From assembly GCA_036924085.1 (NCBI GenBank), contig JAVGWX010000011.1, positions 34,966,386 to 35,030,385 of the forward strand: a stretch of DNA of 64,000 nt, in the 5' to 3' direction. The notes below the pieces were generated by a model, which searched no databases, was not told the DNA's origin, and worked only from the letters and a program-made list of their open reading frames with translations. Below are positions 1 through 64,000 of this stretch, piece after piece. A program made the position numbers and the translations under genes. This DNA comes from Ariolimax columbianus (Eukaryota; Mollusca; Gastropoda; Stylommatophora; Arionidae). Position 1 is the first letter of the stretch. Each line of letters begins with the position of its first letter.

Positions 1-98
1 TGCAGGTAGAATAGAGTCTGGGTCAGTTCTGGTTCACTGCTCGTGCTTCATTTCTTTTGTATGACAAGGGCATGAACTACGAAACTGATTTCCAGCAC

Positions 99-99
<1 letters not shown>

Positions 100-131
<32 letters not shown>

Positions 132-174
132 AGAGAGAGAGAGAGAGTGGGGGGGGGGAGGGGGAGAGAGAGAG
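100..174. repeat. GA/GGGA-rich microsatellite
   Basis: A purine-only run of GA dinucleotides interrupted by G tracts. The flanks (1-99 and 175-335) show no recognisable gene or repeat. Confidence 0.9.
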
Positions 175-337
175 TTGCGGAGTTACATGATCGCATATGC
201 ATGTCGGCATGGCACTTGATGATGAGCTGACTGCTTATGTGTGTGCAGATTAAGTTTTACGCTTTTCAAGATCTCTGAATTTCATGAGCAGTGAATCAAA
301 ATCAAGTCTTGCTTGGTAGGTGAAGATGCAGTACAGT

Positions 338-515
338 GAAGGAGTCGACAGCACCGAGCAACTCATGGCTGGCTGCTTGCATCAGGATCAGCAACAACAA
401 AAAAGTTGACAAAGACCCAATTCCTTCCGCCTCCAAGTAGCAGTCCTGGAAACAGGCTGCACTAGTGTAGTCTGACTATGAGAATAGGGATCGCAATGGG
501 AAGGCAAATTTCAAA
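338..515 (+). mobile_element. SINE family S1, partial copy
   Basis: This matches the S1 copies near 47,870 and 52,360: a head with GCTTGCATCAGG, then CCGCCTCCAAGTAGCAGTCC, then AACAGGCTGCACTAGTGTAG and a GGGAAGGCAAAT box. The copy stops before the shared SINE core seen in the longer members. Confidence 0.65.
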
Positions 516-517
516 AT

Positions 518-872
518 TTTTTTAATGTACTCAAATTATTCTAGAGATTTTCGCCATATAGAGAATATGTTGAAAAAAGGAAACTGTGGCTATATAATCA
601 GGTCTTGGTTTTGTGGTTAGTGGAGCGGCACAGATGGCGCTTGACAGGCTGTGGGTCTACCTTGCTCTAATTTACGCTTCCACCCCAACCAGTCCCAAAA
701 TAGGCGATCATATATTCCAGGGGTTACCAATCTAACAGTTGGTCAGATACTGGGATTGATCGGGCAAGTCACCAGCAGATTTTCACGTGCAAACAAAATA
801 TGAAACAAAGGAGGTCACACCTCCCCATGACATCTAACAGTGGACTGAACATAGATATGTAGGTAGGTAGGT
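518..872 (+). mobile_element. SINE family S5, 3' part without tRNA head
   Basis: It matches 37,620-37,950 over its length, including the shared blocks CTACCTTGCTCTAATTTACG, AATAGGCGAT and GAAACAAAGGAGGTC. The tRNA-like head present at 37,385 is missing, so this is a 5'-truncated copy. It ends in GGTA/GGCA tandem repeats. Confidence 0.65.
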
Positions 873-1485
873 AGGCAGGCAGACAGTGGGAAGGCAAATC
901 CAGTAACCAAAAAAGCCAGAAACTTCAGTTTTGTCTCAAGTTCAGAAAGACGTTTAACAACACTCAAGGAATGTTAAAGCCAGTTTATGGGGATGAGTGC
1001 ATGAGGCGAACACATTGTTACGAATGGTTTATGTGATTCAAGGCTGGTTGGCAGTCAACAGACAACTCGCATTCAGGACGACCCACAACATCATCTTATA
1101 CCACTCATGGTGTCTTGGTTCATGAGATAGTGCTCTCAGACCATCATCTGTGACAGTTTGGGAAATAGCACAAGAGTGCAACATTTCCAAAGGGTTGTGC
1201 CATGACATCCTAACAGAGAAACGTCTGGAGAAAAAGGTCTAGCTGTGGAGAAAAAATGCTTGGTTTCTCTACCATGACAATGTGCCAGCCCACGTACAAT
1301 TGCTCATTCTGGAATTTTGAGCAAAAATTTTTTTGAATTTCACAAACTCAAATTCAGCTTCAAAGAACAATGAATTCAGACAATTGAAGAAGTTACTGGC
1401 AATTCGCAGACAGATCTATGAATAATCCCCAAAAAAGCTTTCATGATCTATTTCCAGAAATGGAAACGGTGTTTGCAGCAAAGTA

Positions 1486-2749
1486 CGAGGGGCATTCAGA
1501 AATTAATGCACCACATCGTTTTTCTCAGGAGCTGTTTATTCAAAAGACATGACATTTCTACACAATATACATGGATATGTCATGTAAACAACTGTATTAT
1601 TCAACATAATCCCTATCAACTTGTACAGCTTTATGCCAGCGCAAAACAAGTGCATGTATTCCTAGCCATCCTAGATTTTGTCTTGATCATGTAGCCCTTT
1701 TTTTGCTGCATAAATCACTTATACATTGGGTGCATCTTTGAGTGGACCAAACAGATGAAAATCAGAGGGTGCCAAATCAGGTGGATGGTGTAGTCCAGTC
1801 CAACCCAATTTGGTGATTGCTTCATGTATTGCCGAGGGCGCGCATTGTCATGAAGAAAAAGCAGGTCTGCTGGATTCTTGTGCGGCCGAGGTGCGGAAAC
1901 ATCAATTGAGTTTTTTCAATGTCTTAATGTAAGCTTGCGAATTGATTGTCTCTCCTCTTGGCATCACATCCACAAGAATCACACCTTCAATGTCCCAAAT
2001 GACAGTAATCATGACCTTTCCAGTTGAAGGAGTTGTCTTGAATTTTTTTCTTCGTGATGATTGTGCGCGATGCCACTCCATGGACTGTCTTTTTGTCTAA
2101 GGTTCAAAACGATGTGCTCAGTTTCGTTACCTGTAACAATATTAGCCAAAACGTTCTCTCATCAGCATTGAAACGCTCCAACAATTCAGAATAATTGTTT
2201 TCCTTTGCATATTTGTGAGACTTCGAGGAACTCATCCTTGGAAAATCCAAGAGTTTTTATAACTGCATTTGCACTACCAATGGTGATTGACAGCTGTAAG
2301 GCCAGTTGTTGAGCAGTGATTCGCCTATCAGTAAGAATAATGCCCTCAGCACATTTCAATATTTCTGAGTTGGTGGCTGTGACAGGACATCCACTACGCT
2401 GCCGATCAAGCAGCTCCATATCTACACTTCCTGATTCTTTGATTCTCTGAACACAGCGACTAACTGTACTCTTGTCGACTACAAAACGTCCATACACATC
2501 CCATAGATGCTTGGGAATGTTCATTACCATTTCCTTCTCTGCAACAAATAAATTATATCATAATTCGCTGCTTATAACGCAAGTCGCTAACATGCTCCAT
2601 TTCAACAGTTTAGTGCAGTCGTATTATTCGGCCGATTGCAGTGCAATTTGGTACACACAATTGAGGTGTGCAAAAGTTCATGCTTCTATTTTCATTATTA
2701 GCTGAGAAAAACGATGTGGTGCATTACTTTTTGAATATGTCCACCCTCA
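1486..2749 (-). mobile_element. Mariner transposon (inner), with TIRs and TA target site
   Basis: Inverted terminal repeats of about 40 bp start CGAGGGGCATTC on the left and, on the opposite strand, TGAGGGTGGACAT on the right. Both contain the identical block ATGCACCACATCGTTTTTCT. TA dinucleotides flank it at 1,484-1,485 and 2,750-2,751, as expected for Tc1/mariner insertion. The length of 1,264 bp is typical of an autonomous mariner. It sits inside an older mariner remnant. Confidence 0.85.
1560..2530 (-). pseudogene. Mariner transposase of the inner element, frameshifted
   Basis: The 114-residue N-terminal ORF (2,186-2,530) has the helix-turn-helix region with VVDKSTVSRCVQRIKESGS, then DRQRSGCPV and the second HTH through DRRITAQQLALQLSI. 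Further down the - strand, in shifted frames, are VIWDIEGVILVDVMP (first catalytic Asp), LHDNARP (second), and HHPPDLAPSDFHLFGPLK (third Asp of the D,D34D type). Several frameshifts and stops separate these, so no active transposase is made. Transposase normally binds the TIRs and cuts and pastes the element at TA sites. Confidence 0.8.
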
Positions 2750-2863
2750 TATTGATAGAGGAAGGGTGTATTTATAAGGGGACAAGGCCGATTCAGTTTC
2801 AGGTCAAGTCAAAAAAAAGTTATATTAAATAGTTCTAAAACTTTCTAGACATGCCTCATACAG

Positions 2864-2865
<2 letters not shown>

Positions 2866-2942
<77 letters not shown>
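2866..2942. repeat. (TA)n microsatellite, about 38 units
   Basis: An uninterrupted alternating TA tract directly after the end of the outer mariner remnant. Confidence 0.95.
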
Positions 2943-2947
<5 letters not shown>

Positions 2948-3258
2948 GTCAATAGTTCATGCAGCACAATATAATGGAACAATAACTATTACCTGTGGAC
3001 TCCAGACTGTGACATCATTGTCGTACTGATTTCTGAACTGAAATTTAATTTTTAAAGTATAAATGAACATTAATACATATCAATTAAATTGGTATTTATT
3101 ACAATTCAACTATTTCTGTTAATGTATATATAAATAAGAAGTTCAAATAGGCATTACACAATGCAAAAGTATATAGTGAAGCAGACATGGTGTCTGCTAT
3201 CTTCTGATAGCCAAAGTAAAAAATGAAATATTGGAAGGTATACAACATATGAACCATT
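2943..3258. other. AT-rich, nothing recognised
   Basis: No ORF, repeat family or RNA gene could be supported here. Confidence 0.5.
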
Positions 3259-3770
3259 CAATGTAGGATTCCTAATATTGAACATAGACAAAACAACTTG
3301 ATATCTGGTTTTGCTGGTGATTTAGCTCTTCTGTCCCATAACTACAATCAAATGCTCAAATGCAAAATAAAATAAATATTATTGATGATAGGTCTCAAAA
3401 ATTGTTACCTAGCATAAACAGAAAAAAAAAAACTAAGATTAGGAGAATAAATGCAGCTAATGACAATCAGATTGTGTTGTGAGACACTTCTACAAAATAT
3501 GGAATCATTCATATATCTTGGTAGCAATATATACAAAACAGGAGGTACAGATAAATATATCATAATAAGAATACAAAAGGCAAGAGGTACTAGTAATTAA
3601 TGCATTGGGAAACTCATGAATATCAACAGAAATTTAAGTCCAACACAAAACTGAAACTTCCAATGTAAAGTCTGTTCTATTGTATAGCTTTGAAACGGAG
3701 AACAAAAATAACAACCAGAATAGAGAGTTTAAAATGGTATTCTTCTTCTCTGTAAGCTTTCAGACAACTT
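3259..3770 (+). pseudogene. RTE-like LINE fragment (end of RT domain)
   Basis: Degenerate reading: a LLSHNYNQ-like stretch after the position of the FADD box, a KTKIRRINAAND block, then MESFIYLGSNIYKTGGTD and KARG. This order (ADD, LLSH, KTKxMRIN, YLGS, GGTD) is that of the RT palm/thumb of RTE-type non-LTR elements. It has many stops and lacks both ends. Confidence 0.6.
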
Positions 3771-3819
3771 GAATTTATCCAAAGAAATCAGCAGTCGACA
3801 TGAGGCTATTATTAAATAT

Positions 3820-4150
3820 CCACCACCCCACAGGAAAAGTACTGTTGGTGATGGCCATATCGGCATATGTGCTTTATTTGATCTTCGTATGTTAGAAACC
3901 TTCGTAGCAGATGTTAAGCAGTCACTCTATCAGTAATGCAGACACATTCATCAGTATGTTCTATCAATCCTTAGCTTGTTGAATAAATGGTACCACAAAC
4001 AATTGTGACCTTTGTGCAGTCAAAAGATGCCACCTGTTCATCTCTGCTGAGTTGGTAATATACGTCATTCAATTGATTGTTGACCAGGATACTTATGTTC
4101 CCACTTGTCTTGTTCCTGAATCTACACCATAAATGATAAGATCACTAACA
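3820..4150 (-). pseudogene. LINE-A-like 3' fragment (RNase H tail), old
   Basis: The - strand parallels 18,740-18,990 of LINE-A: the same run of TGGTGATGG, the zinc-motif region and the AATAGGTGGTACC-like stretch, but with much divergence. It marks an older insertion of the same clade. Confidence 0.5.
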
Positions 4151-5640
4151 TGCAACTGTTGGAAAGAACCACAAGACAAATAGACTACCAGTTGAACATG
4201 ACATGAGGAGAAAGCACCAACATTTATAGCATTTTAAGAAACTTTCTGTTCTGGAATCTTCAAGATGGGACCAAGGAAACAAAGTAGCTGCAGACCAAAA
4301 CACACATTTCAGAAATTGATTTCACAACAGTCACAAGGCGATGATACCAATTTTTAGCATTTAGCTCTTGACACAACACATCTATGTGCAGCTTCCAGCC
4401 ATTCTGATTCTATGTGACAGTAACTACTACTTATCTGCTGAAAAATTATTATCAATACACTACTCCTATTAGTATTACTATTAATTATTAGTATTAATTA
4501 TTTAATATTATATAGACCTATAGTAATATAGACTAGTAGTACTCTACACTGTCCAGTTGTGTAGTGTTCGGTATTCAGTGTATTGGTCTGTAATGTGAAC
4601 GTATTGGTCAGTGTATCACTGTATGAATGCGTGTGTGTATCTGTTTGTAATGTGTTCCACTATGGCAATTTAGCATTTATGATTTAGTTATTAATATTTG
4701 CCTAATAATAATATCACTATCAGTTATTTCTTCAAAAGCCGGTTTATTTACAATCAATTCATTCAATCCATGTCCTTAGGCATATTAATGTATCTCAATT
4801 CTACACTTGCATTGCGAGTCTCCTCGTCGTTCAAGTGGCACAAATCGCGTAACCAAGTGGATTATTGTGTATAATATTCATAATTATGAAAATTTACAAT
4901 TTTAAGTCGTCATTCGCCTTCTCTCAGTCTTTCGGCACTCTTTGACTCTACAGCCAAGTTTCCGAGTTCAGTTAGAACGAATGTTAAAGTCGGGACTGCT
5001 ACACGATTACAGACACTTAAATTCTGCCACAGATTTTTACATAAGCTAATATACCATAGTGAAGTTAAATCGGAGAATACAATTTCTGGAAAATAGTTAC
5101 AACTCCTCAAACAGACGATGCTTCGACTGTGACATGCAGAAATGCTCAATCGTTTAACCACTTTTTGCTTTCTCACTACAATGAGCTACATCACATCCGG
5201 ATATAAAACATGAACTTAAAATCACGGAAATAAATATATTTTATCCCACAGACTGTGATACAATAATTGTTATTTTAACTACGTTTTTTCGGTACAAGCT
5301 TTTATTTATAATAAGATATGTTGTTTTTTTTCTCTGGGACTACAGAAAGGTAATTTGTTTAATGTTGCTGTTTATTTTATGTATTTAAATAAAATACCCG
5401 GATGGGTATCCTTTGATGAACTGTCTAATGCTTGCGGGGAGGTTTGCTCCAACTATGAAGCCGTGATCACTGCACCTGAAGCCGCTTTGTATCTAAAAAA
5501 TAATGTTACGTCTTCAAGATGGAAGAAGACAAAGACGGTCCTGGTTTGATAGCATGAATCAGGACATGGTTTGTCCACACTCGTTCGCTGGACGAAGGGT
5601 GGAGAACTAATAATAAGAGTTGCCCATCGCAAGCGAAGAT
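4151..5640. other. Unassigned AT-rich stretch
   Basis: Short ORFs on both strands (for example 5,355-5,549 and 4,910-5,176) have no recognisable domain and no conserved composition. I see no SINE, LINE or RNA signature. Confidence 0.4.
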
Positions 5641-5650
5641 GGAGACAGCA

Positions 5651-5926
5651 TCAGACTATTGCTGCGAAATGTGTTCTCTTATAGCTGTAAAAACCAATTC
5701 TGGATCGGCATAACCTGTCACATTCATGGCGGCACACATATGGAGATGTAAAATTGCCGTGCGTTTTGTATTTTCGGGCAGCACGCTTTTGCGTTGTCTT
5801 CACGATGGCTTTACTCTCTGCGATCTGAGCACCTTCGGTGATACTAGCGCACCAGGTGGTACAATTCTCTGCATGCATCTCGAAGGAGGTGACATCAATG
5901 CAGGAGCTTTTCGGAAACATTTTCAA
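5651..5926 (-). pseudogene. LINE C-terminal zinc-finger fragment
   Basis: The 91-residue reading ends with VCRHECDRLCRSRIGFYSYK followed by RTH. The C-x2-C ... SRIGxYSHxRTH motif closes the ORF of many invertebrate non-LTR elements. The basic stretch before it (KTTQKRAARKYKTH) fits the same position. The rest of the element is absent. Confidence 0.55.
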
Positions 5927-6009
5927 CTAGTCTGTGTAGCGTTTGTCCCCCTCCCCTTTCCTCCTCCCTCGGCAAGAACCAGCCTGCTATGAGCTCACCG
6001 TACAACAGC

Positions 6010-6080
6010 TGTCTGGGCATGCGCTCACCCATCGGGCATGCACTCACCCATCGGGCATGCGCTGACCCATCGGGCATGCG
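6010..6080. repeat. 19-bp tandem repeat, about 3.5 units
   Basis: The unit is GCATGCGCTCACCCATCGG with single-base variants. Confidence 0.85.
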
Positions 6081-6146
6081 AGCATGGCCAGTCCACCTTA
6101 ACTGAGCTATTCTCAGAAGTGTGTGTATATTCAGCATGTTTATATA

Positions 6147-6600
6147 TAGGTATATTTTCTACCACCTCCGGAAATATATGCTGCTTCCAGGTAGATTTGT
6201 GTACAGTAACGATGGGCTTTAGTGTTGTTAATGTGTTCATAGGGTCTTCGCTCATCTTTGCTTTGGCTATTTCTGCAAAAGTTTCTCCGCTTTAGTTTCC
6301 CATTTCCAAATCTATTTAGTATTTGATGCATTAGATGATCTGTCAGTCTTCTGAGTTCCTCTGCTTGCTGCTGGGCTCTGCAGTCTCTTCTGTCGGTCAT
6401 GGATTGCAGATTTGTAATCTTTTCATGTTCTCCAATTGGCGTTGACTTCATGCCTCCTGTTATAACTCTCATGGCTTGGTTTTGAAGTTTGCTAATTTTA
6501 TCAAAGTTCGCCTTTGCTGCTGTTGTCCATGCCGCAATGCCATACTCGAGAACTGGTCTCACTCTTCCAGTGTACAGTTTCTTTAGTATACTTTTGGCAG
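6147..6600 (-). mobile_element. LINE-A internal fragment (RT C-terminal region)
   Basis: The - strand translates as [13 protein letters not shown] ... [16 protein letters not shown], matching LINE-A at 19,570-20,000 almost word for word. Both ends are cut: the 5' end lies in the VRPVLDYG region and the 3' end just after the HIFPEV block. A frameshift lies near the 3' part. Confidence 0.8.
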
Positions 6601-6748
6601 CTCTCTGGTCGTGACGCTAGCAGTCAGTTTTGGGTCGCTGACCGCTGCAGCTCATGCACCACTCAGCTCTGGTTCGCTGGCCCTGACGCTAGCAGTCAGC
6701 TATGGGTCGCTTACCACTGCAGCTCATGCGCTGCTCAGCATCTTGATC
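6600..6748 (-). mobile_element. SINE family S2 head, two tandem units
   Basis: Two copies of the S2 head unit in reverse orientation (GACGCTAGCAGTCAG ... CACTGCAGCTCATGC). The same unit is arrayed at 15,040-15,290. Confidence 0.7.
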
Positions 6749-6954
6749 CCGTTCGTGGATATAAGGCTCGTAATAACATTTGTTGCAATAATGTTCAGCC
6801 AACCAGCATAATACTGTTCCTGTTTACACCCAACACGTTTGAACATGGTGAAAGAAAAATGGTATGAAGATTTGGATTTCTAGTTTATTTTACGGTGTCC
6901 CTGAGAATGGTGAAGGATTGTGCCATTGCTTGGGAATCCATCACCTCCTTGTCT

Positions 6955-7290
6955 GAATCTGTACTAAGTAGTGGAACAAGATTTCTCTCCAACGTGGCCT
7001 GGAACACCTCCGCAACACGAGGGTCTTGCAACCTGCCAAGGTCAACTGTATCGGAAGTCCTCGACCGTTGTCGCCTTTCCCTATTTGGACATGTTGTCCG
7101 ATTGGATCAGGAAGTTCTAGATCACCAGATCGAGTTCAAAGTGCTAAGAGCATCCAACCAGCTGGCTGGAAACGCAAAATGGCCGTCTACGAAACACGTG
7201 ACTTCCACAGATAGCAACCCCAAGGTCCGTGTTTACTGGACAAGGTGGCGTTCGACCGACTCAGCGGGCCTCATATGCCTAGCCTAGGCG
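6955..7290 (+). pseudogene. LINE C-terminal fragment
   Basis: One frame gives RCRLSLFGHVVRLDQEVLDH, the RRRLxLFGHVxRLD motif found after the RT domain in RTE-type LINEs. No intact ORF; it ends in an ATTATTATTAA tail near 7,300. Confidence 0.6.
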
Positions 7291-7951
7291 AACATTATTA
7301 TTAAGGTTCTATCTGATCATGTAATGTTGATATTTTCATTAAAATGAGGAGAAATGTTATCATGAGCAGGTCATGATCACTGCTTATCTCCGCCCCAGGG
7401 AAGCATTACTGTGTTATGCCTTCTTAAGACAGAAGTCTTGACAGAATCATATGCAGGTCTAAACATATCCCCCTCTAACTGACAATTAAATGGCTGTCGG
7501 ACAGGATTGTGTGATAGAGTTAAATGTAATTGAGATAAATAGACAATAATGAGACATTTTTAAGGAAGGATATGTTTACTTTTCAAACAATTGATAGCGC
7601 CGAAACGCATTCCACATAAAAAGTAACAAACTATAAAATTCCGCACACAAGGTGCGTTTTACAGTGTCGATAGCTGACATAATAGTTTCCAAAATTGATA
7701 AGAGAAAAAGAAATAGTATCCTATAAACGTTTTTTATTTTACATGTCAGAAATGTTGATACAACTATCTATATTTGTTTTAGATTATTTTAGAATTGTAA
7801 TGCTTTTTTAATAACAAAATAATAGTTTTCTAAATTAAAATAATATACACTTTTTGAACAAGATTCTTTACGTATATAAGAAATATAACATTTTGATATT
7901 TACTTTAAAAGGTTATTCCCCTTAAATAATGCTTTTTAAATTAAAATGCAA
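7291..7951. other. Very AT-rich stretch, nothing recognised
   Basis: No coding or repeat signal was found. It forms the left flank of the RTE insertion. Confidence 0.5.
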
Positions 7952-8365
7952 ATGTTATTATCTGGGGGGTAGGGCAGAAGTGTGTAAGGGATAGCACCTC
8001 ACGGTGAGAGGCAGCCACATCCTTGATGGCCAGAATCCTATTTGGTTCCCCCACTTCTGTCTAGCTCACGTATAGCTCCTAGAGTCTGCCTGTGTACGGC
8101 AGCGCCACCCCCCGGGCAACGGCTTTGGCTGGCCGGCTAAACTACGTGGGTGAAATGACAAGAAGGGGAGTCCACCCCTGACAAGTACACACAGCTGCTG
8201 GTGGAAGAGGCTGAAAATCGACCTGTGCGACAACGACTCTGAAAGCGGGAGCTGGAAACGCCTGGTATCGGACTAAAGGCGCACCAGAGACCATAGTTGG
8301 TAAGCGGCCAGAACAATGTCCAGAAAGCAATGGCAAACTACTGGATGTAAAATGCCAAGAAACCT

Positions 8366-11005
8366 ATGACAGTCGAGAGAAACGAAACTCAAAGATCTGA
8401 TGGTGAGGCCCTCAGACCAGGCAGATCATCGACGCCAACTGGGGAAGAGGCCAATTTCAGAGTCAGTACAAGTAATAGAGATGACGGCCTAAAGCCTGAC
8501 TGCATTACAGTGGACAACTCTGAAATGGGACTAAAAACAAAACTAAGAATAGGCACCTGGAATGTCAGGAGCCTATACCAGGGCAAGTTATTCATGATCG
8601 GAAGAGAAGTGAAGAGAACCAAGATAGAGATTCTTGGAGTCTCTGAGCATAGATGGGCCGGACAAGGGCACTGTACCAGCTCCTCAGGAGAAACATTTAT
8701 ATACTCTGGGACGGACAAGGGTGGAAAAAGCGGGGTCGGCTTTATTCTGTCAAAGAAGACAGCACCTTCACTACTGGGTTACAATCCAGTCAACGACCGC
8801 ATAATTGTAATCAGACTAAAGAAAAAGACTAGAGATTTAACAATAATTCAAGTGTATGCACCAACATCAGCAGCAGACGATTGTGAAATGGATGATTTTT
8901 ATAACACCTTGCAAGAAGCGATGGAAAAAGTTGAAAAAAGAGACATCTTGGTCATCATTGGAGATTTCAATGCGAAAGTCGGAGAGGAAAGAGCCGAAGA
9001 GGAGAGAAGTGTTCGAGGACCTTTTGGTTTGGGACACAGAAATGAGCGAGGAGAAAGACTGGTTGAATTCTGCACGGAAAACAACCTCTCCATTGCCAAC
9101 ACCTTCTTCAAACAACATCCACGAAGACTGTACACGTGGACCTCCCCGGATGGCAACAGCAGAAACCAAAAAGACTACATCCTAGTGCAACAAAGATGGA
9201 GATCAAATGTGCTGGCGACAAAAACACTGCCAGGAGCAGACTGCGATACGGACCACGAATTACTGTTTGCAGTTTTCCAAACAAGACTACGCGGGATCTA
9301 CAAAGGTTGCCAGCCAATACGCTTCGATGTATCAGCAATACCTACTGAATACAACATCAAAGTAGAAAACAAATTTGAGGCGTTGCTTGCTATACAGGAA
9401 GAGATGACATCTGAGGAGTTGACATCGTACACAAGGGAGATTTTGATCTCGACAGCAAAAGAAATGATTCCAAAGATATTGCACAAGACACAGAGTTATA
9501 TAACAGACGAAACACAGAAACTCATTGCAGAAAGGCAACAATTAAAACAAATGGGAAGTAAGGGGACCAACACAGCATATAAAAACTGCGCAAGAAAAGT
9601 TAGAAGAGAAATAAGAAAAGATAAAAGAAGATACATAGTAGAAACATGTAAGGATATAGAAAACCTACAACAACAAGGCAAAGAAAGAGATGCATTCAAA
9701 GCAATAAGAACACTGACAAGGGAATTCCGTCCGGTTCCACATGTCATAAATGACAAAGAGGATAACACACTAACAGAAACCAAAGACATACTGAATAGAT
9801 GGAGAGAGTACTGCAGAACCATGTATGGAGACAGCACAAAGCGCTCAGTTACAATCCTACCAAAGGATGAGAAAGAACCTGAACCAACATTGGAAGAAGT
9901 ACGCTCTGCAATTAAAAGCCTGAAAAAGGGAAAGTCCCCAGGATGCGATGATATCCCAGCAGAGCTAATACAAGCAGGAGGAGAGGCATGTGCTCGAGTC
10001 TACCACAAGCTGTGTAAACAGATATGGCACAGTGCAGAGTGGCCAGAAGCATGGAAGAAATCAATTTATATTCCCCTCCCCAAAAAAGGCAACCTGAAGC
10101 TGTGCACGAACTACCGAACTATCGCACTGATCAGCCATGATAGCAAGATACTCCTGCGAATCCTATTAAGAAGGATAGAGAAAAGGTTTGAATCTGAAAT
10201 TCACGTAGTCCAGGCAGGTTTTAGGAAAGACAGAGGGACCCGGGACCACATATTCAATTTAAGGAATATCTATGAAAAATGTAGAGAGTTTAATGTAGAC
10301 CTGTACACATGTTTCATTGATTACACTTAGGCCTTCGACACGGTAAAACATCAACATCTGTGGAGAATCATGAAGGAAATGGGGTTTCCTTTGCATATAG
10401 TCCATCTCATTGAAACATTATACCAAGATCAACAAGCCGCTGTCCGAGTATCTGGGCAAACATCAGATTGGTTTGCAGTACAAAAGGGAGTCCGACAGGG
10501 ATGTATACTCTGACCTTATCTGTACAACATATATGCGGAATGAATAATGAGAAATGTGCGAGAAGATGAGAACATTGAAAGTTTCAACCCATTTACGATT
10601 GGGGGGTACGAGATTCCAGAGTTACGATATGCAGATGACACAGTGATACTATCAAGAAGTGCGGAAGGGCTAGAGCAGCTACTTTCAGCCGTTAATGGAC
10701 ATAGTAAAGATCAAAATATGTTCATAAACATAAACAAAACAAAGATAATGACCACCGATAAAACACAATGTCAGCATACATTTACAGTGTGTGGTGAGGA
10801 AATAGATCAGGTTACACATTTTGAATATCTGGGCTCCAGAATCGACAAAAATGGTGACTGCTCGAAAGAAATCAGAAGAAGACTAGCTATGTCAATGCAG
10901 AGACTGAACAGCCTGAAGAAATTATGGCAGGGCACCAACAAAACGATAAAAGTAAAAGTCTTGAGAGCCTGTGTTTTTCCTGTGGCAGCTTATGGCTGTG
11001 AAGCA
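8366..11005 (+). pseudogene. RTE-like endonuclease/reverse transcriptase ORF (5' part)
   Basis: The ORF encodes the enzyme that nicks target DNA and copies element RNA there. The apurinic-like endonuclease (about residues 58-310) shows GTWNVRSL, SEHRW, YAPTSAADD, GDFNAKVG, NQKDYILV and DTDH. The RT domain (about residues 490-820) shows LPKKGNLKLCTNYR, CFIDYT, GVRQGCIL and YADDTVIL. The frame from 8,366 carries three in-frame stops between 10,328 and 10,546 (where K, S and W would be expected) and is then cut at 11,005 by the CR1 insertion within AAYGCEA. No RNase H is seen. The coding part resumes at 13,901. The ATG at 8,366 follows the element's 5' UTR. Non-functional. Confidence 0.85.
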
Positions 11006-13807
11006 AAAAGCAAAAAGAGGAAAACCAACAACATTACAAACTAAAATGTTTTTATGCAAATGTGAGAAGCATAGTAAATAAAAGAGAAGAATTGGAACTG
11101 TATGTAGAAGAAGAAAAACCAGATATAATAGGGTTAACAGAATCATGGACATATGAGGAGATTGCAGATAGTGAACTTGAAATTGAGGGATATACAATGT
11201 TAAGGAAAGATAGGATAATTGGAGACAAGACTAAGGGAGGTGGCGTTTTATTATACTGTATAAATTCTGTTAATATAACTATCAAAGATTATTTATCATG
11301 TGGTAACAAAAATGAAAGTGTATGGGGAGAAATAGAAAGTGGGGGTGAAAAAACAGTGATTGGAGTGTGCTATAGATGTCCATCAAGTCAAAAAGAGGAA
11401 GATAAGGAGCTGATTAGTAGTATAGCAAAAGCAAGTAAAGGGAAATTATTATTAATGGGAGATTTCAACTATCCAGAAATAAAATGGGATATGGCAGAAG
11501 CACTTGTAGAGTCAAAACCTTTTGTTACGTGCATAACGGACAATTTTTTAATTCAACATGTAGAAGCAGCCACCAGAGGCAAAAACATACTCGACCTAGT
11601 TTTTACCACAGAGGAAAATATGATTGAAAACGTTACCGTTGGGGAACTGTTTGGCTCAAGTGACCATCAAATCATCCGTTGGGATCTTATTGCAGGGAAA
11701 GAAGTAAACATAAACACGCGAACATACGACTACTCTAAGGCAGATGTTAAGAGAATGAAAGAGGCAGCGAACCACATAATCTGGAAAGATATTATTGTAG
11801 GAACAGATGTTGAACAGGAGTGGGAAAGTTTTAAAACAGTTCTAGAAACGCTAAAAGAGGAATGTGTTCCATGTAGGGAGGTAAACCCCAAGCGTAAAAA
11901 GTGGATAACTAGATTTGTAGTGAAATGTAGAAGAGCAAAAAATAAAGCATGGCAAAAATATATAGAGGCAGGTAAATCAAAAGAAACATATGTAAAATAT
12001 TTGGACAAGCAGAACATATCTCAGAAAGCGAATAAAACAGCAAAAATAGACTTTGAAAAAAAACTTGCTCAGAGGATCAAGACTGACAGTAAAAGCTTCT
12101 TTTCTTATGTTAGAAATAAACAAAGAACGAAAGACAAAGTAGGCCCTCTCATAGACAGTACAGGGAAAATAATAAGTGAGAATAGGGAGGCTGCTAATCT
12201 GCTCAATCAGTACTTTGGCACAGTCTTCACAAAGGAGGACTGCTCCGAGATCCCAGAGCCTATAGATATTTTTCAAAGAGACATGGATACAGCGGGATTA
12301 AGATCAATCTGTATTACAGAGGAAATGGTTTTTAAAAAATTGGAGGGGTTGAAAGTGAATAAATGTCCAGGTCAAGATGGTATTCACCCAAAATTGCTGT
12401 ATGAAATTAGAAACCAACTAGCAAAACCATTGGCTATATTATGTTCTCAATCACTTACAAAAGGGATTGTTCCACGGGATTGGAAAGATGCAGGAGTGAT
12501 CCCCTTATTAAAAAAAGGCAAAAAAATAAGATCCGGCAAATTATAGACCGGTGAGTTTAACGAGCATAGTCTGTAAATTGTTAGAGTCAATAATCAAAGA
12601 AAACATTGTAATGCATTTAGACAAATTTAATCTAATTAGAAATAGTCAGCATGGGTTTACTAGAGGGAGATCATGCTTAACAAATCTATTAGAATTCATG
12701 GAGGAGGTTACTAAAATCATAGATAAAGGGGAGCCAGTGGATGTTATTTATCTAGACTTTGCAAAGGCCTTTGATAGAGTACCTCATCAAAGATTATTTC
12801 GAAAGTTAAAATCACATGGAATAGGTGGCGAAGTTGCCAAATGGATTGAAAATTGGTTAACGGGAAGAAGGCAGAGGGTGGGCATAAATAAGGAGTACTC
12901 TGAGTGGAGTGAAGTGAAAAGTGGTGTGCCACAGGGCTCGGTTTTGGGACCAATTTTGTTCTTGATATATATAAATGATTTGGACATTGATATGAGATCA
13001 ATGATTGCAAAATTTGCTGATGACACAAAACTATGCAGTAGTGTCTCATCTAAAGCGGAAGTGGATATATTGATGTCGGATTTAGATAAAATTCGAGAAT
13101 GGTCTGTAAGCTGGCAAATGGAGTTTAATGTAGATAAATGTACAGTCATCCACATGGGTAGATCCAATATGGAACATAATTACAGAATGGGAGAAAACAA
13201 TATTAGAAAGATAGATAAGGAAAGGGACCTAGGGGTTATAATAGATCATACAGGAAAGGTGAGTGAGCAAGTTAAGGTAGCAGTGAAAAAGGCAAATGCA
13301 ATGTTAGGAATGATAAAAAGAAATATTAAACATAGGAGCAAGGAAGTGATCGTCAAACTGTATAAAGCTTTAGTTAGACCTAGATTGGAGTACTGTGTAC
13401 AGGTGTGGAGTCCTTATCATAGAGGGGACATAAACATGCTAGAAAGAATACAAAAAAGAGCGACAAAGATGATAGTGGGATTCCAGAATTACAGTTATGA
13501 GGAACGACTCAGAAAAGCCGGCCTACAGTGTCTCGAAGAGAGAAGAATTCGTGGTGACTTAATACAGGTTTATAAGATGATCAGAGGAATCGATAAATTA
13601 GACTATAACAAGTTTTTTAAAATACAGCCACCTACAATAACACGAGGGCATAGCTACAAGCTGATTAAAGAGAGGTCCAGGTTAGATATTAGGAAATATT
13701 TTTTTAGTCAGAGAGTGGTATCTGCTTGGAATGCATTGCCAGGGGAGGTAGTGGAGGCAGGGACAGTTAATGCATTTAAGAATAAACTGGATGCGCATAG
13801 ATTTTAG
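11006..13807 (+). pseudogene. CR1-like ORF2, endonuclease and RT, one frameshift
   Basis: The endonuclease part gives YANVRSIVNKR, IIGLTESW, YRCPSSQ, GDFNYPEIKW, LDLVFT and SSDHQIIRW. The RT part gives NKCPGQDGIHP, VIYLDFAKAFDRVPHQ, SGVPQGSVLGPILF, FADDTKLC and, at the C-terminus, RPRLEYCVQVWSPY and VVSAWNALPGEVVEAGTVN. The two large frames (11,062-12,546 and 12,551-13,807) are separated by a single indel in an A-run near 12,525. Compared with the copy at 41,988-44,910, this ORF has far fewer lesions, so the insertion is the younger of the two. No RNase H is present. Confidence 0.9.
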
Positions 13808-13900
13808 AGCAAGGTGATGTAAATGTAACTGGTTGTATACAGACTCTGCAGGGTCTTCTAAACCAGTATAAAGATGTTAAGTTAAGTTAAGTTAAGTTAA
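11006..13900 (+). mobile_element. CR1/L2-like LINE, 5'-truncated, nested
   Basis: It is inserted in the RTE ORF with a 6-bp duplication, GAAGCA, at 11,000-11,005 and 13,901-13,906. It begins at the start of ORF2, so ORF1 and the 5' UTR are missing. It ends in GTTAA repeats, the 3' microsatellite type of CR1/L2 elements. The fuller relative is at 41,901-46,060 on the other strand. Confidence 0.9.
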
Positions 13901-14290
13901 GAAGCATGGACGATTACCAAAACTTCTAGACAAAGAATCGAATCCTTCGAGTCAAAATGTTACAGAAAGATCCTCAGAATACCCTGGACAGAGAAAAGAA
14001 CAAATGTAGACATTCGGCAAGAGTTGAGCATAGAGGAGAACTGGTTTATCAATTCCATTTTGGCTAGAAAATGCAAATACTTTGGTCACATCAAGAGACA
14101 CAACGGTCTTGAGAGGACGGTGATGGAAGGTATGGTGCCAGGCAAAAGAGGAAGGGGTAGACCAAGAAGACGATGGCACCAAGATGAGTATGACAGTGGC
14201 GGAAGCTGGAGTTTTGGCAAGGGAACGAGTTTCTTTCAGACAGACTGTGATGGGAGCGACGTTCTACAAAGGACGCGCTACATGATGATG
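13901..14290 (+). pseudogene. RTE-like ORF, 3' part after the CR1 insertion
   Basis: The reading resumes with AWTITKTSRQRIES and, after frameshifts, WFINSILARKCKYFGHIKRH, LERTVMEGMVPGKRGRGRPR and RRWHQDEYD, the usual RTE C-terminal block. The 3' UTR is very short and ends in ATGATGATG. Confidence 0.8.
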
Positions 14291-14302
14291 ATGTTATTAT
14301 CT

Positions 14303-14689
14303 CCCTGTAACTTTTTAAAAAACAAACAATTAGAAGCGCGGACAAGTTGATACTTTAATGTAAGAGGAACCACGATCTCTTGATTCTCCTTACTTCACAC
14401 TCTACTTCATATTACTATGTCCAACGATCACACTCTTACACAACTTTCACACTCGCTCACATGGTGAAACCTATCCATTGCACTTTGGTTGGGTTGACTC
14501 CTGAGAGCGCCCAAATCTAGAATAAGGTACATACATACCCACACACATGCACCCAAGCACTGGTTAACACTTTATGATATCACATGAAAAGCTGTGGAAA
14601 GGGGCGAATCCCGCCAGTAGAATACAGAGAGGCAAACACATTAAACCAACAAACAAACAAACAAACAAAAAAGCGCGCGGCTTCTTTGT
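14303..14689. other. Unassigned, with short AAAC microsatellite
   Basis: An (AAAC)n run of about 6 units lies near 14,647-14,670. Nothing else is recognised. Confidence 0.5.
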
Positions 14690-15030
14690 GTTAACAGAAC
14701 GATGCTGACAATACCACAGACCAAAAAAGAAATTTTGCAATGGCTGCATGTTACAGGGAATTGGCTTCTAGACAGCATCGCAAGGAAAAAGCTGACATAT
14801 TTCGGTCATGTGAAGATACATAAGGTTCTAGAAAGAGTGATAATGGAGGGCAAGGTTCCTGGAAGGAGGAAAAGAGGTCGACCCTAACGAAGACGGCATC
14901 AGGACATTACAGTCTGGAAATGTCTTTGTATGACTGACCGAATCGACCTAAACAGAGATGAGCACAGAACTGTCATGGCGGGGACTACGTTCTGGGAAGA
15001 AAATGTCACGCGATGATGACGTTATTATTA
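14690..15030 (+). mobile_element. RTE-like LINE 3' end, 5'-truncated
   Basis: One frame gives NWLLDSIARKKLTYFGHVKI and LERVIMEGKVPGRRKRGRP, parallel to the full RTE at 14,040-14,160, then a GATGATGACG tail. This is a typical 5'-truncated copy. Confidence 0.75.
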
Positions 15031-15039
15031 ATCTCGACT

Positions 15040-15575
15040 TCAGGATCAAGATGCTGAGCAGCGCATGAGCTGCAGTGGTCAGCGACCCAAAGCTGGGATC
15101 AAGATGTTGAGCAGCGCATGAGCTGCAGTGGTCAGCGACCCATAACTGGGATCAAGACACCGAGCAGCGCATGAGCTGCAATGGTCAGAAACCCATAGCT
15201 GGGATCAAGATGCTGAGCAGCGCATGAGCTGCAGCGGTCAGCGACCTATAGCTGACTGCTAGCGTCAGGGCCAGCGAACCAGAGCTGTCAAGACCCTTCT
15301 ACACCTCCACGCGGTGATCCTGGATAACAGGCTGCAACAGAGCAGACTGGCCAAGGAGAAGGGATTGAAGAGGGAATGCTAACCCGGTACTCAAAAAATG
15401 CTTGCTGAAGTCGGATATGTTGGACCGAAAGGTGCAAATATCGCAGCCAAGCTGTAAACTACGACACAACCCCTATTCCGTTCTCTGGACTACATTCTGC
15501 TTCTTACGCCCTTTCATGGTTTGGTAGCTGGAGATTGAGAACGAACGTAGCCAAGCCAATCCAATTTTGACTTCA
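15040..15575 (+). mobile_element. SINE family S2 with an expanded head array
   Basis: Four or five units of about 55 bp (GGGATCAAGATGCTGAGCAG, GCATGAGCTGCAGTGGTCAG, CGACCC) precede a normal S2 body with GGATAACAGGCTGCAACAG, the shared core AAGTCGGATATGTTGGACCG and the tail GAGATTGAGAACGAACG. The head expanded; the body is single copy. Confidence 0.75.
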
Positions 15576-15664
15576 ATGTGTAAAAGAAGTACTTCCAAAT
15601 AGTCACAGAATCGTATCGGATTACTAATCGTGGATTTTCATTAACATGAAGGGGCATTTATATT

Positions 15665-15860
15665 TTTTTCTTCGTCGTTCGTTCTCAAACTCCAGCTAGC
15701 AAGCCATGAAAAGGCTTTACAAGTATCCACATGTAGTCAAGAGAACGGAATGCGGTGTATTTTACAGCTTGACTGCGATATTTGCACCTTTTGGTCCGAC
15801 ACATCCGACTTCAGCAAGCAGTTTTGCATACCGGGTTGCCTTCCATCTTCGATCCGTTCT
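15665..15860 (-). mobile_element. SINE family S2, partial copy
   Basis: Reverse orientation: TTCGTTCTCAAACTCCAGC, then the core GACTGCGATATTTGCACC and GACACATCCGACTTCAGC. It directly borders the CHMP1 promoter. Confidence 0.7.
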
Positions 15861-15910
15861 CAAATAATCCCTGATCTCTCTCCGAGCTTGACCGGCCATG
15901 TTGTGTGTTT

Positions 15911-15929
15911 ACTTCCGCCTATGACGTCA
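15911..15929 (+). promoter_or_regulatory. Likely CHMP1 promoter elements: ETS-type site and full CRE
   Basis: ACTTCCG at 15,911-15,917 (ETS-type) and the palindrome TGACGTCA at 15,922-15,929 (full cAMP response element) lie about 145 bp upstream of the CHMP1 start codon. ETS and CRE sites are common in TATA-less housekeeping promoters. Function is inferred from sequence and position only. Confidence 0.5.
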
Positions 15930-16071
15930 TCAAGCCAGTTTGTGTGTGTGTCACCATCAGCCGAACAGCTATCACCAGCCAGAAATAGACAAGACTTCGT
16001 CACGTTGTTCAACCTTATATTACCATTAGAAGCAGTTCGTTTCTTAGACCATTTCATTCTGTGACCAAACT

Positions 16072-16087
16072 ATGTCCAACATGGAGA
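16072..16087 (+). CDS. CHMP1: CHMP1 coding exon 1
   Basis: Sixteen coding bases encode MSNME and the first base of a Lys codon. The ATG is chosen because MSNME is the CHMP1B-type N-terminus. The donor is GTATCCTTT, a U12-type 5' splice site. Reading through instead gives a stop 23 codons after the ATG. Confidence 0.8.
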
Positions 16088-19000
16088 GTATCCTTTCCCA
16101 GTTTCAAAGCCGTCTAGTCTTGTTTTATTTAAAAACTATGGCGTAGTCTGTAGTAAAGTAGTAGTAGTAGTTAGTGTACTGTAACTGTACTACTCATAAC
16201 TCAGTAGTAACTACTGTAACTGTAGTGGCGTAATGACTGAGTAATGTGTTTATTATTTATAATAATAATAGTTTATTTGTTAATTATATTTCTTTACAGC
16301 TGATAGTGATAATTTAGAATTGTGGACAGGTAATCCGGGTAAATCCCTCTATCACTTTGCTTAGGTGTTGAAATAATCATATTTATTTCTAGAATCTGTA
16401 CATATGTTATTGTGTACAGTACAACTATCACACTATCAGAATCAATCAAGAGTTCAAAATATTGTTTACACTTCTTGACTTACCGATTGATAAGTTGTTT
16501 TTAGCTTTTCATAATGTGATAAATGAAACATAGAGCACAATTTCAGAAGCTACAAGAAATAGTATCATACTTTATAGTGACATTTAGTTTATAACTTGCA
16601 CGACTTTGTGTTTGTCTTTTGGGGCCTGTTCTATTTATGGACAACAATGATTAATGTCATTTTACGATTGTCAGGTACTTTCGTTTTTTTCTGTAATGTA
16701 CATTACACAATAAGGAAGACAGAAGTCTATTGAATTAATAATACAATCAAGAGAAAGGTAAGTGGAGGTCATTATTATGTCATTACTGGAGCACAACTTT
16801 AGTTTTATCTTATGTTATATATTTTAAAAAATTGTGTTAAGGGTGGCTATGGCCACATACAATTTTGTGAAAATATGAGAGAACAGCTGATCCATAATTG
16901 GTTGTGAAATTAGTTTCCTTAATTCCTGCTTGAAAACCTTTTCAATTTAAAGTTTGCTGCAAAAGATCTTGAGCGACAAGCAAAAAGATCAGAAAAATCT
17001 GAGAAAGAGGAGAAAGTCAAGTTAAAAAAGGTAACTAAGAAACATGTCAGACCTTTTCCTGAGGTTTTTCTGTATTCTTCTCTTTTTTTCTTTCCATTTC
17101 TAATTCATTTAATAGTTTACAATCAAAGACATGCATGGGGAACACAGGCCAGGTGATGGAATTGAGTAGATGGAGTCAGCAACAGCAGAATGAACGAAGC
17201 CAGAACAGCTTTTACCACCTTAAACAACATTGCTGGATAGCCGCTGCTCTTATGGAGAGACTGACTGACTGTCTCTCAGTTAGTTGGAGGGGACATAGTG
17301 ACTGCTGACACTCGTAGAGGCTTTCTGGCTTGAGAGAAAAGAGAAAGACTGAAGAGATCAAGGAACACCCTGGCAAACCAGCCTTCTCAGCATGGTTGTA
17401 TAATCTGTGGTAGGGACTGTCACTCGTGGATCAGCCTTTACAGCCATAGCAGACAGTGTCGAAATACAGGAGACAGAGTTGGACAAAACACTGGGTGCCA
17501 TGCGCATGGTCTATAGTAGAGACTGAGGCGCCAATGATAAATGGAGAGAACAGTTGCACTACACTTGGGATCTTTGACATCAGAGCCGATGTGAATATGC
17601 CCTGGACTGCCGCAAGGCTGTCCAGTCTCACCGGTGCTATTCAACATCTACATAATAAAGGTGGCCAACATTCAACTCACAGGGCCAGCACTAACATTTG
17701 CGATGGCATTCTCATGTACATCACTGGGTCAGATAGGCAAGAGATGGTCCAAGACATCCAGGAGACCTTGTAGGCAATGGTCAAGCTGGGGTTCAGGGCA
17801 AGGAAAAAGAAGATATCCTGCTTGGCAAACACTAATTTACTGAGAGAGACTAAGCACCTATCGGTATGCCCAGAGGGCAGTGAAATTGATTTTTAGGAAC
17901 AGAGCAGAAAGAAAGATTGTGCATGGGACTGCAAGTAAAATAGTGTGTGACAGGTTTGGTACAGACTTCCTACAAGGAGGCTAACTACTGTCAAAGCCCA
18001 ATGTTCCTAATTAAAGAAAAAATTAATAATTTTGCGTGAATTGATTTGTTTTGTTCTCTATATTTCAATAATGTTTCTTTTCATCAAAAACTACTTCAGG
18101 CAATTCAAAAAGGAAATGTGGAAGGGGCTAAAATCCATGCAGAAAATTCAATCAGACAGAAAAATCAAGCCTTGAACTACAGAAGAATGAGTGCCCGAAT
18201 TGATGCGGTTGCTTCCCGTGTTCAAACAGCGGTCACAACACGCCAGGTCACAAATTCTATGGCAGGAGTTGTAAAGTCTATGGAGTCTGCCATGAAATCT
18301 ATGAATCTGGAAAAGGTATTTTCTTGAACATGCCAAATATGTTATTGTAGCTAATTTCTAGTTAACCCTTTACTGTCAGGCCTAGTTCATTATATTTGTG
18401 TCTTAATGTCTTAACCTTTTACTGTCAGGCCTAGTTCATTATATTTGTGTCTTAACACTTTACTGTCAGACCTAGTTCATTATAATCATGTCTAAACCCT
18501 TTACTGTCAGGCCTAGTTCATTATATTTGTGTCTTAATGTCTTAGCCTTTTACAATCAAGCCTAGTTCATGAGCAGATAGCGATTTATAGCTTGCATCAG
18601 GGTCAGCAAACCAGAGCTGACCAAAACCGTATTCCACATTCTTCTTCTTCTTACGCTGTCAGACGTCAACCTTTATTTTTTCGAAAAAAGCAGCGGTCAT
18701 CCTGAGGCTGTCGACACTGCCATAGAGCTTGTCTAGTGTTGCCACTGGTGATGGTCACATCTGCTTTCTCTGATCCTCATAGGTCGGGCAGTTTTGCAGC
18801 AAATGTTCAGCGGTCATTTTCCCGATACCACACGAGCATTCGTCAGTGCCACCTATCTTCATTTTGTTGAATAGGTGGTACCTCAGTCTATTGTGGCCAG
18901 TGCGAAGTCTGAAGACCACGACCTGCTCTCTTCTGTTCAACTGGTAATAGGCATCGTTTTTTGTGTAGCCAGTATGTTCTGTTTCCCATTTGGTCATGTA

Positions 19001-22000
19001 TCTAGCTCTAATAAGCCTTTTTGACTCTTCGTATGTCACACTAGTATCTGGTTGTGGTAGTTTTGCACCTTCTTTTGCCAGTCTGTCTGCCTCCTCGTTG
19101 CTCTGGATGTTACAGTGGGATGGAACCCACTGTACCACTACTCTTTTTGGTGCGGACTGCTGGCATAGTTGACAGAGTACTGCTCTTAAATCATTAAGTT
19201 CAGTACTTTTCTGGCTTTTTAGTGCTGTGACTACGGCCAGTGTATCTGTGAGCAGGACTATATGGCTTTCATTCCTTTTACCTGTCAGCATTTCTTCTAC
19301 TGCAGCCCTCAGTGCCTCTGCCTCCGCTCTGAAATTGCTTGTGTATTTTCCAGTAGCCACTGACAGTGTTATTTTTCTGCCATTTGGTAGGCTCAGGAAT
19401 ATCCCTGCCCCTCCGTTCTGTGTTGTATTTGTTAAAGAACCGTCGGTGTATGCATGGGTCCAGTCCATGCTTGGGTAGTTTTCCATTATGTAGCTCAGGG
19501 TTGTATCTCTTCTTTCTTTTTCAGTCTGGCTGTTTTTGTTTCCAATACCTGGTATATTTTCTTCCACCTCTGGAAATATATGCTACCTCTAGGTAGGTTT
19601 TCGTACAGTAGGGATGGGCTTTGGTGTTGTTAGTGCGTTCATAGGGTCTTCGTTCATCTTTGCTTTGGCTATTTCTGCAAAGTTTCTCCGCTTTAGTTTC
19701 TCATTTCCAAAATTTTTTAGTCTCTGATGCATTGGATGGTCAGTCAGTCTTCTGAGTTTCTCTGCTTGCTGCTGGGCTCTGTAGTCTCTTCTGTGGGTCA
19801 TGGATTGCAGTTTTGTAATCTTTTCAAGTTCTACAATTGACGTTGACTTCATGCCTCCTGTTATAACTCTCATGGCTTGGTTTTGAAGTTTGCTAATTTT
19901 ATCGGAGTTCGCCTTTGGTGCTGTTGTCCATGCCGCAATGCCATAGTCGAGAACTGGTCTCACTCTTCCAGTGTACAGTTTCTTTAGTATACTTTCGTCT
20001 GCTCCCCAGTTTGTGCCAGCAAGTTTCCTCATGATTGCCATTCTTTCTCTGGCTCTCTTTCGGTTTCTCTCGATCTGACTTTTCCATGTCATACGCCGGT
20101 CAAATGTGACTCCCAGGTAGCTTGGGTTGTTGATTGGCCACAGGTATTTGCCGTTAAGACTTATTTTGGTGTTTTGGGGTTTGTTTGAAAGCGAGAATAT
20201 CGTACATGTTGTTTTTTCCTCATTTATTTTGACCAGCCATGAGTTCACCCACTCTTCAAGCGATATTAGGGCCTGCTGCAACCGATTACTTGCTATGGTG
20301 AGATTCTTTTCAGAGGTCCACATAGCCAGATCGTCTGCAAACATTGAGCTGTGGATTCTTTTTGGTACATTCTCTGTGATGTTGTTTATATACACCAGGA
20401 AGAGTGTGAGTTACAGTACTTCCCCTTGGGGTACTCCCTGCTGAAGTGTCACCTTTTTGCTCATCTGCCCTTGTACTTGGACTCTGGCCGTTCTGTTTTT
20501 GAGGTAGTGGCTGATCCATTTGTACATTTTCCCACAAACTTCACTTCTTCGTAGCTTGACTTTAAGTCCTTCTTTCCAGACTTTGTCAAATGCCTTTTCT
20601 AGATCCACCCAGACCGCTACTGTGTGTTTTTGCTCCTGGTAGGCATCCTCTATTTCCTGGGCTATGAGGGTGATATGATCCTCAGTGGATCTGTGCTGTC
20701 TAAAGACTGCTTGCTGTGGAATTAGTATGTGTTTTTGTTCCAGATGCCACATCAGTCTGGTGTTTATCATACGTTCCATCAGTTTGCCTACACAGCTCAG
20801 TAGACTGATAGGCCTGTATCCATTTGGATCTGTTTTATCTTTTCCTTTCTTTGGTAATGGTACAAGTACTGCATCTTTCCATGCCTGAGGTACAATACCC
20901 CTTTTCCAGCTTTGGTTCAGTACTGATAATAACTTCCTCTTTGCTGTTTGGCCCATCCCCATCAGCATCTCGTTTGTTACTCCATCTTTTCCGGTTGATT
21001 TCTTTTTCTTTAAAGTTCTCATGGCCTCTTCCATTTCATTCATTGTTAGTTTTTACATCATGTGCTCTTCTGGTACCATATTGATGTTGTCGTGCCCATT
21101 TTGTTCTTCCCTAATGTCTGTATGCCTATCTGCAGGGACATCGATGTGGTTAGCTCTGGCATAATGTTCAACAAAGGCGTTTGCTGCTTTTTTTCCAGTG
21201 AGCATGTTGTCACCCTGCTTGATGGTAATTTGTTTGTTTGATGGAGTTTCGTCATTCATGGCTCTGACTAACTTCCATAGTTAATTCCCATCTTTATCTA
21301 AATTGAGGCTTTCTGTTTTGTTTTTCCAACTTTCTCTTGTTATTTGGTTTAGAGTGTATTTGTATTTCACTGTGGTGGCTTTGAGGGCGATATTTGCCTC
21401 CATAGATTGTTCTCTCTCTGCCATGTTCCTAGCATTTGAGACTTCGTCTTCCGCTTTCTGCAATTCATCATTCCAATAAGGCTTGTAGTTTTTCCTTGCC
21501 CCTCTTGGGATGGTTTCAGTGGCAGCTTGCATTATTGCTTTGCTTAGGCTTTCCACCATGGGCTTCATATTGGTATTCCGTGTGTTGATGGTTTCACACA
21601 GCCCTTCTGTCAGGATTGCAAATCTGTCCCAGTCGGCTCGTTTGTAATTCTAACGTGGGAGCGGTTTTATTTCCTGTGATTTTATTTCCCTACTTCCATA
21701 TCAACTTCTAGCCTAATTGGCCTGTGGTCGCTACCTGCCAATTGGTTTAGCACCTGGCGGTCTATTTTGTGGTGAATATCCACAGTGGAAAAGGCCAAGT
21801 CTGGAGTAGAGGTGGTATGCCATGTTCTAGAATAGAAGCTAGGACTATCCTCCGGCCTATTGATAAGGCAGAGATTTGTGTCTCCCAATCTTCCACTTCA
21901 TCACCTCTGCTGTCTGTGTCTGAGTATCCCCATCTCTCCGAGTGGCTGTTGAAGTCTCCAGCTACTATGCAGTTGGAGTCTTTGACTTCCATACTCGAGA

Positions 22001-25000
22001 GTGACAGGTCTTTGTTTGGTGGTCCGTACAGGTTGAAGATGCGGATCTTCGTCTCTTGAGCCATTATGTCAACTCCTACAATTTCTGCTTGTCCGGTGTG
22101 ACCGTGCTACTCGGTATGCAGTTACGGGTCAGTATCAGAACCCCTCCTTTGTGACCTTCTCTATCCAGACGGAAGGCCTGGTATCCTCTGATTGAGAATT
22201 TATGGTTGTTTTTGAGGTGCGTTTCCTGGATACATGCCACGTCAATCTTACCTTCATGCAAGTGATGTGTTAGGGAGAGCTTTTTGTTAATGACTCCCTC
22301 CGCGTTCCACTGTAGTATTCTGAGGGTCTTGTGTTTTTGGTCAATAGTTTTTGCCCCATCACCATGTGCCTCGACTCCACAGCACATGGGTGGGTGACCA
22401 CCAGCAGCAATGGTTGGGCCCCTTCGAGGCGTGAGGCCCGACACTCTTGCTGCCTGGCGGTACTCCACAGGATGAGCGCCATGCTTTTTTCTATTAGGTT
22501 GTACAGTCATTATACAGCGATATACGTTGCACTGTGTTACTTGTTAAGCCTGTGGCCCAGTGCATCCGATTTCAACAGGCGTTTCTGTAGGGATGCTCTC
22601 CTTAGCCTTTGGCTGTCCCCAGCCTATCTGCAAGGCAGCAGTTGTTTGTGATCAGAGTTGTCTCTCTTATGGAAGTTGTCTTACAGGACTATCGAGTCTT
22701 CACCACTCGTGTCTATAGGGTGCGGTGATGATATATGATATGGACTATGTACTGGTTTGTACTATACCGGAAGAGAGGCAGTCCAGTGTGTCTGTATCCC
22801 AGGATCGTCACGTCCTGCCAGAAACGTAGCATGTGCATGTGAGGGATATCTCTTTGCTCCCTTTATTTTCTCGGCTTTTCTGCAGTGATGGTACGCCTAG
22901 CATTTCCCGCCACCTGGGAGATTGTCACAATAGGGCAGAGGTGCAATGTCTGCTGGCCTGCATCTCTTCTGCGTCCATTGGGATGACTGATAGCAGACAG
23001 ATGTAGAGAGCGAGGCAGGAATGCATTTAACCAGGGGACAAGCCTGGTAATGGCGCGGAGATGTTGTTCACCTGGTGTGCGGACATATCTCATGATCAAG
23101 GGTTGCGTCTCAACAGTTCGCAGTGAGGTGGCTGCTCTACTGCTTGCGACACCCCGACCGAGAACTAAGTCTTCTACTAGTGGTTTCACACCTCATCGCC
23201 GTATGGAGTGACTATCGGGCAGCTTCCCGCCCGCTTTGATCAGCGTGCGGCATATACCTCTTTCTGCGGCTCAACCGGGTCGGGCCCCAGGTCCCAACCA
23301 TATTGTAGCCTCCCATCACAGTGGTGCTGAGATTTTGGGCGGGATTCCGGCTTAGAGGCGTTCGGCCGTAATTCCTCAGATTGTAGCCTCGCACCTATGG
23401 CTCATCAGCCAAGCACGTGAACCAAGTGTCTGCGACTTGCGGTCCCTCTCAAGTTGAGCAGGATTACCGTAGCAACGCCCTGTCATTAGTAGGGTAAAAC
23501 TGACCTGTCTTCCGCGGGTCTAATACCAGCACCCGTTCACTATTAGACCCAACGAATCAATAGAGGGCTTTTTAGACAGTCAATTGCCATGTGTCTGAAA
23601 CCTGCGGTTCCGCTAGGGTTAAACAGGATTACTGTAGCAACTCTCTTTCATTAAGAGGGTAGGACTGACCTGTCTTCCATGGGTCTAATTCCAGCACACG
23701 TTCCCTATTAGACCCAACGAAAATGCTCTCAGTCTGTCAGTCTTTTTACAGTGTTGGCGTGTTGAGTCAAATTAAGCTGCAGGCTCCACTCATGGCAGGA
23801 TCAACCAGATATCTGTCGGAGACGTACGAACCACACACACCGGTCGGCGATGGAAGGAAGGATGGATGTGTAAAAAGCCTCACTAGGACGGCCTCAGGGA
23901 CCGACTGACGGACGGACGGTTGTTCCGTCCCTCACTCCGTCAACCTAGGACCGCCTGACAGGGGCTCGTACACACACCAACCGACCGGTCTCGCTCGGGG
24001 AGGGATGGCAGCGCTCTGTGCAGAACGGATCCCAACGACCCCGGCAATTATTTTCACTGGAACTGGAGACGATTTTTGCCTGCCGGCCTGCCCTTCTCCG
24101 ACGGGTTGGTCGGGCGAGGACAGGGCCTTTAGGCACGATTCCTGCTTTCTATTTGTAGGTCAAAAGCTCTTTGCGAGAGAATGACCACCAGCGAGACAAA
24201 CTGTCGAGATAGGCTATACGCCTTCTCATAACCATAACGGACTGACATAGCTTCTCGATACGGACCACAGTAACGCACCGTTTCCAGCGGTACGACTCCA
24301 CAAAATTGGTCCCGCTACAGTGCCGGGGAAAGGCGGGTGAGCGTGTTAGGCAGGCCCGCGCTCTCACTCCGCCTGGCGGGACTGAGATCGCTGTACGAAT
24401 ACTGGATGAGAGTCAATCGCGCCAGCGAGAGACCAGCCCCAATTCAAGTGGAAGCTGCTGCACTATTGAACTCTGGATTTGAGGATAGGGATTGCAGTGG
24501 GAAGCTAAATCTCCAAAAATCTAGTTGAAACCAGATGTGTCAGGACAAAAGATGCAGATATAGCAGCTTTGCTGCAAAATATGGCACAGCATCACAATGT
24601 CCTCTTCAGGATGAACGCAGAAGGAGATTAAGGATAACAAACAAGATACATTTTCTTAACAGGGAGTCCACCATCTGCACCAGTGAGCAGTAGTACAATC
24701 TTCTTGACATATAGTGAAATAACGTCCTTGTAAAAACTCTTGTTTCACGAATGAATGTCTCTATTTGTCTGTCTCAATTTTATAGACTCATTTTAGCTCC
24801 ACCTAAATCAAGATGGCGGTAGTTAGTAGATCTACTCTTCCTTCCTGGTTGACTGGTCTGCTGTCAATCTTACTTAGCTACTCCCCTTTTTGAATCCTGT
24901 TGACTCCTATGACTACTTGTCACTCTAAATGTGACAGGATGACGTACGGTTAATTGTTGCCTAACTCCTCCACCCGTACTCTGAACTCCATATACTACAT

Positions 25001-27461
25001 CCAAAATGGCCAGATTAATGCCCCATTTCACCACATACACACCATTTTTTAGTTCATCATTTTTCACGACAAGCTGATTTTGCTAGCTGGAGGACATGAG
25101 GCGAACTCTAACTGACCCGTGCCAGCTGAATGTCCCAACTACTTTTAGTTACAGAGAATCAGCTGCTGTCTCTAATCCCTATGTTTTCCTGAACGGTGGT
25201 CCTGTTACATACTGCACCATGACACATAGCCCTGTTACACTTTTGTTCATTCAGTACTTTAGAGATGACCCCCCCCATCTTAACATTTGTGATGTAGAAT
25301 GGAGAAAGCACATGTGAACACCACCAGTATCATTCCTGGATAAGCGGAGATGCTTAGCAGTGCATGAGCTGCAGTGGTCAGAGAACCAGAGCTGCCAAGT
25401 CCCTTCTACACCTCCATGCAGTGATCCTAGATAACAGGCTGCAACAGAGCAGACCGGCTAAGGAGACGTCATCGAAAAGGGAAGGCTAACCTGGCACTAA
25501 AAAATGCCTACTGAAGTCAGATGTGTCGCAATGAAAGGTGCAAATATCGCAGTCAAGCTGTGAATTATGACACACCACATTCCAATGTCCAGACAACTTC
25601 CTGTTACTTGCAAGGCCTTTTTCAGGGTTTGGTAGCGGGAGATTGAGAACGAACGAAGTAGAAATATAATTTCTGGACTAGCTAATTGAAGATCAAAATA
25701 ATTACAAACTGACTGCTACTTTCTTTAGATATATTGAAAGTTGACATCTGAAAGCATTAGAACCAGATGGAGAAGACAGTATTTCAGCTGCATTCCTGAT
25801 CTAATGGCTTTTTGTCTGATTTCTGAACTTGCTCTGTAGATTTCTCAACTAATGGACCGGTTTGAACAACAGTTTGAGAATCTAGACGTACAGTCCCAGG
25901 TGATGGAGAACACAATGATGAACTCATCAACACTTACAACACCACAGAACCAAGTTGATGCTCTCATGCAAGAGATTGCAGATGAGGCTGGGTAAATAAT
26001 TTTATCTAAATTTTTTATCATACTGTTAATTCCGGTGTGTCCTTTGTTTGTTGTTTATCCACAGTAATTTGAATAACTGATCGAATCACGTCAGGGTTGA
26101 AATCCCAAACGAGCCCTAATATTTGGTTCCATTTCATTTTTTGTTTAAAATTGTAATCAATACTTTCAATTCTATTATCATCATGAAGCATGTCCTTTGC
26201 AAAACGTTGCTCTTATTACAGCTGATTTGTAAGCCACTTGATCACTGGCCAGCTTGCCTGTCTCCGTTACTGTCAACCCCCAAAACCTCTGTAATGTCCT
26301 TTGTCCATCTTATCCTTGACCGTGTTTCCATCCATGGTTGACCATGTTTCCATCAATGGTTGACCATGTTTCCATCTATGGTTGACCGTGCAAGTTCTCA
26401 GGATTTTTATTTTGGTAATTTTGTTAGTGTTCTGTCAGACATTTTTCAGTTGACATGTCCTCTGTAGCAACCATGGTCATTCTTCTCCTTATTCTTGTTT
26501 GGCAATCTTCGTTGTTGCTTACAGTTTAGTTGAGATATTCTTCTTCTTCTGCGTACGCAGTCAGACAGTAACCATTATTTTTTCGAAAAAAGCGGCGGTC
26601 ATCCTGAGGCTGTCGCCACTGCCATAGAGCTTGTCTTGCAGTTCCACTGGTAATGGCCACATCTGCTCTCTCTGATCCTCGTATGTCGGGCAGTTCTGCA
26701 GCAGATGTTCAGCGGTCATTTTACCAGTACCGCACGGGCATTCGAGATGTTGTTCGCCTGGTGTGCGGACAGCTCTCATGGTCATTGGTTGAGTCTCGAC
26801 AGTTCACAGTGAGGTGGCTGCTCTACTGTTTTCGACACCCCGACCAGGTACTAAGTCTTTAGTTGGTGGTTTCGCACCCCATCGTCGTATAAGGTGAGTA
26901 TCAAGCAGTTGATCGGCGGACGGCAAGGACCTCTTGCTGCGGCTCTACCGGATATGGCTGGGGCGCACGCCCCAGGTCCCGAGCATGTAGGAGCCTCCCA
27001 TTGCAGTGGTGCTGAGATTTTGGGCGGGATTGCGGCTTACAAGGGTTCGGCCGTATTCCCCCACATGGTAGCCTCGCGCCATTGGCTTATCAGCCTGGTA
27101 CGTGAACCAAAGTGTCTGCGGCTCCTCTCGATATGAGCTGGTTTTCCGTAGCAACGCCCTGTCATTAGTAGGGTAAAACTGACCTGTCTTCAGATGGTCT
27201 ATTTCCAGCACCCATTCACTATTTGGTCAGACGAATTTATTGAGGGCTTTTGTTTGTCAATGACCAGGTATTTGAAATCTGCGGTTTCTGCGGGGTTAAA
27301 CACGATTTCCGTAGCGTTCTTTCATTAGAGTGTTTGAGAGCTGACTTGTCTTCCGTGAGTCTAATACCAGCGTACGTTCATTTTTAGACTCAAACGGTAG
27401 TGCTCTCGATTTGTCAGTCGTTCTACAGTATTGGCGTGTTCAGTCAAATAAAGCCGCAGGT

Positions 27462-27497
<36 letters not shown>

Positions 27498-27852
27498 GCG
27501 AGACAGTCAAGTTACTTAGAGGGTGGCCCCAGATTTTCGAGGGTCTAATTCCAGCACATGTTCACTATTAGACCCCACGAAGGTGCTCTTTTTTTGACCG
27601 TCATTCTACAGTATTGGCGTGTTAAGTTAATTTAAGCCTCAGGCTCCACTCCTGATAGTGCTCTTCCGTCAATTCCTTTGTCAGAACACTCGATGCAAAC
27701 CAACCGAGCCACAGGGGGCATAACCCCAGATTTCTGAGGGTCTAAATCCAGCACCAGTTCCATATTAGACACCAGAAAAGTGGTCTCGGCATGTCAATCA
27801 TTTCAGTGTTGGCCGTGTTGAGTCAAATTAAGCCGCAGGCTCCACTCCTGGG

Positions 27853-27885
<33 letters not shown>

Positions 27886-30800
27886 TTTGCAACCATACTT
27901 CCCCCGGAACCCAAACACTTTGGTTTCCCGGAAGCTGCCCGCAAAGTCATCGAAGCAACTCCTGCGGATTGCTAGTCGGCATCGTTTATGGTCAGAACTA
28001 CGACGGTATCTGATCGTCTTCGCGCCTCTGACTTTCGTTCTTGATTAATGAAAACATTCTTGACAAATGCTTTCGCAGTAGCTCGTCTTGCGGCGATCCA
28101 AGAATTTCACCTCTAACGCCGCAATACGAATGCCCCCGTTTGTCCCTGTTAATCATTACCTCCAGTTCCGAAAACCAACAAAATAGAACCGAGGTCCTAT
28201 TCCATTATTCCATGCACCATTATTCAGGCAGCCGAGGCCTGCTTTGAACACTCTAATTTTTTCAAAGTAAACGCGCCGGCCACCCAGGACGCTCAGCGAA
28301 GAGCACCCGTGGGAGAGAGCCGGCAGACGGTAGGGCAGGAGACAACGGGCAGTGAACCGGCGCGAGCCGGACCGCCCGCCTGCGCCTGAGATCCAACTAC
28401 GAGCTTTTAACTGCAACAACTTTAATATACGCTATTGGAGCTGGAATTACCGCGGCTGCTGGCACCAGACTTGCCCTCCAATAGATCCTCGTTAAAGGGT
28501 TTAAAGTGTACTCATTCCAATTACGGGGCCTCGAAAGAGTCCCGTATTGTTATTTTTCGTCACTACCTCCCCGTGCCGGGAGTGGGTAAGTTGCGCGCCT
28601 GCTGCCTTCCTTGGATGTGGTAGCCGTTTCTCATGCTTCCTCTCCGGAATCGAACCCTGATTCCCCGTTACCCGTTACAAACATGGTAGGCATGTCACGT
28701 ACCATCGACATTTGATAGGGCAGACATTTGAAAGATGCGTCGCCGGCACATGAGGCCATGCGATCAGCACAAAGTTATCCAGAGTCACCAGTGGGGACGC
28801 CGCAACCCCGCGAGGGGAAACGACGATTGGTTTTGAACTAATAAAAGCGCTCTTTCCGCGAGGGTCGGAGCTTGGTAAGCATGTATTAGCTCTAGAATTG
28901 CCACAGTTATCCAAGTAGGATCGTGTCATCTAAGGAACCTCGACTGATTTAATGAGCCAATCGCGGTTTCACCGTGAGACAGTGTGAACTTAGACATGCA
29001 TGGCTTAATCTTTGAGACAAGCATATGACTACTGGCAGGATCAACCAGATATCTGTCGGAGACGTACGTACAGCACACACCGGTCGGCGGAGGAAGGGTG
29101 TGTAAAAAGCCTCACTGGGACGACGGCCGCAGGGACCGACTGACGGGACGGACGGACGGTTGTTCCACCCGTCCCTCACTCCGTCGACCTAGGACCGCCT
29201 GACAGGGGCCTCCCACACGCACCAGACGACCGACCGACCGGGCTCGCTCGAGGAGGAATGGCAGCGCTCTGTGCAGAACGGATCCCAACGACCTCGGCGA
29301 TGAATTTCACTGGGACTAGAGACAATATGGCCTGCCGGCCTGCCCTTCTCCGTAGGAGAACGCAGGGCGTCGAGGCAACGATTCCTGCTTTCCATTTGCC
29401 GGTCACAAGCTCTTTGCGAGAGTCGGACCACCAGCGAGACGTACTGTCGAGCTCTGCTATAAGCCTTAGATAAATCACCACAGACGGACCACGTTTCCTG
29501 ATACGGACCAGACGAGCGCACCTCGGTGGAGGAGCCGCTACAACAAACCGCACCCAATTCGCTCTACGGGGAAAGGGAGGCGAGCGTTTTCCGCAAGCCC
29601 GCGCTATCGCTCCGCCTGGCGGGACTGAGATCGCTTTACGAACACTGGTTGAAATTGAGTCGCTGCGGCGAGACAACTACCCCAGATAGTTGAGATATTC
29701 AAAACGCATGATGTTCAGTAATTGTTTGCGTCTCTATAACTTTAGGTCTGATTTTCACCATGTCAGTGCTTATTGTCTTAGTCTTGTCGGTGTTTATGAG
29801 TAGATTTTGCTCTTTGTTGTGTCGTTTTACAGACAGGATCATCTATTCTAGCCCTCGGATGCCTAGGCGGTCATGCGATGTAAAAAGTCAAGGAATCAGA
29901 TTCCTAGGACGTCCAAAAGTACATTGGGAAGAAAACATACGACAGTCCCTAAGTGACAAGAGGGCCAAATTGGAAAGAGGCCAGGTGAAAGACTCCGGAT
30001 AGAACAGTATGGTGTTTTCTCTGGCAAACTTCTACACCTCACGGTAGAAGTGGAGCGGCTAAGTAAGAAAGTAGTTTGAATCAGCATCAATTTAATTAAT
30101 TCAGCAGTCATTTCCTTTGATTTACTCTTTTCCAATTGACAACATAAAAACTATTGGTACTTGTACCCATTTCAGATTGGAGTTGAATTTGGATTTGCCA
30201 TCAGCTCAGGGATCTGCCATTGGAGCCACTGCATCAACACATGCATCACAAGAGCAGGTAGGATGATTTTACTGTTGTCCCAGGGAAGAAAGACTAACGT
30301 CTGGGTGTCCCGGAGAAGAAAGAAAAATGTCTGGTCAAGCACAACATACTATTCAGACATGTTAGCCAGGGTCAGGCAAAATGTACTGGCCAAGATACTT
30401 TCCTTGACCTCTTTGTAGTCTTGTAGTCGGATGCACTGGGCCGACAGGCACAAAATAAAAACCGCAGTGCAACCTTGAAAAATGGAGAAATAAAGCGAAC
30501 GAAAAAAAAAGAAACAGAATCTACTGGAATGGCTTTGTTCGAAATGCAAAGGTCGCCACAAAGACAAAACTCCCTCCTGTCTGGAAAAATTGGATCTCTG
30601 GCACCTCTGCCTATTTGGCAATGTTGTTCGCCTGGCTCAGGATGTCCCAGCCTATCAGATTCTCCACAAATCTGTCCTCTGTATCAACAACCACCCACCA
30701 GCTTGTTAGAGGAGCACGAGAGGACACCCTCACACATAATGGCTTCAACAGTTGGCCTACTCTCTCTCAGCTTTAGATGGGATTTGACAATGGGCCTCCA

Positions 30801-33496
30801 ACCCAGGAAATTTAGGTCGGTTGCGGGTTGCAGTATTTGGGCTGCTTTCATTTTTGACCCCTATTTTTTTGGGTTGCCTGGCACAGACATGTTGTGTATT
30901 CACACTATTACAAATGCGCCTGCAATGTTATTTCGCTAAATTCTGCAATGTGTCATGAGACCAACAACATCCGGTACATGGGCTCCGACCTTGAAGTTTG
31001 ACATTGACGACCACTCAAATCATCTTCCCCTTGCAGCTGTTAATTTTGGAATACAATTTCAAATTATTCTCGCGGACATTGTTCACACCCAGCTGGCAGA
31101 AGATATAACAATTTGTTGTCTAAATTATTTAATGGAAGTGTTTTTTAAAAATTCAAGGCCAGAGAAATTATTTTTTATTTGATCATGCGCCTAGATTACT
31201 CATGCACGCATGATTCAAACTTTGACTGACACATAATAATACAAAAAGTATGTGTATAGGAATTGAGAAATGTATCTGCGAAACATCTGATGTGGTAAGT
31301 ACCAAAAACTTATTTCCTCTCCAGTTCCAACTTCGCTTTAATGCTATTTAACACTTCATACTAAACATAGTTTAATTTTGTGTCTTACGAAGTTAGATGA
31401 TAATTCTAGCTAAATTTGTTTAATATTAATCAATTTAATTTGGTTAAAACTAATGGACAGAATTCCAACATTTGGCCTGGACAGACAAACACAAATCTAG
31501 AAAATTGGTCTGGAATTGAAAGGGTTAATTTCTCCTAGTTGTTGAGTCTTCAGAAGAGCAGAGGAGATATATTGACACTGCTATGCTAACACACATCATC
31601 AATATTTTATTTGGACACTCAAAGTTTCTTCTTCCACGTTTATTGTTGTTATGTATCCAGCAACATCCAGGCTTTTACCCTGCGACCCAATGCCATGTAA
31701 TGGTATCTGCACGTATTTATCAGCTGTTGTCTAGTGCCATACAAAGTGTTCTAGCATTTATTTGGCCTCAGAGGAAGATGCATTTTCCTAACATCGCTGA
31801 GCACTCAAAGAGATGATGATCATCGGTTTCATATGGGTGTTTTAGCTGGCGTACGAAGAAGAAGAAGATGATATTCTTAGATGATTCCTTAGACTTACCC
31901 GTCTCCATCTTCTTTACTTAATCTCCAGCTGTGATGGGTGTTCTTTTTTCCACAAGTCTGCTATTATTTCTGGTCATTTGATATGAAGTATTCCATCTTG
32001 GCATCAGCCTGCAGCCATCTTTGACACTCAACATAGCATGGCTATATATGATGTGTTTATTAATTATTCTGATCATCATGTGACACATTCTTCCTAGAAC
32101 CTAGTCTCCGTCACAGCAGCTCTGTATGCATCTCGGTTTAGGGTGAGTCGGTTCGCATCATACAAAGACATTCTCAGATTGTCTGTAGTGTCCTGATGCC
32201 ACCTTCGTTGGCGTCGACCTTTTTTCCTTCTTCCAGGAACCATAACAGGGGACTGGAATGAATGATCCTGTCTGTAAAACAACACAGTGAAGACCAAAAT
32301 CTATACCTGAATATAAGTAAAATCAAGATAATGAGCACAAGACAAAGACCAAACCTAAATTTATTTTAGAACAACAGGAGATTGAGAAAGTCACATGTTT
32401 TGACTGCCTTAGCTCAATTATAAGCAACAATGAAGACTGCCTAAAGGAAGTCAGACGGAGAATGGCTATGGCAATGCAGAGGTTGAATAAAATGAGAAAA
32501 TTATGGCAGAACTAAAATAATGAACATAAAAATCCTGCGAACTTGCATCTTCCCGGCAACGTTCGGATGTGAAATGTGGACCACCACACAAACGCTTAAG
32601 AAAAGGATTGAATCTTTTGAACTAAAATATTATGAGGGGGGCTCAAAATACCGCGAAAAGTAAAAATGCAGATATCCTAAAAGAACTGGATGTTCAAAAC
32701 AATTGGTTAGTAAACAATACCTTGTCCAGAAAGCTCAAATATTTTGGCCACATCAAACATCATAATGGCCTGGAGAGAACGTTACTGGAGGGTTTGATGC
32801 CTGGAAAGCGGGTCAGAATCAGACTTAGGAGAAGATGAACATGAAGACATCACGGAGGTTCTGAAGATAATAGCGACAGAGGCGGGAGTTCTGGCTAGAG
32901 ATCGAGAGTCTTACAAATCGGCTGTTGTGAGAGGACACGTTACATAATGATGATGCAGAGATTGCAAAATTTGACTATTTGTCTGTCTATGACATTTTCA
33001 ACATCCTTCTATAACAGTTCACTTCTTCTTTTTTTTTGTGTTCACCTTATTTCTCTATTCCCCAAGGCGGTGTGCATTGCACTACGGTTTTTATTTTGCG
33101 CCTGTCGGCCCAGTGCATCCAACCACTAGCCCACGCCATTTCCCACACAGTTCATTTCAAAAGCTGTGATCTTTTTGCAATTGAGTTGTTTAATGTCCAT
33201 ATCTCACGACTGTATGCAGCCGCTGGGAAAATGCGTGTTCTGAGAAGTTGGATCTCTGCTTGCACGTGCCTTGCCACACATTTTCAAGACCTCAGTTTTT
33301 TTATACATTGATTTTCATGCTGTATTTAGTTTATCAATTTGTTGCTGTAACTGTAGCTCTGAAGTTGTTATGACTGCTTGATCGTCAGCAAAAATTAAGT
33401 TCATTTAAGAGTTCACCAATGTTGCTATTATATTTATTTATGTTTGCCTTTCAGGATGAACTATCACAGAGGCTCGCCAAACTTCGTCAGATGTAG
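16072..33496 (+). CDS. CHMP1: CHMP1, ESCRT-III subunit (six coding exons)
   Basis: The six exons (16,072-16,087; 16,933-17,030; 18,100-18,315; 25,840-25,991; 30,176-30,257; 33,455-33,496) join to 201 codons plus stop, the usual CHMP1 length. The protein is a charged multivesicular body protein, a small helical subunit that polymerises on endosome, midbody and nuclear membranes during scission. The N-terminus [18 protein letters not shown] matches the family start. The helical core holds [31 protein letters not shown] and SMAGVVKSM, followed by [20 protein letters not shown]. The last 13 residues, with [10 protein letters not shown], form a MIT-interacting motif (MIM1) of the kind that binds VPS4 and spastin. 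All reading frames fit across junctions and no stop is seen. Introns 3 and 4 each hold a large antisense LINE-A insertion. It resembles CHMP1B more than CHMP1A. The first intron is unusual (see its entry). Confidence 0.92.
16088..16932 (+). other. CHMP1: CHMP1 intron 1: U12-type intron with apparent GT-TG ends
   Basis: The 5' splice site GTATCCTTT (16,088-16,096) matches the minor-spliceosome consensus. TTCCTTAAT (16,915-16,923) matches the U12 branch-site consensus and lies about 10 bases before the inferred junction. The frame and the conserved residues KNLFNLK put the 3' end after TG at 16,931-16,932. The nearest upstream AG would add an in-frame stop. Confidence 0.7.
16933..17030 (+). CDS. 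CHMP1: CHMP1 coding exon 2
   Basis: Encodes the end of a split Lys codon, then [18 protein letters not shown] and [14 protein letters not shown]. The donor after 17,030 is GTAACT. An in-frame TAA lies at 16,919-16,921, just upstream, which limits how far the exon can extend. Confidence 0.85.
17150..17470 (+). pseudogene. LINE C-terminal fragment in CHMP1 intron 2
   Basis: One frame gives [20 protein letters not shown], the zinc-finger-like ending of invertebrate non-LTR ORFs, preceded by a charged [12 protein letters not shown] stretch. The rest of intron 2, up to 18,099, holds nothing I recognise. Confidence 0.5.
18100..18315 (+). CDS. CHMP1: CHMP1 coding exon 3
   Basis: Acceptor CTTCAG, then 72 codons from [17 protein letters not shown] to SMNLEK, then donor GTATTT. 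It carries the central ESCRT-III helices and begins and ends in phase 0. Confidence 0.95.
18363..18575. repeat. 41/49-bp tandem repeat, 5 units
   Basis: Units share TTTACTGTCAGGCCTAGTTC and the spacing runs 49, 41, 41, 49. The 8-bp difference is an extra CTTAATGT-like block. It starts about 45 bp into CHMP1 intron 3. Confidence 0.85.
18545..18637 (+). mobile_element. SINE S1, left half, interrupted by LINE-A
   Basis: The S1 head, with GCTTGCATCAGGGTCAGC and CCAGAGCTGACCAAAACC, runs up to ATTCCACATTC. The sequence that should follow (a CCTCCAAGTGG-like block) resumes at 24,441, so the SINE was split by the LINE-A insertion. Confidence 0.75.
18659..22510 (-). pseudogene. LINE-A polyprotein: endonuclease, RT, RNase H, zinc motif
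   Basis: Endonuclease (about 22,390-21,690): [47 protein letters not shown] (about 20,950-20,000): [47 protein letters not shown]. RNase H (about 19,450-18,990): [33 protein letters not shown], which supply the four acidic positions. It ends with a C-x-C-x8-H-x4-C type zinc motif in [18 protein letters not shown]. An RNase H after the RT points to the I/Jockey-related LINE groups, not RTE or CR1. From 21,568 down to 18,659 the frame is constant with stops at 21,281, 21,053, 20,411, 19,589 and 18,755. The endonuclease needs two frame changes. No separate ORF1 was found. Confidence 0.85.
22500..22660 (-). repeat. SINE-core-like segment inside the LINE-A leader
   Basis: The - strand contains ATCGGATGCACTGGGCC, then ACAGGCTTAACAAG and ACAGTGCAACG, matching the SINE S3 3' region (for example 55,520-55,620 reversed) just upstream of the LINE-A start codon. 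Confidence 0.55.
23090..23745 (-). pseudogene. 28S rRNA 3'-end sequence, partly duplicated, in LINE-A leader
   Basis: The - strand matches the last several hundred bases of 28S: AAGACAGGTCAGTTTTACCC, the sarcin-ricin-loop region (diverged, GAGAGGGACCGCA), GGTTCACGTGCTTGGCTGAT, GAACGCCTCTAAGCCGGAAT, and the terminal CGGTCGGGGTGTCG ... GTAGAGCAGCCACCTC. The upstream part (GGTCTAATAG ... ACCGCAGGTTTCAGACA) occurs twice in tandem, at 23,590-23,740 and 23,400-23,560. Not a functional rRNA gene. Confidence 0.85.
23750..23811 (-). pseudogene. 18S rRNA, internally deleted, in LINE-A leader
   Basis: The 18S start TATCTGGTTGATCCTGCCA is fused directly to TGAGTGGAGCCTGCAGC and CTTAATTTGACTCAACACG, which lies more than 1 kb further on in 18S. 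The copy at 26,541-29,686 keeps that middle part. Confidence 0.85.
23812..24440 (-). other. rDNA 5' external transcribed spacer-like leader of LINE-A
   Basis: It is homologous throughout to 29,052-29,686, and both lie directly upstream of an 18S start, so it is best read as 5' ETS. Shared blocks include CCGTCCGTC runs, AACGGATCCCAACGACC and GCCTGGCGGGACTGAGATCG (+ strand). The ETS identity is inferred from position; Pol I promoter activity is speculative. Confidence 0.7.
24441..24625 (+). mobile_element. SINE S1, right half
   Basis: It resumes the SINE cut at 18,637: ATTCAAGTGGAAGCTGCTGC, ATAGGGATTGCAGTGGGAAG, then the core GAAACCAGATGTGTCAGGAC and TGCTGCAAAATATGGCACAG. Confidence 0.75.
24626..25319. 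other. Remainder of CHMP1 intron 3, unassigned
   Basis: Short ORFs only; no domain, repeat or RNA signature seen. Confidence 0.4.
25320..25665 (+). mobile_element. SINE family S2 copy in CHMP1 intron 3
   Basis: GCATGAGCTGCAGTGGTCAG, CTTCTACACCTCCATGCAG, core GAAGTCAGATGTGTCGCAAT, AGGTGCAAATATCGCAGTC, and tail GGTAGCGGGAGATTGAGAAC followed by GAACGAAG. Confidence 0.8.
25840..25991 (+). CDS. CHMP1: CHMP1 coding exon 4
   Basis: Acceptor CTGTAG, then [39 protein letters not shown] and [11 protein letters not shown] plus two bases of a Gly codon, then donor GTAAAT. Confidence 0.95.
26317..26390. repeat. 24-bp tandem repeat, 3 units
   Basis: The unit is TTGACCATGTTTCCATCAATGG-like, with one- or two-base differences between units. 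Confidence 0.8.
26527..26540. repeat. Target-site duplication, left copy
   Basis: TAGTTGAGATATTC; identical to 29,687-29,700, on the other side of the rDNA-LINE chimera. Confidence 0.9.
26776..27812 (-). pseudogene. 28S 3'-end sequence and 18S/28S hybrid repeats
   Basis: The 28S terminus is recognised by CGGTCGGGGTGTCG, GTAGAGCAGCCACCTC and GGTTCACGTACCAGGCTGAT. Between 27,360 and 27,884 a hybrid unit of about 190 bp, with GACGGAAGGGCACC from 18S joined to TCTAATAG ... GTGCTGGAA from 28S, occurs about three times (18S parts near 27,432, 27,617 and 27,811). Divergence from canonical 28S is high. Confidence 0.8.
27813..29051 (-). pseudogene. 18S rRNA 5' two-thirds, near intact
   Basis: It runs from ATCTGGTTGATCCTGCCAGT through GGTGCCAGCAGCCGCGGTAA (the 530-loop region), GTTAAAAGCTCGTAGTTGGA, GGTGAAATTCTTGGATCGCC and AAACTTAAAGGAATTGACGG to ACTCAACACGG. 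About 1.24 kb of the usual 1.8 kb is present, and the universal segments are intact. The 3' third is missing, so it is not a functional gene. Confidence 0.9.
29052..29686 (-). other. rDNA 5' external transcribed spacer-like leader, second copy
   Basis: Collinear with 23,812-24,440 and of almost equal length (635 vs 629 bp). Both end at the same point, next to a CCCC on the + strand, which marks a common 5' end of the retrotransposed RNA. Confidence 0.7.
29687..29700. repeat. Target-site duplication, right copy
   Basis: TAGTTGAGATATTC; pairs with 26,527-26,540. Confidence 0.9.
30176..30257 (+). CDS. CHMP1: CHMP1 coding exon 5
   Basis: Acceptor TTTCAG, completes the Gly codon, then [20 protein letters not shown] and THASQEQ, then donor GTAGGA. 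Linker between the helical core and the C-terminal MIM helix. Confidence 0.9.
30270..30412 (+). mobile_element. SINE family S4, partial
   Basis: GAAAGACTAACGTCTGG and GTTAGCCAGGGTCAGGCAAA followed by ATGTACTGGCCAAGA match the S4 start at 61,830-61,890. Confidence 0.6.
30412..30500 (+). mobile_element. SINE family S3, 3' part
   Basis: GTCGGATGCACTGGGCCGAC and CAGGCACAAAATAAAAACCG, then an A-rich tail with GGAGAAATAAAGCGAACG. Confidence 0.65.
30501..30730 (+). pseudogene. LINE C-terminal fragment
   Basis: A degenerate frame with CCACAAAGACAAAAC ... CTATTTGGCAATGTTGTTCG resembles the LxLFGxVVRL motif also seen at 7,070-7,110. Confidence 0.45.
30731..32089. other. CHMP1 intron 5, mostly unassigned
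   Basis: A GCGTACGAAGAAGAAGAAG run near 31,848 resembles a LINE-A-type 3' tail on the + strand, but no coding match precedes it. Nothing else is recognised. Confidence 0.35.
32090..32250 (-). mobile_element. RTE-like LINE tail fragment
   Basis: The - strand reads [20 protein letters not shown] and [17 protein letters not shown], the RTE C-terminus also seen at 14,860-14,990. Confidence 0.65.
32260..32950 (+). mobile_element. RTE-like LINE 3' third, degenerate
   Basis: Parallel to the RTE at 10,690-11,000 and 13,901-14,290: KTKIM-like block, [15 protein letters not shown] block, then [20 protein letters not shown] and [15 protein letters not shown], ending ATGATGATGC. Many stops and frameshifts. 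Confidence 0.7.
33015..33160 (-). mobile_element. SINE family S3, internally deleted
   Basis: Reverse orientation: TATTTCTCTATTCCCCAAGG, ATTTTGCGCCTGTCGGCCCA, GTGCATCCA joined directly to the head piece ACCACTAGCCCACGCC. The middle is lost. Confidence 0.7.
33455..33496 (+). CDS. CHMP1: CHMP1 coding exon 6 (MIM1 motif and stop)
   Basis: Acceptor TTTCAG, then [13 protein letters not shown] and [13 protein letters not shown] fits the LxxRLxxLR MIT-interacting motif that recruits MIT-domain partners. Confidence 0.95.
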   Translation, partial: DELSQRLAKLRQM

Positions 33497-34559
33497 CACA
33501 AATCAAACATGGAATCAACAGAGCCGTATCCAGACCATATACAAATGTCAAACTGCTATAATTCACCCTGTGCAAAGAAAACATCTGTAATTTAGTATAA
33601 CTGCTTCATAGATGGTTGGTTGTCTGCGTGTCAGTCTGTATTATGGAATACACTATCTCTGCATTGTAATGCTCCTAATTGCTCCACAGCATTCATTCAA
33701 TGTAAACCATATTCTGCAATTTACTTATTATTCTACATTGCCATTTTTCATCTGTTTTACGTCTTTGTTCCTCTTTTCATTTGAGTGTTTGCTAAAAACG
33801 AGAGCCAAGAATAGTAACACTGCAACTTGCAAGAGGAGGCTAAGGAAGGTTGCGCATTGTAGAACCTTTAAGCCACACAAACTTTAAAAGATATGAACAG
33901 GTCAACATTTGATGACAGTGCGTATTTGTTGAAGACCTCTGCTCCATAGGGAGTTGGAACGGTTTTGATTGATTGCTTTCTCTTTTGGAAATGAAGAGTT
34001 TTATGAGATTAATGCCCATCTTCTGAAACTTTTATTTCTTGTCTCCCCATTGTGATGTCACTCATGCTGCAGACCACAGGATAAGACTCGATGGTGGTCC
34101 ACGAGATGCTATCTTGGGAATCCAGCACTATTTAGTTATTTACAGTGCTGGCAAAAGTGTTCAAAGTTTCTGTTATTGGTTCAATGAATGCTAGTACAAG
34201 TATTTGTAACTGAACCGTAACAAAATGAAATGTCATTACATGTTTTTGTGGCCAGTGAACCAGTTGGTTCACACATTAGAGATTGCATGGGATAGTGTCA
34301 TTCACAGTCCAAAAGCCAGCTGAGAGTGAAATAGGATATCTGGGTTTGTAAGAAAGTTCTAGAAACAATGTCTCAAATATGATACAAGGAATAGAAAATG
34401 GAACAACTCATTTTCCTGGGAATTGAAAGAAGAAACTCTACAAAATAAAATAGCAAAAAACAACTCTTTCATTATAAATTGTGCACAAATGGAGGAAGTC
34501 AAATGTTTACATGTTGAATTGTTTATAATAAGGGGAGGGAAAGAAGGCCAACCTTTAGC
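33497..34559. other. CHMP1 3' UTR and flank
   Basis: Downstream of the stop no repeat is recognised. An AATAAA at 34,444-34,449 is a possible polyadenylation signal, but it is about 950 bp away and unsupported by other signals. Confidence 0.3.
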
Positions 34560-35330
34560 TTCTTTGTGTCCAAAAGTTACCATATCTACCATGGTAGCTG
34601 ATCTTCATTCATTCTGCAGACCTGGTCAATCCAGGTTGTCTGCTCCCACTTTAGCATTGAAGTCTCCCATCAATATTAAGAGATATTTTTTTTCAGCTCG
34701 TAAAGCTTTTGCTTCTTATCATCTTCAGTCTCGATAGTTGGGGCATAGCACTGAATGATGTTGATCTTGATTTATTCGTTCCTACTTCTGAAGCTTGCGC
34801 TCATGATTCTATTGGTAATAGCGTCCCACTTTGTGAGTGCCCTCTGTGTCTCACTCCCTCTGTGTGTTGGGCATGAGGTCCCTCGTTTCTATAATAAATG
34901 ATCCTTTCCCCAGTTGTCGTCTCATCTTTCCTGATTATATCCATGGTATTCAGAAGGGCAGTCAGTCGTGGAGCTTCCTTGCGGCTTTCACTCTACTACA
35001 GGATTCTTCTCTTTTTCGAAGGCCCTTCCCTTCCCAAGGTCGTCTGTTTTTGCTCTGTTGTCAATTGTTTCATAACTACTTTTGTTTTTATAGATTTGGG
35101 TGGTCAGCCCCAACCTAACATACTCTAGGTGAGTTGTCCATGTTTAGTCTATTTCCTCCTCCATGATCTATCCAGCTTGGGTTACCCTTCTGGAAGCTTC
35201 CACATCTGCTGGCTTAGCTCCTGGGATCATTGAGACATGCAAGCCCCAGCACCAGTTCAAGATAACAGACTTGAGGGAGACTGTTCGAAACTCGTGGTGA
35301 TTCTTGAGTTCCAATGCTCTACATCAGGTA
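34560..35330 (-). pseudogene. RTE-type LINE endonuclease fragment
   Basis: The - strand reads ALTKWDAITNRIMSASFRSR, then INIIQCYAPTIETEDDKKQK, then a GDFNAKVG-like remnant. This is the IIQCYAPT/GDFNAKVG part of an apurinic-like endonuclease. Multiple stops. Confidence 0.65.
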
Positions 35331-35379
35331 GAAGGGTTTTGATTGATTGACAATTATTGAAAGATGCACATGATCTTTA

Positions 35380-35815
35380 ACTGAACGTTTTTATACTAGC
35401 TTAGAAGACTGCATACAACCAGTTTCTTTTATATTTCCTTGCTGTACCTTCATGTTCTTGTATTTTGAAAAACTTGTTATAGTCTAATTTATCCTTTCCG
35501 ATGATTATCAAAGAAACCTGTATTGTCGCCTCGAATTATTCTTTTTTCTGGACACTAGGCCGGTTTTTCTTAGTCTTTCCTCATAACTGTAATTCTGGAA
35601 TCCAACTATCAGCTTTGTTGCTCTACTTTGTATCCTTTCCAGCATGTTTATATCCCCTCTACAAGAAGTACTCCACACTTGAACACATTACTCCAATCCA
35701 GGTCTAACTAAAGCTTTATACAGTTTATCACTTCCATGCTCCTGTGGTTAATATTTCATTTTATGATACCTAACATTGCATTTGCCTTTGTACCACTGTA
35801 TACTATTACTTAGTG
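35380..35815 (-). mobile_element. CR1-like LINE 3' fragment
   Basis: The same - strand content as 41,930-42,520 (LVRPGLE, SPYH-like, VDYNKFFKI region) with about 10-15% differences by eye and several deletions. The 3' microsatellite is lost. Confidence 0.75.
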
Positions 35816-35842
35816 TATATATATATAGAGAGAGAGAGAGGG
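35816..35842. repeat. TA/GA microsatellite
   Basis: TATATATATA followed by GAGAGAGAGAGAG. Confidence 0.8.
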
Positions 35843-36389
35843 GGTGATTGAAAGACGTTATGTTCTAAGTGTGCTTCTTCTGGAAAATGAGATTCAAAGA
35901 ATGAGGTGGTTCCAGTATAGTACATTTATACCTGTGTATGATTTGATAAAAAATACCTGATGATTTCAGAATACTAGTTTATATTGATTGTCAGGCTGTA
36001 ATCATAAATAATTTGAAACTACAGAATCTTGTTTTACAGTGATTTGTGTGTAAACATGTAAACTGCTCTTGAGTAGAAGACTTCCCAATGCTTGGGTTTA
36101 CACATCTCAGAGAGTGTGGAAGTGCTGTAGGGTTTGAAGGAAAGCTCTATACAAACACCTCACCAAATATTATTATGATAAAGGTAATACAAGAGTGTCT
36201 GACGTGCTTTCCCTATGGATTTTCTAGGAAAAATAAGTTATCAGCATGAAAAATGGTACCACTGAAATAAAATCAAACTTAGAGTGGCTGCATGGCTAGT
36301 CTTGTCTTATCCACTTGTGGGGAGCCATGGTTTTCTGTCCAGGGCCAGACTATCGTCAAGCTAGTCATCATAAAATCTGTAATATTTCA

Positions 36390-36920
36390 TATCCATCATG
36401 TTCAGCCACAATTGGGTAAACCTGATAACCATGCATTATAGGTGTACAGAGCTAGTTGGTCAGGTTGCATTCTCATTAGGTAGCCAAACCACTTGATTCT
36501 ATGCCCATCGATATATTTGGTACATGGTCTTGCTTCTACGATGTTTTGGACCTCTTCATTCCATATTATGCCTCTTCTAGTTACGTTGATGGTTTTTCGG
36601 ATGCATCTCATTTCACATATTGTGATCTGTTTCTCTATAGATTTTTTAAAGTCCATATTTGGCACTGGTAACAGAGCATTGGTATGAATGTATTGTTGAT
36701 CAGTAGTCTTTTTGTGGGCATATTAGTGTTTCAATAATGACGATAGCTGATATGCAATTGCAGATCTACATTTTTCTGTCTCGACCTCTATTCTGTGTGA
36801 AAACACTGCCAAAGTATTTGAATTTCTGCACTTGTTTAATCAGGGTCCCGTTACCATAATGTTCATGTTTTCAAGTGATCTACAGTTTCTGTTTTGGATG
36901 TGTTACTTTTCCAACTGCCT
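36390..36920 (-). pseudogene. RTE-type LINE fragment, second family
   Basis: The - strand has VQKFKYFGSVFTQNRGRD (the FKYLGS box after the RT core), then MRCIRKTINVTRRGIIWNEE and HRIKWFGYLMRM. This is a different RTE lineage from the element at 7,964. Confidence 0.65.
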
Positions 36921-37384
36921 TTCGTGAAACATATGTAAATAATGACATTTATATGTACGTGAGTGTTTTACATGGGCATAAATACCAAAACTACATCCTA
37001 AGTTATGACTAAAACATCTTTGTCGTATTCAAGAAGCAACGCACATGAGAATAACTAAGTTGTTCCCAAACTGTGCCGCGGGCGCTGTTGCTGGTTTACA
37101 TAAGCGCATCAGAATATTCCAATATTGTCACTGAAATGACACTTAGCCATCGTGGCTTTAGAATTGGATGTGATGATAGGAAAGACATCTAATGGACACT
37201 GTACAAACCACTAACTTTTGCGTTTTAATAGTAATACTAGATGATGTTTGATGTCAGAATTTTAGAAGTTTCTATTAAACTCTGGCTTGACCTAGTCACT
37301 GCAATAAAGAAGGCAGTCATTTTTGACATGAATGTCACTCAGTACATCAATGTGAATGGATATCAGTAAAAGATGAATATCTGC

Positions 37385-37955
37385 TGATAGTGGCAAAGGG
37401 GAGATGTCTTGAGGGAAGGTGTTTGCCTCGGGTGCTGGAGGTAGTGGGTTCAAATCCCGATAGAGACACCAGGATTTTTTTGCGTGGATCATCCGGTAAA
37501 TATTTCCCCTGATCTCTGAGTAATGAGATCAGACACATGTGTGCAGTGGCGTGCACGTTAAAGATAACTTAGTAGTTGGAAATCGAAAAGAGTAGGACTA
37601 ACGGCTACTGCTCAAGCAAAATTCAAGTTAAAAATCTACTCAAATTATTCTAGGGATTCTCACCCCACAGAGAACATGTCGCAAAAAGAGGGGACTGTGG
37701 CCATAACAACAGATCTTTGTTATGTGGTTAACCGAGAGGCTTAGATGGCGCGTAACAGGCTGCGGGTCTACCTTGCTCTAATTTACGCTTCCACCTCCAC
37801 CAGTCTCAAAAATAGGCGATCGTATATTCCAGGGGCTAACAGATGCTGGGATTGACCTGGCAAGTCACCAGTGGATTTTAACTTGCCAAAAAATGTGAAA
37901 CAAAGGAGGTCGCACCTCCCCACGAACATAAGAGGACTGAAGATAGATAGAAGTA
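37385..37955 (+). mobile_element. SINE family S5, full-length with tRNA-like head
   Basis: The head GGGGAGATGTCTTGAGGGAA to GTGGGTTCAAATCCCG carries an A-box-like and a clear B-box-like motif (GGTTCAAATCC), so it is probably Pol III-derived. The body shares AGTTGGAAATCGAAAAGAG with the copy at 40,018 and the 3' half with 518-872. Length is about 570 bp. Confidence 0.7.
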
Positions 37956-38114
37956 GCAAAGTTCAGCGAATCTTAATTCCATTTGTGACTACATTTGCGT
38001 GAGGTCGGATTTTCGTCGGCCACTGTGACATAAAGAGTGACAACATGATTTTCGTCCCGACACTATGCTATCAATGTCAAAACTGGACATTACCATCAAA
38101 TGAAAAATACCAGT

Positions 38115-38355
38115 GAAAGGGGATCACGTGTGCTAGTGGTTAAGTGACATAGCTCACAATCCGAAGATGTGTTCACTTCTGATCACAGCACAAGCTGTTA
38201 CTCAGAGGAAGCAAACCCTTAGAAAATGCAGGAGTAAGCAGGCCCTTACATAAAATGCATGCCAAAGTCGGATGTGGTGGGCCAACTGGCGCAAAGTAAA
38301 AACATAGTGCAACGCACATTGCCTTTGGGAATATAGAAATAGGGGAAATGCAAAA
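38115..38355 (+). mobile_element. SINE family S3, full-length
   Basis: The tRNA-like head (GCTAGTGGTTAAGTGACA ... TTCTGATCACAGC), AAGCAAACCCTTAGAAAATG, GCATGCCAAAGTCGGATGTG, and tail GCAACGCACATTGCC, ATAGAAATAGGGGAAATG. The antisense sister is at 55,506-55,755. Confidence 0.75.
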
Positions 38356-38382
38356 ATAATTGTCTGCGAAAAATAGTGGGCG

Positions 38383-38556
38383 TAACAAGGATCAGAAATC
38401 AAGGAGCCATGATCAGAAACGATATCAGGAGACTAGTGGAAACAACACCAGTATTAGAGTTTGGCCATGTAACAAGGATCAGAAATTAAGGAGCCATGAT
38501 CAGAAACGATATCAGGAGACTAGTGGAAACAACACCAGTATTAGAGTTTGGCCATG
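38383..38556 (+). repeat. 87-bp direct repeat of an RTE C-terminal fragment
   Basis: Two nearly identical units, each encoding NDIRRLVETTPVLEFGHV in one frame, the same LINE motif as at 41,190-41,280. One C/T difference was noted. Confidence 0.8.
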
Positions 38557-39003
38557 TAACAAGGCTACCACCACACAGCACCCGCCAACAAGCAATGCTA
38601 TTTAGATACAATTGATTCAAAGCGACCATGAAAAGGGTGGCTTACAGAAATATGGGGCGGTAAATGCTACTGTGTATGAGGCGCACAGACGGGCTCGTTC
38701 TAGAGATCTCTTCATAACCTGACGCTGAAAGGCATAGAAGGATAAGTGAGAAAAAAAATGACTGATAAAAAGCAAGTATCGTGCAAAAATAAACATGGAA
38801 CAGGAAATAAGGGTTGCTGTGTCCAGCTTGATTCCAAGATTTGAGAAGATGTGCAGTAATGCACATTCCATTCATTGGTTCTTTCCTTCTTGTCAGACGA
38901 TAGTTATTGTGCTTTGAAAAAAAGGGATGTAACTACAGTCCACGATAATAATAAATGTGACTCGTAAGACCAATCCGAGCAGAGGTGTCTTCCACAGCAT
39001 GTG
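38557..39003. other. Unassigned
   Basis: No gene or repeat recognised. Confidence 0.4.
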
Positions 39004-39323
39004 CAAGAAAAGTCAGGACTGTTTGCGACATCACATGGTGTGGCATGTCTTCTCAAACGCTGTCCTTAGAGCCTATCCGTAATCAAGAAAAGTCAGGACT
39101 GTTTGCGACATCACATGGTGTGGCATGTCTTCTCAAACGCTGTCCTTAGAGCCTATCCGTAATCAAGAAAAGTCAGGACTGTTTGCGACATCACATGGTG
39201 TGGCATGTCTTCTCAAACGCTGTCCTTAGAGCCTGTCCGTAATCAAGAAAAGTCAGGACTGTTTGCGACATCACATGGTGTGGCATGTCTTCTCAAACGC
39301 TGTCCTTAGAGCCTGTCCGTAAT
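39004..39323. repeat. 80-bp tandem repeat, 4 units
   Basis: Each unit begins CAAGAAAAGTCAGGACTG and contains CATGGTGTGGCATGTCTTCT. The units are nearly identical (CTATCC in the first two, CTGTCC in the last two), so the array is recent. Confidence 0.95.
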
Positions 39324-39394
39324 CAGAATCTTGTTTGTATCTCACTCCTTCAACTGTCATAAAAAACTGTCATGCTACATTTTTCCCATTGTTG

Positions 39395-39585
39395 GGGTAG
39401 TCGAGGGGTTTTGAAGGCTGAGGACTACAGGCCGCTTCACCACTGCTGTCACCACATCGTGTGCTGGCTATGATTGTTTATTTCACCCCCAACAGAAAAA
39501 CAACATATGCCATACCGGGGATTCGAACTGCTGCCCTCCTTGTTGGCAGGCAGGCCTTGAAACCATTCGGCCACACGCTCCTTCA
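39395..39585 (-). mobile_element. tRNA-derived SINE (S6) or tRNA pseudogene
   Basis: The - strand head has GTGGCCGAATGGTT (A box) and AGTTCGAATCCC (B box), resembling tRNA-Leu/Ser. No clover-leaf with matching acceptor stem was found, and it continues into an unrelated body, so it is a SINE rather than a tRNA gene. Confidence 0.55.
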
Positions 39586-40017
39586 ACTAATTATGATATA
39601 TGTATTTAATGATATTGATTGTTAAAAATATGTACTCATTTAATACCTTTTACATAAACTGTGAATTTGAAATACATATTTTATTAATTTTGTTTAAGTT
39701 AACCAATGTAGTCGCACAAACTGTCCACTGTAACTGTGAGGCAGGTTTAAGTATTGCAAAAATCCTATTACACTAAGGGTACCATGAACCGAAAAAGTTT
39801 AGGAACAATTGAAATGACTAAATCTAAATGATTCAGGTAGTAATGAATAGTTTAGTTTAGTCGAAGAATCAACTTCTTTGCACATGGTTTAACACATAAG
39901 TGCTCTGTTCTTCTTCGTATTTTTAGAGAAACTCAGAATAGTGCACAAAGTCTGTAGCACCAGCGAGGATCCCGTAATAGATATGATAGATTTTTAACAC
40001 AATTTTTAAATTTTGTC
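39586..40017. other. Unassigned AT-rich
   Basis: Nothing recognised. Confidence 0.4.
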
Positions 40018-40240
40018 CGGGCAGTGGTCGTTAAGCCTTCTCTTTTCGATTTCCAACTACTGAGGGATATTTAACGTGTGCACCGTTGCACACAGGTGTC
40101 CAATCTCTACTACCCAAAGATCTGGAAATACCAGAAAGTCCATGGGAAAAAAATCCTGGCCAATGCCGTGATTTGAACCCGTGGCCTCCAGCACCCGAGG
40201 CTGACTTCTTACCTCGAGACCACTCAGTTCCCCAGTAATG
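40018..40240 (-). mobile_element. SINE family S5, head part
   Basis: Reverse orientation: CTCTTTTCGATTTCCAACTA, then GTGATTTGAACCCGTGGCC (B box reversed) and CCTCGAGACCACTCAGTTCC (A box reversed). Confidence 0.7.
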
Positions 40241-40499
40241 ACTAAAGAAATGGAATTTATCTGATAATCCAAGAGGTCTTGTGTATCATGACAAATTTAG
40301 CAGGTTAAATCTCCAAGTTATGCACCCAGATGTAAATGGTTATCCGACTGTAAAAGTTAGTGAAGGTAACTAGTTACTCACATCACTAAAGTTGAGACTT
40401 CAATGATAGTAACTGGTAGCACCACCCGAGATTCAAAGAAGTGTCACATCAGAAATTGAATGAGACAAACAGGAGCACGATCCAAGAAACCCCATGTTT

Positions 40500-40880
40500 G
40501 GACATCAGGTACAGAGCACAAGACTCAAATACAGACATAGTTTCCTAAAAGCAATACAGCCTTGACAGCCGCTGTATCGAGAGATGGCACAAATTGATGC
40601 AGGCCCCAGAGAACTTCGGGGGGAACCTGCCTCTCGGACATCATCATCTACCATACACACCATGGAAGTCGCTGAACAGACTCCGAACTGGTGTAACACA
40701 GTGCAAGAGGAATATGAAACGATGGGAATACACAGATGATGACACATGTGACTTTGGCGCAATACAGAACCCAGACCACCTGATGACCTCCCCTAACCTC
40801 CAGGAAACATGCAATAGGCGCAACATGCTGAAGGCAAATGACAAGGCAATCCATGGCGCTGAATACTGAAAGCATACTGT
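40500..40880 (+). pseudogene. LINE 3' end with C-terminal zinc-like motif
   Basis: The reading PWKSLNRLRTGVTQCKRNMK, RWEYTDDDTCDFGAIQNPDH and LMTSPNLQETCNRR, then NDKAIHGAEY follows the RLRTGVGR ... CDCGxxQTMxH ... ATDKA layout at the end of several invertebrate LINE ORFs. Confidence 0.6.
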
Positions 40881-41019
40881 ATAACGTAGTGCTTGGACAC
40901 GGAAAGTAAGTACTGGTAGCAGCTGATGTAAGGCTATGTTTTCCTTTTCACTAAAATATAGGAGTGTGTGGCCAAGGGGATGTGAGTTTGGCTTACAAAA
41001 CCATTGTACAAGGTTCATA

Positions 41020-41470
41020 TCACGTAGCTGTTTGCCTATCTGTGACTGAGCATGTCGTTGGTTTTTTCATTGTATGACTGCTTCTCCCATTCAACACAGC
41101 CGTTAATAGAAACTTGATGAAGTTGGGGAAAAAATCAGAGCCGACACAGGAGCTACAAAGGCAGATGCATGTGTGCAGTCTTGTTACTTGGCCGAACCAT
41201 TTGAGTTGATGTCTTCTGATGTAGTCTAATACTGGCGTTGTTCCCACCAGTCTCCTGATGTCATCGTTTCTGAGCTTGTATCTTCTTGTTACACCCAATA
41301 ACCTTCGTAGATATCTCATTTCATCTGCTACGTTTGTTCTTTTTGTCAGTTGCTAGTGTCCAGTTTTGACATTGATAGGACAATGTCTGGATGAAAATCG
41401 TGTTGTATAAAGCTCTTTTGGTAGTTATTGTCACTTTAGCATTGATGATAATTGTCCAATGATTTGATTT
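41020..41470 (-). pseudogene. RTE-type LINE C-terminal fragment
   Basis: The - strand reads MRYLRRLLGVTRRYKLRND, DIRRLVGTTPVLDYIRRHQL and KWFGQVTRLH. Same family as the 87-bp repeat at 38,383. Confidence 0.7.
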
Positions 41471-41900
41471 GCCTTATTGCATCTTTATTGATTTCCACTG
41501 TGATTTTCTGTCTGCTGGTATCAGTCACTCTTTAAAAACTGACAAGATCCATCTGCGTTATATCCTCGCTACTTCAAATCTGCATTCTTTCATCACTATT
41601 TATATGGTCAATCTGCATTCTTTCAAGCTTAGTCACCATTTAAGAACTCTGTACATTGACTATATAACAAGATTTTATTGCACAGTGACATCCTAGCCAT
41701 CATAACTCAACTAGCCATGCTGAACATATCAAAATCTTATACAAACTACTTGACAAAATGATCAGTCTATTTATCATGTTTTAAATGTGCTCTCCACTAC
41801 ATAAAACAAAAATAAGACATTTTTTAACTTCAAAATTAACTCAAAAAAGTTGAAAAGCTTAGGCCCATTGTAAGCTTCCAAGCATGTCATAACAGATTAC
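41471..41900. other. Unassigned
   Basis: No recognised element. It is the 3' flank of the CR1 copy. Confidence 0.35.
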
Positions 41901-41987
41901 TAACTTAATTTAACTTAACGTCTTTATACTGGTTTAGAAGACCCTGCAGAGACTGTATACAACCAGTTACATTTACATCACCTTGCT

Positions 41988-44910
41988 CTAAAAGCTATGC
42001 GCATCCAGTTTATTCTTAAATGCATTAACTGTCCCTGCCTCCACTACCTCCCCTGGCAATGCATTCCAAGCAGACACCACTCTCTGACTAAAAAAATATT
42101 TCCTAATATCTAATCTGGACCTCTCTTTAGTCAGCTTGTAGCTATGCCCTCGTGTTATTGTAGGTGGCTGTATTTTAAAAAACTTGTTATAGTCTAATTT
42201 ATCCATTCCTCTGATCATCTTATAAACCTGTATTAAGTCACCACGATTTTTTCTCTCTTCAGGACACTGTAGGCCGGTTTTTCTGAGTCGTTCCTCATAA
42301 CTGTAATTCTGGAATCCCACTATCATCTTTGTCGCTCTTTTTCGTATTCTTTCCAGCATGTTTATATCCCCTCTATGATAAGGACTCCACACCTGTACAC
42401 ATTACTCCAATCTAGGTCTAACTAAAGCTTTATACAGTTTGACGATCACTTCCTTGCTCCTATGTTTAATATTTCTTTTTATCATACCTAACATTGCATT
42501 TGCCTTTTTCACTGCTACCTTAACTTGCTCACTCACCTTACCTGTATGATCTATTATAACCCCTAGGTCCCTTTCCTCATCTATCTTTCTAATATTGTTT
42601 TCTCCCATTCTGTAATTGTGTTCCATATTGGATCTGCCCATGTGGATGACTGTACATTTATCTACATTAAACTCCATTTGCCAGCTTACAGACCATTCTC
42701 GAATTTTATCTAAATCCGACCTCAATATATCCACTTCTGCTTTAGATGAGACACGACTGCATAGTTTTGTGTCATCAGCAAATTTTGCAATCATGGATCA
42801 TATTTCAATGTCCAAATCATTTATATATATCAAGAACAAAATTGGTCCCAAAACCGAGCCCTGTTACACACCACTTTTCACTTCACACCACTCAGAGTAC
42901 TCCTTATTTATGCCCACCCTCTGCCTTCTTCCCGATAACCAATTTTCAATCCATTTGGCAACTTCCCCACCTATTCCATGTGATTTTAACTTTCAAAATA
43001 ATCTCTGATGAGGTACTCTATCAAAGGCCTTTGCAAAGTCTAGATAAATAACGTCCACTGGCTCCCCTTTATCTATGATTTTAGTAACCTCCTCCATGAA
43101 TTCTAATAGATTTGTTAAGCATGATCTCCCTCTAGTAAACCCATGCTGACTATTTCTAATTAGATTAAATTTGTCTAAATGCATTACAATGTTTTCTTTG
43201 ATTATTGACTCTAACAATTTACAGATTATGCTCGTTAAACTCACCGGTCTATAATTTTCTGGATCTGATTTTTTGCCTTTTTTGAATAAGGGGATCACTC
43301 CTGCATCTTTCCAATCCCGTGGAACAATCCCCTTTGAAAGTGATTGAGAACATAATATAGCCAATGGTTTTGCTAGTTGGTCTTTAATTTCATACAGCAA
43401 TTGTGGGTGAATACCATCTTGACCTGGACATTTATTCACTTTCAACCCCTCCAATTTTTTAAAAACCATTTCCTCTGTAATACAGATTGATCTTAATCCT
43501 GCTGTATCCATGTCTCTTTGAAAAATATCTATAGGCTCTGGGATCTTTGAGCAGTCCTCTTTTGTGTAGACTGTGCCAAAGTACTGATTGAGCAGATTAG
43601 CTGCCTCCCTATTCTCACTTATTATTTTCCCTGTACTGTCTGTGAGAGGGCCTACTTTGTCTTTCGTTCTTTGTTTATTTCTAACATAAGAGAAGAAGTT
43701 TTTTCTGTCAGTCTTGATCCTCTGAGCAAGTTTTTTTCCGAAGTCTATTTTTGCTGTTTTATTCGCTTTCTGAGATATGTTCTGCTTGTCCAAATATTTT
43801 ACATATGTTTCTTTTGATTTACCTGCCTCTATATATTTTTTCCATGCTTTATTTTTAGCTCTTCTAGATTTCACTACAAATCTAGTTATCCACTTTTTAC
43901 GCTTGGGGTGCACCTCCCTACATGGAACACATTCCTCTTTTAGCGTTTCTAGAACTGTTTTAAAACTCTCCCACTCCTGTTCAACATCTGTTCCTACGAC
44001 AATATCTTTCCAGATTATGTGGTTCGCTGTCTCCTTCATCCTCTTAACATCTGCCTTAGAGTAGTCGTATGTTCGCGTGTTTATGTTTACTTCTTTCCCT
44101 GCAATAAAATCCCAACGGATGATTTGATGGTCACTTGAGCCAAACAGTTCCCCAATGGTAACGTTTTCAATCATATTTTCCTCTGTAGTAAAAACTAGGT
44201 CAAGTATGTTTTTGCCTCTGGTGGTTGCTTCTACATGTTGAATTAAAAAATTGTCAGTTATGCACTTAACAAAAGGTTTTGACTCTACAAGTGCTTCTGC
44301 CATATCCCATTTTATTTCTGGAAAGTTGAAATCTCCCATTAATAATAATTTCCCTTCACTTGCCTTTGCTATGCTACTAATCAGCTCCTCATCTTCCTCT
44401 TTTTGACTTGATGGACATCTATAGCACACTCCAATCACTGTTTTTTCACCCCCACTTTCTATTTCTCCCCATACACTTTCATTTTTGTTACCACATGATA
44501 AATTATTTTTGATCGTTATATTAACAGAATTTATACAGTATAATAAAACGCCACCTCCCTTAGTCTTGTCTCCAACTATCCTATCTTTCCTTAACATTGT
44601 ATATCCCTCAATTTCAAGTTCACTATCTGCAATCTCCTTATATGTCCATGATTATGTTAACCCTATTATATCTGATTTTTCTTTTTCTACATACAGTTCC
44701 AATTCTTCTCTTATTTACTATGCTTCTCACATTTGCATAAAAACATTTTAGTTTGTAATGTTGTTGGTTTTCCTCTCTTTGCTTCTGTTTTATTATTTTA
44801 GTGTTTGCTTTTCCACTATTTATTTCACACTTCCCTGACACCAACTCTCCCCTTTGACTACATCCTCTATAGCACCCTATTGAAGGCCTATCTTTAGTCT
44901 CATACTTCAT
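41988..44910 (-). pseudogene. CR1-like ORF2 (endonuclease and RT), decayed
   Basis: Same domain order as the copy at 11,006: YANVRSIVNKR, GDFNFPEIKW, SSDHQIIRWD, NKCPGQDGIHP, VIYLDFAKAFDRVPHQ, GPILFLIYINDL, FADDTKLC, WSPYHRGDIN, WNALPGEVVEAGTVN. A frameshift after VNKR and in-frame stops after RVPHQRLF, in the GVPQGS box, before SMIAKF and after RPRLE disable it. Several stops look like C-to-T changes. Confidence 0.9.
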
Positions 44911-44918
44911 AGGCCTTA

Positions 44919-45767
44919 CTAGTTTAAATTTCTAACACAATGATTAAACATATACTTTGCTACAACATGCTGTCCTATCTCATTTAGATGTAAACCTCCC
45001 CTATCTAACATTTTACTTTTGTCTACTTTAACATCAATAAATTCCATTCCCATGTCCGCACACATCACCTGTAACCTAAGGTTGATACCTATTATTTTGC
45101 TATCTAGATAGTCTGACCCATCTGCTCTATCTAAAATGCCCATCATTGTGACCTTTCTAAACTTTTTTTCCTTAATTGTTCCCATAAGACTTTTATATTT
45201 ATCCATAATTATTTTTGTACCATCTCTCTTTACATTATTTGTTCCTACCAATACTACCACATGACTGTTTCCTTTGTCATCTATCCTCTTTATTCTCCCC
45301 TCTATATCCTCTATTTTTGCTCCCCCAATATCAATTCTTTCAAACATGTTGTGTTGTTTAGACAAATGTCTGCCAACCTCTCTCACCATTGAATCTCCTA
45401 CTACCAATACTGACCCCTCACCTAAATGTGCATACTTCTCTCCAAAGATCTCTGCCCTGTGAACTGTTTCCTCACTCAAATCTCCCTTACTTCCTTGACT
45501 ACACCTTGACTGCAGCTTCTTTAAAATTTCCTCCATTTTCACTTGTTTCCCTTCTATTTCCATCTGCCTCTTTTCTATCTCCAATCTCTTCTCATTTTCA
45601 CTTATATTGCACTCCATTTGTGCCTGCCTCTCTTCAACTCTACATATCCTACATAAAACGGTTCCTTCATCTTCCAACGTTGTAGTAATACTAACATTTT
45701 CACCACACAAATCACACAATCTGACTTGGCCTTTCTTCGCAGCATTTCGTCTTGTCTTAGTGGCCAT
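44919..45767 (-). CDS. CR1-like ORF1: zinc motif, coiled coil and SGNH esterase-like domain
   Basis: Intact 282-residue ORF. N-terminus: basic, then a Cys cluster (CDLCG ... CRICR, residues about 18-43) of PHD/treble-clef type. Residues 50-90 are Glu/Lys-rich and likely coiled coil (NISENEKRLEIEKRQMEIE). Residues 115-275 show an SGNH hydrolase pattern: VLVVGDSMVREV (Ser block), VVVLVGTNNV (Asn block) and DRGGLHLNEIG (Asp-x-x-x-His block). Esterase-type ORF1 proteins are typical of CR1-group LINEs, where ORF1p binds the RNA. The ORF ends 9 bases before the first ORF2 reading frame. Confidence 0.85.
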   Translation of the reverse strand: MATKTRRNAAKKGQVRLCDLCGENVSITTTLEDEGTVLCRICRVEERQAQMECNISENEKRLEIEKRQMEIEGKQVKMEEILKKLQSRCSQGSKGDLSEETVHRAEIFGEKYAHLGEGSVLVVGDSMVREVGRHLSKQHNMFERIDIGGAKIEDIEGRIKRIDDKGNSHVVVLVGTNNVKRDGTKIIMDKYKSLMGTIKEKKFRKVTMMGILDRADGSDYLDSKIIGINLRLQVMCADMGMEFIDVKVDKSKMLDRGGLHLNEIGQHVVAKYMFNHCVRNLN

Positions 45768-46214
45768 ACTAATTTTGCTATTTATTACCGTTAGCCAATA
45801 AGTTATATTAATACCTAATAAAATGTATACTTCTTAAAGCAACGCCAAAAAAACAAATATTACTTGAGTTGAGTGTTACTACCGCTCACTGTTCCACGCT
45901 ATTTAATTCTGTCAAGTCACTAACTATCTGTTATAACAAGGCCACTATATTTGAAAATACGTATGCTACAGTAAACTACAATCACAACTATGTTATTATT
46001 ACACAAATTAATTCTAAACACTAATACTTATCTGAAACGTTATAGATCTCTGTTCTGTCAATTCAAACCAACCACCATAGAGGGTAGTGCATGGGGCTAG
46101 CAACCTTATCATATAAAATCATTGTTATGAAACCGCCACCTCAAGTTCTTGAATACATGCTTGCTGTAGGGGGCAAGTTGTGCCTGTGCTTCACTTGGTG
46201 TGTGGGGAGAGAAA

Positions 46215-46435
46215 ATGAAAAAGACCCCCACCTCACTTCCAAGGTGTACTCCCTGGAAACAGACTGTTTTATAGCAGTCTGGCTAATGAGATGGGGATCA
46301 GCACCGGGACCCCCATAGTGATTAGCTTTCAGAAGAGTCTCACATTGCACTAAAGCCAGGAGAATCCCCCAGCCCACCTTCTCAAATATGCCCCAGGATG
46401 TGAGGAGAGCCACTGTAACCCACCACCAAAAAAAA
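46215..46435 (+). mobile_element. SINE family S4
   Basis: CCCACCTCACTTCCAAGG, AACAGACTGTTTTATAGCAG, CTGGCTAATGAGATGGGGAT, CCCAGGATGTGAGGAG and an A-run at the end. Confidence 0.75.
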
Positions 46436-46547
46436 AAAAATTGTCATGAGTACCTGAACTTAAGTGCGGGTGGTATTAGCAACAACATTTGGAGCGAATC
46501 AATCGCAATAATGGAACCTGGCTCCAAAAACTACAGTCCTGTATATC

Positions 46548-46825
46548 ATAAATGGTCTGTGGTTATCTGAAATAACCAGTACAACTCTCTGTATATCACA
46601 AAAACATCTGTGGTTATCTGAAATAACCAGTACAACTCTTTGTATATCACAAAACATCTGTGGTTATTTAAAATAACCAGTACAACTCTCTGTATATCAC
46701 AAAACATCTGTGGTGATCTGAAATAACCAGTACAACTCTCTGTATATCACAAAACGTCTGTGGTTATCTGAAATAACCAGTATAGCTGTCTGTTTTATCC
46801 CAAAACGTCAGTGGTTATCTGAAAT
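46548..46825. repeat. 50-bp tandem repeat with internal palindrome, about 5.5 units
   Basis: The unit is ACAAAACATCTGTGG, TTATCTGAAATAACC, AGTACAACTCTCTGTATATC. GGTTAT ... ATAACC can pair as a short hairpin in each unit. Confidence 0.85.
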
Positions 46826-47264
46826 GATACAACTCTAAGCTGTATAAGTCACACCATAATGTAAAACAGTTTAGCAGTAAGCATCTCAAAATGTTATCTG
46901 TTTAGCACACCAGTTTTAATATTTCATGACATCACCTCAGAAAATCCTAGATCTTTATCCCTGATGGCATTGACTTTTATAGGATTACCGTAACCATATT
47001 TAATAGTGGCAGAGCAGATAGATTGCTTGCTTGTTACTGTGAAATAACACAAAACTATCGCTACAGAGCTTATTTCTATTGCTGAGGTTCAATGGGTGGA
47101 TTTCTAAGGTTGAGGAATAAAGGCCATTTGTCCCTGTAGTCATCACATGCTGTACAGATTAGGTTATTTTTATCTATGATATTTAAAAAAACAGATGACT
47201 TACCAACAATTTAAACACATTTCGTAGTGGTCAAAGGCTGACATTTCTTCCTTTGCGATTATTA
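46826..47264. other. Unassigned
   Basis: No recognised feature. Confidence 0.4.
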
Positions 47265-47745
47265 CTCATTTAGACTGGATATCTGGAATCTTCAATACAT
47301 TCTGCTGTCTTTTTCAGGGTCTCAATACAGTTGTACAGTTTCTCCTTGAAGGGAGTCAGCGCTAACCACATCCTTCTCCTCAGATCTATGTGCTGGGGAC
47401 AGTCTTGAAGCACATCTGCTGCTGTCATGTTACCAGGCCTCAGTAACAATAGGCAGATGGTGCCTATCTTGAATTTGGCGCACAAGTAGTGTCTAATTCT
47501 GTTGTGACCAATTCGGAGACCTTGTCTTTTCTGGACAGTTGGTAGTATCTTTCACCTGCGTGGTATTTGGAGTGTTCTTCCTGCCACTTTTATTATGGCT
47601 TTTATTTCTTCATAGTTGACCAGGTATTGTTCAGGTATCAGTTTCACTCCCTCTTTGGCTAGACTGTCGGAGTGACATCCAAACTGTTCGGTTAGCCACT
47701 CCTCACTGAGTTCATAACCTGGTTGAATCACTCTGTCTACCAAGA
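47265..47745 (-). pseudogene. LINE RNase H tail fragment (I/Jockey-like)
   Basis: The - strand reads SDSLAKEGVKLIPEQYLVNY (RNase H end) and, in another frame, TAADVLQDCPQHIDLRRRMW, matching the LINE-A pattern [20 protein letters not shown] but clearly a different family. Confidence 0.65.
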
Positions 47746-47867
47746 TGCAAAAGCGTACAATATTTAACTGTTAAGGAAGGCAATGTAGCCACCAAGAAAG
47801 AAATGGCAACACACCTCACACAAGCTAAGACTTCAATCAATGAATTGGGGCCAAAGATGCACCACAG

Positions 47868-48125
47868 TGAATGAACTGACAGCAACTCATAGTTGACTGT
47901 GTGCATCAGGATCAGCAGACCAGAGCCGACTAAGACCCTATTCCGCCTCCAAGCAACAAACCTGTAAACAGGCTACACTAATGTAGTCTGGCTAAGATAC
48001 TAGGAATTACAGTGGGAAGGTAAACCCAGTACTAAAAATGTCAGCTGAAACTGGATGTGTCGGGCCAAGAGGCACAAATGTTGCAGCCTTGCTGTAAACT
48101 ATGACATAGCTTCTTTTCAGGATGA
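47868..48125 (+). mobile_element. SINE family S1, full-length
   Basis: ATCAGGATCAGCAGACCAGA, CCCTATTCCGCCTCCAAGC, GGGAAGGTAAACCCAGTAC, core CTGGATGTGTCGGGCCAAGA, TTGCTGTAAACTATGACATA and a TTTTCAGGATGAA end. Confidence 0.8.
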
Positions 48126-48404
48126 ACACCTTAGTAGCTGTTATTGTTTCGAATGTCCACAATGAGGAAGTTTACTCTTTTGTGCGACCTGAAAAGGGTG
48201 TCAAGTGGCATCAGTGCTCTATTTGCCTTGCCTTCCCGTTTCCAGGTGTGTGGAGGTCTACTTCTCTTTCCCATCAGGTTCCAGTGCAGACACTGCTGAG
48301 TAATGCTATCAGTATCTCTCCTCAAGGTGTAACCTATCCATCCCCATTGTCATTTCTTCACCTCTTGCGTGACGGACAGTTGGTTTAACACAGGTCAATA
48401 TTTT

Positions 48405-51060
48405 TTATCCTACATACTGTACCGCTTCAATCCCAATATTCTGCGTAAGCATCCGTGCACATACACCTGTACTCTGGTTGTTAACTCCTTTGTTGTCCAC
48501 AACATTTAAGTTGAAAATTCTAATCTTCGTCGTGGGCCTCATTTCCCAGGATCTTAAGAGTTTACCCAACATAATAAAGGCTGTTGGTGCCTTCTGCGGT
48601 ATAAGTAGATGTTCTTGTGCCTCCAATTTTGTCCCCGTTGTTGCCCAGATAAAGGAACTAATCTATACCTCGGAGGAGAGCCACGCCCAATCAGAATATT
48701 TTGTTCCCGTTGTTGCCCAGATATAGGAACTAATCTATACCTCGGAGGAGAGCCACGTACAATCAGAATATTTTGTCCCCGTTGTTGGCCAGATAAAGGA
48801 ACTAATCTATACCTCGGAGGAGAGCCACGCCCAATCAGAATATTTTGTTCCCATTGTTGCCCAGATAAAGGAACTAATCTAGACCGCGGAGGAGAGCCAC
48901 GCCCAATCAGAATATTTTGTTCCCGTTGTTGCCCAGATAAAGGAACTAATCTATACCTCGGAGGATAACCACGCCCAATCAGAATATTTTGTTCCCGTTG
49001 TTGCCCAGATAAAGGAACTAATTTATACCTCGGAGGAGAGCCACGTACAATCAGAATATTTTGTTCCCATTGTTGCCCAGATAAAGGAACTAATCTATAC
49101 CGTGGAGGAGAGCCACGCCCAATCAGAATATTTTGTCCCCGTTGTTGCCCAGATAAAGGAACTAATCTATACCTCGGAGGATAACCACGCCCAATCAGAA
49201 TATTTTGTTCCCGTTGTTGCCCAGATATAGGAACTAATCTATACCTCGGAGGAGAGCCACGTACAATCAGAATATTTTGTCCCCGTTGTTGGCCAGATAA
49301 AGGAACTAATCTATACCTCGGAGGAGAGCCACGCCCAATCAGAATATTTTGTTCCCATTGTTGCCCAGATAAAGGAACTAATCTAGACCGCGGAGGAGAG
49401 CCACGCCCAATCAGAATATTTTGTTCCCGTTGTTGCCCAGATAAAGGAACTAATCTATACCTCGGAGGATAACCACGCCCAATCAGAATATTTTGTTCCC
49501 GTTGTTGCCCAGATAAAGGAACTAATTTATACCTCGGAGGAGAGCCACGTACAATCAGAATATTTTGTTCCCATTGTTGCCCAGATAAAGGAACTAATCT
49601 ATACCGCGGAGGAGAGCCACGCCCAATCAGAATATTTTGTCCCCGTTGTTGCCCAGATAAAGGAACTAATCTATACCTCGGAGGATAACCACGCCCAATC
49701 AGAATATTTTGTTCCCGTTGTTGCCCAGATAAAGGAACTAATCTATACCTCGGAGGAGAGCCACGTACAATCAGAATATTTTGTCCCCGTTGTTGCCCAG
49801 ATAAAGGAACTAATCTATACCTCGGAGGAGAGCCACGTACAATCAGAATATTTTGTCCCCGTTGTTGCCCAGATAAAGGAACTAATCTATACCGTGGAGG
49901 AGAGCCACGCCCAATCAGAATATTTTGTCCCCGTTGTTGCCCAGATAAAGGAACTAATCTATACCTCGGAGGAGAGCCACGTACAATCAGAATATTTTGT
50001 CCCCGTTGTTGCCCAGATAAAGGAACTAATCTATACCTCGGAGGAGAGCCACGCCCAATCAGAATATTTTGTTCCCGTTGTTGCCCAGATAAAGGAACTA
50101 ATCTATACCGCGGAGGAGAGCCACGCCCAATCAGAATATTTTGTTCCCGTTGTTGCCCAGATAAAGGAACTAATCTATACCGCGGAGGAGAGCCACGCCC
50201 AATCAGATTATTTTGTTCCCGTTGTTGCCCAGATAAAGGAACTAATCTATACCTCGGAGGAGAGCCACGCCCAATCAGAATATTTTGTTCCCGTTGTTGC
50301 CCAGATAAAGGAACTAATCTATACCTCGGAGGAGAGCCACGTACAATCAGAATATTTTGTCCCCGTTGTTGCCCAGATAAAGGAACTAATCTATACCTCG
50401 GAGGAGAGCCACGTACAATCAGAATATTTTGTCCCCGTTGTTGCCCAGATAAAGGAACTAATCTATACCGTGGAGGAGAGCCACGCCCAATCAGAATATT
50501 TTGTCCCCGTTGTTGCCCAGATAAAGGAACTAATCTATACTGTGGAGGAGAGCCACGCCCAATCAGAATATTTTGTCCCCGTTGTTGCCCAGATAAAGGA
50601 ACTAATCTATACCGTGGAGGAGAGCCACGCCCAATCAGAATATTTTGTCCCCGTTGTTGCCCAGATAAAGGAACTAATCTATACCGCGGAGGAGAGCCAC
50701 GCCCAATCAGAATATTCTCGTCCCCATTTATTCTCATTATCTTGGTCTTGCCTCTGCAGACTCGTAGCCCTAACCTTCGGACCATATATAAAACCTTTAT
50801 TTTAAATATCTTACTCTTAAGTAGTTAATTCGGCTCTGGGACAGAAGGGTCAAGTCATCGGTAAAGTTCAAATCCTCCAGTTGTGTGAACAGTGACCAAT
50901 TTTGATGATTGTCATTGTCTTCATGATTGAGCCAACAGCCAATAAAAAGAGGAAAGCTGACAAGAGGTATTCCTGTTGCACCTCTGTTTTTATCATGAAA
51001 CAACAGGAACAACTGACCTTTGAACTCTAAGCAAAGCTGTAGTACAATGAAATGTTTCAC
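48405..51060 (-). pseudogene. RTE-type LINE RT fragment expanded by a minisatellite
   Basis: Reading the - strand: TQLEDLNFTDDLTLLSQS (RT box C region), then RRLGLRVCRGKTKIMRING, then a 29-unit 72-bp array, then IMLGKLLRSWEMRPTTKIRI with FNLNVV (thumb region). The KTKIMRIN and [10 protein letters not shown] boxes normally lie only about 60-80 residues apart in RTE elements, so the array is an internal expansion of the LINE. Confidence 0.7.
48631..50718. repeat. 72-bp minisatellite, 29 units, with a 504-bp higher-order repeat
   Basis: Unit blocks (+ strand): GTTGTTGCCCAGATAAAGG, AACTAATCTATACCTCGGAG, GAGAGCCACGCCCAATCAG, AATATTTTGTTCCC. Because 72 is a multiple of three, long ORFs are open on both strands (743 codons on the - strand). 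Marker variants recur at exactly 504 bp (GGATAACC at about 48,963 and 49,467, and at 49,179 and 49,683; TCTAGACCGCGG at 48,880 and 49,384), showing a seven-unit block copied twice. Confidence 0.95.
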
Positions 51061-51389
51061 TTCATCCCAATAGCAGGTATCTAATATGAGACTATCTTAA
51101 AGTGGTTTATAATTACCTCAAGATGGTTCTAACAAAATTATTTTGCACTGTTGTGAGAGATCTTTTTGAATTCACAAGCAAATGTTTAACATAGTTCTTA
51201 GTGCAGAAGGAAAAGTACCATACTGAAATATATTTGTCTTATCTATTACTTCAAGTTGTGTACTGTCATTTGCTACAATACAACATTGACCACACAGGGT
51301 TTTTGCTTTTTAAATTTGATCATATCTGTTTTTGTTTCCAGTCAGTTAAATATATGCAACTCAACTATAATACATTTGTGGCTCTGCAT

Positions 51390-51630
51390 ATTTAACTTTA
51401 CTGGTTTAGAAGGCTCTGCAAATTCTGTATACAACCAGTTTCTTCTAGTCAACTTGATCTAAAAATAACAGCATCCAATCTATTTTTTAATGCATCAACT
51501 GACCCTGACCTCACTATTTCTTGTGGCAATGCGTTCCATACATTCACCACACTGACTAAAAAAATATTTCCTAATAGCTAATCTGGACCTTTCCTTAATT
51601 AATTTGTACCTGTGCCCTCTTTAACCTGAA
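51390..51630 (-). mobile_element. CR1-like LINE 3' fragment
   Basis: TTTACTGGTTTAGAAGGCTC, GTATACAACCAGTTTCTTC and TGTGGCAATGCGTTCCATAC match 41,920-42,150. 5'-truncated. Confidence 0.8.
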
Positions 51631-52350
51631 CCTATTGTGCAGATATCTCTGAAAGACAACTCTTGGATTACACACGTTTCTGAGGCAATAGAAATGACTA
51701 AACATGTGTACCAATAAAACATAATGCACATAAAAAACATAAATGCACCAACTATTTCACCATGTGAGAAATTTTATTTTCCGTGTTGTGAGCCTAACTG
51801 CATGCAATATTAAGCAGACCCAATATCACTGCATTTCAGACAGTTCTATAAGTGCTCAGTGTTTTCCAGCAGATGGTAAAGGGTGCATCTGTTGATGGTT
51901 GCAGTAGCTTGCGGACTCTGCTGGTTCTCAAGCACTCCTCCCTGATCATCTGAGAACTTATCAATTGCTGCAATAGTGGACATGAAGTGACTTTATTATG
52001 TTCTTATCTTAGATGTAATATCCCCATTATGTCTACAATCCTGCCTCCTTTCAGAGATTCTCAAAAGATGGGTCCATAACAACAGTGTACGGTCTGAAAG
52101 AACTGCAATAACTAGAATCTATATAACAATAGTCTCCCTATTTGATGTTTTGACTGATAGAATATTCACACATCTATAAAAACACAATCAAAATACTTCT
52201 TGCTCACACTGCAAGCCATGGTATAGGTCAACTACAACATTCTGAAAATAAGTAAACTCACAGATTTCATGGGTATAATGGCATGCTAAATGAAATTTAA
52301 GATAAATAATGTATGTTAACAACAATATAAAATTCAGTGTTAGGGTTGAA
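51631..52350. other. Unassigned
   Basis: No recognised gene or repeat. Confidence 0.4.
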
Positions 52351-52351
52351 C

Positions 52352-52650
52352 ATGCAGCAGTAAATGAGCTGACAGCAGCCAGAGACTCATAGCTGACTGC
52401 TTGCATCAGGGTCAGTGAACCATAACTGACCAAGACTCTATTCTGCCTCCAAGTGGTAGCCCTGGAAACAGACTGCAACCAAGGAGCCTGACTAAGAGAT
52501 AGGAATCGAAGAGTGAAGGCAAACTCGATCCCAAAAATGGAGCGCTGAAATAGGATGTGTCGGACTGAATGCACAAATATCGCAGCCTCAATGCAAACTA
52601 TGACACAGCGGCCACAAACGTTTTTTTCAGGAGGGATGCCAAAGAAGAAG
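52352..52650 (+). mobile_element. SINE family S1, full-length
   Basis: GAGCTGACAGCAGCCAGAG, CTCATAGCTGACTGCTTGC, CCTCCAAGTGGTAGCCCTGG, core TAGGATGTGTCGGACTGAAT, CACAAATATCGCAGCC and a TTTTTTTCAGGAGGGATGCC end. Confidence 0.8.
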
Positions 52651-52829
52651 AAAATTCAGTTTTCATTCAATTTTTTCATAAGCTGACATTCCTGAAACAT
52701 TCTATTTAAACAAATTTTAGTACTTTACTTTACTTTACTGACATTAGTAGTACTTTAAATGACTGCAGACATTTCTCATTCACTCATGTGATAATAAATT
52801 TTAATGAACACACTCACCAAGTTATCACC

Positions 52830-53050
52830 TCACTTCCATGCAGTTCTCCCTGATAAAAAAGGCTGTTTTATAGCCGTCTGGTTAACGATGTGAGGATCAA
52901 CGTTATCCCCATAATAATGATCGACAAGCAGATGAAGCCAAGTATAGTGCAACAGCTGGGAGGACCCCGGTCCATCAGCACACGTGGGATGTGAAGAAAG
53001 CTACTGAAGCCCATCAGTTAACGTCCTTTTCAGGGTACACAGATGAGTAA
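52830..53050 (+). mobile_element. SINE family S4
   Basis: CTCACTTCCATGCAGTTCTC, GGCTGTTTTATAGCCGTCTG, CAGATGAAGCCAAGTATAGT and CCTTTTCAGGGTACACAG. Confidence 0.75.
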
Positions 53051-53109
53051 ATGTACTTATTTGTGGGCAAACAATAACAATGACCCAATTACATACATAA
53101 TTTCTTTCG

Positions 53110-53525
53110 ATATTCCTCTATGCCCGTAAAACATGGGATATTACAGTAGACCTCCAGAGAAGAATCTAGGCCACGGAGATGACATGTTTTAGAAGACTCC
53201 TAAATTTCGCCTTCAAAGACCGTACCACAAATGATGAAGAATCGAGAGTGCAAGTGGACTGTATGATGCCCTCCTCACAACAATCATAGGGTGAAAGATG
53301 ACTTGGTATGTCTCTGGGTACAAAGGTTTCTACAGGACACAGTACAAGACAAGCGAAGGTGGGGGCGTCCAAGAAAACAATTGGAAGACAACATCTATGA
53401 ATATACTAACTTATGACCCGAGGAGGCACAAAAAGCAACCGCAGACAGAGAGGGATGGTGCTGGATTATGGAGGTGTCAGCAGGGATAACCCTGTGATCT
53501 CAATAGGGCACGGGATGAATTGAAC
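53110..53525 (+). pseudogene. RTE-type LINE C-terminal fragment
   Basis: Frames give QDKRRWGRPRKQLEDNIYEY and ATADREGWCWIMEV, the GRPxxRWxDNI ... DRExW motif at the end of many LINE ORFs. Frameshifted. Confidence 0.6.
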
Positions 53526-53604
53526 TGAATTACATACTAAACAATTGAGTAGTGTCATATCAACATTTAATCATTTATTATGGTCATATCAATGTGCTGA
53601 ACTC

Positions 53605-53830
53605 AGCCTAGGGGGCTCAGTGGTCTTGAGGTAAGATGTCCGTATCGGGTGCTGGTAGTCGCGGGTTCGAGACGGACAAAATTCAAGTTAAAAATCTACC
53701 CAGATTATTTATACCTTCCCTCAGGCCTAGTAATCCGTAGGAAGTACTAAAATACCTACTACGCATAGCCGAAGGCTTCAGCTACCTGGCAACTGACATT
53801 ATTCCAAGAACACAGTGTTATAGTTGATTC
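53605..53830 (+). mobile_element. SINE family S5, diverged copy with tRNA-like head
   Basis: GGGGCTCAGTGGTCTTGAGG (A-box region), GCGGGTTCGAGACGGAC (B-box region), then AAAATTCAAGTTAAAAATCT as in the 37,385 copy, then divergence. Confidence 0.6.
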
Positions 53831-54429
53831 TGTGTTAACTTTAACAATATAAGTAAATGTACCACAGCCACATAGCCAGCCCTGCTTGTGACTTGGTCCA
53901 AGACTCATACGCGTGTATACATACACATTTCAAGATATTGCACACTACACAATAATAAATAACAGCCCCATATACGTTACATGAATCAAAGAGTGAATCA
54001 CACATTTTCCCAGGGAAAATATTACAAATCATGACAACTCTATCATTCTGTGAATCCAGGGGAGGGAAGGAAAGGCAAAGCTCACCGCATCATACTATGT
54101 TGGCATAGACAATGACTAAAGAGGTTTGTGTATAGATCTGCAGAACTATCCACTGCTAGAGTATATAAATACTCTGGTGGCAACTTTCTGCATGGAAACC
54201 AGCTACACTAGTGACCACATGATCCTAGTGGAGAACAAGTATTAATTTAGACAAGCTTTTTGTTTTTAAGGTTCACTCCTATAATGGATCCTGGACAGGT
54301 CATTTGAGGATCTGTCAACATTTGATACATTAACAGGTCGCACAATGAAGACACAATGCATGCTGAACAGTTTCTGTTCTTGTAAGGAAATGCAGCTTGG
54401 AACTGATTCCGTCAAAAACGTTAATTCGT
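53831..54429. other. Unassigned
   Basis: No recognised feature. Confidence 0.35.
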
Positions 54430-55200
54430 ACATCTAATTGGGCCAAGAAATTACTAACTCCCATGACTTGCATAAAGAGATCTCTCGAAGGTTAGCTGTG
54501 GTGTGGATCAGCTTCAACCGCATCAAGACAGTACTTCAACAGATGAAAAACAACAAAGTGAGAGCTCACACCTTCAACAGCCTGATCATTCCCGCCATGG
54601 TGTATGATTGCGAGGTGTGGAACTTACAAAAAAGTGACATGGCATGGCTCCAAGTTACTTAACGAGTGATGAAGCGTAGAACACTGTCATTTTCAATATG
54701 AGACCGCATACCACCATGGGGAGTAAAACCTGCTTCAATCAGATAGGTGGTACCGACGAATGCCCGTGCGGTACTGGTAAAATGACCGCTGAACATCTGC
54801 TGCAGAACTGCCCGACATATGAGGATCAGAGAGAGCAGATGTGGCCATCACCAGTGGAACTGCAAGACAAGCTCTATGGCAGCGGCGACAGCCTCAGGAT
54901 GACCGAAAAAATAATTGTTACTGTCTGACTGCGTACGAAGAAGAAGAAGAAGAAACCTGCTTCAATCACATTGCAGATATGGTGTTGTTAAGAAAGTACA
55001 GGTGTCAGGCCACGTGGTAAGCATGCCTGACAATAGATGGACACGTAAAGTGACGTCATGGTGGCCCTACACTTATCGTCACCCCAGACGTCCACCAATG
55101 AGATGGAGAGATGGCCTTCGACAGGACCGTAGTCCGGCATGATACTTAACGGCAAAGGACAGAGATGAGTTTAGATGACATTTGACTACCTGGCATAGAG
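54430..55200 (+). pseudogene. RTE-type LINE 3' fragment carrying a nested LINE-A end
   Basis: Before the nest: LHKEISRRLAVVWISFNRIK and SLIIPAMVYDCEVWNLQKSD (the RT-thumb to C-terminal boundary). After it: VQVSGHVVSMPDNRWTRKVT and HPRRPPMRWRDGL. Together this is the usual order RRxxxxW ... YGCExW ... GHVxRMxDxRW ... GRPPxRWxD. Confidence 0.7.
54742..54952 (+). mobile_element. LINE-A 3' end, 5'-truncated, with 16-bp TSD
   Basis: AAACCTGCTTCAATCA flanks it at 54,726-54,741 and 54,953-54,968. The insert reads [20 protein letters not shown] and [20 protein letters not shown], then GAAGAAGAAGAAG. It shows LINE-A machinery was active on 5'-truncated products too. Confidence 0.95.
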
Positions 55201-55505
55201 CACAAAATGTGCCTGAGTGAACACCAGAATTACAGTAACAGGTCGCACTAGTAGATTTCGAGGCCTTCCTAGCAATACCTGGCTAAAACAGATGGCCACC
55301 TCCCCAACAGAACTGCAGGCCGTCTAGGACACGACCATCAGACATGGTCACTCGACGTGAAGGGCCATGGCCTTAGCGTACTATTGATTTATTGACTAAC
55401 AGATGCTTTGTACCAAATTTCAGCTCTGTAGTGTGACCTGTTAATTCCTTACAGTCAAACCTAATTTTCAAGATGGTAGTCTTAATTTCCAATACAAGAA
55501 CAGTT
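55201..55505. other. Unassigned
   Basis: No recognised feature. Confidence 0.35.
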
Positions 55506-55755
55506 TTTTTTTGTACGTTCGCCTTATTTTCTCTATTCCCTAAGCCGGTGTGCGTTGCACTGCAGTTTTTATTTTGCGCCTGTTGGCCTAGTGCATCTGA
55601 CTTCGGCATGCATTTTATGTAAGGGTTTGTTTCCTCCTGCATTTTCTAAGGGCTTACTTCCCTGGGGAAACGGCTGGTGCTGTGATGGGGATCGAACCCA
55701 GCACCTTTGAGATGTGAGCCGTGTCACTTAACCACTAGCCCATGCTGTCCCCTAC
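55506..55755 (-). mobile_element. SINE family S3, full-length with tRNA-like head
   Basis: On the - strand: GGGGACAGCATGGGCTAGTG and GTTAAGTGAC (A-box region), GCTGGGTTCGATCCCCATC (B box), AAGTCAGATGCACTAGGCC and a GTGCAACGCACACC tail. Confidence 0.8.
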
Positions 55756-57029
55756 AAGAACAGTAATTTTATGTGTTTCATGGTTAACACACACACAAAA
55801 AGTCATTGAAACTAAAATTCCTTTTTTTAAATTGAAAGATACAGCTTTTGTATCTAATTAAAACTGAGCTAAATAAGAAGAAATGGTTGATATGTTGCGA
55901 CTTCAGATAAATCGGACTGTAAGTGGTGCTACTTTAGTTTAACAGCAATGAACAATTTGGACTGTAAAAAGTTAATCTATCAAGTTTTGACTCCTGTAGT
56001 CCCAAGACAAAAAAAAGCCTTAGTATAAATACGAGCTTGTATAGAAAAATGTAGTTCTTGAATGTTTACTTGTTACATGTTCTGATGAGCATCCTAGAAC
56101 TTCTGCCATTAATAGTGTTTTCTCTGTTTCATGGCACGTTAGTCCTCTTCCTTTGCACTCCAGATAAAATGATAAGTAATGGATATTTAAAAAGTTAGTA
56201 AATAAATCTGTATACTACTGTCATTTTATACAACAAGTCAATGAGTATTGCACATGAAATGAGGACCAGTTATTAATGACCACAACAAATTTGATGAAAA
56301 GGGACCAGCATTATGTGTTCATTTTAAAATAAAACATGCATTTCAATTCAAAGTGACATTGACAAAATATTACCAATTTCTGCACCAATCTACCTATTGT
56401 GTCGTCAGTTAAATTATTAGAAGAGCACTGTGAAAGTGGGTAGCAGAAAACAGTACTTAATGTTAATTCTGTGAAAAAAGATTTCCGCAAATTTTAACTG
56501 TTTTATAAATTAGCGGTGAAGGTCATTTCCACCGTGCGGCTCACTAGGCCTGAGAGAGGTGTTGTAACAACACATACAAACCGCCTTGAGGTCCCTGCCG
56601 GCTACTAACCCGAGACCAGATACTCTGGGAAAAGGCAGCAGAGGGTGAATTACTGACGTGCGAGTCCATCTTTGGCCTCTGTGAATATATCATAGTCACA
56701 TCAAAGTGAATTATTCTGTCTGCAAACAGGGTGAAGGGCGCCATTTTCGTTGGGTTCATCCATATTACCCCAAGCTAAACCCTGTTCGATACTGCCCCAT
56801 TTTCTACTTCCAATACGCTATCAGACATCTGGGTAAAAGTGAATTTTGTTACCCCAAGCTAAAATCTGTTTTATACTGCTTCATTTTCTGCTTCCAATAT
56901 GCTATCAGACATCTGAGTAAAAGTGATTTTTGTTCTTGAACACACACTGTTTTTTTATCAACATCACAGTTTTCAAAAGGATAGTTCTGATAGTTCCACT
57001 TAATTTTCTTCTTGTGTGACTCCAGTCTG
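55756..57029. other. Unassigned, with a short diverged duplication
   Basis: Two related segments, near 56,763-56,840 and 56,850-56,935 (ACCCCAAGCTAAA, TTTTCTGCTTCCAATATGC), form an 85-bp tandem pair. Otherwise nothing is recognised. It may include part of the Ser/Pro-rich gene's 3' flank. Confidence 0.45.
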
Positions 57030-57540
57030 GAGCAGAAACTTGGAGAATGACAAGGGCAACACAGAGGACATTTCAGCCGTACATGAATAATTGTCTTTTG
57101 AGGATAATGGGTATAGGTTGGCAAGATATTGTCACTGGAGCTACGGAGTTCATGCTTTGTGCGATGCTCTCGACAGATGAGGTACCCATCTGTCGAGAGA
57201 GACCAAGCTAAAATGGGGAAAAAAACCAGAGGCAATGAAGTCGAGCCCCCGCTTAAAGTTAAAGATATTGTCAGGAATGAAGACCTGTTGGAAAAGAGCT
57301 AATAGCAACCAGTGGAGTAATAAATCAAACATAGAAAATGGGGTTGGACAGGACACACAAGGAAAGCACCATCAAATGTGGCCAGACATGCCCTGACATG
57401 GAATTCACGGGGTAGAGGAAGAGAGGTATACCAAGAAACACCTGGCGAAGAGACTCTGAAAATTATCTGGAAAGAGGCAGAAACATCAATTTCAGACCAA
57501 ACTTGCTGGAAGAAGGTTGTCAATGGCATATTTTTTTATG
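57030..57540 (+). pseudogene. LINE C-terminal fragment
   Basis: One frame gives FQPYMNNCLLRIMGIGWQDI; another gives KWGWTGHTRKAPSNVARHAL and TWNSRGRGR, matching the RRWxWIGHTLRKPxxNIxRQALTWNxQG motif of invertebrate LINEs. Confidence 0.65.
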
Positions 57541-57655
57541 GCGTTCTTCTTATTTCTCTATTTCCCAAGGTGGTGTGCGTTGCACTGTGGTGTTTATTTT
57601 GCGCCTGTCGGCCCAGTGCATCCGACTTCAGCATGCATTTTATGTAAGGGTCTGC
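57540..57655 (-). mobile_element. SINE family S3, 3' half
   Basis: Reverse orientation: TATTTCTCTATTTCCCAAGG, TGTGCGTTGCACTGTGG, TTATTTTGCGCCTGTCGGCC, CAGTGCATCCGACTTCAGC. Confidence 0.75.
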
Positions 57656-57764
57656 ATATGGAAGCTTTGGAAATTAACTGCAGTGGTAGCTCCATGCTAC
57701 CATTGAAACCAAAATAAAGACAATGACACATCCATCAAATACTTTTAAAATCAAGGTTGCAAAA

Positions 57765-58085
57765 ATAAAAGGGGAGAGGAGACTAAGGTCTGATCCAGCA
57801 TAAACATACTGACATGTTAATCAGGTCAAATTCACTCTTGACCAAGACCCTCGCCTCACTTCCAGGCAGTTCTCCCTGGAAACGGGCTGTTTTGGTGGCA
57901 GCCTGGCTAACAATGCGGGTGGATCAACATGATCCCCGTAGTAGTGAGCAATTTGCAGATAAAGTCAAGCATAGCACAAATGCTTGGAGGGCCCCAGCCC
58001 ACCTTCATCGGGATGCGAGGAAAGAAACTGCAGCCCGCCCCTTGATGCCCTTTTCAGGGCCCACAAAAAAGTAATCTTACTCATT
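57765..58085 (+). mobile_element. SINE family S4
   Basis: GAGGAGACTAAGGTCTG, CCTCGCCTCACTTCCAGGC, GAAACGGGCTGTTTTGGTGG, AAAGTCAAGCATAGCAC, GCCCTTTTCAGGGCCCAC. It lies antisense in the probable 3' UTR of the Ser/Pro-rich gene. Confidence 0.75.
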
Positions 58086-58231
58086 GTAGGCATTCAAGAA
58101 CAAATAGAAACATCATTTCCAAAACATATCTACAGTAGAATCTACTATCAACACTGCTATATCTCTATAATTATGGGGTGTAACCATTGCAAATAACATG
58201 TTTTTAAAATAACTTTTACACCTCAAGCACA

Positions 58232-61090
58232 TTATACAGCATCTGGCACGTCTTCATCTGCGTAGTATAATGAATTCAGAGACTCGCTCTTTTCCTCGTC
58301 TCTCAGCAAAGATGAGCTCTCATTGGCGCTCAATGAATCAGAGGAGTCGCATCTTGCCACATATACATTGCTTGGGATGGAGCTAAGTGGATGGTGTGAC
58401 GGGCTGTCATCTGATCTTTGAGAGTGGTAACTGTGACTGCTGGAGTCTCCTAGCCCTCGTGTGTCACTGGAGCTTGAGAACATGGTTTCACTATGAGTTG
58501 AGCCGGGACTGCTGGCACCCGACAGGGAGAATGGAGAGAGAGTGGCCTGGCTTGAGGGTGAGGAGGGACTATATCCTAGGCCTTGGAGAGGGACAGATGG
58601 GGTGTACATGTGTTGGGGAGGTGAAGGATAATTGTAGCAGCCTGCTGGAGAGGTCAGAGCTTCTGTAACAAACTTTGAAGATAATTGGGTGCATATAGGA
58701 GAGGTGAAGCTTTTGGCATGGACTGGTCCTGTATCGCCAGTCATAGCTGGTGACTGAGCATAGCTCTGAGGTCCTCCACTTTTTGAAGCACTGCTAGGAG
58801 TGCCAGTACCACCACCACTTCCAGTGCTTGGTTTCTTCTCAAATCTGATCACCAGATTATGTACTCCAGATTCTGGGTTTGTTAATGGGCTCTTTGATTT
58901 CATTGGCTCTCTTTTCGGTGGGTGAGGTGGCAGCTTTGAGGATATGGTTGTGGATGTTCTACTGCTGGATGATGTGGTAGCCAGATTATCTTCTCTCAAA
59001 TTTAAACTTGTGGGTTTTGGAGGGGCGACTGGCGGACGAGGGCTCTTAGTGATAATAATAGGTTTATGGGTGAACATATCAAGAGCTTTTGGTTGTCCTT
59101 GAGAGCCATGGGGTGGCTTGTCAGCAGGATGAGGGATCTTGGAGGAATTGGGGGAGTAAAGAGGGTTTGCAGAGTTGCCAGGGCGATCAAGCTGACTTGT
59201 TGAGCTCTCCATCTTGGGTGAAGGTGGTCGACCATACTTGGTGACATTAAATGCACCTTGTGCTGGCGATGCTACTGGGGATGTTCCAGATGAACCTCTG
59301 TTCTTATCAACCAAGCTGTATGAACTAGTGCCCCTACCTTTACTGGGAAAGTTGGCTGGTTGTATTTTACTTTGGTCAGGTGATGAGAGTTGAGTTCGTG
59401 GTTGTAGAGGTGGTCTTGTGGGGCTGTGATCAGGAGACAGTGCCCCATAGTTCTTGATGGGCACATGAGTTGGAGAAGAGAGGATCGAACTCTGAGAACT
59501 AGTGGTAGAACTGTATGTTGGCTTATTCCTAGAATCACTTGATGAACTAAATGATGGCTTTCTTACGGGAGAGCCATGGGAAGATGAGCTAAAAGATGTA
59601 TTTCGTCCGAGTGTATCTTGTGGTGAGATGTAGCCAGTTCTGTGGCTCGGGGAGTTTCGGTAGCTGAAGAAAAGTTTGTGGGTAGGAGAGTCTGCTGTGG
59701 AGGATGAGGAGTACGATACTTTACGTGTGGGAGAAGTATGAGATGAGCTGAATGAAGGTTTTCTCACAGGAGAATCATTTGGGGAAGAGCTGAAGGATGT
59801 GATGTGACTTGGGGATGTATGAGATGAAGAACCACTATCAGAGGGTTTATGTCCAGGAGAACCCATTGGGGACAGCAGGGTAGGAGATGAAGGCTGAGGT
59901 GACAAGACCACTTGTTCATTCTGACTAGGTGTTTTTGCCAAGGGGATTTTAGGTACATGTGACTGTACAAGTCGAGTTGGTGATAGAAGAGCTGGTGTTG
60001 TGGATGGGTACTGGGGCTTTTGGCTTGACTGAAAAATAAATGGATCGACCTTAGCTCCATCCAAATCTACATTTTTGTTTCCCTTGAGAGCATGATTACT
60101 GGCATCCTGCTGAGATTTTAGTGTCACCTTGTCTGCAGCTGAGAGGTAGGTGTGGCTCAGCTTGGCACCAGATGTTTCAGCAATGATGGGTGACTGTACT
60201 GGAGAGTTATAGGCTTTGATTTGATCCAGAGCAGACAAAGGCAATCGAGGGGCGGTTTCCCTCTGATCGAAGGACAGAGATGTTAAAGGTTTCTTTTCAT
60301 CGTCATTTCCTGGTGAGACCAGACCAGTTTTCCTCATATGTCCATGAGGAATCCTGACGGCTGTCCTACGAGTTGGTGTCTCTGGTACAGAACCACTGAG
60401 GCCAATGCTGGAAGATGTAATGAGCAGAGGACCAGGAGGAGATTTCTGTTTAATCCAGTCAGAACCAGGTCTATTCTCCTCTTTAGTTGGGGGGCTGAAG
60501 CCTTCTGCAAAAGGGGAGACCACTGTGTCAAGGGAGGAAAACGAAATGGAGCTGTCAGCAGTGGACTTGGAATCTTGTCTTCCGTCATCCTGAAACACGG
60601 GACTCAGTACACCATGCAGTCTGCTGGATGATTCATATACTTTCTGTTTTGCCGAGTCAGAGCTCTGTCTTCTCTTGGTCAATACATCAGATTTCAGTTT
60701 TTGTTCTTCACTCAAAGTCAGTCTTTGCCACAAATATTTCTCTGTAATAGCTCTGCCATTATCAAAATCTGTTGAGCCCCGACGGCCAATGGGGGACATC
60801 GGCCCTGCTTCAAGTGGGCTGTGAGCTGAAATCCTTTTGCTGTGGTTATCTTCTTTCCTTGCAATTTCCTCATTTTCCCCTCGATCTTTAGGGCATTTCT
60901 TGCGACGGAAGCTTGGGCGTGGACTGATGGAAGGGCTCACAGAAGGAGATCGAGAATGTACAATACGTCCACCCTGTCTGTGTATCCTGCCAGTCCGCAT
61001 TGATGCTGCAGTCTTGTCCCTCTGTCGAGGAGGCGACTCTGAAGGTTCATCATGTGATTTTGAGCGCTGCAAGAAGCGAGCACGAGCAGA
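58232..61090 (-). CDS. Last coding exon of a Ser/Pro-rich, mostly disordered protein
   Basis: One open frame of about 952 codons ends in TAA at 58,232-58,234. The 5' limit is set by an acceptor, TATTTGCAG, followed by TCTGCTCG in frame (phase 0); no ATG-led start fits, so upstream exons lie beyond the window. The N-terminal 100 residues are basic (ARARFLQRSKSHDEPS, RSPSVSPSISPRPSFRRKK). Most of the rest is low-complexity Ser/Pro. A middle region (roughly residues 425-540) repeats an SPxRKxSFSSS-type phrase, a likely target for proline-directed kinases. RPPVAPPKPTSL resembles an SH3-binding site. The C-terminus ESLNSLYYADEDVPDAV is acidic and ordered-looking. No catalytic domain is seen. I do not recognise the family. 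Its long ORF in this repeat-rich DNA and its splice signal support a real exon. Confidence 0.75.
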   Translation of the reverse strand, partial: SARARFLQRSKSHDEPSESPPRQRDKTAASMRTGRIHRQGGRIVHSRSPSVSPSISPRPSFRRKKCPKDRGENEEIARKEDNHSKRISAHSPLEAGPMSPIGRRGSTDFDNGRAITEKYLWQRLTLSEEQKLKSDVLTKRRQSSDSAKQKVYESSSRLHGVLSPVFQDDGRQDSKSTADSSISFSSLDTVVSPFAEGFSPPTKEENRPGSDWIKQKSPPGPLLITSSSIGLSGSVPETPTRRTAVRIPHGHMRKTGLVSPGNDDEKKPLTSLSFDQRETAPRLPLSALDQIKAYNSPVQSPIIAETSGAKLSHTYLSAADKVTLKSQQDASNHALKGNKNVDLDGAKVDPFIFQSSQKPQYPSTTPALLSPTRLVQSHVPKIPLAKTPSQNEQVVLSPQPSSPTLLSPMGSPGHKPSDSGSSSHTSPSHITSFSSSPNDSPVRKPSFSSSHTSPTRKVSYSSSSTADSPTHKLFFSYRNSPSHRTGYISPQDTLGRNTSFSSSSHGSPVRKPSFSSSSDSRNKPTYSSTTSSQSSILSSPTHVPIKNYGALSPDHSPTRPPLQPRTQLSSPDQSKIQPANFPSKGRGTSSYSLVDKNRGSSGTSPVASPAQGAFNVTKYGRPPSPKMESSTSQLDRPGNSANPLYSPNSSKIPHPADKPPHGSQGQPKALDMFTHKPIIITKSPRPPVAPPKPTSLNLREDNLATTSSSSRTSTTISSKLPPHPPKREPMKSKSPLTNPESGVHNLVIRFEKKPSTGSGGGTGTPSSASKSGGPQSYAQSPAMTGDTGPVHAKSFTSPICTQLSSKFVTEALTSPAGCYNYPSPPQHMYTPSVPLQGLGYSPSSPSSQATLSPFSLSGASSPGSTHSETMFSSSSDTRGLGDSSSHSYHSQRSDDSPSHHPLSSIPSNVYVARCDSSDSLSANESSSLLRDEEKSESLNSLYYADEDVPDAV

Positions 61091-61829
61091 CTGCAAATAC
61101 GACGATCATTGGGAAAGGAAGGGGGGAAAAGAAATAAAAAGGGAAAATGTAGAAAAAGTGCAACAAAATCAAGTTAAGCAAAGCAGCAAACCAATATTTT
61201 TGTTAAAAATGATCCTTTACTTCGTAAAAACAAACTGCAAAGTTGAGAAATAAGGTATAGTAAAACAAAACTATTACAAATGAAATGTATAATAACTTCA
61301 AACTCAGTTAAATAAGTATTTAGATAGGACAAAATTTAAAATCAGGTACTTTCAATTGAGTATGAATCACAATGTATTTTCTGGTCAATTTGAGTGATGA
61401 AAATAACAAAACATGGTGAAAAGAACTCAAACGGGAAAATTTGGCATTAAACAAATGTGTTGAAGCATGAGAAAAGTATAAAATATAAGCGTGCACATAC
61501 ACTCATAGGTGGATGCAGACACAACTGACAGGAGCAACACCATGATACATATAATGATGTTATTACTTTTACATTCACCTTCTAATTGAGTTCAGAGCTC
61601 TATATGCACCAGAGTGGTACCGATGTTGATAGGAATAGAACTATTGTAACCTTCCTGCATAGGGCTAACAACCTCATCATGTTCTTATTGCTAACTAGGT
61701 CTGCCAAGCTCTTTGCTCTTTCGCGTAAATTCCAAATGAAAGAATGTGCAGGTGTTTTGTAGCTAGTGACTGGATCTGTATGAGATGTTGGTGATAAACT
61801 TTGTCATGTAAAACTATTGCAATTGATGG
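61091..61829 (-). other. Intron upstream of the Ser/Pro-rich exon
   Basis: AT-rich with no recognised exon or repeat. The polypyrimidine tract before the acceptor is CCCTTCCTTTCCC. Confidence 0.5.
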
Positions 61830-62155
61830 GGAGGAAGACTAACGTCTGGTCAAACATGTTAGTCAGGGTCAGGCAAAATATACTGGCCAAGACCCTAACA
61901 TTGGCTTCCTTGTAGCTCTCCCTGGGAACGAGCTGTTCTCATGGCAGCCTGGTTAACGAGGTGAGGATGAAGTAATCATTGTAGTAGTGAGCGACACGCA
62001 GATGAAGCCAAGCATAGCAAAACCGCCTGGAGGACCCAGGTCTACCTTCATCAGCACGCTCGGGATGTGAGGAAAGCTACTGCAACCCGCCACTTAACAT
62101 CCTTTTCAGGGTGCACAAAAAGAGTAAACCTACTCATTGTGGGCATTCAACAACA
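61830..62155 (+). mobile_element. SINE family S4, longest copy
   Basis: GGAGGAAGACTAACGTCTGG, GTTAGTCAGGGTCAGGCAAA, GGCAGCCTGGTTAACGAGGT, GCAGATGAAGCCAAGCATAG, ACATCCTTTTCAGGGTGCAC, and an end with CATTGTGGGCATTCAACAAC. Confidence 0.8.
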
Positions 62156-62620
62156 ACATTGCAATTGATGCCACCACAGCAAATGTTTGGATACAGGCTT
62201 CCTGTAAAGAGCCAGACTGTGACCCTACACTTCACTTGAAGAGAAAAGGTGAAATATCTCAAATATCATCATCTTCATCATATGGTCCAATATTTAAAGC
62301 TATTTTATTGGGGGAAATGATGTATAAAGGAATTTAATTGTTGGTTAGCTAATAGGAACTAAACAAAAAATGTGAATTTTCTCATAAAACAAAAAAACTT
62401 TTTTTTTTTTTTTGTGATGGGGGAGGAGAAAGGGGGGCATGGCTCCCTTTCCCCAAACAAAGGACTTATCCTGAATATGCCATTGAATACCCATCTACGT
62501 CTTCTTAAAATTGTAATTAACTAAATTAAAAACTAAGCTGCAGTATCACTTAATTTTCTTTCTTTTTCACCCTCTGTTGAGAATATAAATTAAGCTGTAG
62601 ATTCCTTAATTGTTAACATA
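62156..62620. other. Unassigned, with a poly-T run
   Basis: T-run at about 62,399-62,414. Nothing else is recognised. Confidence 0.45.
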
Positions 62621-63385
62621 TCTTGATGAGCCATGTGATCTTGATGAATGATGTGATTTTGATGAGCCATGTAATCTTGATGAGCCATGTGATGTTGATG
62701 AATCATGCCATCTTGATGAGCCATTTCATCTTGATGAATCATGGCATCTTGATGAGCCATGTCATCTTGATGAGCAATGTCACCTTAATGAATTATGTGA
62801 TCTTGATGAATCATGTCATCTTGATGAATCATGTCATCTTAATGAATCATGCCATCTTGATGAATCATGCCATCTTGATGAATCATGTCATCTTGATGAA
62901 TCATGCCATTTTGATGAGCCATGTCATCTTGATGAGCAATGTCACCTTAATGAATTACGTGATCTTGATGAATCATGCCATCTTGATGAATCATGCCATC
63001 TTGATGAATAATGCCATCTTGATGAATCATGTCATCTTGATGAATCATGTCATCTTGATGAATCATGCCATCTTGATGAATCATGCCATCTTGATGAATC
63101 ATGTCATCTTGATGAATCATGCCATCTTGATGAATCATGTCATCTTGATGAATCATGCCATCTTGATGAATCATGTCATCTTGATGAATCATGCCATCTT
63201 GATGAATCATGTCATCTTGAATTATCATGCCATCTTGATGAATAATGCCATCTTGATGAATCATGTCATCTTGATTTATCATGCCATCTTGATGAATAAT
63301 GCCATCTTGATGAATCATGTCATCTTGATGAATCATGTCATCTTGATGAATCATGTCATCTTGATGAATCATGTCATTTCAATGG
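62621..63385. repeat. 18-bp minisatellite, about 42 units
   Basis: The unit is GATGAATCATGTCATCTT, with a GTCATC/GCCATC alternation giving a 36-bp dimer in places. A 162-bp (nine-unit) block recurs, marked by CACCTTAATGAATTA at 62,781 and 62,943. Since 18 is a multiple of three, ORFs are open on both strands (MNHVIL repeats on +, MIHQDD repeats on -). Confidence 0.95.
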
Positions 63386-63404
63386 TAATGAATGGGCTAT
63401 TCAA

Positions 63405-63485
63405 CAGGTGGCCGAATAGAGGAGACTAACATCTAGTCAGACAAGACATACTGATCATACTAAGTTAGTAAGCATCAGGTGAACA
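63405..63485 (+). mobile_element. SINE family S4, start only
   Basis: GAGGAGACTAACATCTAGTC matches the S4 5' end; the rest is replaced by S2. Confidence 0.5.
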
Positions 63486-63650
63486 CCCTGACCAAGTCGG
63501 ATGTGTTGGATCGAAAGGTGCAAATATCGCAGTCAAGCTGTAAACTACGACACAACGCATACCGTTCTCTGGACTACATTCTGCTACTTAAGCCCTTTCA
63601 GGGTTTGGTAGCGGGAGATTGAGAATGAACCAAGCCAAGCCAAGCCATAT
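63485..63650 (+). mobile_element. SINE family S2, 3' half
   Basis: Core AAGTCGGATGTGTTGGATCG and AAAGGTGCAAATATCGCAGT, CCCTTTCAGGGTTTGGTAGC, tail AAGCCAAGCCAAGCC. Confidence 0.8.
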
Positions 63651-63654
63651 CAGT

Positions 63655-63960
63655 TTCATTTACATTTCCTTGCTATAAAAGCTATGCACATCCAATCTAT
63701 TCTTAAATGCATTAATTGTCCCTGCCTCCACTACTTCCTGTGGCAATGCATTCCAAGCATTAACGCCAAATGCTTTATACAGTTTGACTATCACTTCCTT
63801 GTTACTATGTTTAATATTTCTTTTTATCATACCTAACATTGTATTTGTCTTTTTCACTGCTACCTGGACATGCTCACTCACTTTACCTGTATGATCTATT
63901 TGAACCCCTATGTCCCTTTCCTTTTCTATCATTCTAATATTGTTCTATATATTTTGGTAG
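63655..63960 (-). mobile_element. CR1-like LINE 3' fragment with internal deletion
   Basis: The - strand reads KERDIGVQIDHTGKVSEHVQ, MLGMIKRNIKHSNKEVIVKL and YKAF, then jumps to NAWNALPQEVVEAGTINAFK. About 400 bp between these is missing compared with 11,006-13,900. Confidence 0.85.
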
Positions 63961-64000
63961 AGTGTTTCTAGAGCTTTTTTCAAATTCGGTAGAAATTCCA

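Follow-up and report, generated by a model that had tools for sequence, protein, structure and literature searches.

Elements in the window

Here, we describe a LINE whose 5' leader consists of pieces of rRNA genes, found on the minus strand of a 64,000-nucleotide stretch of Ariolimax columbianus DNA (the window; contig JAVGWX010000011.1, positions 34,966,386 to 35,030,385). Copy 1, in the 18,638-24,440 region, interrupts an S1 repeat, and is listed here from its 5' to its 3' side:

24441..24625, minus strand: upstream half of the S1 repeat interrupted by copy 1 (alignment of joined flanks)
23812..24440, minus strand: presumed 5' ETS, 629 bp, beginning at the family 5' end and adjoining the 18S start (alignment to copy 2; common to dispersed copies)
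23796..23811, minus strand: first 18S bases, then a deletion to 18S ~1170 (direct reading; ten other copies have 18S 1-~1169 here in one alignment)
23750..23795, minus strand: 18S 1170-1215 piece (local alignment)
23566..23711, minus strand: first 28S piece, model 2940-3086 (local alignment)
23085..23546, minus strand: second 28S piece, to the 28S 3' end, model 2940-3399 (Rfam and local alignment)
22511..23057, minus strand: non-rDNA LINE leader
18659..22510, minus strand: EN-RT-RNase H coding region, broken (Pfam and direct reading)
18639..18650, minus strand: 3' tail GAAGAAGAAGAA (direct reading)
18545..18637, minus strand: downstream half of the S1 repeat (alignment of joined flanks)

The 28S 3' end of copy 1 was matched by Rfam (23,085-23,481, minus strand, model 3005-3399, E 1.5e-27), and local alignment placed 18S 1170-1215 at 23,750-23,795 and a pair of 28S pieces at 23,566-23,711 (2940-3086) and 23,342-23,546 (2940-3143). 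Downstream of the leader lie endonuclease (EN; PF14529/PF03372), reverse transcriptase (RT; PF00078) and RNase H (PF00075) domains in an ORF broken by stops and frameshifts; another copy, L009, has longer open stretches. A preliminary description of this DNA had reported a LINE with an rDNA leader, which the Rfam, local alignment and Pfam results confirm and show to be more extensive than first described. Its placing of the outer ends of copy 1 at two S1 halves also holds, with the joined flanks giving a single alignment (joined 208-405, junction 360) to the S1 copy at 47,902-48,113 (71%). The fusion that it reported of the 18S start (CTGGTTGATCCTGCCA) to the 18S 1170-1215 piece is real in copy 1 by direct reading, but the deletion is absent from every other copy read, and the family plan runs from 18S 1 to ~1,200. 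No exact target duplication of at least 6 bp was found at the copy 1 flanks, and a search for an HDV-like ribozyme gave no ribozyme match across the window or in 22,900-24,500 separately.

A second leader copy, missing from the preliminary description, lies at 26,541-29,686 (minus strand) within a perfect 14-bp target duplication, and its 18S was matched by Rfam over model 4-1116 (935 bits). The third copy is 5' truncated. Their features are as follows:

29687..29700, minus strand: copy 2 target duplication GAATATCTCAACTA, 5' copy
26541..29686, minus strand: copy 2, a subfamily B leader joined straight to the LINE 3' end, an internally deleted element (Rfam, alignment and target duplication)
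29049..29686, minus strand: copy 2 presumed 5' ETS, B type
27813..29048, minus strand: copy 2 18S 1-~1208, nearly intact (Rfam and local alignment)
27341..27768, minus strand: copy 2 tandem composite repeats, 18S(1145-1215)/28S(2940-2986) (local alignment)
26770..27223, minus strand: copy 2 28S, model 2942 towards the 28S 3' end (alignment)
26541..26744, minus strand: copy 2 LINE 3' end, 87% to copy 1 (alignment)
26527..26540, minus strand: copy 2 target duplication GAATATCTCAACTA, 3' copy
54742..54951, plus strand: third copy, LINE 3' end only, with AAACCTGCTTCAATCA in both flanks (by eye)

A dispersed family

A dispersed LINE family has its own 5' leader of rRNA gene pieces (presumed 5' ETS, 18S 1 to ~1,200 and the 28S 3' end). 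In a search in which 40 places were scored among 3,450 first-look candidates, the 28S/LINE junction was spanned at 40/40 scored places (copy 1 being one of them) on 19 contigs; a junction occurring only once, the outcome that would have told against the preliminary description, was not what was found. The loci analysed are those that resemble the leader or 5.8S, and the counts given here cover leader- or 5.8S-bearing copies rather than all copies. The 28S part passes into the non-rDNA LINE leader in 20/20 fetched loci (L009-L028, picked by leader similarity). Full-length copies (~7 kb) follow one plan: presumed 5' ETS (~630), 18S 1-~1,200, 18S/28S repeats, 28S 3' end, a leader of ~550 bp, EN-RT-RNase H and (GAA)n. 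The 5' end is base-exact, reading ATCTGGGG in 13 of the 16 copies read. At family scale, the common plan, 5' end and junction support the preliminary proposals that rDNA and LINE entered together and that the rDNA is the element's own 5' leader, and the ETS part of copy 1 is common to dispersed copies. Open stretches of at least 155 codons occur in the ETS region of 4/8 copies.

Exact 12-15 bp target duplications flank 6 of the 10 copies for which both ends were read; the flanks of two of the six (L013 and L015) are repetitive. The EN, RT and RNase H domains, variable target duplications, (GAA)n 3' tails and 5' truncated third copy are those of a LINE. For the EN domain only, pN/pS against the A majority is 0.20-0.39 in 5/5 copies, indicating purifying selection. 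Chance resemblance to rDNA (Rfam E 1.5e-27 and 6e-281) and assembly artefact were rejected, both being unlikely because independent insertions carry target duplications. An R1/R2-type rDNA-targeted element was likewise rejected, the copies being dispersed with unlike flanks, and copies of ~7 kb with coding sequence are not short, non-coding rRNA-derived SINEs. Queries of viral_contigs with one word each from 28S and the ETS, and with the RNase H protein, yielded no relative.

Subfamilies and uneven divergence

Subfamilies A1 and B (B represented by two copies, of which a single one supplies UTR and EN) differ at 2/1161 positions in 18S, 103/604 in ETS (17%), 63/482 in 28S (13%), 56/532 in UTR (~11%) and 66/829 in EN, with a Fisher p of 6e-48 for the contrast of 18S with ETS. 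Between A and B, EN pS is 0.19. Both 18S differences fall inside a 122-base V4-like stretch (2/122), with none elsewhere in 18S. The V4-like region is where host 18S too changes first, and this placing suits renewal and selection equally. A1 and A2 (the latter two copies) differ at 19/603 positions in ETS but at 1/2827 over 18S, 28S, UTR and EN together; they thus differ almost solely in the ETS, which argues for movement of the ETS independent of the body. L028 is a mosaic, with an A-type ETS and B-like UTR and EN; a breakpoint within its 18S is supported by one site (column 802), and the second diagnostic site (778) shows homoplasy in L015.

Chimeras with pre-rRNA

In the 5.8S search, 40 of 53,434 first-look candidates were scored, giving 40 matches, none of which lies on a contig numbered above C23, and 20 of the 40 were opened. 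ITS1-5.8S-ITS2 occurs together with element pieces, within the same 3.1 kb, in 20/20 of the opened loci (L029-L048), of which L031 and L032 look like one locus duplicated. The native rDNA unit was not found among these 20 opened loci, and the assembly may lack the native array. The positions at which ITS1-5.8S-ITS2 meets the element pieces differ, which shows that the reverse transcriptase of the element has copied pre-rRNA. In L034 and L040 the exact element 5' end is joined to the identical ITS2 position, the outcome predicted for an enzyme that leaves the 5' end of one RNA and jumps onto another RNA; the shared position could also have been inherited, without two jumps. An inverted LINE piece adjoins the pre-rRNA piece in L039 and L044. 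In such genomes, 18S, 28S and 5.8S matches may be transposons, a caution relevant to rDNA assembly and barcoding.

Origin and upkeep of the leader

Judging from the sequence comparisons, the leader of this dispersed family was probably gained by the reverse transcriptase jumping onto host pre-rRNA, and its 18S, presumably like that of the host, has probably been maintained through ongoing template switching with either host rRNA or sister elements. Support for this explanation comes from the common structure, common 5' end, target duplications, conserved EN, pre-rRNA/LINE chimeras, near-invariant 18S and independently varying ETS. Against renewal, switching in 18S alone would need two crossings to spare the ETS from refreshing.

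Element RNA would begin at the first base of the ETS (perhaps a Pol I start), with a promoter predicted within or beside the ETS, and reverse transcription would start at the (GAA)n tail and proceed via leader, 28S and 18S to the first ETS base. The enzyme would be able to change template at an RNA end or at shared 18S sequence. The leader may have been assembled from the LINE 5' end to the 28S 3' end, from 28S ~2940 to 18S ~1260, and onward to the pre-rRNA 5' end, with the composite 18S/28S repeats presumably arising after leader formation. A captured Pol I-type start for the element, suggested in the preliminary description, is possible, and the 5' end is identical to the base in most of the copies read. 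Only tentatively would we extend this to an autonomous retrotransposon living off the nucleolus, with a captured rRNA start, the 5' part of pre-rRNA as leader and an 18S renewed from host rRNA by template switching at each round of copying.

The near-absence of 18S change (2/1,161 between subfamilies, despite an EN at pS 0.19 and an ETS at 17%) would also follow if the leader had been captured once and its 18S held by purifying selection, an 18S-like domain being required in the element RNA, for instance to retain it in the nucleolus, to bind ribosome factors or to allow translation without a cap. Relaxed constraint within the V4-like stretch would likewise place both differences there; yet 2/122, against 10-17% in ETS, 28S and UTR, is low for a stretch that the element should not need, and the A1/A2 ETS difference and the L028 mosaic speak for a recombining 5' module, so that we consider single capture with selection unlikely.

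Quite improbable is the read-through origin raised in the preliminary description, in which a LINE immediately downstream of an rDNA unit, itself partly deleted, was transcribed together with it from the promoter of the rDNA and the transcripts seeded the family, possibly with a source still in the rDNA array and its 18S homogenised to native units. The leader order that it predicts does match rDNA (ETS, 18S, 28S 3' end, LINE), and a single base-exact 5' end and near-invariant 18S agree with it, the latter through homogenisation, but it fits worse overall: the common leader is without the 3' third of 18S, ITS1, 5.8S, ITS2 and most of 28S, the 28S part is unhomogenised between subfamilies (13%), and separate chimeras link pre-rRNA directly to the element at varied points. 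That the loci are one-off chimeras of the LINE-1 kind, and the family merely apparent, has next to no probability; rRNA/LINE-1 chimeras are known (PMC13174262) and 5.8S chimeras occur in the genome studied, but the identical 28S/LINE junction at 40/40 scored places and the same 5' end in 13/16 copies refute it.

If a jump onto pre-rRNA with later template switching is the true origin, LINE/rRNA chimeras, which until now have been described one insertion at a time, are able to give rise to an enduring element family of high copy number. The way in which LINEs come by new promoters and 5' ends, and the possible use of nucleolar RNA in their reverse transcription, become testable questions, and under nucleolus-dependent renewal, if true, part of a selfish element would evolve at the pace of the ribosome.

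Comparison with known elements

Among open-access papers (PMC), we found no description of an ETS-18S-28S leader on a LINE. LINE-1 forms chimeras with 28S and 5S rRNA and other RNAs (28S/LINE-1, n = 18, 83% in sense orientation; PMC13174262), in which, as here, reverse transcriptase has fused a LINE with cellular RNA; those are individual insertions, whereas the present leader is fixed and inherited, ETS and 18S included. SINEs derived from 5S or 28S rRNA (PMC13174262) share an rRNA-derived head and LINE mobilisation, and are short and non-coding, unlike the present copies, which encode EN, RT and RNase H sequence. R1 and R2 (PMC3414825) are also rRNA-bound non-LTR elements with template jumps, but they insert into 28S genes, R2 needing co-transcription, whereas the present element is dispersed and carries rDNA inside it. 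A fish R2 lineage (PMC5035012) likewise took up an rRNA gene piece, a 28S-derived sequence in its 3' UTR linked to a shift of insertion site, in contrast to the leader of >2 kb at the 5' end here. The Magnaporthe WEIRD/Mg-SINE/MGL chimeras (PMC2104539) are similar in that template switches fused several transcripts, and one of them, tripartite, has direct repeats of 14 bp, but they are separate retropseudogenes, and their abstract does not name rRNA among the parts.

Copy 2 has the structure of a SIDE, with 5' and 3' ends joined by internal deletion (junction 26,744) within its 14-bp target duplication, and such joining of ends is also found in the R2 and R2-R1 SIDEs (PMC3414825). Persaeus, a SIDE of the CR1 LINE Zenon (PMC6740152), is an internally deleted LINE derivative as well; its abstract names no rRNA-derived part, unlike copy 2.

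Results

The rDNA-leader LINE of Ariolimax columbianus forms a dispersed family. In the 2.29 Gb assembly, the 28S/LINE junction was spanned at all 40 places scored of 3,450 candidates (95-100% identity, 19 contigs, copy 1 included), bearing out the many dispersed junctions that the preliminary description had made the mark of a family. A search with the leader gave 62 match pieces (best 40 of 8,371 first-look candidates scored), and the 28S part runs into the LINE leader in 20/20 loci opened by leader similarity (L009-L028). The start of the ETS was read in 13 of these loci (14 copies, leaving out one further copy at the edge of L012), and 18S 1-1169 is covered by a single alignment in ten copies. 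The structure common to the opened copies gives a family plan of ETS (~630), 18S (~1,200), composites, 28S (~510), leader (~550), coding region and tail, the full element being ~7 kb in all. Named RNase H relatives come from Littorina, Nucella, Batillaria, Bradybaena and Mytilus. Two copies lie in the window:

18,638-24,440 (-), copy 1: ETS-like part; 18S start running directly into 18S 1170-1215; a pair of 28S pieces that extends to the 28S 3' end; non-rDNA leader; broken EN-RT-RNase H coding region; (GAA)n tail
26,541-29,686 (-), copy 2, subfamily B: ETS; 18S as far as ~1208, scoring 935 bits; three composite 18S/28S repeats; 28S 3' end joined directly to the final ~205 bp of the LINE

The make-up first described for copy 1 and its insertion into the S1 repeat are both confirmed; its 18S fusion is present, but is common to no other copy read, and a separate deletion, unlike that of copy 1, takes out the 18S in L023. 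Copy 2, missed in the preliminary description, is an internally deleted derivative flanked on both sides by GAATATCTCAACTA.

The ETS is presumed from its adjacency to the 18S start, and a Pol I start at the element 5' end is hypothetical. The 28S pieces match the Rfam consensus at 68-73%, which is no gauge of decay because that consensus covers all eukaryotes.

Insertion and coding region

Of 16 copies, 13 begin with ATCTGGGG; L027 shows one mismatch to it, and L026 and copy 1 depart from it more. Among ten copies with both ends read, exact 12-15 bp target duplications occur at six (copy 2, L013, L014, L015, L022 and L028, less surely at L013 and L015, whose flanks are repetitive) and are absent at copy 1, L009, L016 and L018 (3'-truncated). 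A common start adjoining different target duplications points to a likely template, an RNA whose first base is the element 5' end. The EN domain has pN/pS of 0.20-0.39 against the A majority in 5/5 copies; no fully open frame was found in the eight copies scanned, and L009 has an open stretch of 1,099 codons.

Divergence and origin of the leader

Subfamily B (copy 2 and the inner element of L010; one copy only for leader and EN) differs from subfamily A at 103/604 ETS, 63/482 28S, 56/532 LINE leader and 66/829 EN sites (EN pS 0.19, A majority vs the single B copy), and at just 2/1161 18S sites, both inside a 122-base V4-like stretch, with zero at the remaining sites; Fisher tests took sites as independent. 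When the 18S is cut into thirteen 100-column bins, single A copies stand 1.0-3.1% from their own majority in twelve of them and 6.0% in the bin over the V4-like stretch (5.7% in the stretch, 2.5% elsewhere). Copies thus decay after insertion, and near-fixity of the 18S belongs to the source sequence. ETS divergence is uneven (89/384 in the first compared columns, 14/226 in the last). Between A1 and A2 (the latter of two copies), 19/603 ETS sites differ, against 1/2827 in the rest, and L028 combines an A-type ETS with leader and EN sequence that are B-like. The 5' module is therefore exchanged, and the 18S is the likely crossing zone. Our preferred mechanism is capture of the leader by template jumps of the reverse transcriptase, with the 18S likely kept up through template switches that involve host rRNA or the RNAs of sister elements. 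The main rival is selection on the 18S; read-through from rDNA is a weaker rival than selection.

A 5.8S probe, from outside the common leader, gave 53,434 first-look candidates, of which the best 40 were scored; these lie on contigs from C1 to C23. Sequence derived from pre-rRNA thus seems to be scattered widely through the assembly, and by this result the native rDNA unit may be absent from it. In 20/20 opened loci (L029-L048; L031 and L032 appear to be one duplicated locus), pieces of the element lie within the same 3.1 kb as 5.8S, with ITS1-5.8S-ITS2 joined to them at differing points, some with the 28S 5' end; LINE pieces are inverted beside pre-rRNA at L039 and L044. L044 with L049 passes from 18S 834 to ITS2 in native order, adjoining an inverted LINE 3' end, and L046 with L050 from 18S 486 to ITS2 (18S gapped), then to the 28S 3' part, LINE leader and EN. 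In L034 (B-type ETS) and L040 (A-type), ATCTGGGG is joined to the identical ITS2 position, which is either the product of two jumps that reached one RNA end or inherited from a common ancestor; under either origin, pre-rRNA appears to have served as template for the element's reverse transcriptase. A pre-5.8S intermediate may have its 3' end at that position. CAGGCTG or TGGCTG precedes ATCTGGGG at this junction.

LINE-1/28S chimeras (PMC13174262), R2 SIDEs and template jumps (PMC3414825), fish R2 with a 28S-derived 3' UTR (PMC5035012) and fungal double-jump chimeras (PMC2104539) are among the nearest systems. In the searched text of a gastropod non-LTR survey (PMC11203168), rRNA and 28S occur once each, in the reference list, and 18S is absent. 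In the open-access literature searched (PMC), no description of an ETS-18S-28S leader on a LINE was found.

Related sequences

In L010 (767-9901), a B-type element is nested in an A-type element, giving the relative age of both copies. Further sequences in the window are:

3739-4124 (-): matches the LINE 3' end at 63% identity and probably belongs to a related LINE family
9148-13480 (+): protein-level similarity to the LINE (about 27-48%), probably another, distant LINE
18362-18570: ~75-95 bp repeats adjoining the 3' flank of copy 1
22525-22584: LINE leader, like a ~100-bp repeat at 30422-30513, 33026-33129, 55504-55602 and 57531-57640
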